Part shown: positions 1 through 64,000 of the stretch, one piece after another
Position numbering within the stretch: position 1 is the stretch's first letter
Layout of the letters: every line of letters starts with the position of its first letter
Virus record (IMG/VR): IMGVR_UViG_3300021478_000023
Span: 1-64,000 of that record
Reading direction: 5' to 3' (one strand)
DNA length: 64,000 nt
Origin: a virus
The notes under the pieces: model-generated
What the model was told of the DNA's origin: nothing
Databases searched by the model: none
What the model saw: only the letters and a program-made list of their open reading frames with translations
Position numbers and translations under genes: made by a program

Positions 1-30
1 AGGCCGCCAAGCGACCAGCGCGGCCCGCCC

Positions 31-294
31 ATGCGATTCGGCGACCAGGGCTACCCCTCCCTAGCTCCCCCCTCCCCGGACGCGCCCACGGGCTCGCCAG
101 GGCGATCCAGAGCGGAGGTAAACGCACATGCGCCGGTATCCAGGGGTGCTAAGGTATCCAGGGATGGCGAAGCGCAGCGGGAAATCGAGGCCGATATTTT
201 GACGTTCTGCGGCGCGCCCGATCATAGCGCCGAGCCGTTCTGTCAGAAACTTGGCGCGTATCTCGCCGAGCATCCCGAAGCGAGGCCACGATGA
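31..294 (+). CDS. Hypothetical protein, possibly 5' partial
   Basis: An 87-residue frame with a Pro/Gly-rich N-terminus and a more ordinary C-terminal half (EIEADILTFCGAPDHSAEPF). Its stop overlaps the next start as ATGA, the pattern used by most genes here, which supports translation. The frame stays open to base 1, so the true start may lie outside the window; the ATG at 31 has no clear ribosome site. I do not recognise a family. Confidence 0.4.
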   Translation: MRFGDQGYPSLAPPSPDAPTGSPGRSRAEVNAHAPVSRGAKVSRDGEAQREIEADILTFCGAPDHSAEPFCQKLGAYLAEHPEARPR

Positions 295-587
295 AAACCA
301 CCAAGCCCCCACAACACCGAACCGACAAACCAGCGAAGCGGACTAACGGGCAGGCACCGGAGGAAATCGCCATGCTCGACACCAACAAGTCGAACGACCG
401 CATGCGCTACATCCGCATCACCATGCGCGCGACCGAAATGTACGGACTCGTTTGCGCGATGCTCGACGCCGACACGCCTGAAAAAATCGCCGCCTTGCGC
501 AAGCGAGCTATCGGTGTGCGGTTCGAAATCGAAAGCGGTCAACGCAACTCCGATGCTCACACCAAACAAGACAGGAGTCCAATGTGA
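291..587 (+). CDS. Hypothetical small protein
   Basis: A 98-residue protein with a charged, disordered-looking N-terminus (about residues 1-27) and a helical C-terminal part containing RYIRITMRATEMYGLVCAML. It starts on the ATGA overlap with the gene before. A second Met at residue 28 (base 372) could be the real start because GGAGGAAA lies just upstream of it. It ends by overlapping the GTG of the next gene. Family not recognised. Confidence 0.55.
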   Translation: MKTTKPPQHRTDKPAKRTNGQAPEEIAMLDTNKSNDRMRYIRITMRATEMYGLVCAMLDADTPEKIAALRKRAIGVRFEIESGQRNSDAHTKQDRSPM

Positions 588-913
588 CACTCAAACAACT
601 AGTCCAGTATTTGACGAAACTCGCCGCTAACGCCAGGAGTCCGCACGTTCGCCGGGTCGCGCCGTTCATTGCGCTACTAGGTGATGGCGTCGAGCAATTG
701 GGCGCGCATTGGGAGATCCACTACATGCGCCAAGTGTTGCTGATCGTCGGCAAGCGCCGCATCGTCGCGCATTATGTTCACCCGAAGCACTCGCCCCGGC
801 AACGTGGCGGCATAGTCTTTCAGGAAAAAATCGGCAACCGGCTCGGCCCGGTCGTGCGCGGAATTTACACGCTCGATGACGCAATCGCATTCAGACAAAG
901 GCCATCGCTATGA
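584..913 (+). CDS. Hypothetical protein, GTG start
   Basis: A 109-residue basic protein. The start GTG overlaps the stop of the preceding gene and is served by CAGGAGTCCAAT, the ribosome-site form that recurs in this genome. It has alternating hydrophobic segments (QVLLIVGKRRIVAHYV) suggestive of a small beta structure. It ends on an ATGA overlap. No family recognised; its place in an early-type operon is the only functional hint. Confidence 0.6.
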   Translation: MTLKQLVQYLTKLAANARSPHVRRVAPFIALLGDGVEQLGAHWEIHYMRQVLLIVGKRRIVAHYVHPKHSPRQRGGIVFQEKIGNRLGPVVRGIYTLDDAIAFRQRPSL

Positions 914-1125
914 GCAACTATCGCGTAACTTGGTGGAAGGACATGGCCGACAATCGCACAAGGATCTTCGCTTGCGTCCCGACATTCTCTGGCGCTCTTG
1001 CCATCCTCCCGCATGGCCCGGACGGCTGGCAGCGTTATCTGATTGAGCGGGGCAAGCGGGTTGTCGAACGTGGCGATCAATTCGGCCCGCGCGGTGCGCC
1101 AGCAACCGAGCGATCCGATGGCTGA
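910..1125 (+). CDS. Hypothetical small protein
   Basis: A 71-residue protein starting on an ATGA overlap. It contains the sequence NYRVTWWKDMADNRTRIFAC and is rich in aromatic and basic residues. Its last eight bases overlap the start of the next gene, so the two are likely translated together. No recognised family. Confidence 0.5.
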   Translation: MSNYRVTWWKDMADNRTRIFACVPTFSGALAILPHGPDGWQRYLIERGKRVVERGDQFGPRGAPATERSDG

Positions 1126-1291
1126 TCTCCGCGAGTGCATCCGCAACGCTCGCGCCAACATCAGCGCGTCGGACGCGGCGACCGATGACAAGGACCGCAC
1201 CGACTATGCGATCAGCGCTGTGGAAAATCTAATCGAAGCTGTTGAGGCAATCGCCAACGCCTTCGACCGACTCAAGGATATCGATCTATAA
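1118..1291 (+). CDS. Hypothetical small acidic helical protein
   Basis: A 57-residue protein, acidic and probably all helical (AISAVENLIEAVEAIANAF). The frame extends upstream to 1043, but the ATG at 1118 is chosen because it overlaps the previous gene by only eight bases. It is the last gene before a strong hairpin at 1333-1378. Family not recognised. Confidence 0.5.
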   Translation: MADLRECIRNARANISASDAATDDKDRTDYAISAVENLIEAVEAIANAFDRLKDIDL

Positions 1292-1332
1292 ACGAACACC
1301 TGTGCCGCCCCGCCCCCGAGTCGGCATAGGTA

Positions 1333-1378
1333 GCCCCGCCGCGTAAAGAAAGATGCCCCCCTCCGAGCGCGGCGGGGC
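1333..1378 (+). terminator. GC-rich hairpin after the first operon
   Basis: GCCCCGCCGCG (1333-1343) is exactly complementary to CGCGGCGGGGC (1368-1378), giving an 11-bp stem with a 24-base loop. No T-run follows, so it is not a classical intrinsic terminator; it could be an RNA-stability element or a weak terminator between two operons. Confidence 0.35.
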
Positions 1379-1405
1379 ACCCTCTCAACACAAGGAGTCC
1401 AAACA

Positions 1406-1699
1406 ATGAAACGTCTCGATCTAATGGTAGGAGTTTTGTTAGTGGCTGCGATCCTGGGCGCTACGCTTGCGAACGCCGATCCGCTCGACACCCGGTCGTT
1501 CTATGACCGCAACGGCGGCTTCGCCGGTAGCTCATCGGCGCATCAGAACACGACCAGCTATAGCGACCGGGATGGCCGGTTCTCTGGTAGCTCGATTCGC
1601 AACAGCGACGGCACGACCAGCTTGTATGATCGCAACGGGCATTTCACCGGCTCGGTCGTCAACACGTCGCCGAGCGGGGGACGCGATGGCCGCCGATAA
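1406..1699 (+). CDS. Small exported repeat protein
   Basis: A 97-residue protein with a clear Sec signal peptide (charged MKRLD, hydrophobic core to about residue 21, Ala-x-Ala site before DPLD). The mature part is three imperfect repeats of about 20 residues built on the core YDRNGxFxGSS (around residues 31, 52 and 73). Start chosen for AAGGAGTCC seven bases upstream. Similar small secreted repeat proteins are known as uncharacterised chromosomal proteins in Bradyrhizobium-type bacteria, so this may be a host-derived accessory gene. Role unknown; likely periplasmic or surface. Confidence 0.75.
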   Translation: MKRLDLMVGVLLVAAILGATLANADPLDTRSFYDRNGGFAGSSSAHQNTTSYSDRDGRFSGSSIRNSDGTTSLYDRNGHFTGSVVNTSPSGGRDGRR

Positions 1700-1871
1700 C
1701 ATCGATGACGCGCGCCGAGAATTGCGGTTGCGAATGGGCCATGCTTTCGGGCATTCCTACGGCGGACAACAACAACCGTTGCACCACGATCACCTTAACA
1801 TTGATGGTTTTATGCGAGCATTAGAGCGATACATCGACGCCAGAATCGAACAAAGCCGATTGAAGCGGTGA
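1686..1871 (+). CDS. Hypothetical small protein
   Basis: A 61-residue protein overlapping the end of the exported repeat protein by 14 bases. His/Gln-rich centre (GHSYGGQQQPLHHDH) followed by a basic amphipathic helix (RALERYIDARIEQSRLKR). The frame extends upstream but the ATG at 1686 gives the smallest overlap. It ends on a TGATG junction with the next microgene. Family not recognised. Confidence 0.5.
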   Translation: MAADNIDDARRELRLRMGHAFGHSYGGQQQPLHHDHLNIDGFMRALERYIDARIEQSRLKR

Positions 1872-1999
1872 TGCGCGCGGTCACGGTCTGGTCGCTCCTG
1901 ATCGTTGCGGTCGTGCTAGTGTTTGACGAACGCGCCATCGCAGCCATCGTCCTAGCTCTTGGCGCGCTGGCGTTGGTGCTCATCCGAGAGAGAGGATGA
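1871..1999 (+). CDS. Two-helix membrane microprotein
   Basis: Read directly from the sequence: 42 residues beginning MRAVTVWSLLIVAVVLVF, then a short charged turn (DERA), then a second hydrophobic stretch (IVLALGALALVLI) and a basic end (RERG). Two membrane segments with a tight turn are predicted. It starts on a TGATG overlap and is followed two bases later by the next ATG. The shape fits a holin, superinfection-exclusion or other membrane-acting microprotein, but nothing proves a role. Confidence 0.5.
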   Translation: MRAVTVWSLLIVAVVLVFDERAIAAIVLALGALALVLIRERG

Positions 2000-2000
2000 A

Positions 2001-2276
2001 ATGTCCGAACATTCCGACGATGTTGCCAGGGACGCGATGGAAATCTGCCAACACATTAAGCCCTACCTTGCCGGTGTCGGCAGCGCGACGCAAAGCGCCG
2101 TGCTCGCGAACATGACCGCGCTATGGCTTGCCGGGCATATCGGCCCGACGCCGGAAGCGACCAAGGCGTACCGCGCCGGGTTGCTCGCCGGTCACGTCGA
2201 GCTAGTCGAACAACTCATTGAGCCGAGCGAGCAAGAAATTCTCGACGGACTTATTGATCGCACACACCCGCAATAG
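2001..2276 (+). CDS. Hypothetical helical protein
   Basis: A 91-residue acidic protein, mostly helical, with a central hydrophobic helix (SAVLANMTALWLAGHI). The frame extends upstream to 1959, but the ATG at 2001 directly after the stop of the preceding microgene is chosen, with AGAGAGGATGAA as ribosome site. Last gene of this sub-operon. Family not recognised. Confidence 0.55.
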   Translation: MSEHSDDVARDAMEICQHIKPYLAGVGSATQSAVLANMTALWLAGHIGPTPEATKAYRAGLLAGHVELVEQLIEPSEQEILDGLIDRTHPQ

Positions 2277-2277
2277 C

Positions 2278-2297
2278 TATACCCTTGGGTATATAAT
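2278..2297 (+). promoter_or_regulatory. Possible promoter -10 overlapped by a palindrome
   Basis: TATACCC (2278-2284) and GGGTATA (2287-2293) form a perfect inverted repeat with a 2-base centre, and its right arm runs into TATAAT (2292-2297). No good -35 is visible at 17 bases. An operator overlapping the promoter of the 2399-4264 gene group is the simplest reading; the ParB-like or HTH protein encoded downstream could be the ligand. Confidence 0.35.
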
Positions 2298-2398
2298 TTC
2301 CGCTTCCAGTTTCCCTGGAACTTGTGCTATGTGGTCTGTGGTTGCGGTCGCCCTGGCCGCAGCAAAACGCAAGCATAGCCGCTTGCAGAAAGGCTACC

Positions 2399-2797
2399 AT
2401 GACGACCAATAATGACGCCGTTAGAGCACGACCGACGCCACTCCCCGCATCAATCGAGGATTGGCAGCGGAAGATTAAGTCCGAACGGACGCTCAACGAT
2501 CACGTCGAAGATCTGCACGTTATGTGCTGGTCGGAGTCCCCCGATTACCGCAAGTATCTCGAAGCGGTTTGGGATTCGGATGCGGTTGAAGGCTCGCTTT
2601 CAATCGACAACGTGAAGGCGGCAGAAATGATTCGCGAGAAGGCAAGGACGATTGCCGGAAATCCAATCGCGAATAAGAAACTCGACCCTATCGTAAAGTC
2701 GCTTGGCGTTGTCCTTCGCCGCTATCAGGCGTCCCGCAAGGAACGCCGGAATACGGTGGACGGCAGGATCGTGCCGACTGAAAATAACGGCGAGTAA
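2399..2797 (+). CDS. Hypothetical protein
   Basis: A 132-residue protein with mixed helical character and a basic C-terminal third (VVLRRYQASRKERRN). The ATG at 2399 is preceded by CAGAAAGG. It is the first gene after the promoter-like palindrome at 2278-2297 and precedes the ParB-like gene, so it may be part of the same regulatory module. No family recognised. Confidence 0.6.
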   Translation: MTTNNDAVRARPTPLPASIEDWQRKIKSERTLNDHVEDLHVMCWSESPDYRKYLEAVWDSDAVEGSLSIDNVKAAEMIREKARTIAGNPIANKKLDPIVKSLGVVLRRYQASRKERRNTVDGRIVPTENNGE

Positions 2798-2816
2798 CTT
2801 TTCACCAACAACTCGG

Positions 2817-2838
2817 GCCGGGGAGGCGACTCCCCGGC
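2817..2838 (+). terminator. Hairpin with GCGA tetraloop upstream of the ParB-like gene
   Basis: GCCGGGGAG (2817-2825) pairs with CTCCCCGGC (2830-2838) across the loop GCGA, a stable GNRA-class tetraloop. It lies in the 85-base leader of the ParB-like gene. No T-run follows, so transcript stabilisation or attenuation is as likely as termination. Confidence 0.35.
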
Positions 2839-2882
2839 TCACTTTCCACAACGCGGGCATAGCGCCCTGCAAAGGAACGAAT

Positions 2883-4040
2883 ATGAGCAATGACAAACTC
2901 CGCGATCCCTTCAACCCGGACGGTGGGGAATTCGCCAAAAATATCCGATCAATAACTGGCGTTGATGACACCGAGCTACGCCAATCGCTCAACCAATTCG
3001 GATGGTTGCCTGACTTGCCAGCGCTCGCCGATGAGAATGGTGTGATCCTTGTAGGTCATCGTCGCATTCGGCTCGCCAAGCAACTCGATATTGAGCCGGT
3101 CATTAAGACGCTGCGCATTGGCAAGGGCGACGAAGCCGACGCCAAGCGGTTAGCGCTGGCAATTGCTTCAAACCTTGGCCATGCGCCGATGACCAGAGAC
3201 GACCGCAAGCGCATCGCCGAGTATCTATACGGTCAGCGGGAATGGACGATGCAGCGCATCGCGGAAGCGTTGAACGTGGGGACAATGACTGTCCATCGTG
3301 ATCTAGCTAATTTTACCAACGTGGTAAAATCAAAACCATCCAAGACCGCGAGCAATCCGAAGGGCGCGGGCCGCCCGAAGGGCACGAAACACAAGGCTCC
3401 AAAGCCGCACGATGAGGCTGACAGAATCATTGCCGCCCACGATAGCAATCCTGATAAGACCTACACTGAAATCGCAGCAGAGGTTGGCGTTACCGCCCGC
3501 ACCGTGCGTCGTGAGATCGAACAAGAAAATATCCGGCGTGAAGCGCAAGCCGATATTGATCCGGCCACACTCTCGATGACGGCGCAGGCAAAACTGGACC
3601 TTGCGATCAAGCAACACATCCGCAAACTTGATCATGACTTTATGACTCGCGTCAACGAGCGAGCGAACCAACACGTCAACGAATACTGGTTGCCAGAACA
3701 CAAAAAGCTGATTGCTGATGCGAAGCTGTGGGCCGGTCGGCGCAAGGGGCTAATGGACAAAGCGACGTTTACGAAAATTTGGGCGTGCCTGCACACCGAG
3801 CGCTTGGCCCAACTCATCGGTGTGGCGCATGACAAGCTGGATGAGAAACTAGCTAGGCGCTATGCCGAAGCCTTCCAACTTTTTTCAGTGTTGGAAAAGC
3901 ATCTGCTCGATGAAAAGGACTCACCGACAAATGTGCCGCCGCTTCCATCGACTGTTGAGGAATTGATGGCGGCAAAGGCGCGCGCAACCGCTGCACGAAA
4001 AGCAAAACGCGGAGCAAGCAACATTAGTCGGCGGGTGTAG
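2883..4040 (+). CDS. ParB-like DNA-binding protein
   Basis: A 385-residue protein. Residues about 20-105 look like a ParB/sulfiredoxin-type N-terminal fold (VGHRRIRLAKQL, with the GHRR box of ParB proteins). A first helix-turn-helix follows (WTMQRIAEALNVGTMTVHRD, about 120-139), then a basic AT-hook-like stretch (GAGRPKGTKHK), then a second helix-turn-helix (YTEIAAEVGVTARTVRREI). The C-terminal 180 residues are helical and unassigned. The ATG at 2883 follows AAAGGAACGA. ParB-like phage proteins act in partition, replication control or transcription; which applies here is not visible, and no ParA-type ATPase is adjacent. The gene contains a perfect 21-base palindrome (3310-3330). Confidence 0.75.
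   Translation: MSNDKLRDPFNPDGGEFAKNIRSITGVDDTELRQSLNQFGWLPDLPALADENGVILVGHRRIRLAKQLDIEPVIKTLRIGKGDEADAKRLALAIASNLGHAPMTRDDRKRIAEYLYGQREWTMQRIAEALNVGTMTVHRDLANFTNVVKSKPSKTASNPKGAGRPKGTKHKAPKPHDEADRIIAAHDSNPDKTYTEIAAEVGVTARTVRREIEQENIRREAQADIDPATLSMTAQAKLDLAIKQHIRKLDHDFMTRVNERANQHVNEYWLPEHKKLIADAKLWAGRRKGLMDKATFTKIWACLHTERLAQLIGVAHDKLDEKLARRYAEAFQLFSVLEKHLLDEKDSPTNVPPLPSTVEELMAAKARATAARKAKRGASNISRRV
3310..3330. repeat. Perfect palindrome inside the ParB-like gene
   Basis: ATTTTACCA (3310-3318), ACG (3319-3321), TGGTAAAAT (3322-3330): two 9-base arms around a 3-base centre, in an AT-rich patch of an otherwise GC-rich gene. It lies just after the first HTH and encodes the NFTNVV region. It could be an operator or a parS-like binding site for the protein encoded around it; that is inference. 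Confidence 0.5.
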
Positions 4041-4042
4041 TC

Positions 4043-4264
4043 ATGACACAAGATGAGATCCGCGACTGCAAACGCCGATGCTTGTCTGGTGGCGAGTTGT
4101 TGGGCTTGGCCGAACTCGCGCATGTGATGGGCATTACCAAACAAAATTGCTGCAATCGGATTGCGCGCGGCAAGCTGCCAGCCCCGGACCACAAACTAGC
4201 TATGTCGCCGATCTGGCGGCGTAGAACGGTCATGACGTTCCTCCAAAGTCAAACACGACGTTGA
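4043..4264 (+). CDS. Small helix-turn-helix DNA-binding protein
   Basis: A 73-residue protein whose residues about 17-50 (LLGLAELAHVMGITKQNCCN) have the spacing of a MerR/excisionase-type winged helix-turn-helix, followed by PIWRRRTVMTFLQS, the usual wing plus last helix. It starts two bases after the ParB-like gene stops, so both are probably co-regulated. Phage proteins of this size commonly act as Cox/Xis-like or operon regulators; no integrase is visible, so regulation is the more likely role. Confidence 0.6.
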   Translation: MTQDEIRDCKRRCLSGGELLGLAELAHVMGITKQNCCNRIARGKLPAPDHKLAMSPIWRRRTVMTFLQSQTRR

Positions 4265-4271
4265 GGGCACC

Positions 4272-5093
4272 ATGCCGATCTCATCCGAAGGACGCGCGTT
4301 CGCCGCGCAGCTTACGCGTGACCTAGCCGCCCGCGAGCGGCTAGGTTCCGGCACACTTTGCCCTGGCGTGAAAACGTGGCGTGACGCATGCCAAACGCTC
4401 GGCGACTCTATCGCTGCGGCTGACGGTCCAATCAAAGCCGTTGGCATACTCAAGTCCGCGCGCCTACGCTTGCGGACAATCCAAGAGCAACGCACCTGTT
4501 ACATCAACTTATTTTTCACGCGATCAAGATCCGCGTTTTTCGAGATCATGACTTACGAGGTTGCCAAGCATCCGATCACCGATGAAGGCAACGCTGGCGT
4601 CCTTGTGCAGAATTATTTTTTCCACCTACAGCGGCGCGGCCAAGTTACTTGCGCCTATCGAACCGTCGCGTTCCTATCCTGGCATGCGCTAGGCCGCATG
4701 CGTGAGCGCAGCGAGATCGACATGATGTTCGCGGCGACCGGCGCGGTGCCAATCTGCGGCATTGCCGGGCTGGTGATGACGGAATCCTCCAAGCACGTAA
4801 ACACAGAAATCAATCTCGCGTATGGCGACATGCTTTGCACTGGCGTCCTGCGATCCGTACCAAACAGAACGGTCAACGGACAACAACACCATTTCCTATT
4901 CTATGACGTGCTAACCGTGTTGCCGTTCGATGAAGCGCTCCCGCATAGGCGCGCGCAGGGCGATAGCGTTCTCGAAATCGTCAGGAATTATGTCAAGTCC
5001 AGTGATCCCAACACGCACGGGCTGGCCGACGCGATCCCGGTGTTGCGGTTCCGGCCAACCGATTTCATTTCGCGTCGGATCTCGCCCGCCTAA
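4272..5093 (+). CDS. Hypothetical protein, 273 residues
   Basis: A 273-residue soluble protein starting seven bases after the small HTH gene, with GAGGG as ribosome site. It has no signal or membrane segment. The region AFLSWHALGRMRERSEIDMM (about 138-157) is distinctive and could be a helical core, but I cannot name a family. Its last 29 bases overlap the tail of the convergent gene 5065-5280. Confidence 0.65.
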   Translation: MPISSEGRAFAAQLTRDLAARERLGSGTLCPGVKTWRDACQTLGDSIAAADGPIKAVGILKSARLRLRTIQEQRTCYINLFFTRSRSAFFEIMTYEVAKHPITDEGNAGVLVQNYFFHLQRRGQVTCAYRTVAFLSWHALGRMRERSEIDMMFAATGAVPICGIAGLVMTESSKHVNTEINLAYGDMLCTGVLRSVPNRTVNGQQHHFLFYDVLTVLPFDEALPHRRAQGDSVLEIVRNYVKSSDPNTHGLADAIPVLRFRPTDFISRRISPA

Positions 5094-5280
5094 CAATCGC
5101 CCGCACGCGCACGTCCGTAATATCGTGCACGCGGGCAATGTGACTTATCGGCACGCCTAGCTCGCGCATCCAAACAATCTCGGCGTTGCGCTCTGTCTTG
5201 GCGTTGGACGGCGGCGGCATCTTGCGCTTGGCTCGCCGCAACTCCGCGCTTTGCTCTGCCAACTCACGAAACGATTTCAT
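5065..5280 (-). CDS. Small putative HTH protein
   Basis: A 71-residue basic protein from the ATG at 5280, which overlaps the stop of the upstream zinc-ribbon gene as ATGA. Its C-terminal half (ELGVPISHIARVHDITDVRV) has helix-turn-helix spacing and ends very basic (RAIVRRARSDAK). It is last in the minus-strand operon and runs tail to tail into 4272-5093. Confidence 0.5.
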   Translation of the reverse strand: MKSFRELAEQSAELRRAKRKMPPPSNAKTERNAEIVWMRELGVPISHIARVHDITDVRVRAIVRRARSDAK

Positions 5281-5645
5281 TTGTGGTGCAGCACTGGAAT
5301 GACGTGCAGCCGTTCCAGAACGGCCATAGTGATGATCACGATCATAAGGCAAGTCAGCATCCAACTCCCGCGATGGACGACGCCGCGACGCGGGCCGATT
5401 TTCATGCGCTCTCTCATTAGCTCAAGGTTGCCTGCGGCTTCGATGCGCTCGCTCTCTGTTAGCTCGCGCAAGGATAGCTCATCAGTCCAAGCCATGACGT
5501 GACCGCAACCACGGCAAAGCATCAATCCCCCGGCCTCAACCTCGCCGTCAATCTTGAATGGGAATATCCGCCCGCAGTCTAAGCAAGATACTTGCGACGG
5601 CGTAGCGTCGGCGGACCCCGAATTTTTTGAAGATTGCTTGGACAT
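5277..5645 (-). CDS. Zinc-ribbon protein with C-terminal membrane helix
   Basis: A 122-residue protein with paired CxxC motifs (CLDC near residue 21, CRGC near residue 45) forming a zinc ribbon, a segment WTDELSLRELTESERIEA, and one membrane helix near the C-terminus (WMLTCLMIVIITMAVL). The segment after the second CxxC closely resembles one in the soluble protein at 15638-15946, so the two are paralogues. From the ATG at 5645 it overlaps the LuxR-type gene by 98 bases, which is unusually large here. Confidence 0.6.
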   Translation of the reverse strand: MSKQSSKNSGSADATPSQVSCLDCGRIFPFKIDGEVEAGGLMLCRGCGHVMAWTDELSLRELTESERIEAAGNLELMRERMKIGPRRGVVHRGSWMLTCLMIVIITMAVLERLHVIPVLHHK

Positions 5646-5763
5646 GGGTCTTAGCCGTGTGCTTGCTAATGTTGAGCGCGTTGGCAATTTGCTTGTCAGA
5701 AAAGCCGAGCGTGATCAGATACGCGACTTGCCGCTCACGGTTAGTTAGCGCGCGCCATCCCAT
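5548..5763 (-). CDS. LuxR/GerE-type HTH protein
   Basis: A 71-residue protein consisting almost entirely of a GerE-type DNA-binding domain: LTNRERQVAYLITLGFSDKQ, then IANALNISKHTAKTHVQAIF, with the usual Thr-x-x-E-R start, recognition helix and a following basic FGVRRR. There is no receiver or sensor domain. It lies directly downstream of two PEP-CTERM genes and could regulate them. The ATG abuts the T-run of a terminator (5764-5789) and has no ribosome site, so how it is transcribed and translated is unclear. Confidence 0.65.
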   Translation of the reverse strand: MGWRALTNRERQVAYLITLGFSDKQIANALNISKHTAKTHVQAIFKKFGVRRRYAVASILLRLRADIPIQD

Positions 5764-5789
5764 AAAAAAGGGCCGGACGTATCCGGCCC
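5764..5789 (-). terminator. Intrinsic terminator after the PEP-CTERM genes
   Basis: On the minus strand GGGCCGGA pairs with TCCGGCCC (5770-5777 with 5782-5789) across a 4-base loop, followed at once by TTTTTT (5769-5764). This is a textbook intrinsic terminator for the 5812-6507 gene. Confidence 0.85.
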
Positions 5790-5811
5790 CTCTGGTTGTT
5801 GTTGTTGCTGG

Positions 5812-6507
5812 TTAGGCGGCCATGCCAACCATGCGCCGACGATTGCGGAACGCAACGCCGAGGCCAACGAATCCCAGGAGCATCATGCCCCAGGTCGCAG
5901 GCTCCGGTACTGCCGACGCCAAGATCTGCACGTTGCCCTGGAAAGCTGCCGGACCCGTAAAGGTCACGACAAACTTTTCAGTCTCGGAGAACGTGCCAAG
6001 ACCGGCTACGGTTGCAAAGTCAGTCTGCGGTGCGCAGTTGAGCAACGCGCCGAGACAGACTTGCGAGCCGAGCAAGTCGGTTTGAGCAAACAAACCGTTG
6101 GCCGGATCAACCCACGTAGACATTACGATGGATTGAATGTTCGCGCCGCCGATCCCAAAGTCGCCAGCAAACACGCTGGCGAATGAGCCTGACGGAAAGT
6201 TCGTCACGCCCTGTTGACCGGCGAGGATCGTCAACGTGTTGGTCCCGGTTGCGTTGCCGTTTACGTCGAACGTGATGGTCCCAAAGTCCGGGCTAGGAAC
6301 AATGGGAATGCCGAACGACTGCACCGTAAACGCGATGCCGCCTGACGTGCCGGACGTGGCGGCGCTGCCGCCCGTGACCGGACCAATTGACGAAACCGAC
6401 GACCCGTTAAGATCGACGTTTAGGCTGATCGTTGATTGCGCGAACGCGCCGCCCGCGAACAATGCGAGCGCCGCCCCGGCAAGCAATAGAGTCTTTAGAC
6501 ATTTCAT
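5812..6507 (-). CDS. PEP-CTERM sorting-domain surface protein
   Basis: A 231-residue protein with a Sec signal peptide (MKCLKTLLLAGAALALFAGG, cleavage near AFA-QST), a Ser/Thr/Gly-rich beta-type body without catalytic motifs, and a C-terminal PEP-CTERM signal: VPEPATWGMMLLGFVGLG followed by a short hydrophobic stretch and RNRRR. PEP-CTERM proteins are known substrates of exosortases such as EpsH/XrtA and are tied to exopolysaccharide and surface assembly. No exosortase is encoded in the window, so the host must supply it. The start at 6507 is set by the signal peptide. It closes with a strong terminator. A chromosomal-type gene in a phage genome is unusual. Confidence 0.85.
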   Translation of the reverse strand: MKCLKTLLLAGAALALFAGGAFAQSTISLNVDLNGSSVSSIGPVTGGSAATSGTSGGIAFTVQSFGIPIVPSPDFGTITFDVNGNATGTNTLTILAGQQGVTNFPSGSFASVFAGDFGIGGANIQSIVMSTWVDPANGLFAQTDLLGSQVCLGALLNCAPQTDFATVAGLGTFSETEKFVVTFTGPAAFQGNVQILASAVPEPATWGMMLLGFVGLGVAFRNRRRMVGMAA

Positions 6508-6585
6508 GGAGTGAGTCTCCGTTAGGATTTCAGGAGAGTCGGAAGCGTGCCGTGGCACACCCCCCGTTTTGAATTGTTGTTGTTC

Positions 6586-7323
6586 TTAGGCCGCGAAGCC
6601 GACTTTGCGCCGACGCACGCGGAACGCAAGTCCGAGGCCGACGAAGCCGAGCAACATCATGCCCCACGTAGCCGGTTCTGGAACCGCCGCAACCGGATTG
6701 ATGCTGTTGCCGCTACCAGTCTCAAACAAAGCACCGGAGTTGGCCGTTGCGATGATGCCGTCTACGGTGTTCAAGAAGCCGACGATATACATTCCCTGCG
6801 CGCCACGGTTCAAACTGAACGACGGCGAGAAGGGACCGCTAGGACCGTTAAGAGCCTGCGTGCCAAGATCAGCTTGCAGCACGAAGAATCCGGTAGCTCC
6901 CGGCAGGAACACTTGCGTACTCGGCAGATACGCGCCAATCGGATTCGATGGGCTCGCACTGATGCCGAGATAGGTGTCAAGGAAGCCGCTGGTCCATGCC
7001 GTAGTAGACACCAACGAGAAATTGACACCAGCGGCAGGAAGCGTTGAGCCGGTGACAGTGACTACGTTGGCCGGATTAACGGCGGCTGTATTCGGAACAA
7101 GAATGTCCAGAATCAAATCGCCGGTTTGGTCCTTGGGCGACACCGTAAATCCCCAATTCACCGGAGGGTTGCTGGTGATTGGAGTGTTGGTGCCGTTATC
7201 GACGCAACCCGCTGCGCAGAAGCCGTGCAGCGGATCATCCAAGGCAACGACTTGTGCGCTTGCAGGCACCGCATACGCCAGTGCGGCAAGCGCCATCGCA
7301 GTAGAGAGTACGAGTTTTTTCAT
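6586..7323 (-). CDS. PEP-CTERM sorting-domain surface protein
   Basis: A 245-residue protein with an N-terminal signal peptide (MKKLVLSTAMALAALAYAVP, cleavage near ASA-QVV), a Gly/Ser/Pro-rich body and the C-terminal signal VPEPATWGMMLLGFVGLG then FRVRRR. The last 35 or so residues match those of the gene at 5812-6507 almost exactly, while the bodies differ. A start 12 bases upstream (7335) is also possible; either keeps the signal peptide. It stands 78 bases upstream of its partner and about 100 bases downstream of a repeat that may be its operator (7422-7442). Confidence 0.85.
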   Translation of the reverse strand: MKKLVLSTAMALAALAYAVPASAQVVALDDPLHGFCAAGCVDNGTNTPITSNPPVNWGFTVSPKDQTGDLILDILVPNTAAVNPANVVTVTGSTLPAAGVNFSLVSTTAWTSGFLDTYLGISASPSNPIGAYLPSTQVFLPGATGFFVLQADLGTQALNGPSGPFSPSFSLNRGAQGMYIVGFLNTVDGIIATANSGALFETGSGNSINPVAAVPEPATWGMMLLGFVGLGLAFRVRRRKVGFAA

Positions 7324-7421
7324 CGTTGTCGCCATTCCCTTTCGAAAGGAATCGGCGCTTGCGGGGTTGCAACGCCGACGCCGAACGGTAGCACACGCCG
7401 CACCCATTTCCAGCGCGGCTT

Positions 7422-7442
7422 GATATATCGTTCGGTATATCG
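7422..7442 (-). promoter_or_regulatory. TATATCG repeat upstream of the PEP-CTERM pair
   Basis: On the + strand GATATATCG (7422-7430) is followed by TATATCG (7436-7442): a direct repeat of TATATCG 12 bases apart and also an inverted repeat GATATA/TATATC. It lies about 100 bases upstream of the second PEP-CTERM start. A similar TATATCGCGGGATATA element lies upstream of the minus-strand gene at 20452. Operator or promoter role is inferred. Confidence 0.3.
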
Positions 7443-7449
7443 TGGACAA

Positions 7450-7641
7450 TCAGTCGAAAGCGACTTGCGGCTTGAGATAGCTAAAGATTTCGCCCTCGCA
7501 GCGCTCGCAGAAAACCCACATAAGGTTGCGGCCATCGGCCCACAGGATCAGCGGCACATGCTCATCGGGAATCGCCCCGCCGCATTTCGAGCACGTCTCG
7601 GTTCCCTTCACAGGTTTGCCGAGCATTCCAGAGTCGATCAT
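7450..7641 (-). CDS. Small zinc-ribbon protein
   Basis: A 63-residue protein with paired CxxC motifs (ETCSKCGGAIP, then FCERCEGEIF) about 25 residues apart, a treble-clef or zinc-ribbon layout. The ATG at 7641 has a strong ribosome site (GGAGGGGGCA); an in-frame TTG further upstream is inside that site. It lies just downstream of a terminator. Function unknown; could bind nucleic acid or a protein partner. Confidence 0.65.
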   Translation of the reverse strand: MIDSGMLGKPVKGTETCSKCGGAIPDEHVPLILWADGRNLMWVFCERCEGEIFSYLKPQVAFD

Positions 7642-7654
7642 TGCCCCCTCCAAT

Positions 7655-7704
7655 TAAAAAGGAAGCGCGGCGGGTCAGGACTATCGGAACCCTCCCGCCG
7701 CGCT
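7655..7704 (-). terminator. Intrinsic terminator
   Basis: AGCGCGGCGGG (7664-7674) pairs with CCCGCCGCGCT (7694-7704). On the minus strand the stem is followed by TCCTTTTT (7663-7656). It ends the operon that includes the lipoprotein at 7783-7950. Part of the T-run lies just upstream of the next gene's ribosome site. Confidence 0.7.
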
Positions 7705-7782
7705 TTTCGACACATGCGGGCCGCGTTGTCAGCAAATCGGGGAACGAAAGCCCAACGCGGCGGCGACTTATAGTGGCGAACT

Positions 7783-7950
7783 CTATTTGCTCCCCGGCCC
7801 CTGGCACGCCGAGTCCTTGGGATACTCCAAACAATACTTGTGAATGTCAGTGATGACGCCGTTTTTTGTGCCGGGCGTTTCGTGCTCGCGGATATAGTCG
7901 GCGCTGCACCCGCCGCACAGCAACACCAACAACAAGAGCAACGCGTTCAT
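7783..7950 (-). CDS. Micro-lipoprotein
   Basis: Read directly from the sequence: 55 residues beginning MNALLLLLVLLCGGCSADY, a very short signal peptide ending in a lipobox-like LCGGC, then a polar tail with two more cysteines (KYCLEYPKDSACQGPGSK). It starts on an ATGA overlap with 7947-8219. Small outer-membrane lipoproteins of this size include Rz1-type spanins and exclusion or cor-like proteins; no inner-membrane spanin partner is adjacent, so the role is open. Confidence 0.6.
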   Translation of the reverse strand: MNALLLLLVLLCGGCSADYIREHETPGTKNGVITDIHKYCLEYPKDSACQGPGSK

Positions 7951-8219
7951 TTGCTTCCCTTCGCGTGTGTTGCCTCAACGGCGTAGTCGATCAGCTTGCG
8001 ATAATCGGCCAGCCGCTTTCGCGTGCTCGGGTCTGTATCGGCTCGCGTCTCGTATTCCATCATCAACAAGCTGGCCGTCCGAAACGCCCCGCTGTTGTTG
8101 ATTTCGATAGCGCGTTCGACGCGCTCGATAATCTCAAAGGTGAGATCGCGGGTCGAAAGCGATGCCGCATACTCACGAATGACGCGTTCGTTTTCCGGGT
8201 CAAACGGGAGAGTCATCAT
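7947..8219 (-). CDS. Hypothetical helical protein
   Basis: A 90-residue acidic helical protein containing ERVIREYAASLSTRDLTFEI. Two adjacent ATG codons (8219 and 8216) both follow GGAAGGGGA. It overlaps the neighbouring genes at both ends, so it is part of one translational chain. No family recognised. Confidence 0.55.
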   Translation of the reverse strand: MMTLPFDPENERVIREYAASLSTRDLTFEIIERVERAIEINNSGAFRTASLLMMEYETRADTDPSTRKRLADYRKLIDYAVEATHAKGSK

Positions 8220-8355
8220 TCCCCTTCCTTTCAGGGATGCGATAGAGGCGTCGGCGCAACACCCATGCGGACATGCGCGCGGCGGTCAACGGAAAACCTA
8301 GCTTGCGAATCCAATTTGCTACGGTGAACAACGATATCGAGTTGAGCGGGCGCAT
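8200..8355 (-). CDS. Basic microprotein
   Basis: Read directly from the sequence: 51 residues beginning MRPLNSISLFTVANWIRKLG and continuing with a strongly basic amphipathic stretch (VLRRRLYRIPERKG). The ATG lies directly after the stop of 8356-8550, and its end overlaps the next gene by about 17-20 bases. Membrane-surface or nucleic-acid binding is possible. Coding status rests on the gene spacing only. Confidence 0.4.
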   Translation of the reverse strand: MRPLNSISLFTVANWIRKLGFPLTAARMSAWVLRRRLYRIPERKGNDDSPV

Positions 8356-8550
8356 TTACATTTCTGCCATAGCTTGTCGCAAAGCGGTTAGCTGGTCTGT
8401 CACGTCGGGCGGCGGTTCTGGTTTAGGTTTCGGCCCCGGCATAATTTCCGTTACCGAATAAACTTTTCTGTTGTCGTTTGAGGTACGCCAGATTGCGATG
8501 CCGCCGTTTGGCAACGTCTCTATCTGATAGTGCAACGGTGTCTGGTCCAT
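8356..8550 (-). CDS. Hypothetical small protein
   Basis: A 64-residue protein beginning MDQTPLHYQIETLPNGGIAI, with a beta-hairpin-like N-terminus, a Pro/Lys linker (PGPKPKPEPPP) and a short helix at the end. The ATG at 8550 overlaps the stop of the lipoprotein before it as TGATG; a GTG one codon upstream is the alternative. Family not recognised. Confidence 0.5.
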   Translation of the reverse strand: MDQTPLHYQIETLPNGGIAIWRTSNDNRKVYSVTEIMPGPKPKPEPPPDVTDQLTALRQAMAEM

Positions 8551-8723
8551 CACGTTCGCTCGCAGTTATGTTTTGCTTGATCGCATGCCGGGAAGCGGTC
8601 GCCCTTGACCGGGCCAAGCGGTTCACGCATCCGATAGGCGCCAGTGCAGGACATCATCAACAACATGATCGCCATACCGAGCACGGCGACGATGATTGAA
8701 ACTCTGATCGCAATAATGTTCAT
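8550..8723 (-). CDS. Micro-lipoprotein
   Basis: Read directly from the sequence: 57 residues with a hydrophobic signal segment (IIVAVLGMAIMLLMMSC) ending in a lipobox-like LMMSC at Cys26, then a short polar tail with two cysteines. It starts on an ATGA overlap with the alpha-CTD-like gene. Like the protein at 7783-7950 it is probably lipid-anchored in the envelope. Rz1-like, exclusion or receptor-blocking functions are all possible. Confidence 0.55.
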   Translation of the reverse strand: MNIIAIRVSIIVAVLGMAIMLLMMSCTGAYRMREPLGPVKGDRFPACDQAKHNCERT

Positions 8724-9232
8724 TCTGCGCGCTCGCGCTCCATACCAAGATGAAGGCCAAGAGACTGCAACGCCAGTTTGATCTCGCCCAATGACTTGCG
8801 CCCGAAATTCGTTTCCCTCAACAACTCGGCTTCACTGAATCTAACCAAGTGCGCCACGGTTTTGATTGGCGCCGAGATATATTCACCGTCCACATACGCC
8901 TGATAATTTTGCAGCATATTGTAGGCGCGCGTACTCAATCCAAGATCAGAAACGGATTTTGACAAAGCGTCGTTGACCGGGGCTTGCCACAAAACATCAG
9001 CGGTAACGCAAGCCCAACCCATCCTTGGTTTTTCCGTGTTGCTCTTTATGGCCCGCAATAGCTTTGGGAGGGCTAACAAATCGGAGCACGCCATTCTCCT
9101 GTTCAATTCCTGTAGCTCATCGCGAATGTCCATCAACACCGCAAGCTGCGCGCCGGGGAACGATGCGCTGCCACCTTGATTTTCTGGACCCCGAACCGTC
9201 CAATCGAAATTCTTGCAGCGCCGGTCGCTCAT
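8720..9232 (-). CDS. RNA polymerase alpha C-terminal-domain homologue
   Basis: A 170-residue protein. Residues about 97-165 align with the bacterial RNA polymerase alpha-CTD: LGLSTRAYNMLQ matches the helix carrying the UP-element-contacting Arg265 and Asn268 of E. coli alpha, and LLRETNFGRKSLGEIKLALQ matches the second DNA-binding motif with Gly296, Lys298 and Ser299 all kept, ending in LGLHLGM as in alpha. An extra eight or so residues (AYVDGEYISAPI) lie between the two motifs. The N-terminal 95 residues are not alpha-NTD; they contain a helix (VLMDIRDELQELNRRM) that could bind a partner. It probably redirects promoter or activator contacts of host RNA polymerase, but that is inference. ATGA overlaps at both ends. 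Confidence 0.8.
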   Translation of the reverse strand: MSDRRCKNFDWTVRGPENQGGSASFPGAQLAVLMDIRDELQELNRRMACSDLLALPKLLRAIKSNTEKPRMGWACVTADVLWQAPVNDALSKSVSDLGLSTRAYNMLQNYQAYVDGEYISAPIKTVAHLVRFSEAELLRETNFGRKSLGEIKLALQSLGLHLGMERERAE

Positions 9233-9582
9233 ATTTTTGGCCCGATGTTAGCGATGCGATCAATCACCAAGCCGGTGATAGCTGACGGCGAGCCGTCAGG
9301 GTTGCGCGTGAGCGCTCCCTTAATCACGTCAATCGGCACGCCATACTGGAAGCACAGGCTCAACAGAATCGCGCCGTCGCGCGCCTGCGCGTCGAGATCC
9401 GAGCCGGGTGTTTTGGCCGCATTGATGAAAACCTCCCCCGCCGTCACGTTGTCAGTGTAGAAGCCAACCGATATGTGCCAGGGCTGATTCCAAAATGTCG
9501 TTGTAAAGTTTACCGAGTGCCGCCGCATCGGAAGCGTGCGCCGCTCCGCAACGTGCGTTGGCTGCGGTTCGTGCTCACTCAT
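9229..9582 (-). CDS. TSCPD/NrdJ C-terminal-like protein
   Basis: A 117-residue protein. Residues about 35-105 (ISVGFYTDNVTAGEVFINAA, then ILLSLCFQYGVPIDVIKGAL) resemble the TSCPD-type domain at the end of class II ribonucleotide reductases and its many free-standing alphaproteobacterial copies. The cysteines of the canonical TSCPD motif are absent, so catalysis is unlikely; a regulatory or binding role fits better. ATGA overlap with the alpha-CTD gene. Confidence 0.65.
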   Translation of the reverse strand: MSEHEPQPTHVAERRTLPMRRHSVNFTTTFWNQPWHISVGFYTDNVTAGEVFINAAKTPGSDLDAQARDGAILLSLCFQYGVPIDVIKGALTRNPDGSPSAITGLVIDRIANIGPKI

Positions 9583-9767
9583 ATTGGTTGCTCCGACTGT
9601 TTGATCGCCCTCCGTACTAGATCAATCCGAAACTCAACCTCATCCGCCATTTCCTCTAGGAACAGCAACGCTTCCTCACGCGTCATGGTCCGATGGTCAA
9701 TGGCATCGTCAACCCGCATCATAATATCCGCTACGCTTGTCTTGATGATGCTGTTGATGATCGACAT
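9579..9767 (-). CDS. Hypothetical helical protein
   Basis: A 62-residue acidic protein, mostly helical (MTREEALLFLEEMADEVEFR). The ATG at 9767 is chosen over GTG and TTG codons upstream that fall at the T-run of a terminator. It is the first gene of the operon that carries the alpha-CTD homologue and overlaps the next gene as ATGA. Confidence 0.5.
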   Translation of the reverse strand: MSIINSIIKTSVADIMMRVDDAIDHRTMTREEALLFLEEMADEVEFRIDLVRRAIKQSEQPI

Positions 9768-9780
9768 TCCAAGCACTTTC

Positions 9781-9828
9781 AAAAAGCGGCCCGGCCTTGC
9801 ACTTGTGAGGGTACGAAAGCCGAGCCGC
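9781..9828 (-). terminator. Intrinsic terminator
   Basis: On the minus strand GCGGCTCGGC (9828-9819) pairs with GCCGGGCCGC (9795-9786), with one G-U pair, and is followed by TTTTT (9785-9781). It separates the recombination operon from the alpha-CTD operon. Confidence 0.7.
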
Positions 9829-9864
9829 CCCGTTGGGGAGGGGGGTCTACCTCTCCCCGCTGGC

Positions 9865-10194
9865 TCAGAACATTTCGTGTAGCTCTGCGAGCGTCTTGTG
9901 GCATGCCGCTAGTTGGCGCTCGGTCGCGTCAAAGGTGCTCGGCATTCCCTGCGGTTCCTTCGCGGTGTCCAGCTTAACGACTGTCGGGCGAGCCGCTGGT
10001 AACACCCCGCGAATCTTGTCGCGCAGCGCTTCGATCTTCTGTGATAGATCAGCGGTGCTCGCCATGATCGCGGCGGCGCGCGGCAATAGCCGATTGTTTG
10101 TTGTGACCAGCGAGCGCGGTTCCGGCTTGCTATCCTCGCCTGACATCACCCGCTCCATGTTTTCCATTAGTCGCTCGCCATCGACGTTGCTCAT
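9865..10194 (-). CDS. Hypothetical helical protein
   Basis: A 109-residue protein, helical, with a central segment ASTADLSQKIEALRDKIRGV that could form a short coiled coil. The ATG at 10194 has AAAGGAAA as ribosome site. Last gene of the recombination operon. Family not recognised. Confidence 0.55.
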   Translation of the reverse strand: MSNVDGERLMENMERVMSGEDSKPEPRSLVTTNNRLLPRAAAIMASTADLSQKIEALRDKIRGVLPAARPTVVKLDTAKEPQGMPSTFDATERQLAACHKTLAELHEMF

Positions 10195-10221
10195 GATTTT
10201 CCTTTCGTGTTTGGCTGTATG

Positions 10222-10707
10222 TTAGTGTCCGTCATCGTCGTTCTCCGTTGTTAACATTTCCATTGGACGCAATTCCGCTGGCGGCACCCAAAATGCCGGA
10301 CGGCCATTGTTGAAGCGATCACTCCAAAACTTTTCTAGCTTGCCCTCTCTGCCGTAACACCATCCAACAACATCGAGCGTAGGGGGATGCCCGATTACGA
10401 GAATGAAAATATCGTCATCGTTGTCGGGAGGGTGCACGCGCAATTGCCCGTTGGAGTAGACCGTTGCCCGCACCTGAAACCGGCCAACGTCTTTCGAGAT
10501 CAGACTCCCAACTGTGCCATCCCAATGCAGATTGAAAAACTTGGACACAGCCTGTTCGCCCATGCAGCCGTCGATATGCTTTGACCAAGCATTAGCCTCA
10601 TCGGCACCATAGGCTCCGTTCAACCGGGCGCGGATGGCGAAGCACTGGCGCATCACCCCGATCATCGCGGCTTGGAAGATCTCGGACTCCGACAACGTGA
10701 CTCTCAT
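10222..10707 (-). CDS. Putative PD-(D/E)XK-like nuclease
   Basis: A 161-residue protein from the ATG at 10707, which shares bases with the TAA of the annealing-protein gene. Around residues 56-90 it reads GCMGEQAVSKFFNLHWDGTV, then DVGRFQVRATV: a helix with Glu, an Asp and a beta strand ending in Q-x-R. That is the order of a PD-(D/E)XK nuclease (E, D, ExK) with Gln-x-Arg in place of the usual ExK. If so, it may be catalytically altered. Its neighbours are recombination genes, which fits. Tentative. Confidence 0.4.
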   Translation of the reverse strand: MRVTLSESEIFQAAMIGVMRQCFAIRARLNGAYGADEANAWSKHIDGCMGEQAVSKFFNLHWDGTVGSLISKDVGRFQVRATVYSNGQLRVHPPDNDDDIFILVIGHPPTLDVVGWCYGREGKLEKFWSDRFNNGRPAFWVPPAELRPMEMLTTENDDDGH

Positions 10708-11807
10708 TACTTTCCCCCCTGATCCCAACCCTGTTGCCATGCAGCCACCAACGCGGGCTTGTCCCGATACTCACCAGGGACAGCCCGGCGTTGCTGGCCT
10801 GCGGCGCGATCATCACGACCGCGCTGCGTGGCGGCACGAATCGGGTCCACAAACAATTCGCCCCCGCCACTTTCTTGTGGAGTAGCGGCGGCGGTTTCAG
10901 TTTTTGTTGTTGATTCCGCCGCCGCCGTTCCGCTCTCCTGGGTCGTTCCTGATTCGGTCGTTGTTCCTGATTCGTTGCTCGGCACAGATTGAGCATCTTG
11001 TCCAGCCGTGATTTCCTGATCAGGAGGGAATGTTTCATCGACCGTTGTCATGCCGTCATGGATCGCCCGCATCATCGCAACGATTCGTGCGATGTCAGGT
11101 GCAAGCCAATCCTTTGCCGCGCGACCTACAACACGCTCGACACGCTTTAGCTCGACCGGGATATTGGCGATGCCCTGCACCGTGCGCTCACGCCAACCAG
11201 CAATGTCCTTGCCGATCTTATCGACCAACAAGTTGCGCGCCTCATCGAACGCAAAATCGCAATAGACGCCGAGCGCGTTAACGATGGCATTCCTGATCGC
11301 CTTGCTCTGACCAATCTGGTAGGCGATATCCATCTGCCGGTCGCGATCCTTGGTTTTGAGCGACGTTTGCGACTTGCGCTGATGATAGGCGCGCTCCATC
11401 GAGAAGCCGGTTTCGATATCCGTGAACCGCGCGTAGAACACCCACGCATCACCAACATCAACCTCACGAACCTCATTCGAGTTGTTGCCGTAAATCCGAG
11501 CGACGTTGTTTGCCAGCTTGATCGACGGACCCTCAATCCAATCCTGACCGCCGCTCTGAGTCCGCACCGGGAAGCGATAGAACCAATCCGGCCCGGCCAT
11601 CGCGGCGATCTCTTTAATCTCCTGGCGAACGCGCGGGAGATCCCGCCGCACGGCGACCGGCTGCGCGCCTACGATGCGCTCGGCGATTCCTTGCGTGGGC
11701 CGCACAAGCGAATGCCCGTGCGGGGCTTGTGGCTGGTTTTGCTGCGCGTCCGCGTTGGACATTTCGTCTAGCGAGCGACGCTGGTCATTCCGTTCGATCT
11801 CGTTCAT
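10707..11807 (-). CDS. Putative single-strand annealing protein with RMF-like tail
   Basis: A 366-residue protein. Residues about 70-225 form the conserved-looking core (WIEGPSIKLANNVARIYGNN, then MERAYHQRKSQT, then QMDIAYQIGQSKAIRNAIVN), of a type often found next to YqaJ exonucleases and thought to be RecT/Erf-class annealing proteins. A Ser/Thr/Glu-rich linker follows (about 275-315). The last 45 residues (RGRDDRAAGQQRR ... WQQGWDQG) resemble the ribosome-modulation-factor fold. The exonuclease lies three genes upstream in the same operon. The annealing role is inferred from context and motif shape. Confidence 0.6.
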   Translation of the reverse strand: MNEIERNDQRRSLDEMSNADAQQNQPQAPHGHSLVRPTQGIAERIVGAQPVAVRRDLPRVRQEIKEIAAMAGPDWFYRFPVRTQSGGQDWIEGPSIKLANNVARIYGNNSNEVREVDVGDAWVFYARFTDIETGFSMERAYHQRKSQTSLKTKDRDRQMDIAYQIGQSKAIRNAIVNALGVYCDFAFDEARNLLVDKIGKDIAGWRERTVQGIANIPVELKRVERVVGRAAKDWLAPDIARIVAMMRAIHDGMTTVDETFPPDQEITAGQDAQSVPSNESGTTTESGTTQESGTAAAESTTKTETAAATPQESGGGELFVDPIRAATQRGRDDRAAGQQRRAVPGEYRDKPALVAAWQQGWDQGGK

Positions 11808-12058
11808 TGCTTGGTCCTTTTGCTTGATTGGTTTTTCGGCAAGTCAGGAAATGTCCTGATCTTGTTGTTGAACACGTCCATAATGCCGAGCACCATTTCA
11901 TCTGATAGAACCGCGTAAGCAAACGGATGGTGGTCGTCATCAAACAAGATGATATGCACGTTGTCGCAATGCTCGCACTTGTACGCCGAGAACCGCGATG
12001 AGATTGGAATGTCAGTGTCCGGGTCGCGCTCGGGATTGGCGTCCTTGACGTGCGTCAT
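11804..12058 (-). CDS. Small CxxC protein
   Basis: An 84-residue protein with one CxxC (YKCEHCDNVHIILFDDDHHP) and several nearby His residues that could complete a metal site. The ATG at 12058 has CAGGAGTGATC as ribosome site; an upstream start is less likely. ATGA overlap with the annealing-protein gene. Function unknown. Confidence 0.6.
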   Translation of the reverse strand: MTHVKDANPERDPDTDIPISSRFSAYKCEHCDNVHIILFDDDHHPFAYAVLSDEMVLGIMDVFNNKIRTFPDLPKNQSSKRTKQ

Positions 12059-12060
12059 GA

Positions 12061-12309
12061 TCACTCCTGGCCGACAACGGTTGCGGGCGGCTTGCACTCC
12101 ATGCCGTCAACGAAGCCGCACGTCTCGCAGATAATCATAAGAAACTCGCGCGGGGCCGGTGGATATAGTTGATAACTTTTTGTTCCGATCCATACGCATT
12201 GCACTGGCGGCGACACATGGCGGATGGTTAGATTGCTCCCGCACTTGCTGCACTCTCGCGCGCCAGCGTCAAACGGTTTCAATTCGAATGCGGGCCGAGT
12301 CCGCTTCAT
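12061..12309 (-). CDS. Small zinc-ribbon protein
   Basis: An 82-residue protein with paired CxxC motifs (ECSKCGSNLTIRHV and IICETCGFVDG) about 42 residues apart and a hydrophobic middle. It starts on an ATGA overlap with the exonuclease gene. It belongs to the set of zinc-ribbon microproteins scattered through this genome. Confidence 0.6.
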   Translation of the reverse strand: MKRTRPAFELKPFDAGARECSKCGSNLTIRHVSPPVQCVWIGTKSYQLYPPAPREFLMIICETCGFVDGMECKPPATVVGQE

Positions 12310-13265
12310 GACTGCCCCGAGATCTTGGGTGCGAGCACGCGGAACACGCGCGGGTGTGAAGCCTCAACGGTGTAGGCTTTGCGATGCTGGACGCGCCACG
12401 ACAAGCGGCGGCCATCGGCAAGCGTAGCAAACGAATTGTCCGCCATCTTGCCTTGTAGCTCGACCTTGATTGCTTCAATCTCTGTGTCGAGCCGCTTCCG
12501 GCCCGCTTGCTTGAACACCAAATCTTCCGCCAGTGCGAGCGCGCGGTTGTCACGCGTGAGATCTATCGTCGTGCCTAGATCTTTCGGGTACAGCAACTTT
12601 ACCAGACGTTCGTCACGCTGCGGATCGAACGGCGGCATAATGTCTTGGTCAAGATAATCGTGCCAGAATTTCAGCACGTTGTATTTGATGCGATCCTCGA
12701 TTTCCTGATCACGCTCAACCTCAAACAATCGAAACTGCCAATCGAATTCCGAATTGATCAAAACCGGGAGCACCCCCCACGGCGCATCCGCCAACATCAT
12801 TTCGGTTAAGGTCTGGAGTCGATACGACTCTGGAATTTCCGCGTCGCCGTACTTTAGATCATCGTCAGGATCGTGCATCCACGTATGGCGGAAAATATAA
12901 CGCGAGACGGTTTTGGCCTGGACGACGCCGACGCCTTCACGATCAGGCGCGATTGCAAATCCGTCCGGCGTTGCGCCGAGTCGCAATTCGGGATCTCGCA
13001 AATAGATTTTCGCGCGGCGAATTTCCCAACCCGGATTCTCATCTAACAGTGCTTCAAATACTGACGCTTCGCCCCAACGTCCGCGCCGCAGCACACCGCT
13101 ATCAACAAGTGGCGGGCGCAGACCTTTTTTGTCCGCGTACAATTCCGCCATCGATGCGTAGGCACCTTCGCCGCAGACAATCGCTACGTCGCTCGCGGTG
13201 ATGTCCTGGCTGCGCAGCGCAAGCCAAGTCGCGCGATCCGTGATTGCGATGCGTTCGACGGTCAC
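12306..13265 (-). CDS. YqaJ-type viral recombinase exonuclease
   Basis: A 319-residue protein. The order fits the YqaJ/lambda-exonuclease group of PD-(D/E)XK nucleases: WLALRSQDITASDVA at the N-terminus, RWGEASVFEALLDE carrying the helix Glu, LGATPDGFA with the catalytic Asp, and GVGVVQAKTVS as the E/QxK strand. The C-terminal 80 residues are helical (RKRLDTEIEAIKVELQGK). The GTG at 13265 is chosen because GGGGAAA lies six bases upstream and the longer upstream frame lacks family sequence. It likely resects DNA for the annealing protein encoded downstream. First gene of the left minus-strand operon. Confidence 0.8.
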   Translation of the reverse strand: MTVERIAITDRATWLALRSQDITASDVAIVCGEGAYASMAELYADKKGLRPPLVDSGVLRRGRWGEASVFEALLDENPGWEIRRAKIYLRDPELRLGATPDGFAIAPDREGVGVVQAKTVSRYIFRHTWMHDPDDDLKYGDAEIPESYRLQTLTEMMLADAPWGVLPVLINSEFDWQFRLFEVERDQEIEDRIKYNVLKFWHDYLDQDIMPPFDPQRDERLVKLLYPKDLGTTIDLTRDNRALALAEDLVFKQAGRKRLDTEIEAIKVELQGKMADNSFATLADGRRLSWRVQHRKAYTVEASHPRVFRVLAPKISGQS

Positions 13266-13448
13266 AAGATTTCCCCGATTCGTATCCGCAAGGCTCGGCC
13301 CGTTCGCGCCGCAAGTCAAGGTAGGCTGGAAAGGTTTGCCGAATCGCCTTACGGTGCGGGCGCTGTGGATTGTGGATATCGGGGAAAACGCGGGCAATTG
13401 ACCGTCGAGCACGTTAGCGCATAGCTTCCGTTTCCAGCGGAGCGATAA
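13266..13448. promoter_or_regulatory. Divergent intergenic control region
   Basis: 183 bases between the leftward recombination operon and the rightward replication operon. A TTGACC (13398-13403) lies 17 bases before a poor -10 (ATAGCT), a possible rightward promoter. The minus strand has a TTGACT near 13319 but no convincing -10. No clear palindrome is seen. Confidence 0.3.
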
Positions 13449-13835
13449 ATGCCAAAACCAAAACCTGACGACCGGGCGCGAGCCGTGATGGAAAAACTGC
13501 GCTCCGAGCTAGGCTTGCTATCGCGGATCGCCCACGAAATCGGCGTCTATGCGCAAGCGGTGCATCAATGGCAAGCGGTTCCGCTAGAGCGCGTTGTTGA
13601 TGTTGAGCGCGTCACCGGAATCCCGCGCGAGAAATTGCGGCCCGACTTTCATCTGCCGCGCGCCGAGATCGCGCCGGAAGGGTTCGCCTGGAAATTGATT
13701 TCACTATCGGGACGATCAAGGAAAGCAAATGGCAAAGCGAAAAGGAAGCAACAGCGAAAAGGAAAACGACGCGCTGGAATTCACCCCAAGCGTCGTGCAG
13801 TCCGTCATCAAGAGAATCGAAGCGCTCAACGATGA
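13449..13835 (+). CDS. YdaS/Cro-like HTH regulator
   Basis: A 128-residue protein. Residues about 18-68 (LLSRIAHEIGVYAQAVHQWQ, then VERVTGIPREKLRPDFH) match the YdaS/Cro-type HTH found in phage regulators, including the trailing LRPD. The C-terminal 45 residues are highly basic and overlap the next gene by 107 bases; that tail may not be under selection. First gene of the rightward replication operon and facing the leftward operon, so a switch or repressor role is likely. Confidence 0.65.
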   Translation: MPKPKPDDRARAVMEKLRSELGLLSRIAHEIGVYAQAVHQWQAVPLERVVDVERVTGIPREKLRPDFHLPRAEIAPEGFAWKLISLSGRSRKANGKAKRKQQRKGKRRAGIHPKRRAVRHQENRSAQR

Positions 13836-14136
13836 AAAGGATTCCGCGCGCGGGCGCTACATGAATCAGTGCGCCAAACTCAACGAACGCATCAACGCGG
13901 TGATTGATGAGGGCTCGCGCAAGGGGATTCCGGCCAAGGGCGTGCGCGCCGCCGTCAAGCTGCGCGCCAAAAACGCCAAGCTACTCGGCGAACTGCACAA
14001 GCACGAAGCCGAGGAAAGAGAGGTCATTCAGACCATCCTACAGGTCAACGATGACCCGAACGATTTGCCGTTGTGGAAGGCGGCAACCAGCCGCAGCACC
14101 GGCAAGAGTGAGAGCGCCAGTGCTCCGCTCAACTAA
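13729..14136 (+). CDS. Helical protein, possibly GapR/DUF2312-like
   Basis: A 135-residue helical protein. Residues about 21-90 (VVQSVIKRIEALNDEKDSAR, then GIPAKGVRAAVKLRAKNAKL) recall the GapR/DUF2312 coiled-coil DNA-binding family in layout and in the (K/R)A(V/I)xxR repeat. A conserved-looking LQVNDDPNDLPLW follows. The start is the ATG at 13729 within the end of the HTH gene. Tentative. Confidence 0.5.
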   Translation: MAKRKGSNSEKENDALEFTPSVVQSVIKRIEALNDEKDSARGRYMNQCAKLNERINAVIDEGSRKGIPAKGVRAAVKLRAKNAKLLGELHKHEAEEREVIQTILQVNDDPNDLPLWKAATSRSTGKSESASAPLN

Positions 14137-14147
14137 GGTCCGCAACC

Positions 14148-14753
14148 ATGAAGGCGCGGCGCGCGCATATCTTCGCCAAGGAACGGCACGGGCATTACGT
14201 CGAGCCCGCGTGGGTGTCCGCGCGTCTTTTCGAGGCTGATGACTTTGGTCCGCCGAGCACCCTGATCTATGACCCCTCCTGCGGTTGGGGCACCATCCTG
14301 AGATCCGCAATCGATGCAGGCTACCGCGCCGCTGGCGGTGACGTGGTTGACCGGCTGCACCGTCGAGAATTCGGGTTATCCACAACCCGCTTCTACAAGT
14401 CCGATTTTCTCAACGGCGGCATGCCGACGAAATCGCCGGTTATGTCCATCGTTTGCAATCCGCCGTTCGATCACGTCGAAGCGTTTTGCGACCGCGCGCT
14501 TGAAATCGCCGAATACAAGGTGGCGATGATCATGCTGTTGCGGCGCATCGCGGCGGCGCGTTGGCTCGACCGCATGCCGCTCGAAACAATCTACATGCTC
14601 AACCCCCGGCCATCGATGCCGCCCGGCACTTGGATCGCCAAGGGCAACAAGCCGGGCGGCGGCACACAGGATTTTTGTTGGTTGGTGTTTTCTAAACTGC
14701 GCTCGACGCGCCAGCGGCCCGTGGTCAGATGGTTGACGCGCGATGCAGCATGA
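14148..14753 (+). CDS. DNA methyltransferase (N6-adenine type)
   Basis: A 201-residue protein with an S-adenosylmethionine motif I (YDPSCGWGTI, about residues 40-49) and the amino-methyltransferase motif IV NPPF (about 104-107). The order I then IV, and NPPF itself, point to an adenine-N6 enzyme. It is shorter than restriction-system enzymes and has no partner endonuclease here, so it is probably a solitary phage methyltransferase protecting DNA or marking replication. It ends on an ATGA overlap. Confidence 0.75.
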   Translation: MKARRAHIFAKERHGHYVEPAWVSARLFEADDFGPPSTLIYDPSCGWGTILRSAIDAGYRAAGGDVVDRLHRREFGLSTTRFYKSDFLNGGMPTKSPVMSIVCNPPFDHVEAFCDRALEIAEYKVAMIMLLRRIAAARWLDRMPLETIYMLNPRPSMPPGTWIAKGNKPGGGTQDFCWLVFSKLRSTRQRPVVRWLTRDAA

Positions 14754-15088
14754 ACGAAATCAATGGGTTGTTCGTGATTTACAGACCGGCGTTCTGCCAG
14801 CGGTGCGAACGGAAATGGGGGCGGCAAGTCCGCATCCCTTCCGGCCACACGCTTTGCGCCATGTGCCGCTCGACCGCGCGCCAGGAGGGACAAGAGCGGC
14901 GGCGCAAGCGCGCGGAGGATCACGCGCGCGCGGTCAGCATGGCCAAACTGGCGGCGCAGCGGATCGAGCGGCCCGAAATGCCGGTGGAGACGTTCGACGC
15001 GACGCTGGCGCGCATCCGGGAAAACATGGCCAGGATCAACGCGGAGATCAAACGAAAGGCGCGTGCCGGGTCTGCGGATGGGACGTGA
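14750..15088 (+). CDS. Zinc-finger coiled-coil protein
   Basis: A 112-residue protein with paired CxxC motifs (FCQRCERKWGRQ and LCAMCRSTAR) spaced about 20 residues apart, then a long basic helix (ARQEGQERRRKRAEDHARAV). The start is the ATGA overlap with the methyltransferase. Its end overlaps the zinc-ribbon frame at 15085 by GTGA. A DNA-associated role next to the methyltransferase is plausible. Confidence 0.6.
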   Translation: MNEINGLFVIYRPAFCQRCERKWGRQVRIPSGHTLCAMCRSTARQEGQERRRKRAEDHARAVSMAKLAAQRIERPEMPVETFDATLARIRENMARINAEIKRKARAGSADGT

Positions 15089-15219
15089 GAGCGGGCGCAA
15101 AATACTGCCGCCAGTGCGACGCCGAGCGCGCGCAGGCGATGCGCAAGGCCAAGCTGGCGTTCCCAAGCAAGCGCCGCGTGAAGCCGCCGCCGCTGGCGAC
15201 CGATGATATCCCATTCTAG
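15085..15219 (+). CDS. Zinc-ribbon protein with unclear start
   Basis: From the GTG at 15085 the product is 44 residues, starting VRAGAKYCRQCDAERAQ. However, the same frame upstream encodes CRVCGWD, which with YCRQC makes a complete zinc ribbon (CxxC, 10 residues, CxxC) that the GTG start would cut. No ATG, GTG or TTG lies in that frame for about 300 bases. Either a -1 frameshift from 14750-15088 or a non-standard start would restore the full ribbon. The frame ends DDIPF and is followed by AGGAGGGC. Confidence 0.45.
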   Translation: MRAGAKYCRQCDAERAQAMRKAKLAFPSKRRVKPPPLATDDIPF

Positions 15220-15230
15220 GAGGGCGACCG

Positions 15231-15638
15231 ATGCACTTGCCAAAGGGCGGACGGCCGACGCAAGTTTTACCCAAATCGACCCAAGCCGCCGACGATAAGC
15301 CGCGCCGCATTCAGCTTTCCCGCAAGCCGGGCTTCCGGCTCCCGCCCAACACGGTCAAGGTTGACCGCTCGACAAAATGGGGCAACCCTTTCGTCGTTGG
15401 CCAGCACGGCACGCGTGTCGAGTGTGTCGAAATGTTCGAAAAGCTGATGGCTGGCATGGTTATGGTCAGTCACGGCCCCGATCCCAAGGTGCAGCGCGAC
15501 TATTACGAAATGGTCCGCCGCGACCGTCATCAACTACACGGCAAAAATCTCGCGTGCTGGTGTCCACTTACTGAGAAAGGTCAACCAGTGCCGTGCCATG
15601 CCGACGTGTTGCTGCGCATCAAGCAAGCGAAACTGTGA
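15231..15638 (+). CDS. DUF4326 domain protein
   Basis: A 135-residue protein matching DUF4326 in layout: VKVDRSTKWGNPFVVGQHGT near residue 45, then the C-terminal CWCPL...PCHADVLL box (about 112-128). The family is frequent in phages and has no settled function; the conserved Cys and His residues suggest metal or nucleotide handling. AGGAGGGCGACC lies before the ATG, and the gene ends TGATG into the next. Confidence 0.75.
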   Translation: MHLPKGGRPTQVLPKSTQAADDKPRRIQLSRKPGFRLPPNTVKVDRSTKWGNPFVVGQHGTRVECVEMFEKLMAGMVMVSHGPDPKVQRDYYEMVRRDRHQLHGKNLACWCPLTEKGQPVPCHADVLLRIKQAKL

Positions 15639-15946
15639 TGGTCGAAACTCGCGTACCAAAGTGCAAGTGTCCGTCGTGCGGCACCGAGCTAGATGCCGCG
15701 ACTGACGTGTTGAACCGAGCGGCGACACCGAACCCTGGCGACATAACGATTTGCTTGCGCTGCGGATTGCTGATGCGGTTCAAGGACGACATGACGCTGC
15801 GCCAGCTAACCGGGAAGGAAATGATCGAAGCAATGAAAGATCCGCGCGTGGCCACGATTGAGAGAGCGCGCGGTACGGTCATGGCAGGCTTCACGGCAGA
15901 TGAAGCCATGACGAAGATCATGGCCGACTACAAAGCGAACCGATGA
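15638..15946 (+). CDS. Zinc-ribbon protein, paralogue of 5277-5645
   Basis: A 102-residue protein with CKCPSCGTEL and ICLRCGLLMRFKDD (paired CxxC about 30 residues apart) followed by MTLRQLTGKEMIEAMKD. That last part parallels LSLRELTESERIEA in the membrane-anchored protein at 5277-5645, so a soluble and a membrane version of one family coexist. Starts on TGATG. Confidence 0.65.
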   Translation: MVETRVPKCKCPSCGTELDAATDVLNRAATPNPGDITICLRCGLLMRFKDDMTLRQLTGKEMIEAMKDPRVATIERARGTVMAGFTADEAMTKIMADYKANR

Positions 15947-16356
15947 CCGTACCCGTGCAGCTAGAGTTGTTGAAGCGGCGCAAGGGTAGCAAGCCGTTTA
16001 ATTCGCTACCGCCGCCGAGCGAACTACAAATACAGCAATCGCTGATCGCGCGGCTACGGTTCCAATGCAAGCCGGGAATCATTTTCTGGCACACACCGAA
16101 CGGAGAGGAAAGAGACAAGCGAGTGGCGGCAAAACTGAAATCGATGGGCGTGCTTCCTGGCGTGGCGGACTTGCAGTTTATTTTTCCTTGTGCCGCGCCG
16201 AATCTGTTTCTTGAATTGAAAGCACGCGGGCGCGGGCTCACCGATGATCAGCAACACTTTAGGGATCTTGTTCGCGGGGCTGGCCACAAATATGAGTGGA
16301 CAGATTCGATTGACGACGCGATCAGAATTCTACGGTCCTATAATGTGCTGCCCTAG
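15943..16356 (+). CDS. VRR-NUC nuclease
   Basis: A 137-residue protein with the VRR-NUC order: FWHTPNGEERDKR, then MGVLPGVADLQFIFP with the catalytic Asp, then LFLELKARGRGLTDDQQHF with the ExK strand and the usual Q-x-x-F helix. Free-standing VRR-NUC domains in phages act as structure-specific nucleases or Holliday-junction resolvases. It sits just upstream of the replication ATPase. Starts on an ATGA overlap. Confidence 0.85.
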   Translation: MTVPVQLELLKRRKGSKPFNSLPPPSELQIQQSLIARLRFQCKPGIIFWHTPNGEERDKRVAAKLKSMGVLPGVADLQFIFPCAAPNLFLELKARGRGLTDDQQHFRDLVRGAGHKYEWTDSIDDAIRILRSYNVLP

Positions 16357-16389
16357 CAAGCAACAACAAGACTATCGAAAGTCGAGGCA

Positions 16390-17520
16390 ATGGCCAGTGC
16401 CAACGACCCATACGAACGAGGGTTTCGCATCACGCAATACAAGATTGCGAAAACTACGTTTTGGCGACCGATTGGGGCGCCGGGGATATTCGGATTTGAT
16501 GATGTCTACGGCGACACCATCGATGCGATCCAAGAGGTTCGCGATCTAGGATATCTCGGAAGCCAACAAAGCCTGCACCTTGAAATGCCGAGCGGCATTC
16601 ACGGCACAACTGACCGCATTCCATATCAATACTTAGAACCGAGTGAGCGGCGCAGGACGTGGCGCCAGCCTAGCGCCTACAAGACTGCCGCCGAGAAAGC
16701 GCAAGAGCATTGGGAACTTGTCCAACGGCTACGTGTGAAGGCGCGGCTCGCCGATAGCGACGTGCTCTGGAACACAGCGGAAGCCGAGCGCATCATCGAA
16801 AGACGAAAGTTGCTGGCCGCCGAAAAGCGCCGACAACGCAAACTCAAAAAGCGGCGCGCCGAATACGCGGAACAACAAGCCGCATTGAAAGAACAACACG
16901 AAGCCGAACGGATCGCCGAGCGCGCCCTAAACGATGCGAAGCAACGCGCGGCGGAAGCAAGGGCCGAACTCGCCAAGGCCGAAGCAACCAAGCCGCCGAC
17001 GCCAGCGCCCGAGATTGTCCCGGCCACGACAATCCCAAAACCGTCCGCCGACTTTTCGAAAGATTGGGATATCCCCGCCGACTTGTTGTTCCCGCACTGG
17101 CACGACTGCACCGTACACCTTGCGCGCTTCATGGCGGTTGCCGATCCGCATACGTGGGAGGTTTTTTTGATGGCGGATGGCCGCACGTTCATCGCGCTAT
17201 CAAACAAGCATTTCATTTTCGACCAGTCACAACGCCTGTTCAATTGCGGGATGGTCGTGCCGCCCGGCTCGACGTGGCGCGTGTTCCTGATGCGCTATCG
17301 CCTGGGGCTCGGCGGGTATCTGAATTTCAAACGGCCACGATTCCCCGAACGTCAAGCCGCTTTTGAGAACGCGCCCTACACCATAGCCGAACGGCAAGCG
17401 TGGCAGATGGAATGTCTCGCCGCCGTGCGCCTGCGCGAGAGCCAACTGATAGATCAGGGCTGGCCGCCCGCGCGCGTGTCGCTCGCCCGCGCATTCGGGA
17501 TTAGATACGATGGTCGATGA
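16390..17520 (+). CDS. Coiled-coil protein of unknown function
   Basis: A 376-residue protein. The N-terminal 90 residues are globular, residues about 95-205 are a highly charged coiled coil (RRRAEYAEQQAALKEQHEAE), then a Pro/Thr linker and a C-terminal domain containing WEVFLMADGRTFIALSNKHF. It overlaps the start of the ATPase gene by 11 bases, suggesting a role with it, perhaps as loader or primase-associated factor. I do not recognise the C-terminal fold. Confidence 0.6.
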   Translation: MASANDPYERGFRITQYKIAKTTFWRPIGAPGIFGFDDVYGDTIDAIQEVRDLGYLGSQQSLHLEMPSGIHGTTDRIPYQYLEPSERRRTWRQPSAYKTAAEKAQEHWELVQRLRVKARLADSDVLWNTAEAERIIERRKLLAAEKRRQRKLKKRRAEYAEQQAALKEQHEAERIAERALNDAKQRAAEARAELAKAEATKPPTPAPEIVPATTIPKPSADFSKDWDIPADLLFPHWHDCTVHLARFMAVADPHTWEVFLMADGRTFIALSNKHFIFDQSQRLFNCGMVVPPGSTWRVFLMRYRLGLGGYLNFKRPRFPERQAAFENAPYTIAERQAWQMECLAAVRLRESQLIDQGWPPARVSLARAFGIRYDGR

Positions 17521-19162
17521 GATCGACACCGACAACGTAAACGAGTCCGAGCCACTAGAGCCGGATCTTGCGCCAGCTTATCGCGAAGCGCTCGCGTCGT
17601 TGTCCCGCATGCTTGCGCTCGCCGCCGATGAGGCTATGCGGCTCAAGGTGTTTGAGAACGCCGTCGATGAGGTTTTCAAAACGTGGCGCGGAATCGAGCG
17701 CAGCGACGCACTCGACGCGTTGCAAGATATCGCCGAGTCGCGCGGCTTTGATCCTGATTGGGTGCAGTCTGTATTTGCCCGCGCCGCCGAAGCCGAGCCC
17801 GAACAGCCCAAGGTAAACGGCAAGGGTCACGATGATGCGCAGCATGCGAAAGATCAACAATCCGAACCGAAGCCGCCCGAGCCGTTTCCATTCATCCGCG
17901 CGTCATCGTTCGACGGACAGAAAGCGCCAGCGCGCCGATGGCTGGTCAACAACCGGATTCCCATGCGCAACGTCACGCTGTTGAGCGGCGACGGCGCAGT
18001 AGGCAAGACAACCATAGCGATGCAGCTTGCCGTCGCAGTCGCAACCGACATGCTCGACTGGTTGCAAAACGTCATCGATGAACGCGGCCCGGTGTTGTTC
18101 CTAACAGCCGAGGAAGAATTGAGCGAGGTTCATTTTCGGCTTGAGCAAGTTGTTGACTACTACCCTGACCTACAATGGACCGATCTTGCAAATTTGCATT
18201 TGTTATCGATGGCCGATAGCGATTGCGTGTTGGCCGTGCCGGATCGCATGCACATTCTCAAAAAGACGAAAAACTATGAGCGGCTTTCACTCAACATTGA
18301 GCAAATACAGCCCAAGCTGGTCATCGTTGAGTCTGCCGCAGACTTGTTCGCTGGCAATGAGATTGATAGATCACAGGTCCGCAAATTCATTTCGTTGCTG
18401 CGCGAGTTAGCAATCAAGCATGATTGCGCAATCATGCTGCTATCACACCCGAGCGTGTCCGGCATGGCGAGCGGTTCTGGAATGTCCGGCTCAACGCAAT
18501 GGAACAATGCCGTGCGTTCACGAATGTATTTCAAAACGATCAAAGCCGACGCCGATGATTTTGCGGATGAGGATGCGGAAGCCGTCAACGAGAGCGGGAG
18601 CAATTATCGCGAGCTACAATATCTGAAAAACAACCGCGCAAGACAAGGCGAAAAAATCAAGCTGGTTTACACGAATGGTCTATTCCTTCCCGAGCGACAA
18701 CCAGCGCCAGCCGACAAGGCCGCCCAAGAATCAAAGGCCGACGACGTTTTCATGACGTTGCTGCGCAGATTCAACAGTGATGGAAGCGACCGCAGCGCGA
18801 CAGTCAAGAAAGGTCAGACATTCGCACCGTATCTGTTCGCGCTAGAACGCGAAGCAAAAAATGCGCGCGTCACCAAAGCAATGCTGACACAGGCAATGGA
18901 ACGCCTTATCACCGCCAAGAAAATCCGGTCTGAAATGTTTGGGCCGCAGTCTAAGCGGCGCTCGCGGCTCATCGAGATCACCAGAGAAAACACCGGCGAA
19001 ATTTTGCCATTCACTCCGAAGCCACCAGAGCCGTCCGGCGTTTCGATCCCGTTCATGATCACCAAAGCAATGAAGGCTCAACTCGCGGCTAAAGGCTATT
19101 CGGAATCTGAAATCAACGCGCTTACTCCCCAACAGGCGCAAGATATTTTGGCGAGCACTTAG
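17510..19162 (+). CDS. RecA/RepA-like AAA ATPase (replicative helicase type)
   Basis: A 550-residue protein. Residues about 130-390 form a RecA-like core: Walker A LLSGDGAVGKTTIAMQL (about 158-174), Walker B KLVIVESAADLFAG, and LLSHPSVSGMASGSGMSGST, the signature of the AAA_25/RepA helicase group, then a Trp-Asn-Ala segment and an Arg that could be a sensor. The N-terminal 110 residues are acidic and helical. The C-terminal 150 residues include a probable winged helix (TKAMLTQAMERLITAKKIRS). The likely role is unwinding DNA at the phage origin. A bidirectional terminator follows. Confidence 0.8.
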   Translation: MVDEIDTDNVNESEPLEPDLAPAYREALASLSRMLALAADEAMRLKVFENAVDEVFKTWRGIERSDALDALQDIAESRGFDPDWVQSVFARAAEAEPEQPKVNGKGHDDAQHAKDQQSEPKPPEPFPFIRASSFDGQKAPARRWLVNNRIPMRNVTLLSGDGAVGKTTIAMQLAVAVATDMLDWLQNVIDERGPVLFLTAEEELSEVHFRLEQVVDYYPDLQWTDLANLHLLSMADSDCVLAVPDRMHILKKTKNYERLSLNIEQIQPKLVIVESAADLFAGNEIDRSQVRKFISLLRELAIKHDCAIMLLSHPSVSGMASGSGMSGSTQWNNAVRSRMYFKTIKADADDFADEDAEAVNESGSNYRELQYLKNNRARQGEKIKLVYTNGLFLPERQPAPADKAAQESKADDVFMTLLRRFNSDGSDRSATVKKGQTFAPYLFALEREAKNARVTKAMLTQAMERLITAKKIRSEMFGPQSKRRSRLIEITRENTGEILPFTPKPPEPSGVSIPFMITKAMKAQLAAKGYSESEINALTPQQAQDILAST

Positions 19163-19170
19163 ATCCGTGC

Positions 19171-19205
19171 TAAAAGAAAAGCCCCGGTTGCAGCCGGGGC
19201 CTTTC
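19171..19205. terminator. Bidirectional terminator
   Basis: GCCCCGG (19181-19187) pairs with CCGGGGC (19194-19200). On the minus strand TTTTCTTTT follows; on the plus strand CTTTC follows and a T7 run lies at about 19220. It sits between convergent genes 17510-19162 and 19225-19773. Confidence 0.75.
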
Positions 19206-19224
19206 AACTTTCAAGTCGGTTTTT

Positions 19225-19773
19225 TTAGGCTGTTGCGGGGAGTTCAAGTCCTGCGGCTTGGGCTCTCCCCAACGCTCCGCGTGACAGTGACGGCGTTCCA
19301 GCCGCTTTCTGCCGGTCGCGTGTCTCACGCGCGCCGTGCAGTTCATCGCCACCACGTTTCACCGCAGGGCGCATACGCAACAGGAACCCGCGATCACCAA
19401 ACTGTTTGGTGAACCTTTCCTTGCTGATCTTATCGAAGGCGTAGGTCAGCGATCCAAAATCGTGAAAATAACGAACGGCATGCGTAGGCACGCCATCAAT
19501 TTTATCCACGACGTAAATCACTCCACGAATAACGTAGACGTGCTTTACGGGATGCGGGAACGCTGTTGGGTTTGCGAGCGCAAAGTCTTTAATTCCATCT
19601 GCGAGCACGCATTCCCAAACGATCCCACGCTTAGACCGTTTGATGAGTTCCCGTGATAGATGAATTGGAACCTCAACCGGCCTTTTGGCGTCTGCAAATT
19701 TCACACGCCAAAAACGCTTTCGTAGAACGTCAGTGTATAGACGGACGAGTCTCGGCTTGGCTTTCCCTGCCAT
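19225..19773 (-). CDS. Hypothetical basic protein
   Basis: A 182-residue protein with alternating beta and charged segments (VKHVYVIRGVIYVVDKIDGV, then VRYFHDFGSLTYAF) and a low-complexity basic C-terminus. It overlaps the upstream gene 19730-20452 by 44 bases. These are the only leftward genes between 13.4 kb and the end, a placement typical of lysogeny or regulatory genes. No family recognised. Confidence 0.6.
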   Translation of the reverse strand: MAGKAKPRLVRLYTDVLRKRFWRVKFADAKRPVEVPIHLSRELIKRSKRGIVWECVLADGIKDFALANPTAFPHPVKHVYVIRGVIYVVDKIDGVPTHAVRYFHDFGSLTYAFDKISKERFTKQFGDRGFLLRMRPAVKRGGDELHGARETRDRQKAAGTPSLSRGALGRAQAAGLELPATA

Positions 19774-20452
19774 TAGCTAGTCTCCGTCGCTGTAGGGTTT
19801 CAACAACATCAAGCCACGCATCAGCGACTTGCTGCGCGCCTGCGATCACCGCATCGGTGATTTCATCCGGGTTGAGCGTGGCCCAATCCGCTTTATTTTT
19901 TGCCATAAACAAATTCGATTTTGCGAGCGCCGTCGCTTCCCTCACGGCATGCTGATAACTGCGCAGGCGGGTCACGCTGTACGGTTCGTCCTTGACCGGG
20001 CGCTTGTCGGTTGGGTCAAAGTCGCAAGTGTTGACCTTGGCGGCGTCTTGGAATTTGCCGTTAGTTTTGCCATTGCCGTTTGGCTTTACTGGCGACGACC
20101 GGACGCTACGCGGCTGTTGTAGCGTCCGTTTGGCGCGCGATTTGCGCACTGTTTGTTTTTTCGCCTCACGCACTTGCTCGACGGTCGTGTGACCTTCCGC
20201 AATCCTAATCAACTCATCGGCGCGCGACTTGCTGATATTGCAATGGGTGGAAACATACTCGTACCAAGGCTTGTCGTTTGGCTTGCGCTCTTTCAGCTTG
20301 CCCAAAAATTTACCCTGGCGAATTTGTAGTTGGTTCTTTTTTTCGAGCCATTTAGCGCCCGATTGCTCTTGCTTCGCGTCACCAATATCGATTTTTGTCT
20401 GCAACACCTTGATCGCCGTGCAGAGCGAATAAACTGTTGGCTGTTTGACCAT
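19730..20452 (-). CDS. Putative DNA-associated regulatory protein
   Basis: A 240-residue basic protein. Residues about 45-105 (LGKLKERKPNDKPWYEYVST, then CNISKSRADELIRIAEGHTT) resemble the helical N-terminal part of phage and plasmid DUF3102-type proteins, which look like DNA-binding replication or partition regulators. A basic linker follows (VRKSRAKRTLQQ) and then an unassigned helical C-terminus. ATG at 20452 has AAGGACA before it. It faces the iteron region 20497-20820, so it may bind there. Confidence 0.5.
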   Translation of the reverse strand: MVKQPTVYSLCTAIKVLQTKIDIGDAKQEQSGAKWLEKKNQLQIRQGKFLGKLKERKPNDKPWYEYVSTHCNISKSRADELIRIAEGHTTVEQVREAKKQTVRKSRAKRTLQQPRSVRSSPVKPNGNGKTNGKFQDAAKVNTCDFDPTDKRPVKDEPYSVTRLRSYQHAVREATALAKSNLFMAKNKADWATLNPDEITDAVIAGAQQVADAWLDVVETLQRRRLANGRESQAETRPSIH

Positions 20453-20496
20453 TGTCCTTGAATCCTTTGGTTTGCTCCACTAGCATTTTTCAAGTG

Positions 20497-20713
20497 TTGC
20501 TGGAAATATATCGCGGGATATAAGCCGCCGATGAGACGCGTCTCGGTTTATTTTTGACCTGTGGAAAACGAGGGGTTTTGCCTGTGGAAAACCGGAACAA
20601 AATACCGCTTCCAGCAACCCGTTCCAGCAAATTTTTTCCAGCAAATTCCAGCAACCATAAAAACAGTAGCTAACGCCTTGAACAGTCTTTTCTTTTCCGG
20701 CATTTTCCAGCAA
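20497..20713. repeat. Iteron cluster with DnaA-box-like sites; candidate origin
   Basis: Five exact TTCCAGCAA copies on the plus strand (20609-20617, 20622-20630, 20636-20644, 20646-20654, 20705-20713) and one inverted copy TTGCTGGAA (20497-20505). Two TGTGGAAAA sites (20560-20568, 20583-20591) are one base from the DnaA-box consensus TTATCCACA on the minus strand. The segment is AT-richer than its flanks and non-coding. Iterons plus DnaA-like boxes fit a replication origin; a multi-operator control region is the alternative. Confidence 0.6.
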
Positions 20714-20752
20714 AAAGTGGGGGGTGTTCCTTCCACCCCCTCATACTCCCCC

Positions 20753-20820
20753 CATCCCGGAGGGAGATTTCCGGGATGCTGGAACCCTCTAAGGTCCAGC
20801 ACCCGAAAACCTCCGGGATG
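20753..20820 (+). promoter_or_regulatory. Alternative hairpins in the leader of the 20818 operon
   Basis: CATCCCGG (20753-20760) can pair either with CCGGGATG at 20771-20778 or, as CATCCCGGAGG, with CCTCCGGGATG at 20810-20820. GCTGGA (20778-20783) pairs with TCCAGC (20795-20800) between them. The longer fold would cover the ATG at 20818. Mutually exclusive folds suggest translational or transcriptional control; this is inferred. Confidence 0.4.
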
Positions 20821-21060
20821 GCTATGTCGAAAGAAAGCAAAATGCGACGATGGTGGCTGACGCCGACTGCGCTTTTCAGATCTCACATGCCGCCCGTATT
20901 CCTGCGCCCGATGCACTGGCCGAAAGGATGCTGGCAATGCTGTGGTCAAGGGCTCGCGACCGATCCCAACAATCCGGCGCAGTTTCGCGTTGTGGAAATA
21001 TCGCCAGCGTTGCACCGATTGTTTGAAGCGAGCGACGTTCTAATTTACTTGCAAAAATGA
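20818..21060 (+). CDS. Hypothetical Cys-containing small protein
   Basis: An 80-residue protein if started at 20818; ATGs at 20824 and 20842 are also possible and none has a good ribosome site (AAAGAAAG precedes 20842). It includes MHWPKGCWQCCGQG, a partial metal-binding motif, and ends on an ATGA overlap. First gene of the long chain of tiny genes leading to the NusG homologue. Confidence 0.5.
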   Translation: MAMSKESKMRRWWLTPTALFRSHMPPVFLRPMHWPKGCWQCCGQGLATDPNNPAQFRVVEISPALHRLFEASDVLIYLQK

Positions 21061-21437
21061 AACCGCTAGACCTGACCGGCTACAAGCCGAGCCGCGAGTT
21101 GTTGGAAACGCTGATCAGATCCAACGAACGGGCGATCATGAACATCAGCGGCGTCAAAGCGTATTGGGCGGCGCAAGCAATTCAGGTGATGCGAAAAGAG
21201 ATCGCTATGTTTCGCGCAAAGTTGGAGGGCGAAATGCTGATCAGGATAACGGGGCATAATCCGCCGTTTGTAGCTGGCGTCGTGTTTGACGATAGCGGCA
21301 CGGTGCACCGCTTCGCGCCTATCGTGCAATGGGCCAAGGGGCTCGATGAAGATCAACTACGCGCGGAGATCAAACAGCGCGGCTTAACGGCGACGATGGT
21401 ACGGACACTCACAGCACAGGAGATCGAAGCGTCATGA
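21057..21437 (+). CDS. Hypothetical helical protein
   Basis: A 126-residue protein. The first 65 residues are helical (YWAAQAIQVMRKEIAMFRAK); the end is a short helical module (DEDQLRAEIKQRGLTATMVR). ATGA overlaps at both ends bind it into the same operon as the Acb2-like gene. No family recognised. Confidence 0.6.
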   Translation: MKPLDLTGYKPSRELLETLIRSNERAIMNISGVKAYWAAQAIQVMRKEIAMFRAKLEGEMLIRITGHNPPFVAGVVFDDSGTVHRFAPIVQWAKGLDEDQLRAEIKQRGLTATMVRTLTAQEIEAS

Positions 21438-21658
21438 CCGAAACGAAAGTGACAATCGTGGAGTCCGAGCCGATGCTACAGTTTTTCGAGTGGGCGCATC
21501 TGCCCGAGCGCCTACAGGCTGTCTCGATGCGGTTCTCCGTCTTGGCGTATGAAATAGTTGAGACGCTTCCGCGCAATCCCGAGCGCACCGTAGCGCTGCG
21601 CAAGTTGTTGGAAGCAAAGGACTGCGCCGTGCGCGCGGTGCTTTATAAAAGCCCCTAG
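21434..21658 (+). CDS. Acb2/Tad1-hairpin-like small protein (anti-CBASS candidate)
   Basis: A 74-residue protein whose residues about 14-70 (MLQFFEWAHLPERLQAVSMR, then LAYEIVETLPRNPERTVALR, then KLLEAKDCAVRAVL) match the short two-helix family of phage proteins to which Acb2 belongs. Acb2 is known to soak up cyclic di- and trinucleotides and so block CBASS defence. The helix-turn-helix hairpin with a central Pro and the KLLEAKDxAVRA end are preserved. Ligand-contact residues cannot be verified by eye. It lies among tiny early genes, where anti-defence genes usually occur. Confidence 0.6.
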   Translation: MTETKVTIVESEPMLQFFEWAHLPERLQAVSMRFSVLAYEIVETLPRNPERTVALRKLLEAKDCAVRAVLYKSP

Positions 21659-21706
21659 CCCGATCCGCCGTCGTTGGCTGCGCTACAATGCGAGAGGCTA
21701 TCCGCT

Positions 21707-22099
21707 ATGAAACGGGGCAAGAAAGCGACGATAAGAATGGGCGAGGTTGAAATCCCCGCCGAGATCGTTAGCGAGCCGGGAGTGCTACCGCAGAATTTTC
21801 GCACGCCGCCGTTCTACGTTGAGGTTGATCCAGCCCGAGCGTTGATCCATGCGTTTAGTGGAATGTCCGTCGAGAAACTATCTTATGTTGTTGGTTGGGC
21901 GGCGAAGCAATTGCACGTTGCCGCGCATAGCGATTTGAAATTTCACAAGGCGTTCGTCTACAAGCGTGGGCGCTACTATGTTTTTGAGTTTCACCGACAC
22001 CACGACGGCGAGATCGTGGCCACGCTCACCGCGTTAAGCGATCACCGCGTAAGAGTCACCTACCACGATGGCAAGGAACCGGAGACGTTGTACCTATGA
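21707..22099 (+). CDS. Hypothetical protein
   Basis: A 130-residue protein from the ATG at 21707. It looks alpha/beta, with YVEVDPARALIHAFSGMSVE and KAFVYKRGRYYVFEFHRHHD. The next gene starts on its stop (ATGA). No family recognised. Confidence 0.55.
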   Translation: MKRGKKATIRMGEVEIPAEIVSEPGVLPQNFRTPPFYVEVDPARALIHAFSGMSVEKLSYVVGWAAKQLHVAAHSDLKFHKAFVYKRGRYYVFEFHRHHDGEIVATLTALSDHRVRVTYHDGKEPETLYL

Positions 22100-22347
22100 A
22101 CCGGCGCGCGTTGTTGATGGGTGTTGCTGCATCGGCTATCGCCGCTGGTGTTCCGCGTGTCCCGAGCAAGCCGATTTGGTCGTTTAGCGCGTTTGTCAAA
22201 CGGCCTATCGAGTGCGATCTATTCACCGGGCACTGGTATCACATGGTTTGGAGCGGCGATCAGTTTTTCCTAGATGGCGAGTTGGCACCACCCTGCGATG
22301 AATTCAAGCGGATCGTCATGGACAGGATTGGGATTAAAACCGAATGA
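22096..22347 (+). CDS. Small protein with Tat-like signal
   Basis: An 83-residue protein beginning MNRRALLMGVAASAIAAGVP: a twin-arginine followed by a weakly hydrophobic stretch, as in Tat signal peptides. The mature part (about 60 residues) has one or two Cys and Trp-rich sequence (DLFTGHWYHMVWSGDQF). A periplasmic phage microprotein is unusual. ATGA overlaps at both ends. Confidence 0.55.
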   Translation: MNRRALLMGVAASAIAAGVPRVPSKPIWSFSAFVKRPIECDLFTGHWYHMVWSGDQFFLDGELAPPCDEFKRIVMDRIGIKTE

Positions 22348-22556
22348 CACTCACCTGTATTTGCTGCAAGGGCGAGCGCTACGTGATGGTGACGGACGCC
22401 GCATTTCCTGATGATCCGCCGCGCCGCGAGCCGTGTTGCTACTGCGGCGCGACTGGTGTTGTGAAGCTGACCGTGAGCGAGGCCGCGACCTATCAAAAGA
22501 GCATCGGGCTATGGTGGGTAGACATAGACCATGATCGTAACCGATCCCAAGAATGA
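22344..22556 (+). CDS. Small zinc-finger protein
   Basis: A 70-residue protein with LTCICCKGERYVMV and PCCYCGATGVV, i.e. two CxxC pairs about 30 residues apart, each followed by Gly, similar to half of a DnaJ-type zinc module. ATGA overlap at its start; its end overlaps the next gene by 26 bases. Confidence 0.6.
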   Translation: MTLTCICCKGERYVMVTDAAFPDDPPRREPCCYCGATGVVKLTVSEAATYQKSIGLWWVDIDHDRNRSQE

Positions 22557-22725
22557 GATCCGCTACGCCAGGAACGCGAAAGCCTGGGCACTCGGCGAAC
22601 AAAAATCCAACGGCTTTCATGTGAGGCGCGTGGTGTGGGGATTGCTGATGGCGAGCATGGAAAAGCGACCGGGCGAGGAAATCCGCAAAGCTGTGATTCT
22701 TGTTGGAGGGAAGCGAAGGCGATGA
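22531..22725 (+). CDS. Hypothetical small basic protein
   Basis: A 64-residue basic protein (RRVVWGLLMASMEKRPGEEI, ending VGGKRRR). It overlaps the zinc-finger gene by 26 bases and the next tiny frame as ATGA. No family recognised. Confidence 0.45.
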   Translation: MIVTDPKNEIRYARNAKAWALGEQKSNGFHVRRVVWGLLMASMEKRPGEEIRKAVILVGGKRRR

Positions 22726-22763
22726 GTGACACGCCAATCATTTTGGGCTTACCCACAATATGA
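22722..22763 (+). CDS. Possible 13-codon linker peptide
   Basis: The sequence encodes MSDTPIILGLPTI, starting on an ATGA overlap with 22531-22725 and ending on an ATGA overlap with 22760-23014. The double overlap suggests ribosomes pass through it to keep translation coupled; it may have no function as a peptide. Confidence 0.3.
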   Translation: MSDTPIILGLPTI

Positions 22764-23014
22764 TGGGAACGCCGATGATCACGGTTGACGATCTCAAAAA
22801 ATCCCACATCCGCACGCAAATGTTTCTGGACGGTGCGAAGGGCGCGGCCTCGCAGCATCGCTATTGCCTCGAACATCCGCGCTTGCGCATGGTGTGGTCG
22901 CGCACTAGCCGACGCGACAAAGGCAAAGACGTTTGGTTTGTTGATGACGTTGAGATCAAGCCATACGATTTCGAGCGCGCGGTGGAGTTGTTGAACAAGG
23001 AGAAAAAGCTATGA
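22760..23014 (+). CDS. Hypothetical small protein
   Basis: An 84-residue protein with a helical start (ITVDDLKKSHIRTQMFLDGA) and a charged C-terminal half (VWFVDDVEIKPYDFERAVEL). Adjacent ATG codons at 22760 and 22763 are both possible. It ends as ATGA into the next gene. Family not recognised. Confidence 0.5.
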   Translation: MMGTPMITVDDLKKSHIRTQMFLDGAKGAASQHRYCLEHPRLRMVWSRTSRRDKGKDVWFVDDVEIKPYDFERAVELLNKEKKL

Positions 23015-23313
23015 TCGATTTCAACGACCAGATTGATGATACGCGAGTGCCGCGCTTCCCTGCACTCTGTTGTCAACTCGCAAAATGCCTCGCTTGGTAT
23101 AGCGGCTATCTGATCGACTGGAACGATGGCCGTTACGATGACGTGATGGCGCAGATCAAACAACTACGCGAGCACGTCGAGGGATGGCGTTTTGAAGGTG
23201 ATGCCGATTTCCCTGGACCGCAGACGCGACCAACGACCGAGCGCGTTGTGCCTTGGACTGGTCTGGTCGTGCATGAGTCCAACCTACCGGAGCGTCCGCC
23301 GTGGGCAAAGTGA
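23011..23313 (+). CDS. Hypothetical small protein
   Basis: A 100-residue protein with helical central part (YDDVMAQIKQLREHVEGWRF), two close Cys (PALCCQLAKC) and a Pro-rich end. ATGA overlap at the start; the following RHH-like gene starts inside its end. No family recognised. Confidence 0.5.
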   Translation: MIDFNDQIDDTRVPRFPALCCQLAKCLAWYSGYLIDWNDGRYDDVMAQIKQLREHVEGWRFEGDADFPGPQTRPTTERVVPWTGLVVHESNLPERPPWAK

Positions 23314-23462
23314 CTAAACCCAAGCGCGTGACCATCACTGTTGATCGTCATGAAATCAAAAAGCTGGACAAGCTGGCGAAAAAGTTTTGGCCGTCTCTCA
23401 CGCCGAGCAAATGCCGAGCCGGTGTCTTTCGCGCGCTACTCCAACAAGAGCCGGTGCGATGA
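23301..23462 (+). CDS. Ribbon-helix-helix-like small protein, GTG start
   Basis: Read directly from the sequence: 53 residues, with KRVTITVDRHEIKKLDKLAK then TPSKCRAGVFRALLQQE: one strand followed by two helices, the layout of CopG/Arc-type DNA-binding proteins. GTG codons at 23301 (GGAG nine bases upstream) and 23310 (GTGA overlap with the previous stop) are both possible. It ends ATGA. A small autoregulator is likely. Confidence 0.55.
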   Translation: MGKVTKPKRVTITVDRHEIKKLDKLAKKFWPSLTPSKCRAGVFRALLQQEPVR

Positions 23463-23632
23463 CGCAATTGTTTGGAGTGTCCAAGGAAGAAAAGATTGCG
23501 TGCCTGCAACGCGAGATCAATTTGCGCGAGCGGGTTTATGCGCGATACATGGCGGAAGGCAAGATGGCGCGCTCGAAAGCCGAGCGTGAAATCGAGATCA
23601 TGCGTGCTATCCTGGCGGACTATCAGCAATGA
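23459..23632 (+). CDS. Hypothetical helical microprotein
   Basis: A 57-residue, wholly helical, charged protein (EEKIACLQREINLRERVYAR, then AEREIEIMRAILADYQ). It starts on an ATGA overlap with the RHH-like gene and lies 10 bases before the NusG homologue. No family recognised. Confidence 0.5.
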   Translation: MTQLFGVSKEEKIACLQREINLRERVYARYMAEGKMARSKAEREIEIMRAILADYQQ

Positions 23633-23641
23633 GGGTCAACG

Positions 23642-24133
23642 ATGGCATACTGGTCAGTGGCACAGACCGAGACGCGACGCGAGACGACGGCGGCGGGCTT
23701 CCTGACCGATCAGGGGTACACGACCTACTTGCCGAAAATCAAAGTTGCCCACAAGCGAATCGTACCCCTGTTCCCCGGCTATTTGTTCGTGCGGATCTTC
23801 GACCGATGGTGGAGCGTTAATCAAACCATAGGGGTCATCCAACTCCTGACGGCGGGCGATCATCCCGCCCAAGTGCGAGACTCAATCGTGGAAACGATCA
23901 GGGCGAAAGAACGAGGCGGCATCGTGCGTTTACCCCCGCCGCAAGGGTTGCACGTAGGCCAGAAAGTCCGCGTGCTACGTGGATCTTTCGAGGGTCACAT
24001 AGGGCTCTATGACGGCATGTCCGGCAAGGACCGAGAGCGGGTGTTGCTCGACCTGTTGGGCCGGAAAGTCTCGGTCGATTTCCACAAGGACGACATCGCG
24101 CCGACACCAGATATTGCGCGCAAGGTAATTTAG
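23642..24133 (+). CDS. NusG-family transcription factor
   Basis: A 163-residue protein with the NusG order: an N-terminal NGN domain starting YWSVAQTETRRETTAAGFLT (the WY-x-V-x-T segment of NusG) and carrying VPLFPGYLFVRIF, the RNA-polymerase clamp-contact segment of NusG and RfaH, then a C-terminal KOW domain (GQKVRVLRGSFEGHIGLYDG). At 163 residues it matches RfaH-size paralogues rather than an insertion-bearing NusG. It could act as an antiterminator for the late genes that begin just downstream; three tandem hairpins follow directly. Target and pausing behaviour are inferred. Confidence 0.85.
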   Translation: MAYWSVAQTETRRETTAAGFLTDQGYTTYLPKIKVAHKRIVPLFPGYLFVRIFDRWWSVNQTIGVIQLLTAGDHPAQVRDSIVETIRAKERGGIVRLPPPQGLHVGQKVRVLRGSFEGHIGLYDGMSGKDRERVLLDLLGRKVSVDFHKDDIAPTPDIARKVI

Positions 24134-24190
24134 AGCTACTAATCCCGCCAAGGCCAGTTTCCGTACAGCGCTTTGATTGCTCAAAAGTTT

Positions 24191-24258
24191 CGCCCGAAAA
24201 CCGGGCGACGCTTGCGCGCAGCGCGTTTTTGTTTGGTCCGGGTAGCGATCCCCGGACC
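24191..24258 (+). terminator. Three tandem hairpins after the NusG-like gene
   Basis: CGCCCG/CGGGCG (24191-24207, loop AAAAC), then a short GC hairpin (about 24209-24222, CGCT/AGCG) followed by TTTTTGTTT, then GGTCCGGG/CCCGGACC (24235-24258). The second with its T-run is terminator-like. The set may be a terminator overcome by the NusG homologue, or an RNA antitermination element. The rest of 24134-24387 shows no gene. Confidence 0.55.
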
Positions 24259-24387
24259 CGAGGGAGTGCAGGGCGTAGTCGTCAAACGGAACTGGCCTTC
24301 CGCAGCAATCCGAGCGCGCACAACCGCTCTTGCAGCACTGACGGCACGCCTTGCGCTTTCCCTTCCTGCGATGCTACTCACCGACGC

Positions 24388-24645
24388 ATGAAACAGCCGT
24401 TTAGATCCACAGCTACGTTTCGTTGGTTTGGCGACACGTTGCATCCTAACAATCGCACCAAGCGTCCGATGGTCCGCATTGAACAGGACGAAAAATATCC
24501 TGGCATGTGGCGCGTCGTTTCTCCCGATGGCACTCGATCCGATATGGTCAATCGATCCCGAGCCAAGGATGCCGCTAGATCGATTTTGCTAGGGCTGTTG
24601 AATGTCAAGCCACCCGACGCAGCATCAGCACCTTTACAACACTAA
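24388..24645 (+). CDS. Hypothetical small protein
   Basis: An 85-residue protein. Its middle (YPGMWRVVSPDGTRSDMVNR, then AKDAARSILL) resembles phage proteins that display a short beta sheet plus helix. It overlaps the HNH gene by 44 bases. An upstream extension of the frame has no family sequence, so the ATG at 24388 is used. Confidence 0.5.
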   Translation: MKQPFRSTATFRWFGDTLHPNNRTKRPMVRIEQDEKYPGMWRVVSPDGTRSDMVNRSRAKDAARSILLGLLNVKPPDAASAPLQH

Positions 24646-25072
24646 GCGCTGGCAACGGCTGCGCAGGCATCAACGTCAAATCGAACCGCTCTGCCGCTTC
24701 TGCCGAGAGCGCGGCATCGTCACCCCTGGCGCGGTTGTCGATCACGTCATCCCGCACAACGGCGACGTAAATCTGTTCTACACGGGCGAGCTACAAACGC
24801 TGTGCGCCGACTGCCACGACCGCATCAAGCGGATGGAGGAATTGCACGGCTTCCGCCCCGACGTGGGGCTCGACGGTTGGCCGCTAGATCCCAAGCATCC
24901 CGCGAATCGGTCCCGCCCCTCGCTCGCTCTAGTGCCGAAAGACGACCACGAACGAGACGGCGAAAAGTTACGCGCGGGCGATCCAATCCGGCCAGTAAGT
25001 CGCGAGCGCTTTGTCGAGCCTGCGACGCGGCCGACGCTTCACCGGGATGGTTTTCGCAAGCGGCAACCCTAG
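24602..25072 (+). CDS. HNH endonuclease
   Basis: A 156-residue protein. CRFCRERGIVTPGAVVDHVI places the first CxxC and the DH pair, and LQTLCADCHDRIKRMEEL gives the second CxxC plus the final His, a complete zinc-bound HNH core. Such proteins next to terminase genes take part in cos cleavage and packaging in HK97-type phages. The C-terminal 45 residues look unstructured and overlap an antisense frame (24968-25144). Confidence 0.8.
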   Translation: MSSHPTQHQHLYNTKRWQRLRRHQRQIEPLCRFCRERGIVTPGAVVDHVIPHNGDVNLFYTGELQTLCADCHDRIKRMEELHGFRPDVGLDGWPLDPKHPANRSRPSLALVPKDDHERDGEKLRAGDPIRPVSRERFVEPATRPTLHRDGFRKRQP

Positions 25073-25144
25073 CGCTTTCGCTTTCGCCCTGGTCGCATGC
25101 TTTTTGCGTCGCCACAATTCGCGGCGCTCTGCCAAGCTGGACAT
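24968..25144 (-). CDS. Possible small basic protein antisense to HNH tail
   Basis: A 58-residue, highly basic frame (MSSLAERRELWRRKKHATRA). It overlaps the unstructured end of the HNH gene by 105 bases on the opposite strand and has only a weak AGG before the ATG. Included because its composition is protein-like; it may be chance in GC-rich DNA. Confidence 0.25.
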   Translation of the reverse strand: MSSLAERRELWRRKKHATRAKAKALGLPLAKTIPVKRRPRRRLDKALATYWPDWIARA

Positions 25145-25867
25145 GACCTGACTGGACTCCCGTGCAAACGGCGGCAACCCTGCCGTCAACCCTTGCAAAT
25201 CTAGCGCCAACCCTAGCCGTCCGCCAGCGTACCCCCGTACTCCTACCCGCCAGGGGAAATTCGGACCTTCCGGGGATACCGCTTCAACCGTTTCCACAAT
25301 CCCACAACCCAGGAGTTGTAACCGTAGAATTTTATGCTGTTTTTTTCGTTTTTTTAGAAAAGTATGTAGGATTTGGCGCGCCCCCGCGCTGTCCTTTTTT
25401 AAAATTGCTTAGTTGGTGCACGTCCCCCCCCTGCCCCGTGAGAGCCCCACAGAACCCCGCCCCTGGCCTATCCCCGCGTGGGCTAAGGGTTTGGGCGGGT
25501 TTAAAAAAGAACGCATCAGCGGGCTTCCTATTGGGTCGATTTAGGGGTGGCTATAAGCCCCTGATCTATATGGGGAATTAGCGCTGAGTTTATAGCTATT
25601 AGTGCAATGATCTCAATGGGTTATACCCCTACCCTAGAGGTACAATTCCATGCTACGTGCATCACAGTCCAATACCGCTAGGTTGTACCCGTTTCGTTAG
25701 CGTTGATTGGTGAGGGTGGGTGCACCTTGCAAGCGGTGCACTCGACTGATCGACTAGGGTGGATGGTCAGGCCAGAAAATAAAACATCCACAGTAGGAGG
25801 GGCAATGCTGTAGGGATGGTCCTGCAAGCACTCGCCACACACACCAACAACAAACAGGAGTCACGCT
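25073..25867. other. 0.8 kb non-coding block upstream of terminase
   Basis: No convincing gene on the plus strand. It holds repeats of CAACCCT (25175-25181, 25187-25193, 25208-25214, with another at 25064-25070), T-runs near 25340-25355 and 25396, a perfect hairpin GTGCACC/GGTGCAC (25720-25741), and TCGACTGATCGACT (25742-25755) directly after it. The position between HNH and terminase is where a cos site or small terminase would normally lie. No small terminase gene is recognised. Confidence 0.5.
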
Positions 25868-26437
25868 ATGCAGCCGATGCTTTGTATGATCATTCCAGTT
25901 AGCAGCGGCGGCGAGCCCACGCATCCGTGGGTGCCGCCATCAGGTCAACCGCCCGGTTATTGGGGTGGGGTAGCTCCACCGCAGCCGACGCATCCAATTG
26001 CGCCGGGTGGTGCACCTCCGGGTTATTGGGGTGGCGTAGCGCCGCCGCGTCCAGACCAAGGCTTGCCAGGACATCAACCACATCCGTCGCATCCGATTGC
26101 GCCAGGGCGACCTCCGGGGATTTGGGGCGGGCCGCCACTCTACCCGGATCAAGGATTGCCGGGGGCGCAGCCCATTCCGACGCCGCCGATCTATCTGCCG
26201 CCAGGAACGATTCCGGGGACCAAGCCCGAGCATCCGATTTACATTCCGCCGAGTAGCGGAATTCCCGGCATTCCGACGCACCCGATTGTGATTCCGCCAC
26301 CCGGCACGGATGAGAAGCCGGAAGTGTTGGAGAATTGGGATGTTGTGACGGCTTGGGTGCCAGAAACCGGATGGGTTACTGTGATCGCGCCATCGGGCGA
26401 GCATCCCGGCGTGCCGACGCCATCGAGCGGCGGCTGA
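25868..26437 (+). CDS. Proline-rich repeat protein
   Basis: A 189-residue protein built mainly of Pro/Gly/His repeats: PPGYWGGVAPP twice (about residues 28 and 50), a variant PPGIWGGPP near 82, and repeated HPI. The last 45 residues are ordinary sequence (ENWDVVTAWVPETGWVTVIA). CAGGAGTCACG precedes the ATG. Function unknown; similar repeats occur in uncharacterised phage proteins near terminases and may be virion surface or scaffold elements. Confidence 0.6.
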   Translation: MQPMLCMIIPVSSGGEPTHPWVPPSGQPPGYWGGVAPPQPTHPIAPGGAPPGYWGGVAPPRPDQGLPGHQPHPSHPIAPGRPPGIWGGPPLYPDQGLPGAQPIPTPPIYLPPGTIPGTKPEHPIYIPPSSGIPGIPTHPIVIPPPGTDEKPEVLENWDVVTAWVPETGWVTVIAPSGEHPGVPTPSSGG

Positions 26438-26516
26438 CTTACTAGCGGTCGGCAACGACGGCACGAACGACGCGAACATCGCGACTGATGTATGTCGCGG
26501 TTCTAAGGCGATCACG

Positions 26517-26609
26517 ATGAAATGGTGGGAACGCCTAATTGTCGTGATCGCGCTTTTCTTGTTGATGGCGATTGTTGTGACGGTCGTCATCGTGTTTCCG
26601 GTGCACTGA
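26517..26609 (+). CDS. Single-helix membrane microprotein
   Basis: Read directly from the sequence: 30 residues, MKWWERLIVVIALFLLMAIV then a few more hydrophobic residues and FPVH. One membrane helix with a basic amphipathic start. No clear ribosome site. It is one of four such tiny membrane frames around the terminase gene. Confidence 0.45.
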   Translation: MKWWERLIVVIALFLLMAIVVTVVIVFPVH

Positions 26610-26612
26610 AAA

Positions 26613-26726
26613 ATGTGGCGTGCACGCATACGGCGACCAAGCAACAACCAACTCATCATCGTGTTTGTGCTTGCAGCGGTCATCGTCATGCTAGGCGTGG
26701 TGACGCTGATATTTATTCCGATCTAA
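26613..26726 (+). CDS. Single-helix membrane microprotein
   Basis: Read directly from the sequence: 37 residues, basic N-terminus (MWRARIRRPSNNQ) then a hydrophobic helix (LIIVFVLAAVIVMLGVVTLI). N-terminal positive charge implies the N-end inside the cytoplasm. It starts three bases after the stop of 26517-26609. Confidence 0.45.
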   Translation: MWRARIRRPSNNQLIIVFVLAAVIVMLGVVTLIFIPI

Positions 26727-26742
26727 AAGCGGAGTTGTTGAC

Positions 26743-28350
26743 GTGGGCTTGCGTGGCATAGGCGCAAAAACCGAAAAGGCGTTAGCCGAGGAATCCGATC
26801 AACAACGCAACTGGTCGCTTCCCTGGAACAAGGCCGGTTTGACCAAAGCGCAAGCGGTGATCGAATTCTGCGAGACGCTTTCGGTAACAAGCGGACCTGA
26901 CTCGCACAAAAAACTGAAACTGCGAAAGTGGCAAAAGGAATTCATCGAAAAGGTCTACACGACCGACAAGCACGGCAAGCGCTCGGTTCGCACGGCGATC
27001 CTAAGCATGGGCCGCAAAAATGGAAAAACTCAAATCGCCGCAGCGCTCGCACTGGCGCATCTAAGCGGACCAGTGTCGGAATTTCGTGGCGAGGTTTATT
27101 CCTGTGCGAATGATCGATTTCAAGCTGGCAAGATTTTTGCGGAAATGGTTGCGCTGATCGACATGCACCCTTGGCTGAGTGCGCGCACCAACATCATTCG
27201 GTTTCGAAAAGAAATTCAGGATCTAGGAAACGGCTCGACCTACGCTGCACTGACCAGCGAAGCAAAAACCAAGATGGGGCTCAATCCCACGTTTGTCGTG
27301 TATGACGAACTCGGACAAGCTACGGGGCGCACGTTATACGATGCTATGGACAGTGCGATGGGGGCGCGCAAGGAACCGTTGTTGTTGGTCATCAGCACAC
27401 AAGCGGCGGACGATTTTGCACCGATGTCGCAACTGATCGACTACGGTGAAAAGATCAACCACAAGCAAGTTTCAGATCCGGCGTTTCATCTAACGCTGTA
27501 CGCTGCGCCTGCGGATGCAAACCCGTGGGTGCGCGACACCTGGGCGAAAGCCAATCCTGCGCTCGCGGATTTTCGTTCGCTTGATGACGTGCGACGGTTG
27601 GCGAAACAAGCGCAGCGCATGCCAGCGCAAGAAAACGCTTTCAGGAATTTGATTCTCAACCAACGCGTAGCGGCAGAGGCGCGGTTTGTGGATCAACGGC
27701 AATGGAACGAGTGCTCGGCGGCCGCGGACATTCCGCAAGGTGCGCGCGTCTACGCCGGGCTAGATCTTGGTTCAACGAAAGACTTGACCGCGCTTGTGAT
27801 CGTGTGGGGCGATACCAAAGGCGCCTATCACGTAAAGCCCTTTTGCTGGTTGCCGGGAAATCCAAAAGAGCGCGGCGACACTGACCGCGCGCCATACGAT
27901 GCGTGGGTGCGCAGCGGCGATTTGATCTCGGCTGGCGAAACTACAGATCCGAAAATGATCGCGTACCGGATCGCGGAAATAAACGGCATCAACAAAATCG
28001 AAATGCTGGCGTTTGATCGCTGGCGCATGGCAGAGGTACAGCGCGAGCTAGACGCAATCGGTTGCCGCGTTTTGCTTGAACCGATGGGGCAAGGCTACAA
28101 GGATATGAGCGCAGCCGTTGATGTTGTTGAACGGCTTGTTGCACAACGAAACCTACGGCACGGCGGCCATCCTGTGCTGGCATGGTGCGCAGCGAATGCC
28201 GTTGTCACGCGTGACGCGGCGGGCAACAGGAAATTCGACAAGGGCCGCAGCAACGGACGCATCGACGCAATCGTTGCGCTTGCGATGGCGCTCAACATGG
28301 CGGTTCACAAGCGCGCCAAGGAAATCGATATCGACGCGATGATTGCGTGA
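26743..28350 (+). CDS. terL: Terminase large subunit
   Basis: A 535-residue protein with ATPase and nuclease parts in order: LRKWQKEFIEKV, Walker A SMGRKNGKTQ (about residues 87-96), Walker B FVVYDELG (about 184-191), then the RNase-H-like nuclease with GLDLGSTKDLTALVIVWGD (about 338) and the final acidic RIDAIVALAMAL (about 506). This matches the HK97/lambda-unrelated Terminase_1 class of cos phages. The GTG at 26743 follows GGAGTTGTTGAC. It packages DNA through the portal at 38404-39900. Confidence 0.9.
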   Translation: MGLRGIGAKTEKALAEESDQQRNWSLPWNKAGLTKAQAVIEFCETLSVTSGPDSHKKLKLRKWQKEFIEKVYTTDKHGKRSVRTAILSMGRKNGKTQIAAALALAHLSGPVSEFRGEVYSCANDRFQAGKIFAEMVALIDMHPWLSARTNIIRFRKEIQDLGNGSTYAALTSEAKTKMGLNPTFVVYDELGQATGRTLYDAMDSAMGARKEPLLLVISTQAADDFAPMSQLIDYGEKINHKQVSDPAFHLTLYAAPADANPWVRDTWAKANPALADFRSLDDVRRLAKQAQRMPAQENAFRNLILNQRVAAEARFVDQRQWNECSAAADIPQGARVYAGLDLGSTKDLTALVIVWGDTKGAYHVKPFCWLPGNPKERGDTDRAPYDAWVRSGDLISAGETTDPKMIAYRIAEINGINKIEMLAFDRWRMAEVQRELDAIGCRVLLEPMGQGYKDMSAAVDVVERLVAQRNLRHGGHPVLAWCAANAVVTRDAAGNRKFDKGRSNGRIDAIVALAMALNMAVHKRAKEIDIDAMIA

Positions 28351-28356
28351 ACAACC

Positions 28357-28446
28357 ATGACGATGTTCGGCTTGGCGTGTGTGGTGATTGTATGCGGGGC
28401 AATCTTCGCACCAATGATCGTCTACCTTGGGCGGTTGGATGACTAG
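28357..28446 (+). CDS. Single-helix membrane microprotein
   Basis: Read directly from the sequence: 29 residues, MTMFGLACVVIVCGAIFAPM and a short tail (VYLGRLDD). One membrane helix. Its end overlaps the next microgene as ATGACTAG, so the two are probably translated together. Confidence 0.45.
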   Translation: MTMFGLACVVIVCGAIFAPMIVYLGRLDD

Positions 28447-28576
28447 GCGGCGCGCGCCACTTAGCGCATGGGTGTTTCGTGTTGTGATAGGCGCCGCGCT
28501 TGTTCTAGCTTTCGCTGGTTGGCTCTACGCCGGATATATCGGCTGCGGTACGTTTCCGCTTCACACAGGATGCTGA
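28439..28576 (+). CDS. Single-helix membrane microprotein
   Basis: Read directly from the sequence: 45 residues with a basic start (MTRRRAPLSAWVFRVV), one hydrophobic helix (IGAALVLAFAGWLYAGY) and a short tail with two Cys. It overlaps the previous microgene and ends three bases before 28580. Role unknown; holin-type or membrane-anchored partner are possible. Confidence 0.5.
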   Translation: MTRRRAPLSAWVFRVVIGAALVLAFAGWLYAGYIGCGTFPLHTGC

Positions 28577-28579
28577 AAA

Positions 28580-28966
28580 ATGGCCGTCCATCCAACAGGC
28601 TCGCAATCCGAAAACGATCAGGCCGCAATGGGCCACACCGTTATCAACAAAACGCCGGACGGATCACCGCTCGATCCCAACACGCCGCCGTGGGCGCAGC
28701 CCGCGCCAACCAACACAACGCCGCCAGCTATCACCGGCACGGCAGCGGTTGGGAATGTGTTGACCTGTAACAAAGGTGTTTGGTCGTTCGCGGCGAGCTA
28801 CGCCTACCAGTGGAAACGTGGCGGCACCAACATTGCTGGCGCTACGTCCGCCACCTACACGGTCGTCACCGCCGACAAGACGTTCGCATTGACGTGCACT
28901 GTGACCGCGACCAACACCAAAGGGTCAACGCCAGTAACAAGCGCTGCAACCGTAGCGGTGCCGTAA
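28580..28966 (+). CDS. Ig-like domain virion protein
   Basis: A 128-residue protein. Residues about 45-128 are an Ig-like beta sandwich of the type seen on phage heads and tails: GVWSFAASYAYQWKRGGTNI, ATYTVVTADKTFALTCTVTA. A linker with Asn/Pro (PWAQPAPTNTTPPAI) precedes it. Because it lies beside capsid genes it is likely a capsid-decorating adhesin. Confidence 0.7.
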   Translation: MAVHPTGSQSENDQAAMGHTVINKTPDGSPLDPNTPPWAQPAPTNTTPPAITGTAAVGNVLTCNKGVWSFAASYAYQWKRGGTNIAGATSATYTVVTADKTFALTCTVTATNTKGSTPVTSAATVAVP

Positions 28967-29003
28967 ATCTCCAACTCCAACTACAAGCCGAGAGGATCAA
29001 GCC

Positions 29004-29354
29004 ATGCCGTTCTCTTACGTTGAGCCAACAATCGCAGCCGGTGAGTCGTTGTCCGATGGCGTTGATGTATCTGGTGGCACGGTCATTCGCATCACGACGC
29101 CTGGACCCGAGGAATGGGTTAAGGCCAACATGACGTTTCAGGTTTCAAGCGATGGCGTCTACTACAGCGACGCATTCAACGACAAGGGCGAGGAAATCAT
29201 GGTGCCCGGCATTCCGCATTGGTGCACCGTTTTTGTTTCTGGACTGCACCTTGACCACATAGGCCATGTGAAAGTCAGATCCGGCACACGCGCCAATCCG
29301 GTCGTTCAACCAAAAGAATGCAAGATGGCGATCACGCTGCACACTGACGCGTGA
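29004..29354 (+). CDS. Hypothetical beta-rich virion protein
   Basis: A 116-residue beta-rich protein (GTVIRITTPGPEEWVKANMT, then DEIMVPG-like turns). GAGAGGATCAAGCC precedes the ATG. It lies between an Ig-like protein and a fibre-like protein, so it is probably a head or tail accessory. No family recognised. Confidence 0.55.
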   Translation: MPFSYVEPTIAAGESLSDGVDVSGGTVIRITTPGPEEWVKANMTFQVSSDGVYYSDAFNDKGEEIMVPGIPHWCTVFVSGLHLDHIGHVKVRSGTRANPVVQPKECKMAITLHTDA

Positions 29355-29371
29355 GAGCAAACGCGTGACAC

Positions 29372-30949
29372 ATGGTTGCACCGCTTCGCACCGCGCTCGG
29401 CAACAGCCCGGCAGTAACACTTGCTGCGGCACCAACTGTTGAGATTGCGCCGGGCGACGATGGCCCTACGGTCTGCGAGGAAAATCCTGGCAAGTATGAG
29501 GTTGGCACCGGCAGCAATGCGGTCAACTCCAACCGCGTGATCATCACCGGCTCTGGTGAGATCGATAGTTTCGGCGTTGCGTTTGAAGGACAATGCGGTG
29601 AACTCGGCGAACCGCCGACGATCACCAAACATATCGACTACCAACCTGATCCCGGTCAAACGATCACGGTGCACCATAATCCGCCAGCAATCACGTTGCT
29701 CGGCGGGGTTGATCGCGTCATCGCGACTAGATCGTTTGGCACGGTTTCGTCAGATCCCGATGGCAACTGGACAGAGGAAAGTTTTTCGCGCTCTGACGTG
29801 ACGCCGGACCTAACGCACAGCGGCGGATTGCTATCGATCAACAGCTACACCGCATCAGGACCAATCACGATTCCGCCGTTGGCCACGCGTGCGTGGGTGC
29901 GGATGTGGGGTGCAACAGGCTCTAGCAGTCCAGCAAGCGCAACCGATCCGGTTACATGCTCGGCGGGTGTTGGCAGCGCAGGCTATCTTGAAAAATTCCT
30001 GACCGGGCTGACACCGGGCAATACGTTGACGTTCACGTTTGGCGTTGGCGGCGCAGCGCCAACCTATCCTAATCCCGGCGTCAAAGGCGGCGACACGATA
30101 CTCGCGAGCGGAACGCAACCCATCACCACGCTCACGGCGCACGGGTCAAATGGCACGTCATACGGTGCGGGTGCGGGTAGCTTTGGCGGCAGCGCAACGG
30201 GCGGCGATATCAACAAGACCGGCCAAACTGGCGGCGCAGGCGGCATGGCTCCCGGTGTAGGCGGCGCTTATGGATTGTCACGCGGGCCGGACGGTTCATC
30301 AAACACAACAACAGGAAATCTCGGCACTCCTGGCGGATTGGTCATAGCGTGGTACAACGACGCGCTTCCGCCGCCAGTCGCGACGCCACCCGCAACGCAA
30401 AGCTGGTTCGCACTCATTCCAACACAAGCGCCGATTTCTGGCGGCGGCGGATGGGCAAACTATCAGCTACGCTCGCGCGTCAAATCAGCGCTGTATCTCG
30501 CTGGCGCACCGGCAACCGGCACGAAGATCCGAGTCACGCTCACTGGCGGCGGCACAACAACAAACAGCATCACCAAAGCGTATATCGGTCATTCGAGATC
30601 GCCGTCGCCGAGTTTGGACTTTGATGGGAATCAGGTTCAATTGAAATTCTCTGGCAATGCCAACGCAAACCTTCCGGCTGGTCCGCTTGTTTCTGATATT
30701 TCCGATTTCTTTTTCGACAAGACGCAAGACTTGATCCTTTCGTTTGGGAACGGTAGCGGCACAATGGTTGCCAACGCGAGCGCCGCAGCCGCATTCAACA
30801 GCGGCTATGCTCAAGGGACTGGTTCAAGTGCTGGCAACGATACGGCGGGCTTTAATGTGGCCTACAACAACTACGTTTTCATGATTGTTCTCATCGAGAT
30901 TTTTGGTCCGAACGCACGCGCACTGAAAATAGTCGCCGGACAAGAATAA
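29372..30949 (+). CDS. Glycine-rich fibre-like protein
   Basis: A 525-residue protein. The middle third is a Gly-rich beta segment (GTSYGAGAGSFGGSATGGDI, then GQTGGAGGMAPGVGGAYG) as in phage tail-tip and receptor-binding proteins. The last 160 residues look like a beta-sandwich (KIRVTLTGGGTTTNSITKAY, and VAYNNYVFMIVLIEIFGPN). It is unusual for such a gene to sit between terminase and capsid rather than in the fibre block; a head fibre is possible. Confidence 0.6.
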   Translation: MVAPLRTALGNSPAVTLAAAPTVEIAPGDDGPTVCEENPGKYEVGTGSNAVNSNRVIITGSGEIDSFGVAFEGQCGELGEPPTITKHIDYQPDPGQTITVHHNPPAITLLGGVDRVIATRSFGTVSSDPDGNWTEESFSRSDVTPDLTHSGGLLSINSYTASGPITIPPLATRAWVRMWGATGSSSPASATDPVTCSAGVGSAGYLEKFLTGLTPGNTLTFTFGVGGAAPTYPNPGVKGGDTILASGTQPITTLTAHGSNGTSYGAGAGSFGGSATGGDINKTGQTGGAGGMAPGVGGAYGLSRGPDGSSNTTTGNLGTPGGLVIAWYNDALPPPVATPPATQSWFALIPTQAPISGGGGWANYQLRSRVKSALYLAGAPATGTKIRVTLTGGGTTTNSITKAYIGHSRSPSPSLDFDGNQVQLKFSGNANANLPAGPLVSDISDFFFDKTQDLILSFGNGSGTMVANASAAAAFNSGYAQGTGSSAGNDTAGFNVAYNNYVFMIVLIEIFGPNARALKIVAGQE

Positions 30950-30979
30950 ACATTCGTGGCTGCGCAATGGGGGTGACTC

Positions 30980-31189
30980 ATGGCGCTCAACAAGAGATCG
31001 ATAGAACTGCACGGGCAGCAAACAAGTCTAACCGTCGAAGATGAGTTTTGGTCCGCCCTACGGCAGATCGCAGCCGAGCAAAGCATCGGCCTCTATTCGC
31101 TGATCGCCAGAATTGAGCAACACCATCCGCAAGAAAATCTATCGTCAGCGGTGCGCGTGTTCGTGTTGAAGCACTATCAGCAAGGTTAG
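30980..31189 (+). CDS. Ribbon-helix-helix domain protein
   Basis: A 69-residue protein matching the RHH_4 group: KRSIELHGQQTSLTVEDEFW, then ALRQIAAEQSIGLYSLIARI and LSSAVRVFVLKHY. Members are small DNA-binding or autoregulatory proteins common in alphaproteobacteria. It lies just before the cargo-like genes and may regulate them. Confidence 0.75.
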   Translation: MALNKRSIELHGQQTSLTVEDEFWSALRQIAAEQSIGLYSLIARIEQHHPQENLSSAVRVFVLKHYQQG

Positions 31190-31194
31190 GCGCT

Positions 31195-32145
31195 ATGGAC
31201 TGGCAGAACATTCGAGCGCTGGCCGAACACTTGTTGACGCCGCAGCAACGATGGGCGGTGATCAAAGCGCGCGCGCAACGCAATATCGAGAAAGGCCATT
31301 TCATCCAAGATCCGGTCACTGGTTTGCTGGAAGGAAGCGAACCGGGTGGCGGCACTGGCGAGGGTGGCGGCGGCAAGCCGGACGGTGACAAAAAGCCGAG
31401 CGGTGAAGGCAAGGGCAAGCATCCCGGCAAAGGCTACTCGAAAGAGGCGTACATCGATCAACATGGCGTCATTCAAACAAACAACGTCTATGATGCGCAG
31501 CGCGCGTTGTACGAGGACAAAAAGGTTGAGCTAACACAACCAAAAAAAGTCTCGACACTGATCAAGCTACTCGGCAAGAGCGCGGCGGCGATGGAAGCAA
31601 AGGGCAAAGTCGCGCCCGTGTTCAATCTCTGCAACGTGAGCATCAGCGGCACCAACCTGTTTTGCGCGGAATCGAAAGGCATCCCGCGCGTGAAAATGCC
31701 GGTGATCCCGGCCAAGCAAACACAGAAGTTTGTCGATTACCTAAAGGACCAGGGCTACGGGGTAAAGAAAGGCAAGGAATACGCCGCGCATCTGCGCGCG
31801 ACGCAAGATGAGATCAGCGGTGTGAAGGTTGCCGCTGCGATGAAGCGGATCAAGGACAATGGTGGCAAGGTCTACAAGCGCATCATCGTATCGAAAGACA
31901 ATTACATTCTCGACGGTCATCATACCTGGGCTGGCGCGCTCGGCATCGATGCCAAGAACAACAATCTGCATGACGACAAAAGCGTGAAGGTGTTTCGCGT
32001 CAACATTTCGATCACCAAGCTAATCGCGGAAGCGGAAAAGTGGACTGGCGGCAAGGGTAAGAAACCGGCGAGCGAAGCCGCCGACTACATCCCGGTCAGC
32101 AAAGCGTGGGATGACGACCCGCTAGTGTTGGACATGGCCGACTGA
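31195..32145 (+). CDS. Virion-cargo-like protein with ParB-type domain
   Basis: A 316-residue protein. Residues about 35-55 hold a tag (HFIQDPVTGLLEGSEPGGG) followed by a Gly/Lys-rich linker. Residues about 150-280 hold a domain with IVSKDNYILDGHHTWAGALG, the ParB/Srx-fold motif DGHHxW found in many phage-borne and polymorphic-toxin nuclease or DNA-modifying proteins. It is immediately followed by two genes with similar tags, between the RHH gene and the capsid genes. Proteins in this slot in other phages (for example MuF-type) are packed in the capsid and injected. That role is inferred. Confidence 0.6.
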   Translation: MDWQNIRALAEHLLTPQQRWAVIKARAQRNIEKGHFIQDPVTGLLEGSEPGGGTGEGGGGKPDGDKKPSGEGKGKHPGKGYSKEAYIDQHGVIQTNNVYDAQRALYEDKKVELTQPKKVSTLIKLLGKSAAAMEAKGKVAPVFNLCNVSISGTNLFCAESKGIPRVKMPVIPAKQTQKFVDYLKDQGYGVKKGKEYAAHLRATQDEISGVKVAAAMKRIKDNGGKVYKRIIVSKDNYILDGHHTWAGALGIDAKNNNLHDDKSVKVFRVNISITKLIAEAEKWTGGKGKKPASEAADYIPVSKAWDDDPLVLDMAD

Positions 32146-33443
32146 TGCTGACCCAAACCGAACAAGATTTAGTGCGGCGATGGGTGAAACTGCGAACCAA
32201 GTTTGATGAGTCAGAACACCCGCGCGACGAACACGGGCGCTGGACTGATAGCGGCGGCGGTGATGGCGGCGGCGGCAGTACCGCACCAAGCGGCGGCGGC
32301 CCGCTGGTTCTGAGCGAACAGCCCAACCAAGAAAAGATCGAGGTTTGGGAAAAGCAAATTGCTGATCGCCAAAAGGAATTGGAAAAGGAAGGCAAGGCCG
32401 GGGACACTGAGGACGAACAACTAAACCGAATGCAGATTGCTATCAATTCGTACAAGCAAGAGGACAAGGAAACTATCGCCAGTGGAAAGTCGGGGTTCAC
32501 GGCAATCTATCGGCTACCAGAGGATGAAGGCGATCATCGACTAGAAGCCGCAGCGTTCACCTACATCGACAAAAACAACGTCGGCATCATCAAGGATTTT
32601 GGTGCCATAGATCCCGTGGCGCACGCCAAGGCAATCGAGAACATCACCAACCAATTTGGCGATAAGGTCACGCACCTAGAGATCAAACAGTGGAACAACG
32701 ACAAGGAAATTATTGATCCGTTTCTAAAGGCCGGGTTCACGCAACGCGGCGAGCAATACGGCGGCATGGTCACGCTGGTCAAAGCGATGCCGGGCGGAAT
32801 ACGGCTCGGCGCGGAGCACGCACAGAAAATTCTAGGCGCATCGCAAGCGTCGGCCAAGTTGCTTGGTTACGATCCGCAGATGGTTGAGGCCAGCAACGAG
32901 GATCACGAATTTCATGTTGGAAAGGAAACCAAGTCACGCTATGCGGCTGGCCTAGCGTTTTTGAACACGGGAAAGATCATGGTGTTTCCGCGCCAGATCC
33001 CAGACGCTAGTGTTGCGGTCAGCGTCATTGCGCATGAAGTGATGCACCAAAAATATCAGACCGTGCTCAACGCCGTCGAAGCCGAACGCAAGGAAATGAT
33101 GAAAGATCCCGACACGCTACGGGCCATGCGTCCTGACGGTTCGTTGTCGGCACCGCTCGATGCCAAGTATCCGCTCTACTCGCGGTTCGTGAAGCACGAC
33201 AACCAACAAGTCGAGCGCGCCAAGAGCGACGGCATCACGGAATACAGCCGAGCGTATTGGACACAGGCTGCGCCGGGTGTGAGTGACCGAACCGTATCGA
33301 TTCCTGCGGCCAATCACGAAACGCTGGCCGAAATGGCGCGGGTGCTAACTGACACCGGAACGCTGCAAGGTGCGCCCGAGTGGAAAAGCTACTACCGCGA
33401 CGTTGATAAGACCTACAAGGAATTGAAGGCATCTAAGAAATGA
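32145..33443 (+). CDS. Virion-cargo-like protein with zinc metalloprotease domain
   Basis: A 432-residue protein. Residues about 20-40 carry FDESEHPRDEHGRWTDSGGG, a linker-tag form often seen in phage structural and MuF-like proteins. Residues about 110-205 look like a GNAT-type fold (FTAIYRLPEDEGDHRLEAAA ... FLKAGFTQRGEQYGG). Residues about 285-300 contain AHEVMHQKY, the HExxH zinc site (His297, Glu298, His301), with a possible third ligand in NHETLAEM (about 391). The protease may process virion or host proteins after injection. It shares one base with the previous gene. Confidence 0.7.
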   Translation: MLTQTEQDLVRRWVKLRTKFDESEHPRDEHGRWTDSGGGDGGGGSTAPSGGGPLVLSEQPNQEKIEVWEKQIADRQKELEKEGKAGDTEDEQLNRMQIAINSYKQEDKETIASGKSGFTAIYRLPEDEGDHRLEAAAFTYIDKNNVGIIKDFGAIDPVAHAKAIENITNQFGDKVTHLEIKQWNNDKEIIDPFLKAGFTQRGEQYGGMVTLVKAMPGGIRLGAEHAQKILGASQASAKLLGYDPQMVEASNEDHEFHVGKETKSRYAAGLAFLNTGKIMVFPRQIPDASVAVSVIAHEVMHQKYQTVLNAVEAERKEMMKDPDTLRAMRPDGSLSAPLDAKYPLYSRFVKHDNQQVERAKSDGITEYSRAYWTQAAPGVSDRTVSIPAANHETLAEMARVLTDTGTLQGAPEWKSYYRDVDKTYKELKASKK

Positions 33444-35155
33444 TCGAGCGCGTCACCATCGATGGCCGATCAGGTGTTGCTTGTTTCATCGATAGCAAAT
33501 TCAAGCCGGTCGATGAGGCGCAAGCGACTCTCTACAAAATCGTTTTCGATGACGGAGGCCAATTGATCTTGGATGCGCGCCAGGGTGCAGCGCCGCCGCC
33601 GCCACCTAGACGAAAGAAAGACGCTGACGATTTCATTCAAGATCCGACTACTGGTCGGTTGCAAGGTAGGCGACCGGGCAGCGGCGCACTGGACAGTGGC
33701 GGCAACGTCAAGCCGGAATTGCAAGGCGAGATCGCGGCAGGCATTCCGCCACGACCAAAGGAAAAGGGGAAATTCAAGATCGATGATTTCGGCAAGGCGG
33801 GCATCACCTTGGATTCCGGCACCCGCGCCGAACATGACGAAAAGAGCAAAAAGTTTATAGAGCGCTGGAACGACACCGTGCGCGATGCGCCAGAGGATTT
33901 CAAAAACAAATTCCTGGGCGGGCTCGAAGGCACGATGACCATGAGCTACGATGACGATGACGACAAAATCCAAATGACCGGCAACATTTTGGATGAGGAC
34001 GGCAACAAGTTAGGCGAATACAACCGCAAAATTGATTTTGACGACAAGAAAGCCGAGAGTGCGTATTTCAAATTAGAGAATAACGCGCAAGGTCACGGTG
34101 TCGGCAAGCAAATGCTTGCTGGCAACATTGCCACCTATCAACAACTCGGGCTGCACCGTGTAGAGGTTCACGCCAACATCGATATCGGCGGCCACGCCTG
34201 GGCGCGCTACGGCTACGTGCCGATTACAAAGGAAACGGCGACTCAACAGCATGGTTGGCCATCGTTGCGGCGCTACCTCGCAGGCAAGATTGATGACTTG
34301 CAGCACGGCGGCGGCGAGTCGTCGGCGGAAAGTTGGGACGATATGTCATCGAACCAACAAGATCGCATCCGCGACAAGTGGATCGATGAGAACCGTGATG
34401 AGATTGCCAGCGGCGAGGTTGATAACTGGCGCGACCAGGGCGGCGACCTTGCCATAGCCAAGACGCAGATTGCTCAGAGTTTCAATTTCAGTCGCTCAAA
34501 TGCAACGGCAGGATGGGCCAAGGAAGCGCTGGAAGAAACTACCGTCACGGTCAGAGAGGAAGGCCAGGGCGAATTGTTTGGTCAAAAGCCGATTGAGCAC
34601 CAAGTAGATTTGTCTGAGCTAATCGACATCAAGCGATTGATGAAAGCAACAACAATTGGATACGACGACTCCGACGGCGATGGTCGTGGAGATCCGGTCA
34701 TCACGTTTGATGAAAATGAAATACCGGAATTAAACGACGAACAGCGCGACGAAGTTAATCAAGTGCTGGTCGAAGCGTTCAACGAGGAAGCGGACAGCAA
34801 GCGCAGCGATGTTGACCCGCCGTCGTGGCTGGACGATAGCGTGTCTGAATCAGCGGCCGAGTATTTCGACTCGATGCGTGACCGCGACAAATTCAAGTTT
34901 GCGCAAAACAACGACTTGCTACCGACAGGTGAGCGGAGCGAAGGCGGGGAAATGAGCGATGAGGATGCTGACTCGCTGCGCGACTTGATCAACAACGACA
35001 ATCCGAAAGCGCTGTGGGCGGTTGCCGATAGCAAGTGGGGCAAGAAATTGCTGATCGACGCCGACTGGTATGGCGTGCTCGATCTCGCCGACAAGGAAAC
35101 GATGGACCGCTTCAATGCCTACGTCGGGAAAAAGCCGAGCCACGGAACCAGCTAA
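33440..35155 (+). CDS. Virion-cargo-like protein with GNAT acetyltransferase domain
   Basis: A 571-residue protein. The tag DFIQDPTTGRLQGRRPGSG (about residues 64-82) parallels the one in 31195-32145. Residues about 130-285 contain the acetyl-CoA pyrophosphate loop QGHGVGKQML (about 217-226) and HRVEVHANIDIGGHAWARYG, as in GNAT enzymes. The rest is acidic with no recognised domain. Acetylation of host targets after injection is a possible function; a packaged structural role is the alternative. Confidence 0.6.
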   Translation: MIERVTIDGRSGVACFIDSKFKPVDEAQATLYKIVFDDGGQLILDARQGAAPPPPPRRKKDADDFIQDPTTGRLQGRRPGSGALDSGGNVKPELQGEIAAGIPPRPKEKGKFKIDDFGKAGITLDSGTRAEHDEKSKKFIERWNDTVRDAPEDFKNKFLGGLEGTMTMSYDDDDDKIQMTGNILDEDGNKLGEYNRKIDFDDKKAESAYFKLENNAQGHGVGKQMLAGNIATYQQLGLHRVEVHANIDIGGHAWARYGYVPITKETATQQHGWPSLRRYLAGKIDDLQHGGGESSAESWDDMSSNQQDRIRDKWIDENRDEIASGEVDNWRDQGGDLAIAKTQIAQSFNFSRSNATAGWAKEALEETTVTVREEGQGELFGQKPIEHQVDLSELIDIKRLMKATTIGYDDSDGDGRGDPVITFDENEIPELNDEQRDEVNQVLVEAFNEEADSKRSDVDPPSWLDDSVSESAAEYFDSMRDRDKFKFAQNNDLLPTGERSEGGEMSDEDADSLRDLINNDNPKALWAVADSKWGKKLLIDADWYGVLDLADKETMDRFNAYVGKKPSHGTS

Positions 35156-35333
35156 AGAGTTGTTTGTTCGCGGCAAGAGCGGGCGGCGCTTTGATGCAAA
35201 TTTGCATAACCCGATTCTTGACGACGGCAACACCGACACGGCCTACGCCGTTAGCCGCACGGTCGCGCTGCGGCTCGGACTGACCAAGGAACAAATCGAC
35301 TCGCTGATGAGCCACGTCAAACCGAAAGGGTGA
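35115..35333 (+). CDS. Hypothetical small protein
   Basis: A 72-residue protein from ATG 35115, overlapping the GNAT gene by 41 bases. It contains RTVALRLGLTKEQIDSLMSH, a helical pair near the C-terminus. It ends five bases before the protease-capsid gene and could be a small internal head component. No family recognised. Confidence 0.4.
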   Translation: MPTSGKSRATEPAKELFVRGKSGRRFDANLHNPILDDGNTDTAYAVSRTVALRLGLTKEQIDSLMSHVKPKG

Positions 35334-35337
35334 CGCA

Positions 35338-37617
35338 ATGCCGATGAAACCACGCAAGGGCGAAAGCCAATCGGATTTCACCGCGCGATGCGTGCCTGAA
35401 ATGATGGGCGACGGCAAGCGCGAACAGGACCAAGCGGTTGCAGCGTGCCTCGATATCTGGCGCAACAGAGACAAGGAACACACCATGCCCAAGACGCTCA
35501 CTCGCGACGGCGACAACGGCGACATGCCAGATCCCGACGATTACGATGATTACGATGAGTTTCTACCTGACTGCATGGACGCCGGTTTCGATGAGGACGC
35601 TTGTCGCTCGGCCTATCGCGGCGAGCGCGCGGCGGACGGCATCGTGCACAAGACGCACGCTGGCGACATCAACGGCAGCGAATATGTGTTGAGCGATGAG
35701 ACGCCGGATCGCATGGGCGACATCATCGAGTCTGCCGGTTGGGATTTGCGGTCGTTCAAGAGCAACCCCATAGCTTTGTTTGGTCACAAGTCTGATTTTC
35801 CGATTGGCCGTTGGCGCAACGTCGGCGTCAACAAGGAAAAGCAATTGCGCGGGCACTTGGAACTGGCGCCGAAAGGCACAAGTCCGCGCATCGATGAGAT
35901 ACGTGCGCTGGTTGATGCGGGAATCCTGCGCGCGGTTTCGGTCGGCTTCAAGCCGCTCGACGCTACCCCGCTCAATGCTAAAGACCCATTCGGCGGACAG
36001 CGTTTCTCTAAGCAAGAGCTAGTCGAGTGCAGCTTGGTAGCAGTACCAGCAAACCCGAACGCTTTGTCCGTCGCCAAGTCTTTAAAGATCTCCGATGACA
36101 CGCAAAGTCTCGTTTTCGCCAAGCATGGCAAGGGAAACGGAACCGTCCAGCGTGCCGTCGTTCACGGCAAGCCTGCCACACGCACTCCTGATGGAAAGAA
36201 AACCATCATGACTCCCCTCACGCAGCGCATCACCGATGCGCAAGCCCGCATCGTCGCCCTCAAGGCGGCGCTCGGCGAGCACTTGGGTAGCATCGATGAC
36301 TCCAACGTCACCGATGAGCAAATGAATCAGACGACCGAATTCAACAACAAGATCGTGCAAGAGGAACGCACGCTCGCGATGTTGGTGGAGTCGGAGAAGC
36401 ACATTGCGGCTGCGACCGCCGCCGAGCACGGCACGAATGGCGGCGGCACGACAATCGTTACGCGCGACAACCGCACCGGCATGGCCAACGCGCGGCCATT
36501 CAGCATGCCGCAAAAGAAATTCGACCCGCTCGACGTTCTGGTGCGCGGCTGCACGGTGCAAATGTTTAGCCACATCCGCAAAACCAACATCGAAGATACG
36601 CGGGCGTGGCTGGCCGCCAACGGCAACCCGACATACAACGACGACTACACCAGGGCGTATGTCGAGTGGCACACCAAGGCCGCGAGCGCGCCTGCGATGA
36701 CGACGGTCACTGGTTGGGCCGCCGAGTTAGTGCAAACGGTCTACGCCGCGTTCATGGAATCGCTGTTCCCGAAATCGGTCTATCCGCGCCTTGCGGCCAA
36801 GGGACTCGATCTTTCGTTTGGTCGCGCTGGCAAGATCAGCATTCCTACGCGTGCTCTCACACCGACAATCGCCGGTTCGTTTGTTGGTGAAGGCGCGCCG
36901 ATTCCTGTTCGTCAGGGTGCATTCACCGCGCAAGTCCTGACGCCAAAGAAAATGGCCGTGATAACTACTTGGACCAGGGAAATGGACGAGCATTCCGTTC
37001 CCGCCATCGAGGGATTGCTGCGTCAAGCAATCCAAGACGACACCGCTATCGCGATTGATAGCGTGCTACTCGACAGCAACCCGGCGACCGCCGTGCGGCC
37101 CGCTGGCATTCTTAACGGTGTCACGCCTCTGACCGCGACTGCGGGCGGCGGCTTCAACGCACTTGTTGGTGACATCAAGCAATTGTCGGGTGCGTTGCTC
37201 ACCGCGACGCGCGGCAACGTGCGTTCACCGGCTTGGATCATGAATCCGCAGCAAGTTATGAGTGCTGGACTCACACCGGCACCGGCATCCGGCGTATTTC
37301 CGTTTGATACGTCGGACGGACGGCTCAATACATGGCCGATCATCGACTCGGGGACCGTGCCTATGGGCACGATCATCGCAATGGACGCCGCTGACTTTGT
37401 TGGTGCGGGCGAAAACCCGCGCTTCGAAATCAGCGATCAGGCGACGCTTCACTTTGACGACACCGCCCCGCTCGATATCGTGGCTGGCGGCACGGCTTCG
37501 ACTCCGGTCAAGTCACTGTGGCAGACCGATAGCATCGGCCTGCGGCTGATCCTGCCGCTCAATTGGCTCAACCGTCGCCCCGGCACGGTTGCCGCGATTG
37601 TCGGCGTGACTTGGTAA
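35338..37617 (+). CDS. Fused HK97-type prohead protease and major capsid protein
   Basis: A single 759-residue frame. Residues 1-45 hold a small helical Cys-containing module (FTARCVPEMM ... VAACLDIW). Residues about 100-240 are a U35-type prohead protease: FGHKSDFPIGRW carries the catalytic His, and ILRAVSVGFKPL the nucleophilic Ser, followed by ELVECSLVAVPANPNA. Residues about 300-370 are a scaffold-like coiled coil, and residues about 430-759 an HK97-fold capsid (ESLFPKSVYPRLAAKGLDLS, then GSFVGEGAPIPVRQGAF). An in-frame ATG at 36208 (residue 291) with GGAAAG upstream could start the capsid alone. The capsid must be separated from the protease by maturation or by that internal start. Confidence 0.85.
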   Translation: MPMKPRKGESQSDFTARCVPEMMGDGKREQDQAVAACLDIWRNRDKEHTMPKTLTRDGDNGDMPDPDDYDDYDEFLPDCMDAGFDEDACRSAYRGERAADGIVHKTHAGDINGSEYVLSDETPDRMGDIIESAGWDLRSFKSNPIALFGHKSDFPIGRWRNVGVNKEKQLRGHLELAPKGTSPRIDEIRALVDAGILRAVSVGFKPLDATPLNAKDPFGGQRFSKQELVECSLVAVPANPNALSVAKSLKISDDTQSLVFAKHGKGNGTVQRAVVHGKPATRTPDGKKTIMTPLTQRITDAQARIVALKAALGEHLGSIDDSNVTDEQMNQTTEFNNKIVQEERTLAMLVESEKHIAAATAAEHGTNGGGTTIVTRDNRTGMANARPFSMPQKKFDPLDVLVRGCTVQMFSHIRKTNIEDTRAWLAANGNPTYNDDYTRAYVEWHTKAASAPAMTTVTGWAAELVQTVYAAFMESLFPKSVYPRLAAKGLDLSFGRAGKISIPTRALTPTIAGSFVGEGAPIPVRQGAFTAQVLTPKKMAVITTWTREMDEHSVPAIEGLLRQAIQDDTAIAIDSVLLDSNPATAVRPAGILNGVTPLTATAGGGFNALVGDIKQLSGALLTATRGNVRSPAWIMNPQQVMSAGLTPAPASGVFPFDTSDGRLNTWPIIDSGTVPMGTIIAMDAADFVGAGENPRFEISDQATLHFDDTAPLDIVAGGTASTPVKSLWQTDSIGLRLILPLNWLNRRPGTVAAIVGVTW

Positions 37618-37653
37618 CTCTTGGACACCTTGCGCGTTAGTTAGGTGTGACTG

Positions 37654-37681
37654 CCGTGCGGCTCCCGAGGCCGCACGGTTT
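37654..37681 (+). terminator. Hairpin after the capsid gene
   Basis: CCGTGCGGC (37654-37662) pairs with GCCGCACGG (37670-37678) over a 7-base loop, followed by TTTCCC. A weak T-run suggests partial termination, which would lower distal gene expression relative to capsid. Confidence 0.6.
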
Positions 37682-37703
37682 CCCTCAAACCCGGAGTTAT
37701 CCA

Positions 37704-38018
37704 ATGCCCGAAAGTGGACCACACACGACGCAGCACGCGGCGCAAGCCGCTGGTCAGGCAGACCCGAACGCCGCCAGGAATGCGGCGGCGCAACAAGAAA
37801 ACGCAAAGGCGCGCATCGAAGCCGCCAAAAAGGACAACGATGCTCGCGTCAAGTTGCAGACCGAGCAACGTGAGAAGTTGGCAAAGTCGCATCCGACGCC
37901 AACGCAAGAGGAAAACGACCGCGCCGTGCTCGGCGATCACATTAAAGAGCACGAAGATGACGGCAGCGGTCCAGATCCGAACGATCCGCTCGCCGTAGAG
38001 CGCGCCAAGAAAAAGTAA
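37704..38018 (+). CDS. Acidic/charged small protein, tandem paralogue A
   Basis: A 104-residue, highly charged, disordered protein. Its C-terminal half (SHPTPTQEENDRAVLGDHIK, then EHEDDGSGPDPND) parallels the protein encoded at 38111-38407. CGGAGTTATCC precedes the ATG. Duplicated small disordered genes between capsid and portal may be minor head components. Confidence 0.55.
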   Translation: MPESGPHTTQHAAQAAGQADPNAARNAAAQQENAKARIEAAKKDNDARVKLQTEQREKLAKSHPTPTQEENDRAVLGDHIKEHEDDGSGPDPNDPLAVERAKKK

Positions 38019-38053
38019 CGAACGCACAGCCTGTTGAGAAGGCTAACGCAGAA

Positions 38054-38088
38054 GGGCTCGCCCACAAGCCAATGCCGAGGGCGAGCCC
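38054..38088 (+). terminator. Hairpin between the paralogues
   Basis: GGGCTCGCCC (38054-38063) pairs with GGGCGAGCCC (38079-38088), a perfect 10-bp stem with a 15-base loop. There is no T-run. It may set relative levels of the genes around it. Confidence 0.45.
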
Positions 38089-38110
38089 GCCCATTTCACA
38101 GGAGTCACCA

Positions 38111-38407
38111 ATGCCTGATCCTAAAGCGGTCGATCCTAGCTCTTGGTCGCCAACCCCGACGCAAGAGGAAAACGATCTCGCCGCGTCCGGTCTACACGTC
38201 GATCATAAAGAGGATGACGGCAGTCCTGTTGATGAGAACATCCATCCGCCAGGACTTGAGGAAAGCAAAAAGAAAAAACAGGTGCAAGCCGATCAACCGA
38301 CGCGCGGCGGCTACCAAACACGACAGGTCAGACCAGAACAACCAAGAACACCGGCAACCCCTTCACACCCGCCACCGCTCTCACATCCACACTCCGACGA
38401 TAAATGA
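38111..38407 (+). CDS. Acidic/charged small protein, tandem paralogue B
   Basis: A 98-residue disordered protein. WSPTPTQEENDLAASGLHVD and HKEDDGSPVDEN match the neighbour at 37704-38018, so the two arose by duplication. ACAGGAGTCACCA precedes the ATG. It ends on the ATGA of the portal gene. Confidence 0.55.
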   Translation: MPDPKAVDPSSWSPTPTQEENDLAASGLHVDHKEDDGSPVDENIHPPGLEESKKKKQVQADQPTRGGYQTRQVRPEQPRTPATPSHPPPLSHPHSDDK

Positions 38408-39900
38408 ACCGCTTGCTGGCGAAAATCGCAGCCCCTTTCATCCGCAAAAGTTTGGTTGGTCAGGATGAGGGGGGCTATCGCCCTGGCCCGTGGCAACTGC
38501 CGGTTTCTGGCGGTTGGCTTCCGGTCGGGGTTGGCGAATATGTCAATTGGTGGCAGCTTGGCTTTGATCCGGTTTACGGATCAAGCAACTCTGCAATTGT
38601 TGAAGCATGCGTGTCGGCCTACGCGCAGACCGTGGCCATGTGCCCTGGCGATCATTGGAAATCCAACGACAAGGGCGGACGCACGCGCATCACCAACTCG
38701 GCGCTATCTCGCATTCTGCGCTATCCGAACGACTATCAATCGATCTCCGATTTCATGATGAATTTGACGCGCAACCTGTACCTAACAGGCAACGCGTATG
38801 CGCTGGCGCTGCGCAACGACCGTTTCGAGATTGACGAATTGCACCCGATGGACCCGGACATATCGCGCCCGATGGTCGCGAGCACGGGCGACGTGTTCTA
38901 TCAACTCGGCGGCAACGACGTTATCCAAAACCGGCTAACCGGATCATCGAACCAGATTTTGACTGCGGTGCCGATGCGCGACGTGCTGCACATTCGGCTC
39001 AACACGCAACGGCAATGGCCGCGCCCGTTGCTAGGTCAATCGCCGCTTGAAGCCGCGATGCAAGACATCGGCCTTGGCTCGGCAATCACCGCACAGCAAA
39101 TGCGGTTCTATCAAAACGAGGCGCGGCCATCCGCCGTGCTCTCGACCGATTTGGTGCTCGACAAGGAACAAGTCGCGCAACTACGCGACCGATGGGATGA
39201 ACAATCCAAGGGCTTGCGCCAGGGCGGCACACCGATCCTGACCGCAGGATTGAAGGTGCAGCCGTGGGGCGTTAGCGGCGGCAAAGAGTCAGCGATTGCC
39301 GATATCGCCAAGATGAGCAAGGAAAACATCGCGCTCGCATTCCGCGTTCCATTGCAGATCCTTGGCATCGGCGGCACACCGTTTTCGTCAACCGAGTTGT
39401 TGATGCAGTCGTGGATCGCATCGGGGCTCGGTTTTTGTTTGAACCATATCGAGGAAGCATTCGGCTTCCTCTACAATTGCAAGGGCCAGCCGGACGAATA
39501 CGTTGAGTTTAGCACCGACGCGTTGCTGCGCTCGGCCTACAGCGTTCGTATTGAAGGGTTGGCCCGTGGCGTGCAGGGCGGCATCTATTCGCCGAACGAA
39601 GCGCGCAACATGGAAGGGCTTGACGACGTTAAGTTTGGTGATGAGCCGCGCGTTCAACAACAAGTAGTCCCGCTTTCCGCAGCGGCGCAAATCCAAGCAC
39701 AAGCGCCCGGATCAACCGGACCAAAGCCGCCATCCGCACCTGGGCCGGATGCGCCACCCGCGCCGCCATCCGCAGCATCCGCCGAAGCGCCGAAAGCGCC
39801 AGCGCCGAAAGAGCCGAAAGGCAACCCCGATGACATCAAACGGGAAGCACGAAAACTTTTCGCAGCCGTTGAGCGAGCCGGACGGCGATATTCTCAGTGA
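38404..39900 (+). CDS. HK97-family portal protein
   Basis: A 498-residue protein with the portal order: IVEACVSAYAQTVAMCPGDH, DFMMNLTRNLYLTGNAYALA, DVLHIRLNTQRQ and ALAFRVPLQILGIGGTPFSS, TELLMQSWIASGLGFCLNHI. The last 90 residues are a Pro/Ala linker and a short basic end that overlap the next gene by 71 bases. Placed after the capsid gene, whereas most HK97-type phages put the portal first. It is the dodecameric DNA channel at one capsid vertex. Confidence 0.85.
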   Translation: MNRLLAKIAAPFIRKSLVGQDEGGYRPGPWQLPVSGGWLPVGVGEYVNWWQLGFDPVYGSSNSAIVEACVSAYAQTVAMCPGDHWKSNDKGGRTRITNSALSRILRYPNDYQSISDFMMNLTRNLYLTGNAYALALRNDRFEIDELHPMDPDISRPMVASTGDVFYQLGGNDVIQNRLTGSSNQILTAVPMRDVLHIRLNTQRQWPRPLLGQSPLEAAMQDIGLGSAITAQQMRFYQNEARPSAVLSTDLVLDKEQVAQLRDRWDEQSKGLRQGGTPILTAGLKVQPWGVSGGKESAIADIAKMSKENIALAFRVPLQILGIGGTPFSSTELLMQSWIASGLGFCLNHIEEAFGFLYNCKGQPDEYVEFSTDALLRSAYSVRIEGLARGVQGGIYSPNEARNMEGLDDVKFGDEPRVQQQVVPLSAAAQIQAQAPGSTGPKPPSAPGPDAPPAPPSAASAEAPKAPAPKEPKGNPDDIKREARKLFAAVERAGRRYSQ

Positions 39901-41383
39901 AGTTGTCCGCGAAGTTCTCGCCGATGTTATCGCCGCTGAAAAAAATCAATGGCAGCGCGAGCGTGCGCTGATCGAAGCGCAAGCGGCGCAAGCTATCGCC
40001 GAGTTTCGTGGCCAGCTAATCGAAACGCGCGATGAATTGAATCGCATGGTCGCGAACACGGTTGCTGACCTACAAGCGAATTTCGCGGCGAGACTGCGCG
40101 AGCTACGCAACGGAGATCCCGGCGAGCCGGGACCGCCAGGGCAGCAAGGCGCACCGGGACCGATAGGCGAACGTGGTGCACCGGGCGAGCGCGGAGATCC
40201 GGGCGTGCCTGGGCGCGACGGCACACCGGGCGAGCCGGGACCGATAGGCCAGCAAGGTCCGCCCGGCGACACCCGCATGTTTGAATCCGAGGCGCGGACA
40301 ACGATGGCGGAAATGCGCGCCGACGTGATGACGCTGCGCAGCCAAGTCAACGAAACGGTCGAGCGGCGGCTGGCCAGTCTGCGCGACGGCAAGGATGGGG
40401 CACCGGGCGCACCTGGGGCGCGCGGCGATCCTGGGCCGCAGGGCGAGCGCGGAGATCGCGGCGAGCGCGGGTCACTCGGCTTGCGCGGCGAGCGTGGCCT
40501 ACCGGGCGAGCCGGGTCCGGCAGGCATGCAGGGCGCACCGGGCGAGCGCGGCGAGGCCGGGCCGCAGGGTGAGCAAGGGCTACCCGGCGAAATCGGTCCA
40601 GCGGGTCCGCAGGGCGAGCGCGGTATGGCCGGATTGATGGGCAACCCTGGCAACGACGGCGCACCGGGCGAGCGCGGCGAGCGCGGAGATCCGGGCGAGG
40701 TTGGCCCGCAAGGTGAGCGCGGCGAGGTTGGGATTGCGGGCGCCGAGGGCTTGCGCGGCGAGCCCGGCGAGCAAGGAATTCCCGGCGAGCGCGGCGAGGT
40801 TGGGCCGCAGGGACTCGTCGGCAAGGATGGACTACCGGGCGAACCGGGTCCGCGCGGCGAGCGCGGCGAAATTGGCCCGCCCGGCAGGCTTCCGGTCGTG
40901 AAGGCGTACCGCCCCGGCGCGGTGCACTATGAGGCCGACGTTGTGACGCTCGGCGGCTGCACCTATCAGGCAATCCGCGACACCGCGAGCGCGCCGCCCG
41001 ATGAGGATTGGATTTGCTTGGCGAGCGCTGGCATCGATGCGATCTCGCCAACCGTGCGCAGCACATGGCTCGCGACCGAGACATATTCCAAACTCGATAT
41101 CGTTGCGCTCGACGGATCTAGCTTCATTGCGCGCAAGGATAATCCCGGCCCGTGTCCCGGTGACGATTGGCAGATGATCGTCGGACGTGGGCGACCGGGC
41201 AAGCAAGGCGAGCGCGGCACCAAGGGTGATCGCGGCGAGCCCGGCGAACCGGGCGCAATAATCCTGGCGTGGAAAATCGACCGCGAGAACTACACCATCA
41301 CGCCGATGATGTCGGACGGCACGAAAGCGTTGCCGATCAACATGCGCGAGTTGTTTGAGCAATTCCAAGCCGAGGCGCGTTGA
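39830..41383 (+). CDS. Collagen-like fibre protein of the head-neck region
   Basis: A 517-residue protein from ATG 39830. Residues about 1-100 form a helical N-terminus ([20 protein letters not shown]). Two collagen-type Gly-X-Y stretches follow (about 102-152 and 198-360; for example [16 protein letters not shown]), separated by a helix. The end has two similar units of a carbohydrate-binding type ([20 protein letters not shown] and [20 protein letters not shown]), then a short Gly-X-Y stretch and a C-terminal cap. It lies between portal and connector genes, so it may be a head or neck fibre that binds host or surface polysaccharide. TGATG links it to the next gene. Confidence 0.75.
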
Positions 41384-42030
41384 TGGACTCGACTATCAAA
41401 ATCATCACGCCAGCAACGTCATTCGATTTGATGTCACTGGACGACATGAAAATTGTGCTCGGCATTCCGCCAGCCGACACGACGCAGGATGCGGTCATTC
41501 AAAGTCAGATCACGATGATGTCGGACGTGATCGCGACAGAATGCAATCGCAGTCCCCTCGATAGTCATAGTTGGGCGAAAGAGAAAGTGCAGGAGACAAT
41601 TCGCGACTTGGATTCACGGCGCGTCTATCTCTCGCACTGGCCAGTGAAAGAGGACGATATCGAAACGGTCGAATGCCCGATTGGCACGCCTTATCCTGAT
41701 GGCGGTTGGGAACTAGAGGAAACATCCGGCAAGTTGAGTTTGTATGCTGGTCAACCCGAACCGATCAGCGTGATCTATACGGGCGGCTATGACTTGCCGG
41801 ACGGAGCGCCGCCAGCGTTGCGGGCAGCTTGTGAGATCATGGTTCGCAGCTATCGAATGTGGGAACAGCGGCAAGCAACGGCTGGCATCCGGTCCATATC
41901 CCACAAGGAAGCGCGCGTGATGTTCTTCGATCCTAACGTGATGCTCAAACAAACAGGATCGACTCCGCTTGCGACGGCGGGGCAGACCGTCAAGGATTTG
42001 CTCTACCATTACATGCGGTTTTGGGTGTGA
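41383..42030 (+). CDS. Head-tail connector (gp6-like)
   Basis: A 215-residue protein with the mainly helical gp6-like fold: SLDDMKIVLGIPPADTTQDA, then a region GQPEPISVIYTGGYDLPDGA and RAACEIMVRSYRMWEQRQAT. It starts on the TGATG shared with the collagen-like gene. Predicted to sit on the portal and receive the tail. Confidence 0.75.
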   Translation: MDSTIKIITPATSFDLMSLDDMKIVLGIPPADTTQDAVIQSQITMMSDVIATECNRSPLDSHSWAKEKVQETIRDLDSRRVYLSHWPVKEDDIETVECPIGTPYPDGGWELEETSGKLSLYAGQPEPISVIYTGGYDLPDGAPPALRAACEIMVRSYRMWEQRQATAGIRSISHKEARVMFFDPNVMLKQTGSTPLATAGQTVKDLLYHYMRFWV

Positions 42031-42416
42031 TGCCGTTCACCGTCGATTTCGATGGCATGGGAAACGTCACGGCCACGCTCGACGGCATGGCCGACAAGAT
42101 CAGCAAACTCGGTAAAGAGGAAATGGCCAAGGAACTAACCGAGTGGCAGCGGGACGACATGAAGCGGACCTACCCGAACACCAAGCAAGAGGACGAAAAG
42201 ACGGTGATGACGGAGATTTGGCCGCGCTCGCGAGTTTCCGAGGGGCACAAACCAAACACCACTGGCGCAAGCGCGAAGCGCGTTCGCGTGTACGCGCCGC
42301 CGCGCGGCGGCCAGCGAGTGACAGCGAGCACGCGTCCAATCTTGCGCAGCGAGTTGTTCGCCAAACTTTGCGACCGAATGTCCGAGTTGTTGAACCGCGT
42401 GTTGAAATGGCACTGA
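42030..42416 (+). CDS. Minor neck/tail protein (HK97 gp10-like)
   Basis: A 128-residue protein resembling gp10-like neck or tail-completion proteins: helical start (DKISKLGKEEMAKELTEWQR), a charged centre and a basic end. Starts on TGATG with the connector gene. Assigned by size, place and layout rather than strong motifs. Confidence 0.55.
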   Translation: MPFTVDFDGMGNVTATLDGMADKISKLGKEEMAKELTEWQRDDMKRTYPNTKQEDEKTVMTEIWPRSRVSEGHKPNTTGASAKRVRVYAPPRGGQRVTASTRPILRSELFAKLCDRMSELLNRVLKWH

Positions 42417-42417
42417 C

Positions 42418-42777
42418 ATGGCAAACCAAGGCATAAATTTTTCTGCGTTGGTCTACGGGTCATGTATGGACACGTTCGCCATTGACGTGACGTTCATGAC
42501 GACGCTCAACGGCACATTCATCAATCGCGGGATCTTCACGACGCGCGAGTTGAACGTGCTGGCGGAAAACAATTCGATCTATTCAGATCAACAAACGATC
42601 CTCGATATTCGTGAATCAGAATTTCCGATCATGCCGGTGCAGGGCGATCATGTGATGATCGACAAGGATTGCAACGGTGCGTACCGGGGCGAATTCGTGA
42701 TCGTTGACTCGTCCGACAACGGCGGCGGCGAGACGACGCTGACCTTGCGCAAGCTGGAAAACCTCATCGGACAATGA
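42418..42777 (+). CDS. Putative head-tail joining protein
   Basis: A 119-residue beta-type protein. The C-terminal half (PVQGDHVMIDKDCNGAYRGE, then NGGGETTLTLRKLE) is typical of small head-tail joining proteins. It lies one base after the neck gene and ends as ATGA into the tail-terminator gene. Confidence 0.55.
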   Translation: MANQGINFSALVYGSCMDTFAIDVTFMTTLNGTFINRGIFTTRELNVLAENNSIYSDQQTILDIRESEFPIMPVQGDHVMIDKDCNGAYRGEFVIVDSSDNGGGETTLTLRKLENLIGQ

Positions 42778-43463
42778 ACAAGCAAATCAAAATCACCGAC
42801 TATCAAAGCTATTCGTTGGTGATACGCGATGTGTTTTTCTATGCGCTCAAGACCGATCCGTTTTTTGCGAACTACAAGTGCCGCCGAACGCCGATGAACG
42901 TGGTGCAGATTGAGCACCTACCGTATCTCGGGGTCTACATCACCGATGAGACGATGTTGCCGGACGGCGACGCGAATGCTCACCCGCCCGGTTTCATCCA
43001 CACGTTGAAAGTCGCTTTTTCGGTGATCGTCGCGCACAACGATCAGGACTTGGCAGAGGCAACGATTGATGCGGCATGGTGGCGGATCATGCACCGCATC
43101 CTGGCCGACAAGAAGATCATGAACGTCTACTTTAGCAGCAACCCGGACAACACGCTGATTGAAGGGATAACGCGCGGCACGCGTCGGCATGTGTTTGGTG
43201 CCACTGGCCACAACCAACAGACACCGACTGCGGAGCTACGCTACGAAATGTCGGTTACGTTCCGCACGACATGGCCGCCGATCATCACCGATGACTTGTT
43301 GATGATCGACGTTGTTACCGGCGTCAAGATTGGCGACGCCGCCGACGCTATGGCGCAGCGATACCAAGCCCACATGCGCTACTTGTTTGATCCAAGCCCG
43401 CCAGAAATAGATGATCTCGCAGGACAAGACATGCAACCAAGAAAGGATGACGACGATGCCTGA
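42774..43463 (+). CDS. Putative tail terminator
   Basis: A 229-residue protein with alpha/beta layout (VVQIEHLPYLGVYITDETML, then AFSVIVAHNDQDLAEATIDA, and ELRYEMSVTFRTTWPP), as in tail-terminator or tail-completion proteins of myoviruses. ATGA overlap with the joining protein. Assignment depends on its place before the sheath gene. Confidence 0.6.
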   Translation: MNKQIKITDYQSYSLVIRDVFFYALKTDPFFANYKCRRTPMNVVQIEHLPYLGVYITDETMLPDGDANAHPPGFIHTLKVAFSVIVAHNDQDLAEATIDAAWWRIMHRILADKKIMNVYFSSNPDNTLIEGITRGTRRHVFGATGHNQQTPTAELRYEMSVTFRTTWPPIITDDLLMIDVVTGVKIGDAADAMAQRYQAHMRYLFDPSPPEIDDLAGQDMQPRKDDDDA

Positions 43464-43806
43464 TCTAATCCGATCAAGCCCGAAGCGCGACCAGACGCCA
43501 GCGACGCCGAACGAAAACCCGCGCAACAAGCAACAGGCGCGGCGGATGAAGATTCTCCAAGACGTGCGCGACAAGCACGGCAGCATCCGCGTTGTGCCGA
43601 ACGAGAAATATCGCGCCGTGCTGTTTCATCCGAGCACCGGCATGCGCTTCCGCGAGGAAGGCGGCGCGTCGTGGCCGAATGATCGTTTCACGCAACGGCG
43701 ATTGCGCGATGGCAGCGTGCGGCTGGAACCCAAGAAAGAGGACAAGCCGCAACAAGAGGGCAAGCCGGATCGCCGCTCGCCGCAGCCGACTCAATCCTCG
43801 ACCTAA
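43456..43806 (+). CDS. Small DUF2635-like tail protein (Mu gp38 position)
   Basis: A 116-residue basic protein. HPSTGMRFREEGGASWPNDR then FTQRRLRDGSVRLEPKK parallels DUF2635-type small proteins that precede sheath genes in Mu-like phages, although the N-terminal part is longer than usual. Two starts (43447 and 43456) are both possible. Ends before two hairpins. Confidence 0.55.
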   Translation: MPDLIRSSPKRDQTPATPNENPRNKQQARRMKILQDVRDKHGSIRVVPNEKYRAVLFHPSTGMRFREEGGASWPNDRFTQRRLRDGSVRLEPKKEDKPQQEGKPDRRSPQPTQSST

Positions 43807-43829
43807 CATTCCTAAACGAACTACCGGCT

Positions 43830-43874
43830 GAGAGTCGAAACGACTCTCACCCGCCTAAGCCGATGGCTTGGCGG
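43830..43874 (+). terminator. Two hairpins before the sheath gene
   Basis: GAGAGTCG/CGACTCTC (43830-43848, loop AAA) and CCGCC-AAGCC/GGCTTGGCGG (43851-43874, loop GAT, one bulged T). No T-run follows. They could be processing sites protecting the sheath mRNA. Confidence 0.4.
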
Positions 43875-43950
43875 ACGATGAGTCACGTCCAAGCATCCCC
43901 CGCAACCCCCGCCTACCGCTGATCGTGGTTATCAGCAACAGGAGCGACCC

Positions 43951-45777
43951 ATGCCCGTGTCATTCGCCCAAATTCCTCAGAACATTAAGGTTCCTTTGTA
44001 TTGGGTTGAGATAGACCCATCGATGGCCGGGCTCCCCTCAATCAACTTGAGGGCGCTTTTGTTTGGAACGATGCTCGGGCCGATCAACACTGTTGATACA
44101 GCGGTCGCCGCTGTTCCCGGCACCGGGTATCTTGTTGGTGATACGATTCAGTTAGACAACGGCGTTGAGCTACGCGTAGCGACGGTCGCGGGGGCTGACG
44201 GTGTTGGAACGGTTGATATCATCGATGGTGGCAGCGCGGTCACGCCGCCGACTGGCGCGCAACCGCAGATCTCTACCAGCGGCGACGGCATCAACGCCAC
44301 GTTCACGCTGACATGGCTCAACACTCCTGGCGGCGGCACGGCGGTTCCTGACGTTCCGACTCCGATTGGTTCGCAAGCGCAAGCCGATCAGGCATTCGGT
44401 CAGGGCTCCGAGTTGAGCCGCATGTTCAAGGCGTTTTATTCTAACAATTGGGCCAACGAAGTTTGGGGTTGCGGCCTCAAACAGCCAACCGGCGCAACGG
44501 CGGCGGGCGGATCAATCACCATCACGGCCCCGCCTACGGCAGCGGGAACGATTCATCTTTACATCGGCGGCGAATATGTCCCGGTCAACATTTCGCCGAG
44601 CGACACCGTTGACGATATCGCCGCCGCGATTGTGTCCGAGGTCAACAACCACAACGACGTTGCGGTGATCGCGTCCGGCCCGGTCACGGGCGGCATCGTC
44701 AACTTGACCGCCAATTGGAAAGGCGTCGGCGGCAACGAGATCATGGTGTCGATGAACTACTACGGCGGGCGCGGCGGCGAGCAAACGCCGGTCGGGCTCG
44801 GCATCCTGTTGCCCGCAACGCAATTCCTGACTGGCGGCGTCGGCACGCCGGACATTCAAAACGCCATCCTGAATATGGGCGAGGAACCGTATGAGTACGC
44901 GTGCGTGCCCTGGACCGACAGCGAAACGCTGTTCAACATGGATCAGGAATACGGATTCACCGATCAGGGGCGTTGGGGTTTTGAGCGCCAGCTTTTCGGC
45001 CACGTATTTTCGGCGAAGCGTGGCACCTACCCGGACTTGTTGTTGTTTGGTGAGACGAACAACAGCGGCGTGATCTCGATTATGTCGTTCGAGCACTTGA
45101 GTCCGTCGCCCGCGTTCGAATGGGCAGCTTCCTATTGTGCAAAAGCCCAAAGGGCGCTCATTAACGATCCTGCACGTCCTCTGCAAGCGCTCTCGCTCAA
45201 CAGGATCAAGCTGGCGCCCAAGCACAATCGGTTTGATTTCATCGAGATCAACTCGTTGGCGTCAACCGGCATGGCGATCCAAAAAGCCGGATCAGACAAT
45301 CAACCAATGATTGCTCGGGAACAGACCACATACCAGCTAAACCTCTATGGTCAGACTGACGACGCATACGAATTAGTAACGACCTTGGCGACGCTGGCGA
45401 AGTTGTTGAGGAATCAGCGTCAGGCAATCACCAGCAAGTATCCGCGCCACAAACTTGCTGATGACGGCACGAAGTTTGGTCCGGGTCAGGCAATTGTGAC
45501 CCCGATCATCATCAAGGCCGAACTGATCAATCAGTATCAGCAAGATATGTACGACGGACTTGTTGAAAATCTGCAAGCGTTCAAAGCGCACCTGATCGTT
45601 GAGCGAGATCCAAACGATCCAAACCGGCTCAACACCTTATATCCTCCTGACTTGATCAATCAGTTGCGAATTTTTGCGGTGCTTGCTCAATTCCGACTCC
45701 AGTACGACCGTGGCATCGATCAACTAATAATCGGGCCGAGCACTGGTCCGTTCAACGCGTCGTCGCAAGCGTCGTAA
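43951..45777 (+). CDS. Tail sheath protein (Mu gpL-like)
   Basis: A 608-residue protein. The N-terminal part has IPQNIKVPLYWVEIDPSMAG as in Mu-type sheath proteins. An extra Gly/Thr-rich beta insertion follows (about residues 50-130), then QADQAFGQGSELSRMFKAFY and the C-terminal sheath core (LLFGETNNSGVISIMSFEHL, then IAREQTTYQLNLYGQTDDAY). It is about 110 residues longer than Mu gpL because of the insertion. AACAGGAGCGACCC precedes the ATG. It contracts to drive the tube through the envelope. Confidence 0.85.
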   Translation: MPVSFAQIPQNIKVPLYWVEIDPSMAGLPSINLRALLFGTMLGPINTVDTAVAAVPGTGYLVGDTIQLDNGVELRVATVAGADGVGTVDIIDGGSAVTPPTGAQPQISTSGDGINATFTLTWLNTPGGGTAVPDVPTPIGSQAQADQAFGQGSELSRMFKAFYSNNWANEVWGCGLKQPTGATAAGGSITITAPPTAAGTIHLYIGGEYVPVNISPSDTVDDIAAAIVSEVNNHNDVAVIASGPVTGGIVNLTANWKGVGGNEIMVSMNYYGGRGGEQTPVGLGILLPATQFLTGGVGTPDIQNAILNMGEEPYEYACVPWTDSETLFNMDQEYGFTDQGRWGFERQLFGHVFSAKRGTYPDLLLFGETNNSGVISIMSFEHLSPSPAFEWAASYCAKAQRALINDPARPLQALSLNRIKLAPKHNRFDFIEINSLASTGMAIQKAGSDNQPMIAREQTTYQLNLYGQTDDAYELVTTLATLAKLLRNQRQAITSKYPRHKLADDGTKFGPGQAIVTPIIIKAELINQYQQDMYDGLVENLQAFKAHLIVERDPNDPNRLNTLYPPDLINQLRIFAVLAQFRLQYDRGIDQLIIGPSTGPFNASSQAS

Positions 45778-45793
45778 CGACCAACAACAATAC

Positions 45794-45815
45794 GGGCGGC
45801 CTTAACCAGCCGCCC
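45794..45815 (+). terminator. Hairpin between sheath and tube genes
   Basis: GGGCGGC (45794-45800) pairs with GCCGCCC (45809-45815) over CTTAACCA. No T-run. Similar hairpins are common between sheath and tube genes and may set their ratio. Confidence 0.45.
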
Positions 45816-45853
45816 GCCACCTATCCGTTCCATCAACAAATAGGAGAGTTACG

Positions 45854-46234
45854 ATGGCACAGAGAATCGCCGGAACGGCGTTCTTGACCGTTGACGGCAA
45901 TCAGTACGCGTTGCGTGGGAATTTCGTCGTGTCACCGTCGCCGGTCGAGCGCACAATGATTGCTGGCCAAGATGGCGTTCATGGCTATCAGGAATTGCCG
46001 CGCGTTCCATACATCGAAGGCGACATTAGTTTGGTTCCAGGGTTGTCGCTTGAAGCGCTGATTACGCAAACGGACTCAACCGTTGTCGCGCAGTTGGCGA
46101 ACTACACGACCTATACGTTGACCAACGCAACGGTGAAGGGCGGATTCGAAGCCAACACGCGAGACGGCCAAACGCGCGTGCGTTGGGAAGGCTTGACCTG
46201 TCAGGAGATCCAAACGGCAGCGCCGGGCTTCTAA
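45854..46234 (+). CDS. Tail tube protein (Mu gpM-like)
   Basis: A 126-residue protein with MAQRIAGTAFLTVDGNQYAL then VERTMIAGQDGVHGYQELPR, and TYTLTNATVKGGFEANTRDG, all standard for the Mu gpM tube group. TAGGAGAGTTACG precedes the ATG. It forms the inner tube under the sheath. Confidence 0.85.
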   Translation: MAQRIAGTAFLTVDGNQYALRGNFVVSPSPVERTMIAGQDGVHGYQELPRVPYIEGDISLVPGLSLEALITQTDSTVVAQLANYTTYTLTNATVKGGFEANTRDGQTRVRWEGLTCQEIQTAAPGF

Positions 46235-46266
46235 GCTAATCAACAACCGACATTGTGGGAGACAAC

Positions 46267-46872
46267 ATGAACGAAAGACCAAGCACCGGAATCTTTCGCG
46301 AGGGCTTCATCAATGAGCGCGCGGAAAGCGACGGCGATGCGCGTGCATTCCACACCGGCAACGGCGGCGTACCGGGACAAGATGCCCGGCCCACGTTCGC
46401 CCCGCCGCCAGCACCGGCACCGGCACCCGCGCCGGAAGGCCGATCAATCCCGCCACAAGACAAAACCCCCGAGCAACAAGTAGCGGCGGCGATGCCGCCG
46501 CCAGAGTTAGAGCCGTCACCGGCTGACACCGAAGCGGTGCAGATTGATCAGGATACGTGGCCTATAGTTGTTCGCTTGCTCTACAAGCCGCTGGTCATTC
46601 CTGGCACCGGGCAGACCTTCACCGAGCTATCGTTCCGCGAGCCACGCGGCGGCGATATCAACCGCTACGGCAACCCGTGCCGCATCAACGGGGAAGGCGA
46701 AGTGCTGATCGAGGAAAGAAAGATGCACTACATCATGGCGGCGTTGTCCGGCATCTTGCCGCCATATCTCGAATTGCTTGATCCGCGCGACTGGAATTCT
46801 TGCGCGTACAGGCTACGGCATTTTTTCGCTCCCGATCCGCGAGCGTGGTTGTCGGTACAGACGAGGAAATAA
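46267..46872 (+). CDS. Tail assembly chaperone (Mu gp41-like)
   Basis: A 201-residue protein. The first 90 residues are Pro-rich and disordered; residues about 95-175 hold the chaperone fold (WPIVVRLLYKPLVIPGTGQT, then TELSFREPRGGDINRYGNPC, MHYIMAALSGILPPYLELLD). The ATG at 46267 has GGGAGACAAC before it. It ends two bases before the TTG-started second chaperone frame. Confidence 0.75.
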   Translation: MNERPSTGIFREGFINERAESDGDARAFHTGNGGVPGQDARPTFAPPPAPAPAPAPEGRSIPPQDKTPEQQVAAAMPPPELEPSPADTEAVQIDQDTWPIVVRLLYKPLVIPGTGQTFTELSFREPRGGDINRYGNPCRINGEGEVLIEERKMHYIMAALSGILPPYLELLDPRDWNSCAYRLRHFFAPDPRAWLSVQTRK

Positions 46873-46874
46873 TC

Positions 46875-47021
46875 TTGAACTGCTACCGGCTCGCGCGCTG
46901 GTATCACGTCAGTCCTGATTTGTTTCTATCGATGACCTACGGCGAGGTTCACTTGCACTTGCGGCGCACCTTGCAACTCGCGAACTTGTTGCAGCGGGAA
47001 TCATCATCCGATGGCGAATGA
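46875..47021 (+). CDS. Second tail-chaperone frame, TTG start
   Basis: A 48-residue frame (LARWYHVSPDLFLSMTYGEV, then a helix). TTG at 46875 has GAGGAAATAATC before it; the frame lies at -1 relative to the chaperone gene and is open further upstream. Tail chaperones of Mu-like phages usually have a second product made by -1 frameshift or a close restart. I see no slippery heptamer in register, so the TTG restart is preferred. Confidence 0.55.
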   Translation: MNCYRLARWYHVSPDLFLSMTYGEVHLHLRRTLQLANLLQRESSSDGE

Positions 47022-49746
47022 ACAACAAGAATTGGAACTGCGCGTCACGCTGGACGATCAGGCGTCCGCGCAGCTTCAACATATTCGCGAGGCTCTTAGC
47101 GGACTCGGGGGAGCAAGCCACGCTACCTCACACATAAGCGATTTTGAGCAAGCCATCGGCAGGCTTGGCCGGGCAGCGGTTGGTTTCGGACGCGCATCGG
47201 TCGAACTAGCCAAGGTCATCGGGCCGATGCCGGTCGCGATGGGCGCACTCGCTTATCAAACCTTGCGCGTCAACGAACAGATGAAGGAATGGGCGGCGAG
47301 TTTGCAGGCAACCGGCAATGCCGCGCGCATGGCCGGAATAAGCGTCGGGGAATTTAAAAGCATCGTTGGTCAATTGCGTCAGGCTGGCGTGTCGGCTGGC
47401 GACGCATCATCGATGATCTTGAATTTCACCAAAGCCTACGGCGAGTTGATGACCGCTGGCAGCGCGCGGCGTCAACAACTAATCCAACTCGCCGGGCCGG
47501 AATTTGCCGGTCACATGATTCAAGGAATTCAGTTGATTGGTAGGCTGCAATCCGACACTGAAAAGCTAAACGCCATTCGGCAGATGGGAGAGAACGTCTA
47601 TCAAAACAAGCTAAGAGAATCCCACGACACGATGCTCGCAGCGGCAGCGCGCCAGGATTTTTTTGAAGCGCTGAATGTTTCACAACTCGCCAATCTGCGC
47701 CGCGATATGGTGCAATACGATGAGCGCACCAAAGCAAACATGAAAGCCGAGGAAGAGTCGGCGCAACGATTGGCAGCGGCCTACACCAAGGAAGAAGAAG
47801 CACGCAATCGAATTGGTGACATCATCAAAGTTTCGATGGCGGAACAAGAACTAAAAGTCCTCAACGTCCTCATCAAGATTGAACAGTGGATTGACCGGCG
47901 CGCCGAAGTGTTTGAGAGCCAACGCACCGCTGGCACTGACTTTATGACGCAAGCCGGGAAGGGATACGGCGACGTAGCGCACATGACCGGGGCTGACGCG
48001 GTTCACAGATTTTTAAAGAACCAAGGGTTAGCCTTCCAGCGCGGCGGCATATTCAACAAACCTACAGTCGGGATGCTCGGCGAGGCCGGACCCGAAGCGG
48101 TCATTCCGCTCTCTCAGATGGGCAGCTTTGGTGGCGGCATCGCAAGACAAAACACCGAGCAAAACACCGATGAGCTAACGCGGCTCAGTAAAAACATCCA
48201 ATTGATGTTGGACAAACATATCGGGCTTGCCATTCCTAAACTTGCACGCGGCGGGCGAGTAAGCGGTCGAACAGTCGCGATGGCTGGCGAGGCCGGACCA
48301 GAGGCCATCGATGGGCCGGGTGGCAGGCGTATCATAAACGGACCAACAATCGGCACGCTTGATGCTGGCGAGACGGTGACACCGCTGCGCAACACCAACA
48401 AATACGTCACTGGCGACACGATGCGAGCAATCGGTGAGTCCCGCACCGGGAAGGCGAGTTTCTACGGCAATTATCGGGGGCAACAGAATTGGGTTGATAA
48501 GGGGGACATGGACAAATACGGGCGGCCTCTGCCGGGTTATTCTGGCACGCCGTTGGACGTGCCTGGAATAGCATTGCCGACAACGGTCACGGCTGGCGGC
48601 GCTGGCAAGCAAGCTGGCGATTGGTTCGCGGTGACTGGACCGGACGGCAGAACATTTTATGCGCCGCAAGTTGATGTTGGTCCCGGCAAGAGAACGGATC
48701 GAATTGTTGATATCAATGCCCCGTTAGCGGAGGCAATGGGATACGTGCCCGACGAAGTGAAGGGCGGGCGACATTTTCCAACCGATGCAAATTTCACCGT
48801 GGCGCGCGCCGATCCAAACAGAGCGGTTATGTCTAAGTTTCCGATGCCTGACACGTCGCTCGCTGATGAACCAATTAACAACATTTCGTTCAAACTGGCC
48901 GATCAATCATTGCGTATTCCGCCAACGGCGCAGACCTCATCCGCCGATGCGCCGACGCAACATCCACACGATGCGCCTGTGACTCGCGGCAACATTAAAA
49001 TTCCGCACTCGGCGGCAGAGATCGCGAGTTGGCAGCAATACTTTACGAACCCGCTTGCTGACATTGAGGACGAACTATCGTCGCAGCGTAGCAAGGCGCG
49101 CGAGGCTATCGCGGGAGTCGGCAAGCAAGGGAGTTTTGGTGCCAATGTGTTGCAGGCCGGGAAAGCCGCGTGGGAGAGTTACAAATATGCGTCGCCTACC
49201 GGCACAGGATTTGACGCAATCTTGCACACGACGCTCGGTCGCGTAGCTGGCGGCGCGGTTGGCGGACGCGAGGCCGGGAATGTTTTGTCTGACGTTGCAA
49301 GTCCATTCATTCCGAGAGCACCAAGCGCACCGGCTTATTCCGTCGCCGAGCAAGCATTGGATTTTGCCAAGGACAAAAATCTGATTGCGCTTTCTGGAAC
49401 AGCATTCAGTCGAATAAAGCTAGGACTCAAAGTGGCCGAGTCCGCCCAACAAGCAATCAAAGGCGAGGGACTCGATAAGTCGTTGGCCGAATCGTTTGGG
49501 CTAGGGGCAAAAAAACAAATCAAGATTGTGCAGGAGAACGCGCCGCCAGGAACAACGGTCGAAGCCGATGGTCCGGGCTTCAAGGATGTTGAACACGAAA
49601 CAACCCGCGAAACCTCGCAGCCATTGTTTGATCCGAGTCAGAAAGCCAAGTGGCGGCACCCCGACGCCAGCGAGAGATCGCGGCAGCATAACGCCGCGCA
49701 GCAACACGACCACGATGTTGTAGGTGTTGGCGGGATACGCGGATAA
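47011..49746 (+). CDS. Tape measure protein 1, with RlpA/DPBB-like domain
   Basis: A 911-residue protein. Residues about 1-370 are the tape-measure core (ELAKVIGPMPVAMGALAYQT, then AGTDFMTQAGKGYGDVAHMT, and VGMLGEAGPEAVIPLSQMG). Residues about 475-600 look like a double-psi beta-barrel: GKASFYGNYRG, PLDVPGIALP, then VDVGPGKRTDRIVDINAPLA. DPBB domains of RlpA type bind or cut peptidoglycan. The rest is linker-like with a charged C-terminus. It ends three bases before a second tape-measure gene with a closely similar N-terminal half. Confidence 0.8.
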   Translation: MANEQQELELRVTLDDQASAQLQHIREALSGLGGASHATSHISDFEQAIGRLGRAAVGFGRASVELAKVIGPMPVAMGALAYQTLRVNEQMKEWAASLQATGNAARMAGISVGEFKSIVGQLRQAGVSAGDASSMILNFTKAYGELMTAGSARRQQLIQLAGPEFAGHMIQGIQLIGRLQSDTEKLNAIRQMGENVYQNKLRESHDTMLAAAARQDFFEALNVSQLANLRRDMVQYDERTKANMKAEEESAQRLAAAYTKEEEARNRIGDIIKVSMAEQELKVLNVLIKIEQWIDRRAEVFESQRTAGTDFMTQAGKGYGDVAHMTGADAVHRFLKNQGLAFQRGGIFNKPTVGMLGEAGPEAVIPLSQMGSFGGGIARQNTEQNTDELTRLSKNIQLMLDKHIGLAIPKLARGGRVSGRTVAMAGEAGPEAIDGPGGRRIINGPTIGTLDAGETVTPLRNTNKYVTGDTMRAIGESRTGKASFYGNYRGQQNWVDKGDMDKYGRPLPGYSGTPLDVPGIALPTTVTAGGAGKQAGDWFAVTGPDGRTFYAPQVDVGPGKRTDRIVDINAPLAEAMGYVPDEVKGGRHFPTDANFTVARADPNRAVMSKFPMPDTSLADEPINNISFKLADQSLRIPPTAQTSSADAPTQHPHDAPVTRGNIKIPHSAAEIASWQQYFTNPLADIEDELSSQRSKAREAIAGVGKQGSFGANVLQAGKAAWESYKYASPTGTGFDAILHTTLGRVAGGAVGGREAGNVLSDVASPFIPRAPSAPAYSVAEQALDFAKDKNLIALSGTAFSRIKLGLKVAESAQQAIKGEGLDKSLAESFGLGAKKQIKIVQENAPPGTTVEADGPGFKDVEHETTRETSQPLFDPSQKAKWRHPDASERSRQHNAAQQHDHDVVGVGGIRG

Positions 49747-49749
49747 CCG

Positions 49750-52746
49750 ATGCCAACGGAAACCGAGGAATTAAGACTCATAGTGCGGCTGGACGACCAA
49801 GCGTCGGGCCAGCTTCAAAACTTGCGCGCGCATCTAACACAGATGGGGAGCGGCCCGGTCAGTCAGGGGATGGGGCAGGCAACCGCCAAGGCGACCGAAT
49901 TAGAAAGGGCATTCGGCCATCTAGCACGATCCGCGCTCGGCGTCGGGCGCACCGCAATGGACTTGGCCAAGATCATCGGACCAATGCCAGTCGCGATTGG
50001 CGTGCTCGGATATGAAATGATCCGTGGCATCGGCGCGATGAAAGAATGGTCCGCGCAGATGACGGCGATCAACAACGCCGCTCGCATGGCCGGGGTTAGT
50101 GCAGGAAACTTTCGCGGCATCACCGATCAGCTACGCCAGTCAGGCATCAGCGCGGGTGACGCGGCTGGCATGGTGCAGAGTTTAACCAAGTCAATCGCGG
50201 AAGCGGTCAGGCCGGGCACTCAGCTTCGCAACAATCTGATCGCGATAGCTGGCGTTAATGCCAGCGCGATGACCGATGCGTTGCAACAGCTATCGGAAAT
50301 GACCGACGCCACTGACCGGATGAACAAAATCCGGCAGATGGGCTTGGACGTTTACCGGCACAAATTCAACGAAACCCACGACGCAATGATTGCGCGCGCT
50401 GCGCAATTGAATTTCCTGCAATACTTTGGGCAACAACAACTCATCAACCAGAAACAGGAACTACATAGGCTCGATCAGCGCTCAATCGACAACATGAATG
50501 ATGAGGCGAAAAAGCAAGATGATTTGAATGCCGCACTGGTGAAAGAGGAAGAAGCGCGCAAGCGCATTTCAGACATCATCAAAGGCATGCTCGGACCTGA
50601 TTTTGAAAAGGCCATCAATCTTGTTGCTAAGGTTGAGGGATGGATTGGACGGCGCGGGGAGACACTTGAGAGTCAGCAACGCGCTGGCACCGATTTTATG
50701 ACGCAAGCTGGCAAGGGCTACGGTGACGTAGCGCAGATGACCGGCGCGGGAGCGGTGCACGATTTCCTGAAAGCGCACGGGCTCGCATTTCAGCACGGCG
50801 GCGTCGTCACCGGGCGGACGCCAGGACTAGTCGGCGAGGCCGGACCCGAAGCGGTCATGCCTTTGGATGCGCTAGGCGGCGGGCAATCCAAACACACTGA
50901 AAGCGTCGGCGAGAACACCAAGCAATTGCGCATGCTCAACGAGCAAATGGAGCAAATTCTAAATCCATCGCTGATCAGCAAGTACGCGCAAGGCATGGGC
51001 GGCGTCGGCGCTGGAATGGGCGACGGCAGCGGTGATGGCACTGGTCCGGGCGGGCCGGGCGGCACGTCATCTGGACCGGGCGGCAACGACAGCACAACGC
51101 CGCCAGCACCGGGCGAGCCGGGCGGGGAAGCGCTCAACATGGAATCGGCGCGCATCGGCATGAACCCGATGTGGGATAACGCCAGTGGCAGCGCACAGAA
51201 CCGTCCTAGCGGCGGCATGTTGGGAGCGATGGTGGCGGGCGGCGGCTTGACCACGGGCGGCTTCGCTAAAGCGCCACGGATGCAATGGCCAGCGGCACCC
51301 GGAGCAATCACGAATGCAACGGCTACGGGTGGCGGCAGCGCGTATTTGGCGAAACAGCGCGCCGCGATGTTTGCTGAATACGATAAATGGTCCCCCGAAC
51401 AGAAGCGCACACTTGCAAACGTCGCGATGGCTGAAAACGGAAAATCCCCGCAAGACGTAATAGAAAGTTTGGCGAACCGTGTTGTTGGTGAAAAAGGTAC
51501 GCGAGCAAATCGTGGTGGGACATTGTGGGAAGGTTTGACCAATGGCTTTTATAGTTCATTCCACGGCGCGTATGCGGCGGCTAAGGCTGGTCGCGGAAAC
51601 ATTCAATTAGCTGATAAGATTGCTACTGGTGTGCGCGGCGGTAGCGATGTGCTTGAGGGTCGGTCAGATCAGGGCATGTGGACTGACCCTGGTCACAGAG
51701 ACATGCACGCTCGCGGGGCCGCTCCGGGGACAGGCATTAACGCTCTTGGCGTAGCGCGACGATTGAAGTTCATCAATGGTGAGTGGTACAGCGACAAACA
51801 ATCAATCTCACTTGGGGCAGTTTCAGATGAGCGCCGACGCCAAGCGGAATACGATGCCAGCCAATCGCCGGTTCAAGTTGCAAGCCTAGATCCCGGCAGC
51901 GGTGTTGGTACTACAACCGCCCCGCCGTCAGGACCGATGGGGTTTGGTCCATTTGGCGTGGGCGCGAGCGGCACGACGGTCGCGAGCGGGGCAACAGGTT
52001 ATAGCGGCACTAGTCGTTTTAATTTTGCGGGTTCCAAGGAAGCCGCTGCGATGGGAATAAACATCGCACCAGATGCGGTTCAACAATTTGCTGTTCCCGG
52101 TGTCAAGGGCATCCCCGGTGGTCAAATCAAAGCCAACAAATATGCTGGCCCGGATTTCGTCGGATTCCTGCAAGACTTGCAAGCGGCTGGTGCCCCGCTC
52201 ACAAATTTCAGTGGTGTGTACGCTCATAGAGAAAAGAGGGGCGGCGGCGGCTTATCGCAGCATACCTACGGCAACGCGATGGACATTGAAACCGGGTTTG
52301 GTTCTGGACCGGACAACAGTCCATACTTGTATAAATGGGCGCAAGAGCATCCACAGGAATTTGCTGAAATACAAGCACGGCATCACTTGCGGAATTTGGT
52401 CAACACCGGCAATCCAAAACACCCGCATGATTGGGGGCATTTCGAATGGACGCCGGGCGCGGTCGATCCCGCCGCAGCAACCGTAGCGAATGTTGGAAAG
52501 CCTAAGAGTGATTGGCCAACGTCGGCAGAGGACACCGCTACAACGCTCGACAAGATGATGGCTGGCGAAAACAAGCCGTCCGATACGAGCGGCACGATCA
52601 CGATCAAGCACGGTGCAAAACCGTCAGCAACACCGAAAGACAAAAAGCCCGCATTCAAGGACGTGCCCGACAATCGGCAAGGCGCGATGCTTCCCGCCGA
52701 AGCTGGTCCGAAAGCCGCAGATCCCGCCGCTCACGTTCAAGGGTAG
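49750..52746 (+). CDS. Tape measure protein 2, with two cell-wall-acting domains
   Basis: A 998-residue protein. Residues about 1-370 repeat the core of its neighbour (DLAKIIGPMPVAIGVLGYEM, then AGTDFMTQAGKGYGDVAQMT, LVGEAGPEAVMPLDALGG). After a Gly/Pro-rich linker, residues about 535-665 resemble a SleB-type cell-wall hydrolase (TLANVAMAENGKSPQDVIES ... LTNGFYSSFHGAYAAA). Residues about 800-905 carry an M15/VanY-type zinc peptidase motif set: LSQHTYGNAMDIETG (HxxxxxxD) and HDWGHFEW. These would help the tail tip pass the peptidoglycan. No separate endolysin gene is seen. Confidence 0.8.
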   Translation: MPTETEELRLIVRLDDQASGQLQNLRAHLTQMGSGPVSQGMGQATAKATELERAFGHLARSALGVGRTAMDLAKIIGPMPVAIGVLGYEMIRGIGAMKEWSAQMTAINNAARMAGVSAGNFRGITDQLRQSGISAGDAAGMVQSLTKSIAEAVRPGTQLRNNLIAIAGVNASAMTDALQQLSEMTDATDRMNKIRQMGLDVYRHKFNETHDAMIARAAQLNFLQYFGQQQLINQKQELHRLDQRSIDNMNDEAKKQDDLNAALVKEEEARKRISDIIKGMLGPDFEKAINLVAKVEGWIGRRGETLESQQRAGTDFMTQAGKGYGDVAQMTGAGAVHDFLKAHGLAFQHGGVVTGRTPGLVGEAGPEAVMPLDALGGGQSKHTESVGENTKQLRMLNEQMEQILNPSLISKYAQGMGGVGAGMGDGSGDGTGPGGPGGTSSGPGGNDSTTPPAPGEPGGEALNMESARIGMNPMWDNASGSAQNRPSGGMLGAMVAGGGLTTGGFAKAPRMQWPAAPGAITNATATGGGSAYLAKQRAAMFAEYDKWSPEQKRTLANVAMAENGKSPQDVIESLANRVVGEKGTRANRGGTLWEGLTNGFYSSFHGAYAAAKAGRGNIQLADKIATGVRGGSDVLEGRSDQGMWTDPGHRDMHARGAAPGTGINALGVARRLKFINGEWYSDKQSISLGAVSDERRRQAEYDASQSPVQVASLDPGSGVGTTTAPPSGPMGFGPFGVGASGTTVASGATGYSGTSRFNFAGSKEAAAMGINIAPDAVQQFAVPGVKGIPGGQIKANKYAGPDFVGFLQDLQAAGAPLTNFSGVYAHREKRGGGGLSQHTYGNAMDIETGFGSGPDNSPYLYKWAQEHPQEFAEIQARHHLRNLVNTGNPKHPHDWGHFEWTPGAVDPAAATVANVGKPKSDWPTSAEDTATTLDKMMAGENKPSDTSGTITIKHGAKPSATPKDKKPAFKDVPDNRQGAMLPAEAGPKAADPAAHVQG

Positions 52747-52749
52747 AAC

Positions 52750-53370
52750 ATGCCAGCACCCGATGGTCCCGATTATGCCCAAGGCGGCAATTTCATTGCG
52801 CCCGGTCAAACGCGCAATGTGACGACGCCCGGCTACGCGCCTGGGCCGCACGTCTCGCAGATTATGGAGCTACCAAACACGCGATGGCGCGATAGTTTGG
52901 TGCCAGCATCGTTCAACGGAGCGGCGTTCCATTGCGAGTCCAACACATTCGAAAGTGGCCGCAGAATTGTTGAACACGAATATCCGAAGCGCAACCTACC
53001 GTATTGCGAAGATCTCGGGCACCGCGCGATTGCTTGGGATGTGCGCGGTTACGTCATCGTCTATCCCTACGATGTCAAAGACTCTGTGCTCTATCAGCGT
53101 GACTACAGGAATGCGCGCGATGCGTTGATGCGCGAGTTGGACAAAGGCGGCCCGGCAGTTTTGCAGATGCAAACGCTTCCGCCGCTGACCATGTTCTGCG
53201 AGCGCTATCGCGTCACCGAAACGGAAAAGTACGGCGGCTATGCCGTGTTCGATATGAGTTTCAAGGAAATGGGGACCGAAGCGTTCCCGCTCGCCGACAC
53301 GCGTACAAGCGCATTGCTGGCGTCGAGCAAGCTGAAAGATCAAATACTAGCGCAGCTTGCGGACGCCTGA
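52750..53370 (+). CDS. Mu gpN N-terminal half (DNA circularisation domain)
   Basis: A 206-residue protein with the DNA_circ_N signature: FNGAAFHCESNTFESGRRIV, then EHEYPKRNLPYCEDLGHRAI, and VRGYVIVYPYDVKDSVLYQR. In Mu this is the first half of a single gpN of about 490 residues. Here it ends on its own stop, and the next gene carries the second half. Confidence 0.8.
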   Translation: MPAPDGPDYAQGGNFIAPGQTRNVTTPGYAPGPHVSQIMELPNTRWRDSLVPASFNGAAFHCESNTFESGRRIVEHEYPKRNLPYCEDLGHRAIAWDVRGYVIVYPYDVKDSVLYQRDYRNARDALMRELDKGGPAVLQMQTLPPLTMFCERYRVTETEKYGGYAVFDMSFKEMGTEAFPLADTRTSALLASSKLKDQILAQLADA

Positions 53371-53371
53371 C

Positions 53372-54043
53372 ATGGACAAGAACGACGCGATAGAAGCCGC
53401 GCCTATCGTCAGTCGGTGTTGCAGCAATTTGCTGCGCACAATCTCTGACCGAGGCCGCACGGGCTCCGATGCGCGCCAGCAAATCTCGCAGACCGGCGTC
53501 CGCGCTTACGAGTATTTGCGCGCCAACACTATCGGACCCGAGCTAGTCGAGTCCTTTTCGATGGCACGCGATGCCGGTGCCACGTTCGTCGCGATTGAAC
53601 AGGTGCGCGTGCTGACGGCAATGGAAACGCCTAAGACGCTCGGCGGCACTCTCGTACAGAATAGCTTGCTGCAATTCTGTTTGCTGACTGAAAGTCAGAT
53701 CATCGTTGACATGACGTTTGTAAGTCGCATCGATGTTGATGCGGTCCTGACGCGGATTAAAGATCCGTTCGATGAGCAAATAGAAACAGCCGCCGACGAT
53801 ATGGATCAAATGGTGTTCCAGTGTTTGATCAGATTGTACGCTGCGACCGTCAACCATCTTGTCGTGACGCAACGTCCGTTGCCGGACATGCTCGGCTATC
53901 AATTCGCCGCGCCATCAAACACTCTGGTCATTTCTTATCGGCTCTACAACGGTGATGCCAGTCGCGCCGATATGGTACGCAACGAAAACAAGATCATTCA
54001 TCCCGCGTTCGCGCCAGCGACCGGGCAAGCGTTGTCGGCATGA
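53372..54043 (+). CDS. Mu gpN C-terminal half
   Basis: A 223-residue protein. The end (GYQFAAPSNTLVISYRLYNG, then DASRADMVRNENKIIHPAFA) matches the C-terminal signature of Mu gpN. It starts two bases after the previous stop, so gpN appears split into two chains. It is a structural tail-tip protein, despite the old DNA-circularisation name. Confidence 0.7.
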   Translation: MDKNDAIEAAPIVSRCCSNLLRTISDRGRTGSDARQQISQTGVRAYEYLRANTIGPELVESFSMARDAGATFVAIEQVRVLTAMETPKTLGGTLVQNSLLQFCLLTESQIIVDMTFVSRIDVDAVLTRIKDPFDEQIETAADDMDQMVFQCLIRLYAATVNHLVVTQRPLPDMLGYQFAAPSNTLVISYRLYNGDASRADMVRNENKIIHPAFAPATGQALSA

Positions 54044-54046
54044 ACA

Positions 54047-55288
54047 ATGACATGGCCAGCATCAGAGGTAGCCGTTCTTAGGGTCAACGGACAGGAATAC
54101 ACCGAATGGGAATCGGTGTGGATACAGGAACGATGGAACGAGTCGTTTTCGTTTTTTAAATTCACGGCCAATGAAGGCCGCGTGATGGTGACTGACTGGC
54201 ATAGCGATCAGTTTGCTCCCGGCAACGATGTAGACATTACGCTCGGCGGCCAGCCGGTCATTACGGGCGGCACGATCATCACGCGGCAAACGTCCTACAA
54301 TGCCAATCAGCACATGGTTCAATTAACCGGCAAGACCTACAGTTTCTTTCCGTACAAATCGAGCGTGATGACCGACAACGGGAATTTTGACGGCAAGACG
54401 TTTGTGGAAATCGCGCACATTCTTTTAGATGAGTACGGCGGCTTTGAACTAATCGGCACTCCTGATAGTAAGCCCTACAAGAAAGCGCAGGCCGAAAAGG
54501 GCGCGAAGATTTGGGACTATCTGGAAACGCTGGCGCGTGAAAAGGGAATCCTACTCGGCACTAGCGCGGTGTTGGGCATCCCGCAAGTTGTTGGACCGCA
54601 CACAGGAACGATCATCGGTACGATTGCGGACGGCGTGAACGTGCTTTCCATGCAATGCACGATCACTTGCGAGGACTTGTATCAGGACATTGACGTACAC
54701 GCGCAGAACCAGGGCGACGATCAGAACAACGGAACCGACGCGAGCGAAAAGAAAGGCCACTCATCCGGCACCGCGCCCAAGAAAGCCAAGTTGTTGATCC
54801 CGATGGAGCACCCGCCGATTGACGACGCAGCCGTTCAATTGCGCGCCGACTATGAAAAGAAATGGACCGAGGCCACGAAGATCACGGCCAACGCCACGGT
54901 GCAGGGATGGTTTACAGGCGGGCAGAGTGGCCAGCTATGGGAAGCTGGCAAGGATGTGATGGTCAATTGTCCGCTGGCGATGGTTGAAGGCGTCATGAAA
55001 TTGCGGACGGTGACGTTCCAGCAAGACAACAACAGCGGCACGACCACGACGCTAGAGTTGGTTCAACCGTGGGGGCTCAACGACAACATCAACGCCGACG
55101 TTTCGCCCCCGGCGAACAAAGGGCTTGAGAAAGCGCCGCCACCAAACAAACCGCCAGTGTCGCCGCCAGCAAAAACCGGCAACAACCCGCTCGGGGCGGC
55201 GCTCGGGCTCGGCGATATTCAGGCAACACTCGGCGAAAAACTTGGCATCGGTTCCATTTCACCATCAACGCAGAAAGGCAAACGCTAA
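54047..55288 (+). CDS. Baseplate hub protein (Mu gpP/gp44-like)
   Basis: A 413-residue protein. Its N-terminal 350 residues have the gpP/late-control D layout: VLRVNGQEYTEWESVWIQER, then HSDQFAPGNDVDITLGGQPV, and KTYSFFPYKSSVMTDNG. The C-terminal 60 residues are Pro/Ala-rich. It starts three bases after the gpN half and ends TAATG into the next gene. Confidence 0.8.
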   Translation: MTWPASEVAVLRVNGQEYTEWESVWIQERWNESFSFFKFTANEGRVMVTDWHSDQFAPGNDVDITLGGQPVITGGTIITRQTSYNANQHMVQLTGKTYSFFPYKSSVMTDNGNFDGKTFVEIAHILLDEYGGFELIGTPDSKPYKKAQAEKGAKIWDYLETLAREKGILLGTSAVLGIPQVVGPHTGTIIGTIADGVNVLSMQCTITCEDLYQDIDVHAQNQGDDQNNGTDASEKKGHSSGTAPKKAKLLIPMEHPPIDDAAVQLRADYEKKWTEATKITANATVQGWFTGGQSGQLWEAGKDVMVNCPLAMVEGVMKLRTVTFQQDNNSGTTTTLELVQPWGLNDNINADVSPPANKGLEKAPPPNKPPVSPPAKTGNNPLGAALGLGDIQATLGEKLGIGSISPSTQKGKR

Positions 55289-56232
55289 TGCACCGCGCGA
55301 CACCAAACACAACATCGTTGCGCACTCACACGTCGGGCGGCGCGCGCGCAACCATAGCCAACATGGAGGGCGACACCGCTTTGATGCAAGCGGCTACCGC
55401 CAATTTTTCCGCGAACGAATCACGCTCCGCTATCGAGTCGGCGCAGAACTACGGTTTCACGTCGCACAATCATTCCGCCGACAAGGATGAAATGGGCAAG
55501 ATCATTGCCAGCGCAGAGTCGTTTATCAGTTTCATGGGCGGCGGGCGCTCATTCCCAACCTCCGGGCCGGTTGATGACCGGCGTCACCGTTTGCGCGGGC
55601 TCGATGAAGGCGACACGGCGATGCACCGGGGCAATTCTGACGACATGCAAACTCACTTTGCGTCGGATGGCATGTATCATTCCGCGCCTCAACAAGTGCG
55701 AATGCAATTGGTGCCGTCCGGCAGCGGCAAGGCCAATCCGCCGCAGCAAAAACCACAAGCAACCGCCCAAACCACTGAAGCCATCCGAGCTAAATTAAGC
55801 GCGTATGCCAGTCTCGGGCCACGCATCGAAGTACGCCTATGGGCCGGGTTAGAACCGGAAATACAACTCGACTTGGACCGAGATCTTGAACGACGGTTTG
55901 GCGTCGAAGCGTTCGCCGATGGCGGCGGCGGCTCGGGCGGCGGCTCGGGCGGCGGCGGGAAAAGCGATCCGGGTGCGTCCAAGAAAACCGGACAGAAAGC
56001 CGTCAAGGATAAGGGCCAGGACAGCCCGGACTTTTGCCACGTCAAGCAAGGCGAGGCGCGTATGTCGAGCGCCAAGAAAGTGCGACTCAGCACAAGCAAG
56101 GAAGATGATGACGTGCTGCACGAGTCGAGCACCGGCAAGGACTACGTTGGCGGCACACCCGACAAACACAAGTTTGCGAAAATCCTGACGCTCGCAGGAC
56201 CGTCCATCAACGGCTATGGCAAGATTGGTTGA
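55288..56232 (+). CDS. Baseplate assembly protein (Mu gp45-like)
   Basis: A 314-residue protein. Residues about 60-145 hold the short gp45-like core (GKIIASAESFISFMGGGRSF then DEGDTAMHRGNSDDMQTHFA). N- and C-terminal parts are low-complexity (GGGGSGGGSGGGG near residue 213). A central spike or baseplate role is inferred from gene order, because the OB-fold spike sequence is not obvious. Confidence 0.55.
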   Translation: MHRATPNTTSLRTHTSGGARATIANMEGDTALMQAATANFSANESRSAIESAQNYGFTSHNHSADKDEMGKIIASAESFISFMGGGRSFPTSGPVDDRRHRLRGLDEGDTAMHRGNSDDMQTHFASDGMYHSAPQQVRMQLVPSGSGKANPPQQKPQATAQTTEAIRAKLSAYASLGPRIEVRLWAGLEPEIQLDLDRDLERRFGVEAFADGGGGSGGGSGGGGKSDPGASKKTGQKAVKDKGQDSPDFCHVKQGEARMSSAKKVRLSTSKEDDDVLHESSTGKDYVGGTPDKHKFAKILTLAGPSINGYGKIG

Positions 56233-56237
56233 TCAAC

Positions 56238-56786
56238 ATGCCGCGCGCCGCCGTCCCCGATATCTATCTCAAACAGAACACGATCTTTCCGCGCTACTCG
56301 GTCACGCTCGACTGGTCGCTACTCGGCGACGGCACGCTCGATGACCGCTACGCGCTGGCAACGTCGGTCTGCATCGCGCTCGGCACCAACGCACTTGCTG
56401 ATATCAACGATCCGTTGCCGGACCCGGACTCCACCGATAGACAAGGTTGGTGGGGCGACTTGGATTGTCAGGAGATATGGCCCGGCTCCTGGCCAATCGG
56501 AAGCAAACTTTGGTTGCTGCGGAGATCCAAGATTGAGGGACCGAACGCACAACGCGGCGCGACGATTGCGCTGGTCGATAACTACATCAGGGCCGCGCTC
56601 CAACCGTTCGTTGACAACCGTATTTGCTCGACGTTCAAAGTTGATTCTGTGCGTGTCAGTCCGCAGCAAATCGATTCATTGATTACGATCTATCGCGGTC
56701 CAGAACCGAACATCCAACTGCGCTTTCATTCGCTGTGGGATGGCATCAAGCCAACCGGCGAGCCCTACACCCCGTTTGATAACTGA
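56238..56786 (+). CDS. Baseplate wedge protein (Mu gp46-like)
   Basis: A 182-residue protein with VTLDWSLLGDGTLDDRYALA, then GWWGDLDCQEIWPGSWPIGS, the usual gp46 order (D-W ... G-W-W-G-D), and a C-terminal strand set. The ATG at 56238 is used; a TTG at 56229 overlaps the previous stop and is an alternative. Confidence 0.8.
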   Translation: MPRAAVPDIYLKQNTIFPRYSVTLDWSLLGDGTLDDRYALATSVCIALGTNALADINDPLPDPDSTDRQGWWGDLDCQEIWPGSWPIGSKLWLLRRSKIEGPNAQRGATIALVDNYIRAALQPFVDNRICSTFKVDSVRVSPQQIDSLITIYRGPEPNIQLRFHSLWDGIKPTGEPYTPFDN

Positions 56787-56797
56787 CAAGGACGCAC

Positions 56798-57877
56798 ATG
56801 CCTTGGTCAACTCCTGCGTTGAAAGACGTGCGGATAATGGTCCGCGACTCCGTGCGGGCCAACTTGCCGGGCTCGGACGCGAACGTGCCGAATTCCTTGC
56901 TGCGCGTCATGGCGGACGCGATGGCCGCGCTGTGTCACCTTTGCTTGCAATACATCGATTGGCTCTCCAAGCAAATTATGGCCGATCAGGCTGAAACAGA
57001 ATGGCTCGACCGTTGGGGACAAATTTGGCTAGTGAATAGCGACGGCTCGACCGGGCGCAAACAGGCTACGCTTGCCGTTGGCTCGGTCGCAGCGACCGGC
57101 AATATCGGCGCGATCATTCCGATCAACACCGAACTGCGATCCGCCGACGATCTCGGCTTTGAGACGACGGCGACGATCACGATGGGCTCGGGACCGACTG
57201 CGGTGCCGGTGCGCGCGCTAGATCCCGGCGCGGCTGGCAATCTTTCAATCGGCTACACGATTGGATTCGCCGAACCCATAGCCGGTATAGATCCCACGGC
57301 GCGGGTGTTGCAGCTTCTCGGCGGCGCCGACGTAGAAACCGATGAGGAATTGCGCGCCAGAATTTTGCGCCGAATTCAAGAGCCGCCGATGGGCGGCGAT
57401 CAAAGTGATTGGGAAGCGTGGTGCCTAGAGGTTCCCGGTGTAACGCGCGCCTGGGCCAGCGCGCTCGAAATGGGAATCGGAACCGTCACAACGCGCTTCA
57501 TGATGGACGATCTTCGCGCCGACAACGCTGGCATTCCGTTGGCCGAGGATGTGGCGATGGTTGAAGCGTACTTGGACACAAAGCGCCCGGTCGCGGTCAA
57601 GGACACCTATGTAGTCGCGCCGATTCCGTTTCCTATCAACATGAACATCAATTTTCTTGTTGTTGATAGCTCATCGACGCGAGCCGGAATTGAAGAGTCG
57701 TTACGCGGCATGCTGTTCAACAAGGCCGCTCCTGGCGAGACGATCTATCGATCATGGGTGTCGGCGGCGATTGCCGACGCTATTGGTGTCGATCATTTCG
57801 AGTTGGTGTTCGAAACCACACCGATGCCGACACCCGGTCACTTGGGCGTTTTAGGAAGCATCATCTATGCCGGATAG
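56798..57877 (+). CDS. Baseplate J-like protein (Mu gp47-like)
   Basis: A 359-residue protein matching the Baseplate_J family: WLDRWGQIWLVNSDGSTGRK, ETDEELRARILRRIQEPPMG, then GDQSDWEAWCLEVPGVTRAW. It forms the wedge ring that triggers sheath contraction. Overlaps the gp48-like gene by 11 bases. Confidence 0.85.
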   Translation: MPWSTPALKDVRIMVRDSVRANLPGSDANVPNSLLRVMADAMAALCHLCLQYIDWLSKQIMADQAETEWLDRWGQIWLVNSDGSTGRKQATLAVGSVAATGNIGAIIPINTELRSADDLGFETTATITMGSGPTAVPVRALDPGAAGNLSIGYTIGFAEPIAGIDPTARVLQLLGGADVETDEELRARILRRIQEPPMGGDQSDWEAWCLEVPGVTRAWASALEMGIGTVTTRFMMDDLRADNAGIPLAEDVAMVEAYLDTKRPVAVKDTYVVAPIPFPINMNINFLVVDSSSTRAGIEESLRGMLFNKAAPGETIYRSWVSAAIADAIGVDHFELVFETTPMPTPGHLGVLGSIIYAG

Positions 57878-58583
57878 ACACATTCGGCGCAGCGGTGACG
57901 ATTACGCCGAAGCCCTGGCGGATCTATTGCCGCATGGGCAGGCATGGCCTCGCCGGGAAGAGTCGGTGCTGATGATGACCGTGCGCGGGCTCGCGCAAGT
58001 GTTTGGATTTTTCGATGCCCGCGCCGCCGACTTGTTGGAAACCGAGAGCGACCCGCGCAAGACGATTGAGTTGCTACCTGATTGGGAACGCAATTGGGGC
58101 TTGCCTGATCCGTGCTTCAAGCAAGCGCAAACCATCGATCAACGACACGCGTTGCTGATCTTCAAGATGACGTTGCTCGGCGGCCAGAGCCGAGAATTTT
58201 TCATCGCAATGGCGGAATGGCTCGGGTACGAAATCACGATCACCGAGTACGCGCCGTTCATGGCAGGCGTTTCGCAGGCTGGCGACACGCGCGGCATGAT
58301 CGAATGGAACGACACACCCGGCGATCATCCCGAGCGCACCGATTATCGTTGGTATATCGGCCCGCCAGAAATGCGGTTCTACTGGACGATTCACGTCATC
58401 GATGCGCCGCTGACGTGGTTCCGCTCATCGTCCGGGCAAGCTGGCGTCGATCCGCATTTGCGCATCGGCTACGCCTACGATCTTGAGTGTTTGATGCGGC
58501 GCTGGAAACCAGCGCACACCGACATCGTGTTTGATTACTCAGGACTGATCACAACCGGCGATCCGATGGCCGGGACACCGTAA
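57867..58583 (+). CDS. Tail protein (Mu gp48/YmfQ-like)
   Basis: A 238-residue protein with DVLLEDTESDPRKTIELLPD-type sequence (ADLLETESDPRKTIELLPDW), then PDPCFKQAQTIDQRHALLIF and WLGYEITITEYAPFMAGVSQ, the gp48/DUF2313 layout. It links the baseplate to the tail fibres encoded next. Confidence 0.8.
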   Translation: MPDRHIRRSGDDYAEALADLLPHGQAWPRREESVLMMTVRGLAQVFGFFDARAADLLETESDPRKTIELLPDWERNWGLPDPCFKQAQTIDQRHALLIFKMTLLGGQSREFFIAMAEWLGYEITITEYAPFMAGVSQAGDTRGMIEWNDTPGDHPERTDYRWYIGPPEMRFYWTIHVIDAPLTWFRSSSGQAGVDPHLRIGYAYDLECLMRRWKPAHTDIVFDYSGLITTGDPMAGTP

Positions 58584-58597
58584 CAGGAGCAAACGCC

Positions 58598-60286
58598 GTG
58601 AAATACGTCCCTCCTTATGGCATCACCGCGAATCCAGACGCGAGCTACATCAACGGCGATCCGAGCATTGGGCGTCAAGGATCGATTCCGCCCGCAGCGG
58701 TGTTTGAAAATCCGCAGAGGGAAATCTGCAACCTAATTGCGAATGCGCAACAGGTTCCAGCCGATGCGGATCTACAACAACTAACGCGCGGAGTGCGCGA
58801 CGGCAGGCTAAACTTTTGCGTCGATAGCGGGCCGCTCAACGACATACAGGTGAATCTCCCCGGCCCGCCCATTCAAGCGTACACGGCAGGATTGACGCTG
58901 CGCGTTTTGATCGCGCACACAAACACTGGACCGACGCGCATTTCGGTTGGGAGTCTCAATCCTACTACGGTCAAGCGACCTGACGGCAGCGAATTGAATC
59001 CGAACGATGTTCTCGCTGGCATGGTCGCGACGATGGTGAGCGACGGCACCTATTTCCAATTGCAGAACGTCGGCACCGGCGAAACTGGCGGCCCGCCGAC
59101 GCTTCAACTTGTTGACATTCCATACGTCCATGACACGGGCGTTGCCAATCATTTAATCGGGCTTTTCAGTCCGCCGCTTGCGGACATCAGGGAAGGCCGA
59201 ACGGTTGAAATCAAGCTGGCCAACAACGTCACTGGCCCTACTGATTTTCAACCAAACAACTTTCCGATTCATCCGGTCGCGCATCCTGACGGTTCGCCGA
59301 TTTTGCCGGGCGACGGCATGATCAATCAAATCTGGTTGCTATGTTTCGATGGCGTGCAATGGCAATTGCTTAGTGTTTGTTGTGGCGATGCTGCACCGAC
59401 AACGCCAGCGCAACCAGCGCAGCCGCCCGGCTCGGGCCGCTCATTGCAATTCTTGAATCCGGCTTGGTGGACACCTGGGGCCAACTCGCGGCTCACTCGC
59501 ACGCCAGCGCTCAACACCAACCGGCAAGTGTTCACCCAAAGTTTTTTCTTTAAGCGTCCAAACCCGACTCAGATTCCTGACATAACTGGTGTTTGGTCAA
59601 GTGGTCAGGATTCGGAAATGGTGACGATGTACGCGGGTGATGACTCCGCGTATCGCGGCGACTGTACGGGTGCTTATCTAACCGCATCGTCCGCAGGAAA
59701 TTGGTTCCAACAGTTTTGGGCGAGCGGTTTTAATAGCATTGCTGGTTACGGCACAGCGCCAGTGGGCGTGTATGCGAGAGGCACCGTCAACGTCGTTGGC
59801 ATTTTGATGGATTCAAAATGGCACCATTTGTTGTGGGTTGCTGATGGTGCTTATCTAACGATTTGGATAGACGGCGTTATTGTCTCTCAAGGTCAGGTGA
59901 GCGGCAACAGCACGATCAACGCGACCAGACCGCACGCCATTGGATGCGGCCTATCGGATACCGGCGCGCCGTATTTCACGAATTACGGCTCGGTCGAGCG
60001 GATGGCTGAAGTAAATTTCTGTGACGGTCAGGCTCTAACGTGGGACAAATTTGCAACGAATGTCGGCGGCATTTTTGTCCCGAAAGTATCGCCGCTTTTG
60101 CCGGGTGGTCCTATCAATCCTGGGCCGAACGGCTTTTATTTGAACTGGCAGGACTCAAGTGCGATGACCAGCACGACGCTCGGAAAGGATTACACTCAGA
60201 ACGGAAACAATTGGCAGCCGGTGAATTTTTCGCAAGCGCAAGTCATGACCGACTATCCCGTGCTTGCTTCGTCATCCGGCAACTAA
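58598..60286 (+). CDS. Tail fibre with LamG/DUF7483-like C-terminus
   Basis: A 562-residue protein. The N-terminal 280 residues are typical fibre sequence (TRISVGSLNPTTVKRPDGSE, then LNPNDVLAGMVATMVSDGTY). Residues about 285-562 look like a concanavalin-type LamG/DUF7483 sandwich (FFFKRPNPTQIPDITGVWSS, WHHLLWVADGAYLTIWIDGV, and FYLNWQDSS). AACAGGAGCAAACGCC precedes a GTG-near ATG. Likely receptor-binding. Confidence 0.7.
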   Translation: MKYVPPYGITANPDASYINGDPSIGRQGSIPPAAVFENPQREICNLIANAQQVPADADLQQLTRGVRDGRLNFCVDSGPLNDIQVNLPGPPIQAYTAGLTLRVLIAHTNTGPTRISVGSLNPTTVKRPDGSELNPNDVLAGMVATMVSDGTYFQLQNVGTGETGGPPTLQLVDIPYVHDTGVANHLIGLFSPPLADIREGRTVEIKLANNVTGPTDFQPNNFPIHPVAHPDGSPILPGDGMINQIWLLCFDGVQWQLLSVCCGDAAPTTPAQPAQPPGSGRSLQFLNPAWWTPGANSRLTRTPALNTNRQVFTQSFFFKRPNPTQIPDITGVWSSGQDSEMVTMYAGDDSAYRGDCTGAYLTASSAGNWFQQFWASGFNSIAGYGTAPVGVYARGTVNVVGILMDSKWHHLLWVADGAYLTIWIDGVIVSQGQVSGNSTINATRPHAIGCGLSDTGAPYFTNYGSVERMAEVNFCDGQALTWDKFATNVGGIFVPKVSPLLPGGPINPGPNGFYLNWQDSSAMTSTTLGKDYTQNGNNWQPVNFSQAQVMTDYPVLASSSGN

Positions 60287-60299
60287 AGGGAGCGAGCCA

Positions 60300-60812
60300 A
60301 TGGCAACGATATTCGCGCAGCGTCCCGATTCAAATTTCTACATCAACATCCAACAACACGATGACGGCAACTGGTCTGCCGATCAAATGGCGTTGGACGA
60401 TGTAACGATCACCATTCCGATGCACGGTGACGTTTCGTCCAAGGGGCTCAGAACAATTACGCAAGACAACATCGACATTTATGCGTTCCAAAGCATTCAA
60501 ATAAACGCGCCGCCCGACATGCAACGCGATTCGCTTTACATCATATCGCAAGGTAGCGGTGCTCCGGGGTACGCCAGCGCAAAAGCGTGCATGGATTGGA
60601 TAGTCTCGATGAACGCGCAGCGCGATGCGCTGAAAGCAACCGTCACGTCGATGACGTTTGACCAGCTAGTTGTGTTTGTGGTGTCCGAACAAGGCTGGCC
60701 GCCGCTTCCATCCAACATGCCGCCAAAAGCGTTTGTGCAGGGAGCGTTGCAGTCGCGTCTAGTCGTTGGTGCTCCGCGAGTAACGCGGCCACAGATAGAC
60801 CAAAAATCGTGA
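60300..60812 (+). CDS. Hypothetical tail-fibre-associated protein
   Basis: A 170-residue protein. The N-terminal half is beta-rich (DDVTITIPMHGDVSSKGLRT), the second half helical (ALKATVTSMTFDQLVVFVVS). AAAGGGAGCGAGCCA precedes the ATG. It lies between two fibre-block genes and may be a fibre assembly factor or chaperone. Confidence 0.55.
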   Translation: MATIFAQRPDSNFYINIQQHDDGNWSADQMALDDVTITIPMHGDVSSKGLRTITQDNIDIYAFQSIQINAPPDMQRDSLYIISQGSGAPGYASAKACMDWIVSMNAQRDALKATVTSMTFDQLVVFVVSEQGWPPLPSNMPPKAFVQGALQSRLVVGAPRVTRPQIDQKS

Positions 60813-60822
60813 GCGCAAACCA

Positions 60823-61317
60823 ATGTCGCAACCAACCAACATTCTTTTTCTCCCCCCGGTTGGGATGATCGCCAACACGGCAACGAATGCCGATTGGCTC
60901 GATGGACTTGAATATCAATCATCCGCCGACATTAACGCGACACCGATAGATCTCACCGGCATCAAATTCGAAATGGACATGCGGGCCGCGCCGCCGCTCG
61001 CAACCGTGGTGTTGCGGGCCACGACTGAAAACGGATTGATCCGCGTCTACGCGAACACATGGCAATTCATGATCCCGGCGAGCACGATGATTTTGGTCCC
61101 GCCCGGTGATTACGTGTTTGATATGCTCGCGCACGGTGACGGCTTCACGCGCAACATCGTCTACGCACAGGTCGCAGTCTTGTTGGGCATCACGCGCAGC
61201 GCTTCCCCGAATCCGCAACCCGTTGCAGGACCGCATCTAGTGCGCGTTCACGGAACAGCAAACCAGATCCAACGCGTGACCGGCGTCAACGTCCCGATGC
61301 TGACCAAGGCCGCTTAA
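60823..61317 (+). CDS. Beta-sandwich tail protein
   Basis: A 164-residue protein with DLTGIKFEMDMR, NGLIRVYANTWQFMIPAST and PGDYVFDMLAHGDGFTRNIV, an Ig-like beta layout seen in baseplate-upper and fibre-attachment proteins of many phages. A role in fibre attachment is inferred. Confidence 0.6.
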   Translation: MSQPTNILFLPPVGMIANTATNADWLDGLEYQSSADINATPIDLTGIKFEMDMRAAPPLATVVLRATTENGLIRVYANTWQFMIPASTMILVPPGDYVFDMLAHGDGFTRNIVYAQVAVLLGITRSASPNPQPVAGPHLVRVHGTANQIQRVTGVNVPMLTKAA

Positions 61318-61330
61318 TGGAGCTACGCGA

Positions 61331-62725
61331 ATGACGATACAATCAGTCACCGTTGTTGGTGGTAGCGTCGGCAACATTGGACCGCCCGGCCCTCCGGGTC
61401 CGAGCTATGACGCAACGTCGATCACGCAGAACAACATCAGCGTTGGTCCGCACACATTCACCACGCAAACAAATCTCGCCTATCTTGCCGGTGCTCGATG
61501 CCGCATGGTGTCGTCAAGCAATCCGGTCGATTGTTGGATGGAAGGTCCGGTTACGAGCTACGTTGATGACCAACTAGTTGTTGACGTGCAACTGTTGAGC
61601 CCGACGCGTGACGGATTCGCCCATTCTGATTGGTTGATCAGTCTCGCGGGAGAGCCGGGGCAGCAAGGTCAGGCCGGACTCAGCGGCACGTCGGGCACGA
61701 ACGGCAACGTCATCTGGCAAGGCACCGCAGCGCCGAGCGGCACCAACCCCGCGTCGCCTACGGATGGCGATTGGTACATGCAATTCGACAAGGCCGTGCC
61801 GGGCGGTCCCGCGTATATGTGGGGACCGTATCTCCACACGGCGACGAATCCGTGGGGCACCGCTGGCGTGTTGCTCGCGACCGGCCCGGCTGGTCCGCAA
61901 GGCGCGCAAGGCGTGCCAGGACCGCAAGGACCGCAAGGCGCGCCCGGCGCACAGGGCAATCAGGGCGCCATCGGCCCGCCAGGGCCGCAAGGCAATCAGG
62001 GCGTCGCTGGACTGACAGGGCCGGGCTACACCGCGACATCGCTAACATCGGCACCGATTGGCCCTGGTAGCGTGACGCTGGCGACGCAAGCCGGGCTCGC
62101 CTATGCGGTTGGCGCTCGCGCCCGTATCGCAGCATTCACCGCGCCGACGAATTGGATGGAGGGGCAAGTCACCGCGTATGGCGGCGGCAGCATCACCGTC
62201 AACGCCACGTTGGTCAACGGCTCGGGCACGTTCGCAAATTGGACGATAAGCGTAGCAGGCGAACGCGGCCAGCAAGGACCGGCTGGCGCAGCGGGCGCTG
62301 GCACGGGCGACATGATCGCCGCCAACAATCTGTCGGATCTCACCGACATGAACGCGGCTCGCAACAATTTGCAGCTTGCCGCCGTCGCCCACAGTGGGGA
62401 CTACAACGATCTCAGCAACCGCCCCGGCCTACAGCGCAGCGTCACAGCGAGCCCTATCGTGATCGCTGGCACCGATGAAATCATCAACTGCAACATCACT
62501 GGCGCGGGCGCGTGCACGTTGCCGCCGTCTGCGGGCCGCAACGGCAAGCCGCTAGTGTTCAAGGACGTTGCCGGAAAATGGACCGCTGGCAATCTGACGG
62601 TCACGCCAGCCGGTGCGGAAAAAATCGATGGGCTCGCAAACGTAGTCGGGCGAACCAACTACGGGCGCATCGTGCTTCGACCGATGAATGACGGAGTAAA
62701 CAACGGATGGTCCCTCGAATCCTAA
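61331..62725 (+). CDS. Collagen-like tail fibre with internal repeats
   Basis: A 464-residue protein. Gly-X-Y segments lie at about residues 17-25 and 195-240 (GPQGAQGVPGPQGPQGAPGA). On either side are two similar 85-residue units, each with LAYxxGAR, CWMEG/NWMEG and an end GEPGQQG/GERGQQG. The last 140 residues carry NLSDLTDMNAARNNLQLAAV and a beta-type end. Collagen-like spacers make rigid trimeric shafts; the repeated units may be receptor-binding knobs. It overlaps the next gene by 19 bases. Confidence 0.75.
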   Translation: MTIQSVTVVGGSVGNIGPPGPPGPSYDATSITQNNISVGPHTFTTQTNLAYLAGARCRMVSSSNPVDCWMEGPVTSYVDDQLVVDVQLLSPTRDGFAHSDWLISLAGEPGQQGQAGLSGTSGTNGNVIWQGTAAPSGTNPASPTDGDWYMQFDKAVPGGPAYMWGPYLHTATNPWGTAGVLLATGPAGPQGAQGVPGPQGPQGAPGAQGNQGAIGPPGPQGNQGVAGLTGPGYTATSLTSAPIGPGSVTLATQAGLAYAVGARARIAAFTAPTNWMEGQVTAYGGGSITVNATLVNGSGTFANWTISVAGERGQQGPAGAAGAGTGDMIAANNLSDLTDMNAARNNLQLAAVAHSGDYNDLSNRPGLQRSVTASPIVIAGTDEIINCNITGAGACTLPPSAGRNGKPLVFKDVAGKWTAGNLTVTPAGAEKIDGLANVVGRTNYGRIVLRPMNDGVNNGWSLES

Positions 62726-63591
62726 TCCTGCGCGCTGCGCTCATTGTCGCCGCGCTCCTGGCGCTCTGCGGCGGCGAAGCCAAGGCGCAATGCACCGGGC
62801 AACCCGGAGCTAATCAAGTTTGCGCAGCACCGAGCGGCGCGGCTGGTTTGCCGCTATGGCGGTTGCTTGTGCTCGCGGATCTCCCGGCATTGCCTGGACC
62901 AACGATTACGGTTGACTTGACCACGATCACGGGCGGCACCGATGGCAGGATCGTCGTTCAAGCGGCAGGCAAGTTTTCCGAATTTGTTGTTGCTGGTGAC
63001 TGCACATTCTCCGCGCCGAATTTCACCTGTACGAAAACAGGCGGCGTATCGTTTGCTGCGAGCGCGACGACCGACGCTACCAACGCCAGCAATATCGCCA
63101 GCGGCACGCTCAACAATTTGCGGCTGGCGACTGGCTTTGTGAATGCTGGAACTGGCCTCACTGGCGCGGCGCTTTTAGGTGGCGGCACAATCGCAGCCGA
63201 CATCGCATCGGTTGCGCAATTCGCAGCGGCGACGCCAAACAAGATGCTCGCCGCCGACAAAGTGTTTGGACCGGAGGGGTCAGCAATTGCTGGCACGACC
63301 ACGACGTTTGATTTCTCGACGTTCGTCAGCAACAGCGCGGTCATTCTCACCGGCAACGTCACCACCATCGTATTCTCCAACGTCAAAGCCGGGCAGGCCG
63401 GACTCCTACGTTTCATTCAGGATGGCACCGGATCTCGGACGATTCCCCCCGCCATCAACTCGACGCTGAAATGTCCGGGCGGGTGCAGCTACACGCTTTC
63501 GACGGCGGCCAACGCGGTTGACGTGCTCGGCTATACATGCGTCTCGGCGACTTACTGCATCGGCGGATCGTTGCTCAAGGACGTGAAATGA
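62707..63591 (+). CDS. Fibre-like protein with an N-terminal signal peptide
   Basis: A 294-residue protein beginning with a clear signal peptide (RILILRAALIVAALLALCGG, cleavage near KAQ-CTG). The body resembles phage fibre sequence (SATTDATNASNIASGTLNN, then the repeated NVTTIVFSNVKAG) with paired Cys near the end. Signal peptides are not expected on virion fibres, which fold in the cytoplasm; export to the periplasm or outer membrane is likely instead. Overlaps the previous gene by 19 bases and the next as ATGA. Confidence 0.65.
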   Translation: MVPRILILRAALIVAALLALCGGEAKAQCTGQPGANQVCAAPSGAAGLPLWRLLVLADLPALPGPTITVDLTTITGGTDGRIVVQAAGKFSEFVVAGDCTFSAPNFTCTKTGGVSFAASATTDATNASNIASGTLNNLRLATGFVNAGTGLTGAALLGGGTIAADIASVAQFAAATPNKMLAADKVFGPEGSAIAGTTTTFDFSTFVSNSAVILTGNVTTIVFSNVKAGQAGLLRFIQDGTGSRTIPPAINSTLKCPGGCSYTLSTAANAVDVLGYTCVSATYCIGGSLLKDVK

Positions 63592-64000
63592 ATCGGTTTC
63601 TATTTGGTTTCGGACTGTTCACGCTTGGCTTGCTTTGCTTTGCGTATGGCGGCCTGACTGCGCGCGGGCAGATGCCGGGTACGTTCATCCCGGCTATGAC
63701 GACTGGCGGCGGGTTGGCCTGCACACCGAACACGCAAGGCGGCGGCAATGATAGCAACGTCATTGGCCTTTGGCACTTTGACAACAACGGAACGGACAAG
63801 AGTCAGGGCAATCATAATCTGACGCTCAACAGCGGCGCGACATTCTCAAACGTCCAATCAAAATTTGGCGGCTATTCCTACAAGGGTGCAACAGCAAGTT
63901 CGTCAGCTTCAATCGGCGGCATCGTTTATAATGGCATTACAGATTTCACCGTAGAGTATTGGCTGTATCACACGACGGCTCTTTCAGGCGCCAATTTCTT
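63588..64000 (+). CDS. LamG-like protein with signal peptide, 3' truncated
   Basis: Read directly from the sequence to the window edge (137 codons, no stop). It begins MNRFLFGFGLFTLGLLCFAY, a second signal-peptide-like start, then NVIGLWHFDNNGTDKSQGNH and FGGYSYKGATASSSASIGGI and DFTVEYWLYHTT: the classic LamG/concanavalin opening. Starts on an ATGA overlap. Together with its neighbour it makes a pair of exported fibre-like proteins. Confidence 0.65.
   Translation, partial: MNRFLFGFGLFTLGLLCFAYGGLTARGQMPGTFIPAMTTGGGLACTPNTQGGGNDSNVIGLWHFDNNGTDKSQGNHNLTLNSGATFSNVQSKFGGYSYKGATASSSASIGGIVYNGITDFTVEYWLYHTTALSGANF

What the first reader, a model, noticed from the sequence alone, without database searches (positions are those of the whole stretch)
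31195..35155. Tagged three-gene set of likely injected effector proteins
Three consecutive genes join a short related tag (FIQDPxTGxLxG..PGxG or HPRDEHGRWTDSGGG) to different effector-type domains: a ParB-type DGHHxW domain, a HExxH zinc protease, and GNAT folds. They precede the capsid gene, the position of MuF-type cargo in other phages. A common tag could direct packing into the head.
Basis: partly seen in the sequence, partly recalled or inferred. Interest (0 to 1): 0.8.

Follow-up and report, generated by a model that had tools for sequence, protein, structure and literature searches.

The report
Tagged phage head-cargo effector genes
This virus of bacteria carries three neighbouring genes whose different enzyme domains share the same short address-label-like sequence, and in more than a hundred related uncultivated phage sequences that label sits in front of many unrelated enzymes next to (sometimes fused to) the head-building proteins, which suggests a common system for loading enzymes into the virus head and injecting them into the host.

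Summary
Three overlapping genes (31195-35155) each carry one short disordered tag ahead of an enzyme-like module: ParB/sulfiredoxin-like; GNAT plus HExxH; GNAT. They lie between terminase and a fused protease-capsid gene. The two spellings are one positional element: close relatives carry PRDExGxWTDGGG exactly where this phage has FIQDPxTGxLxG. A tag pattern gave 108 stretches in viral contigs but 8 in 84,980 bacterial/archaeal genomes, at least six of those beside phage genes. Downstream modules match ADP-ribosyltransferases (T4 Alt-like), zeta kinases, topoisomerase IB, 2H, GNAT, zincin-like and MuF families; other tags sit on portal proteins. All 30 non-redundant tagged ORFs that could be tested lie between terminase and protease/portal. 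Tags within one contig resemble each other more than tags on the same module in other contigs, and conservation is at protein, not codon, level. In 11 of 40 relatives tagged cargo is fused in frame to protease and major capsid protein. Best reading: polyvalent-type virion cargo sharing a head-targeting and/or maturation signal, functionally like the T4 and P1 capsid-targeting sequences. Packaging and injection are inferred; docking versus cleavage is unresolved. New variant of a known kind.

The parts
26743..28350 (+). terminase large subunit (upstream border of the cargo interval)
   Evidence: Pfam TerL_nuclease 1e-32, TerL_ATPase 6e-20; phrog_9 2e-125
31195..32145 (+). cargo gene g1, 316 aa: N-terminal helix-like stretch + tag + ParB/sulfiredoxin-like module with DGHHTW
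   Evidence: homologous module in the 3,792-aa 'putative internal virion polymerase' of Pseudomonas phage phiC725A and in F116/LKA5-type phages
31297..31353 (+). tag 1, HFIQDPVTGLLEGSEPGGG (variant C)
   Evidence: positional equivalent of YDENEPRDESGKWTDGGG in L055
31423..32076 (+). g1 conserved module (aa 77-294), 28 relatives, 73% mean column identity
32145..33443 (+). cargo gene g2, 432 aa: helix 4-22, tag (disordered), GNAT 51-220, HExxH module 240-432
32202..32261 (+). tag 2, FDESEHPRDEHGRWTDSGGG (canonical, class A)
   Evidence: residues 20-49 have pLDDT below 50
32295..32804 (+). GNAT fold of g2
   Evidence: VIA-align Z 13.2, rmsd 2.8, 138 aligned to 4u5y_A
33033..33047 (+). HEVMH motif of g2 (putative zinc protease site); conserved HETLAEM at 33315-33335
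33440..35155 (+). cargo gene g3, 571 aa: beta N-terminus, disordered tag region 46-101, GNAT about 160-270, helical/beta C-terminal region without a known family
33629..33685 (+). tag 3, DFIQDPTTGRLQGRRPGSG (variant C)
   Evidence: L055 (75% identical g3) has FDPNEPRDETGKWTEGGG at this site; L006 has the class B tag after the same N-terminus
35338..37617 (+). S78 prohead protease fused to HK97-type major capsid protein
   Evidence: Peptidase_S78 9e-7, Phage_capsid 3e-8; phrog_617 1e-76
38404..39900 (+). portal protein
   Evidence: Phage_portal 3e-66

Best explanation
g1-g3 are head cargo of a tailed phage, of the polyvalent-protein kind: late enzymes made in one operon, taken into the procapsid and injected with the DNA to act on the new host. 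The shared tag (a basic Arg/Ala/Leu-rich stretch, then [FYW]-[DN]-x-x-x-P-R-D-x-x-G-[RK]-W-T-x-G-G-G or its variants, then a flexible Gly-rich linker) is the element that brings unrelated modules into the head, by binding one common procapsid partner (scaffold/protease region, capsid inner face or portal). It is functionally like the T4 and P1 capsid-targeting sequences and may also be cut during head maturation, as the T4 sequence is. Shown here: tag, modules, positions, fusions, positional equivalence of the spellings, coherence of tags within one contig, protein-level conservation. Inferred: packaging, injection, docking partner, enzymatic targets.
For: Tag pattern: 108 stretches in viral contigs, 8 in 84,980 genomes. 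30 of 30 non-redundant tagged ORFs between TerL and protease/portal on the same strand. Of 12 loci fetched by the g1 module without using the tag, all carry a tag on the g1 ORF. 86 of 88 relatives of g1-g3 with an intact 5' end match a tag class by pattern; the other two show FNPNHEPGGSP(Q/T)GGQF. Modules after tags: ADPrib_exo_Tox, ART-PolyVal, Zeta_toxin, Top1B, ParB_N, His_Phos, 2H/LigT, GNAT, Phage_Mu_F; Alt-like ART, minor head, protease and portal PHROGs. Portal-tag-JAB and MuF-tag proteins. 11 of 40 protease-capsid ORFs have tagged cargo fused upstream, several keeping an internal ATG with a purine-rich ribosome-site-like sequence. Tags in one contig on different modules 0.50 identical at variable columns; same module in other contigs 0.38; unrelated 0.30; label permutation maximum 0.37. 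Codon choice at invariant residues resembles that of the whole ORFs, so selection is on protein. Tag disordered in both models.
Against: No virion proteomics. Tags persist in ORFs covalently fused to the capsid protein, and lie between portal or MuF and a following stretch, where a docking signal seems redundant. Some multi-tag ORFs carry 3 to 7 tags, more than docking needs. Within-contig similarity could also come from internal duplication or gene conversion (codon identity 0.61 within versus 0.45 between contigs). Class B tags also occur on small ORFs for which no head gene was detected.
Confidence: 0.55

Rival explanations
1. The tag is primarily a cleavage site for the head-maturation (S78) protease: it marks module borders in cargo polyproteins and is cut inside the procapsid to release single enzymes or to remove a short N-terminal targeting helix.
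For: Tags recur at module borders with 74-660 aa spacing, up to 13 in one contig (L126). They occur between portal and a JAB module. An S78 protease is encoded next to them. T4 targeting sequences combine targeting and processing (PMC9026906).
Against: 0 of 40 protease-capsid ORFs have a tag between protease and capsid, the junction such a protease is expected to cut, and tags are hardly ever between the last cargo module and the protease in fusions. The conserved core is long (about 18 residues) and bipartite with variable spacing (GKW versus PAGSPEGGQF at the same site). Some ORFs have two modules behind a single tag (L018, L035, L090).
Confidence: 0.25
2. The tag is a passive flexible linker that spread with shuffled cargo genes and has no specific partner.
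For: Gly-rich, disordered, at module borders, several spellings at one site.
Against: The PRD..G.W core and unselected flanking columns ([FYD] at -5, [EQH] at -1 in 99%) are conserved between alphaproteobacterial-type and Ruminococcus-type phages, more than a Gly linker needs; tags within a genome are coherent across unrelated modules.
Confidence: 0.12
3. The genes are late intracellular proteins (for instance superinfection exclusion or host take-over) that never enter the virion.
For: No direct evidence of packaging; GNAT and zinc proteases also act in infected cells.
Against: In-frame fusion with protease-capsid, portal and MuF proteins; an Alt-like ART repertoire; the g1 module lies in a protein annotated as an internal virion protein in cultured Pseudomonas phages.
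Confidence: 0.08

Closest known systems
Phage polyvalent proteins (Iyer et al. 2017, PMC5512222)
   Same: Same kinds of domains (zincin-like peptidases, ParB-like, GNAT, ART, 2H, RadC-like), late-gene position beside virion genes, multi-domain architecture, occasional C-terminal assemblin-like protease.
   Different: No shared tag or linker is described in the parts of that paper read here ('linker' occurs nowhere in it); here modules are often split into single small genes that each keep a tag, and the C-terminal fusion extends through the protease to the major capsid protein.
T4 capsid-targeting sequence (IPI-III, Alt; reviewed in PMC9026906) and P1 DarB N-terminal targeting sequence (PMC9024508)
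   Same: A short, mostly N-terminal element ahead of unrelated head cargo; T4 Alt is an injected ADP-ribosyltransferase, and ART is the commonest family after these tags.
   Different: Sequence is unrelated by inspection; here the tag also recurs between modules and lies behind portal or MuF domains. For P1 the authors found no consensus among the Dar proteins; here a consensus spans many cargo types and phages.
MuF polymorphic toxins (Jamet et al. 2017, PMC5576092)
   Same: Head-associated delivery of variable C-terminal effector modules.
   Different: The window proteins lack a MuF domain; the common part is a short disordered tag, not a folded portal-binding domain. A MuF protein with the tag exists (L118).
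Giant internal virion proteins of Pseudomonas phages phiC725A/F116/LKA5
   Same: Contain a homologue of the g1 module (32-34% identity).
   Different: One huge polypeptide (3,792 aa in phiC725A), and no tag of these classes was recognised in it.

Membership tests
Phage polyvalent proteins | Disparate domains combined in one polypeptide | tested here: met
   g2 holds GNAT plus an HExxH module; relatives join 2 to 5 or more modules. g1 and g3 in the window are each built on one main module.
Phage polyvalent proteins | Encoded among late/virion genes of a portal-terminase phage | tested here: met
   Between TerL and protease-capsid/portal
Phage polyvalent proteins | Carried in the virion and injected | not testable with these tools
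   Needs virion proteomics; only genomic context is available
MuF polymorphic toxins | N-terminal MuF domain (PF04233) | tested here: not met
   No Pfam match in g1-g3 at E up to 1
T4/P1-type capsid-targeting sequence | Short element at or near the N-terminus of cargo | tested here: met
   Tags start at residue 35, 20 and 64; 56 of 111 complete tagged ORFs have the first tag within 60 aa of the N-terminus, 2 within 60 aa of the C-terminus
T4/P1-type capsid-targeting sequence | Sufficient to direct a reporter into the head | not testable with these tools
   Needs a fusion assay
T4/P1-type capsid-targeting sequence | Removed by the prohead protease (T4) | not testable with these tools
   Needs N-terminal sequencing; indirect evidence is mixed
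GNAT acetyltransferase (g2, g3) | GNAT fold | tested here: met
   g2 VIA-align Z 13.2; g3 Foldseek prob 1.00, E 7e-4
Zincin metallopeptidase (g2) | HExxH in a helix, downstream Glu, zincin fold | tested here: inconclusive
   HEVMH in helix 288-320 and conserved HETxAE present; fold not matched by itself
ParB/sulfiredoxin superfamily (g1) | Superfamily profile or fold match | tested here: inconclusive
   Weak matches around DGHH only (E 0.04-0.3; phrog_8071 E 0.06); no fold was predicted for g1

The most novel reading that the evidence does not exclude
A short consensus address tag routes dozens of unrelated enzymes into the heads of a large, mostly uncultivated group of phages; each phage keeps its own tag spelling matched to a common procapsid partner; and in some members the cargo is made as the N-terminal part of the protease-major-capsid polyprotein, with an internal start setting how many copies enter the head. 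It would be a natural modular protein-delivery system with exchangeable cargo.
Probability: 0.4. Interest if true: 0.85.

Novelty: new variant of a known kind. Interest (0 to 1): 0.68.

Why it matters
Which phage proteins are packaged and injected is usually found one phage at a time by proteomics. A consensus tag would let virion-delivered effectors be read from sequence across metagenomes, would expose many uncharacterised early-infection enzymes, and gives a directly testable short signal for loading proteins into HK97-type heads. For P1 the authors looked for a consensus among their cargo and found none (PMC9024508).

Tried and rejected
Pfam and NCBIfam for g1-g3: nothing informative. tblastn of g3 and of tag peptides in cultured phages and plasmids: no match, or only an E=5 hit; tag peptides are short and partly low-complexity, so this is weak evidence of absence. 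DNA-level recombination seam: rejected, since codon use at invariant tag residues resembles that of the whole ORFs. Tag as the protease's capsid cut site: no tag at that junction in 40 ORFs. Fetching g2 and g3 relatives from single sequences found none in viral contigs, so only g1 gives a tag-independent sample. The L016 'fusion' contains an Arg-rich stretch before the protease that reads like an out-of-frame segment and may be a frameshift artefact; the other ten do not depend on it. Actinobacterial phages sharing the 2H module show no such tag. Text search for tag spellings in papers: none; searches for capsid-polyprotein effectors found no description. Several loci are overlapping fetches of the same contigs, so the position test was repeated on de-duplicated loci; the other loci counts are not fully de-duplicated.
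Full report
What is in the window. The window lies in a 72.4-kb uncultivated virus record. Reading downstream: terminase large subunit 26743-28350, three small or Gly-rich ORFs, the three genes of the finding 31195-35155, an S78 prohead protease fused to an HK97-type major capsid protein 35338-37617, and a portal protein 38404-39900. The tail genes are of a contractile, Mu-like type (sheath, GpP-like hub, baseplate J). The three genes overlap at their stop/start codons, so they form one operon.

Observation. Each of the three proteins carries one tag near its N-terminus, and no other ORF of the window matches these tag patterns. In the AlphaFold models of g2 and g3 the tag regions are disordered (residues 20-49 of g2 and 46-101 of g3 below pLDDT 50), while the modules behind them fold well. 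g2 is a GNAT (VIA-align Z 13.2) followed by a helical HExxH module; g3 has a GNAT and a long uncharacterised C-terminal region. The g1 module is strongly conserved among relatives (73% mean column identity, 28 sequences) and only weakly matched to ParB/sulfiredoxin-fold proteins at DGHH. A homologue lies inside the 3,792-aa protein annotated 'putative internal virion polymerase' of Pseudomonas phage phiC725A and in F116- and LKA5-type phages.

The two spellings are one element. The L055 contig has a g3 75% identical to the window's. Where the window has DDFIQDPTTGRLQGRRPGSG, L055 has KFDPNEPRDETGKWTEGGG, and the flank LQGEIAA...KEKGKFKIDDF resumes behind both. L006 shares the same g3 N-terminus and has a third spelling, WDESQHPRDPAGSPTGGQF, there. 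In g1, L055 has YDENEPRDESGKWTDGGG where the window has HFIQDPVTGLLEGSEPGGG, between matching flanks. So class A (PRDExGxWTDGGG), class B (HPRxPAGSxxGGQF) and class C (FIQDPxTGxLxG) exchange at orthologous sites.

How widespread and how specific. A degenerate DNA pattern for class A found 108 stretches in viral contigs and 8 in one genome each of 84,980 bacterial and archaeal species. Of these eight, three are portal proteins, one lies beside a portal, one beside a neck-type protein and one in a contig with phage-like genes; one (L129) and one (L128) are unclear. A class B pattern found 89 stretches, and 16 of the 77 newly fetched loci with a class B ORF also hold a class A tag, which had not been asked for. 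As a sample not selected by tag, 12 of 12 loci fetched by the g1 sequence carry a tag on that ORF. Columns outside the search pattern are conserved too ([FYD] at -5; E, Q or H at -1 in 99%).

What the tags are joined to. Ninety-one representative segments behind tags match 28 Pfam families at E up to 0.01, among them ADP-ribosyltransferases, zeta-toxin kinases, topoisomerase IB, ParB_N, histidine phosphatase, 2H phosphoesterases, GNAT, zincin-type families and MuF; and 47 PHROGs, led by Alt-like RNA polymerase ADP-ribosyltransferase and including minor head, head-maturation protease and portal families. Portal-tag-JAB and MuF-tag proteins were seen directly. One ORF can hold up to seven tags, and one contig (L126) holds thirteen on three ORFs.

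Position and fusion. In 19 non-redundant loci with both terminase and protease or portal, all 30 tagged ORFs lie between them on the same strand. In 11 of 40 unique protease-capsid ORFs tagged cargo is fused in frame upstream, confirmed by Pfam for L013, L025, L033, L038 and L107. In L013, L033, L040 and L107 the internal ATG that corresponds to the separate gene's start is still preceded by a purine-rich, ribosome-site-like sequence, so both a long and a short product are plausible (inference). About thirty fetched stretches also carry a second, free-standing capsid-protein-like gene; the one tested by Pfam (L012) gave no match by itself, so it is a homologue by local profile only.

Why a common partner. 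At the variable tag columns, tags in one contig on different modules are 0.50 identical, tags on the same module in different contigs 0.38, and all others 0.30; label permutation never exceeded 0.375. Codon choice at invariant residues resembles that of the whole ORFs, so conservation is of the protein. Both fit a tag that evolves with one partner in each phage. Intragenomic copying is not excluded (codon identity 0.61 within versus 0.45 between contigs).

Mechanism and rivals. Best supported: procapsid targeting, with or without cleavage, of injected enzymes. The T4 sequence combines both roles (PMC9026906), and the P1 DarB N-terminus does the targeting (PMC9024508). A pure protease-site reading is weakened by the absence of tags at the protease/capsid junction (0 of 40) and by variable spacing inside the element. 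A pure docking reading is weakened by tags in ORFs already fused to the portal or capsid protein. Packaging, injection and targets are not shown.

Placement. The genes fit polyvalent proteins (PMC5512222) in domains and context; they are not MuF toxins (no MuF domain). The shared tag is not described in the papers found and read. Verdict: new variant of a known kind, interest 0.68.

Noticed in passing
L012:1302-2396, L013:2412-4394, L025:251-1336 and about 30 further fetched stretches: A second capsid-protein-like ORF (most about 350-370 aa) lies between terminase and cargo in many relatives, besides the protease-fused capsid gene; in L013, L015 and L063 the hit is in a ~660-aa ORF that itself bears a tag. 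Found by a local profile only; Pfam gives no match for the L012 copy.
   Followed up: partly
window 47011-49746 and 49750-52746: Two adjacent large tail genes with similar N-termini (LRVTLDDQASAQLQHIREAL and LRLIVRLDDQASGQLQNLRAHL), as if the tape-measure-type gene had been duplicated; only the first has a weak PhageMin_Tail match.
   Followed up: partly
window 39749-41383: Long collagen-like Gly-X-Y repeat protein directly behind the portal gene, overlapping its end.
   Followed up: no
window 23642-24133: A NusG-family transcription factor gene (Pfam NusG, 2.5e-13) upstream of the late genes, a possible late antiterminator.
   Followed up: partly
L126:2557-12662: Thirteen tags on three consecutive ORFs of 1409, 310 and at least 1688 aa; a string of tagged modules including an RNA 2',3'-cyclic phosphodiesterase-like one.
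   Followed up: partly
L132:767-2749 and L131:2-1183: Portal proteins of Ruminococcus-type prophages end in tag plus a RadC-like JAB module, so the tag is not confined to alphaproteobacterial phages.
   Followed up: partly
L016:790-6591, about residues 1055-1150: Arg-rich stretch that looks like an out-of-frame reading just before the protease; possible frameshift or assembly error.
   Followed up: partly
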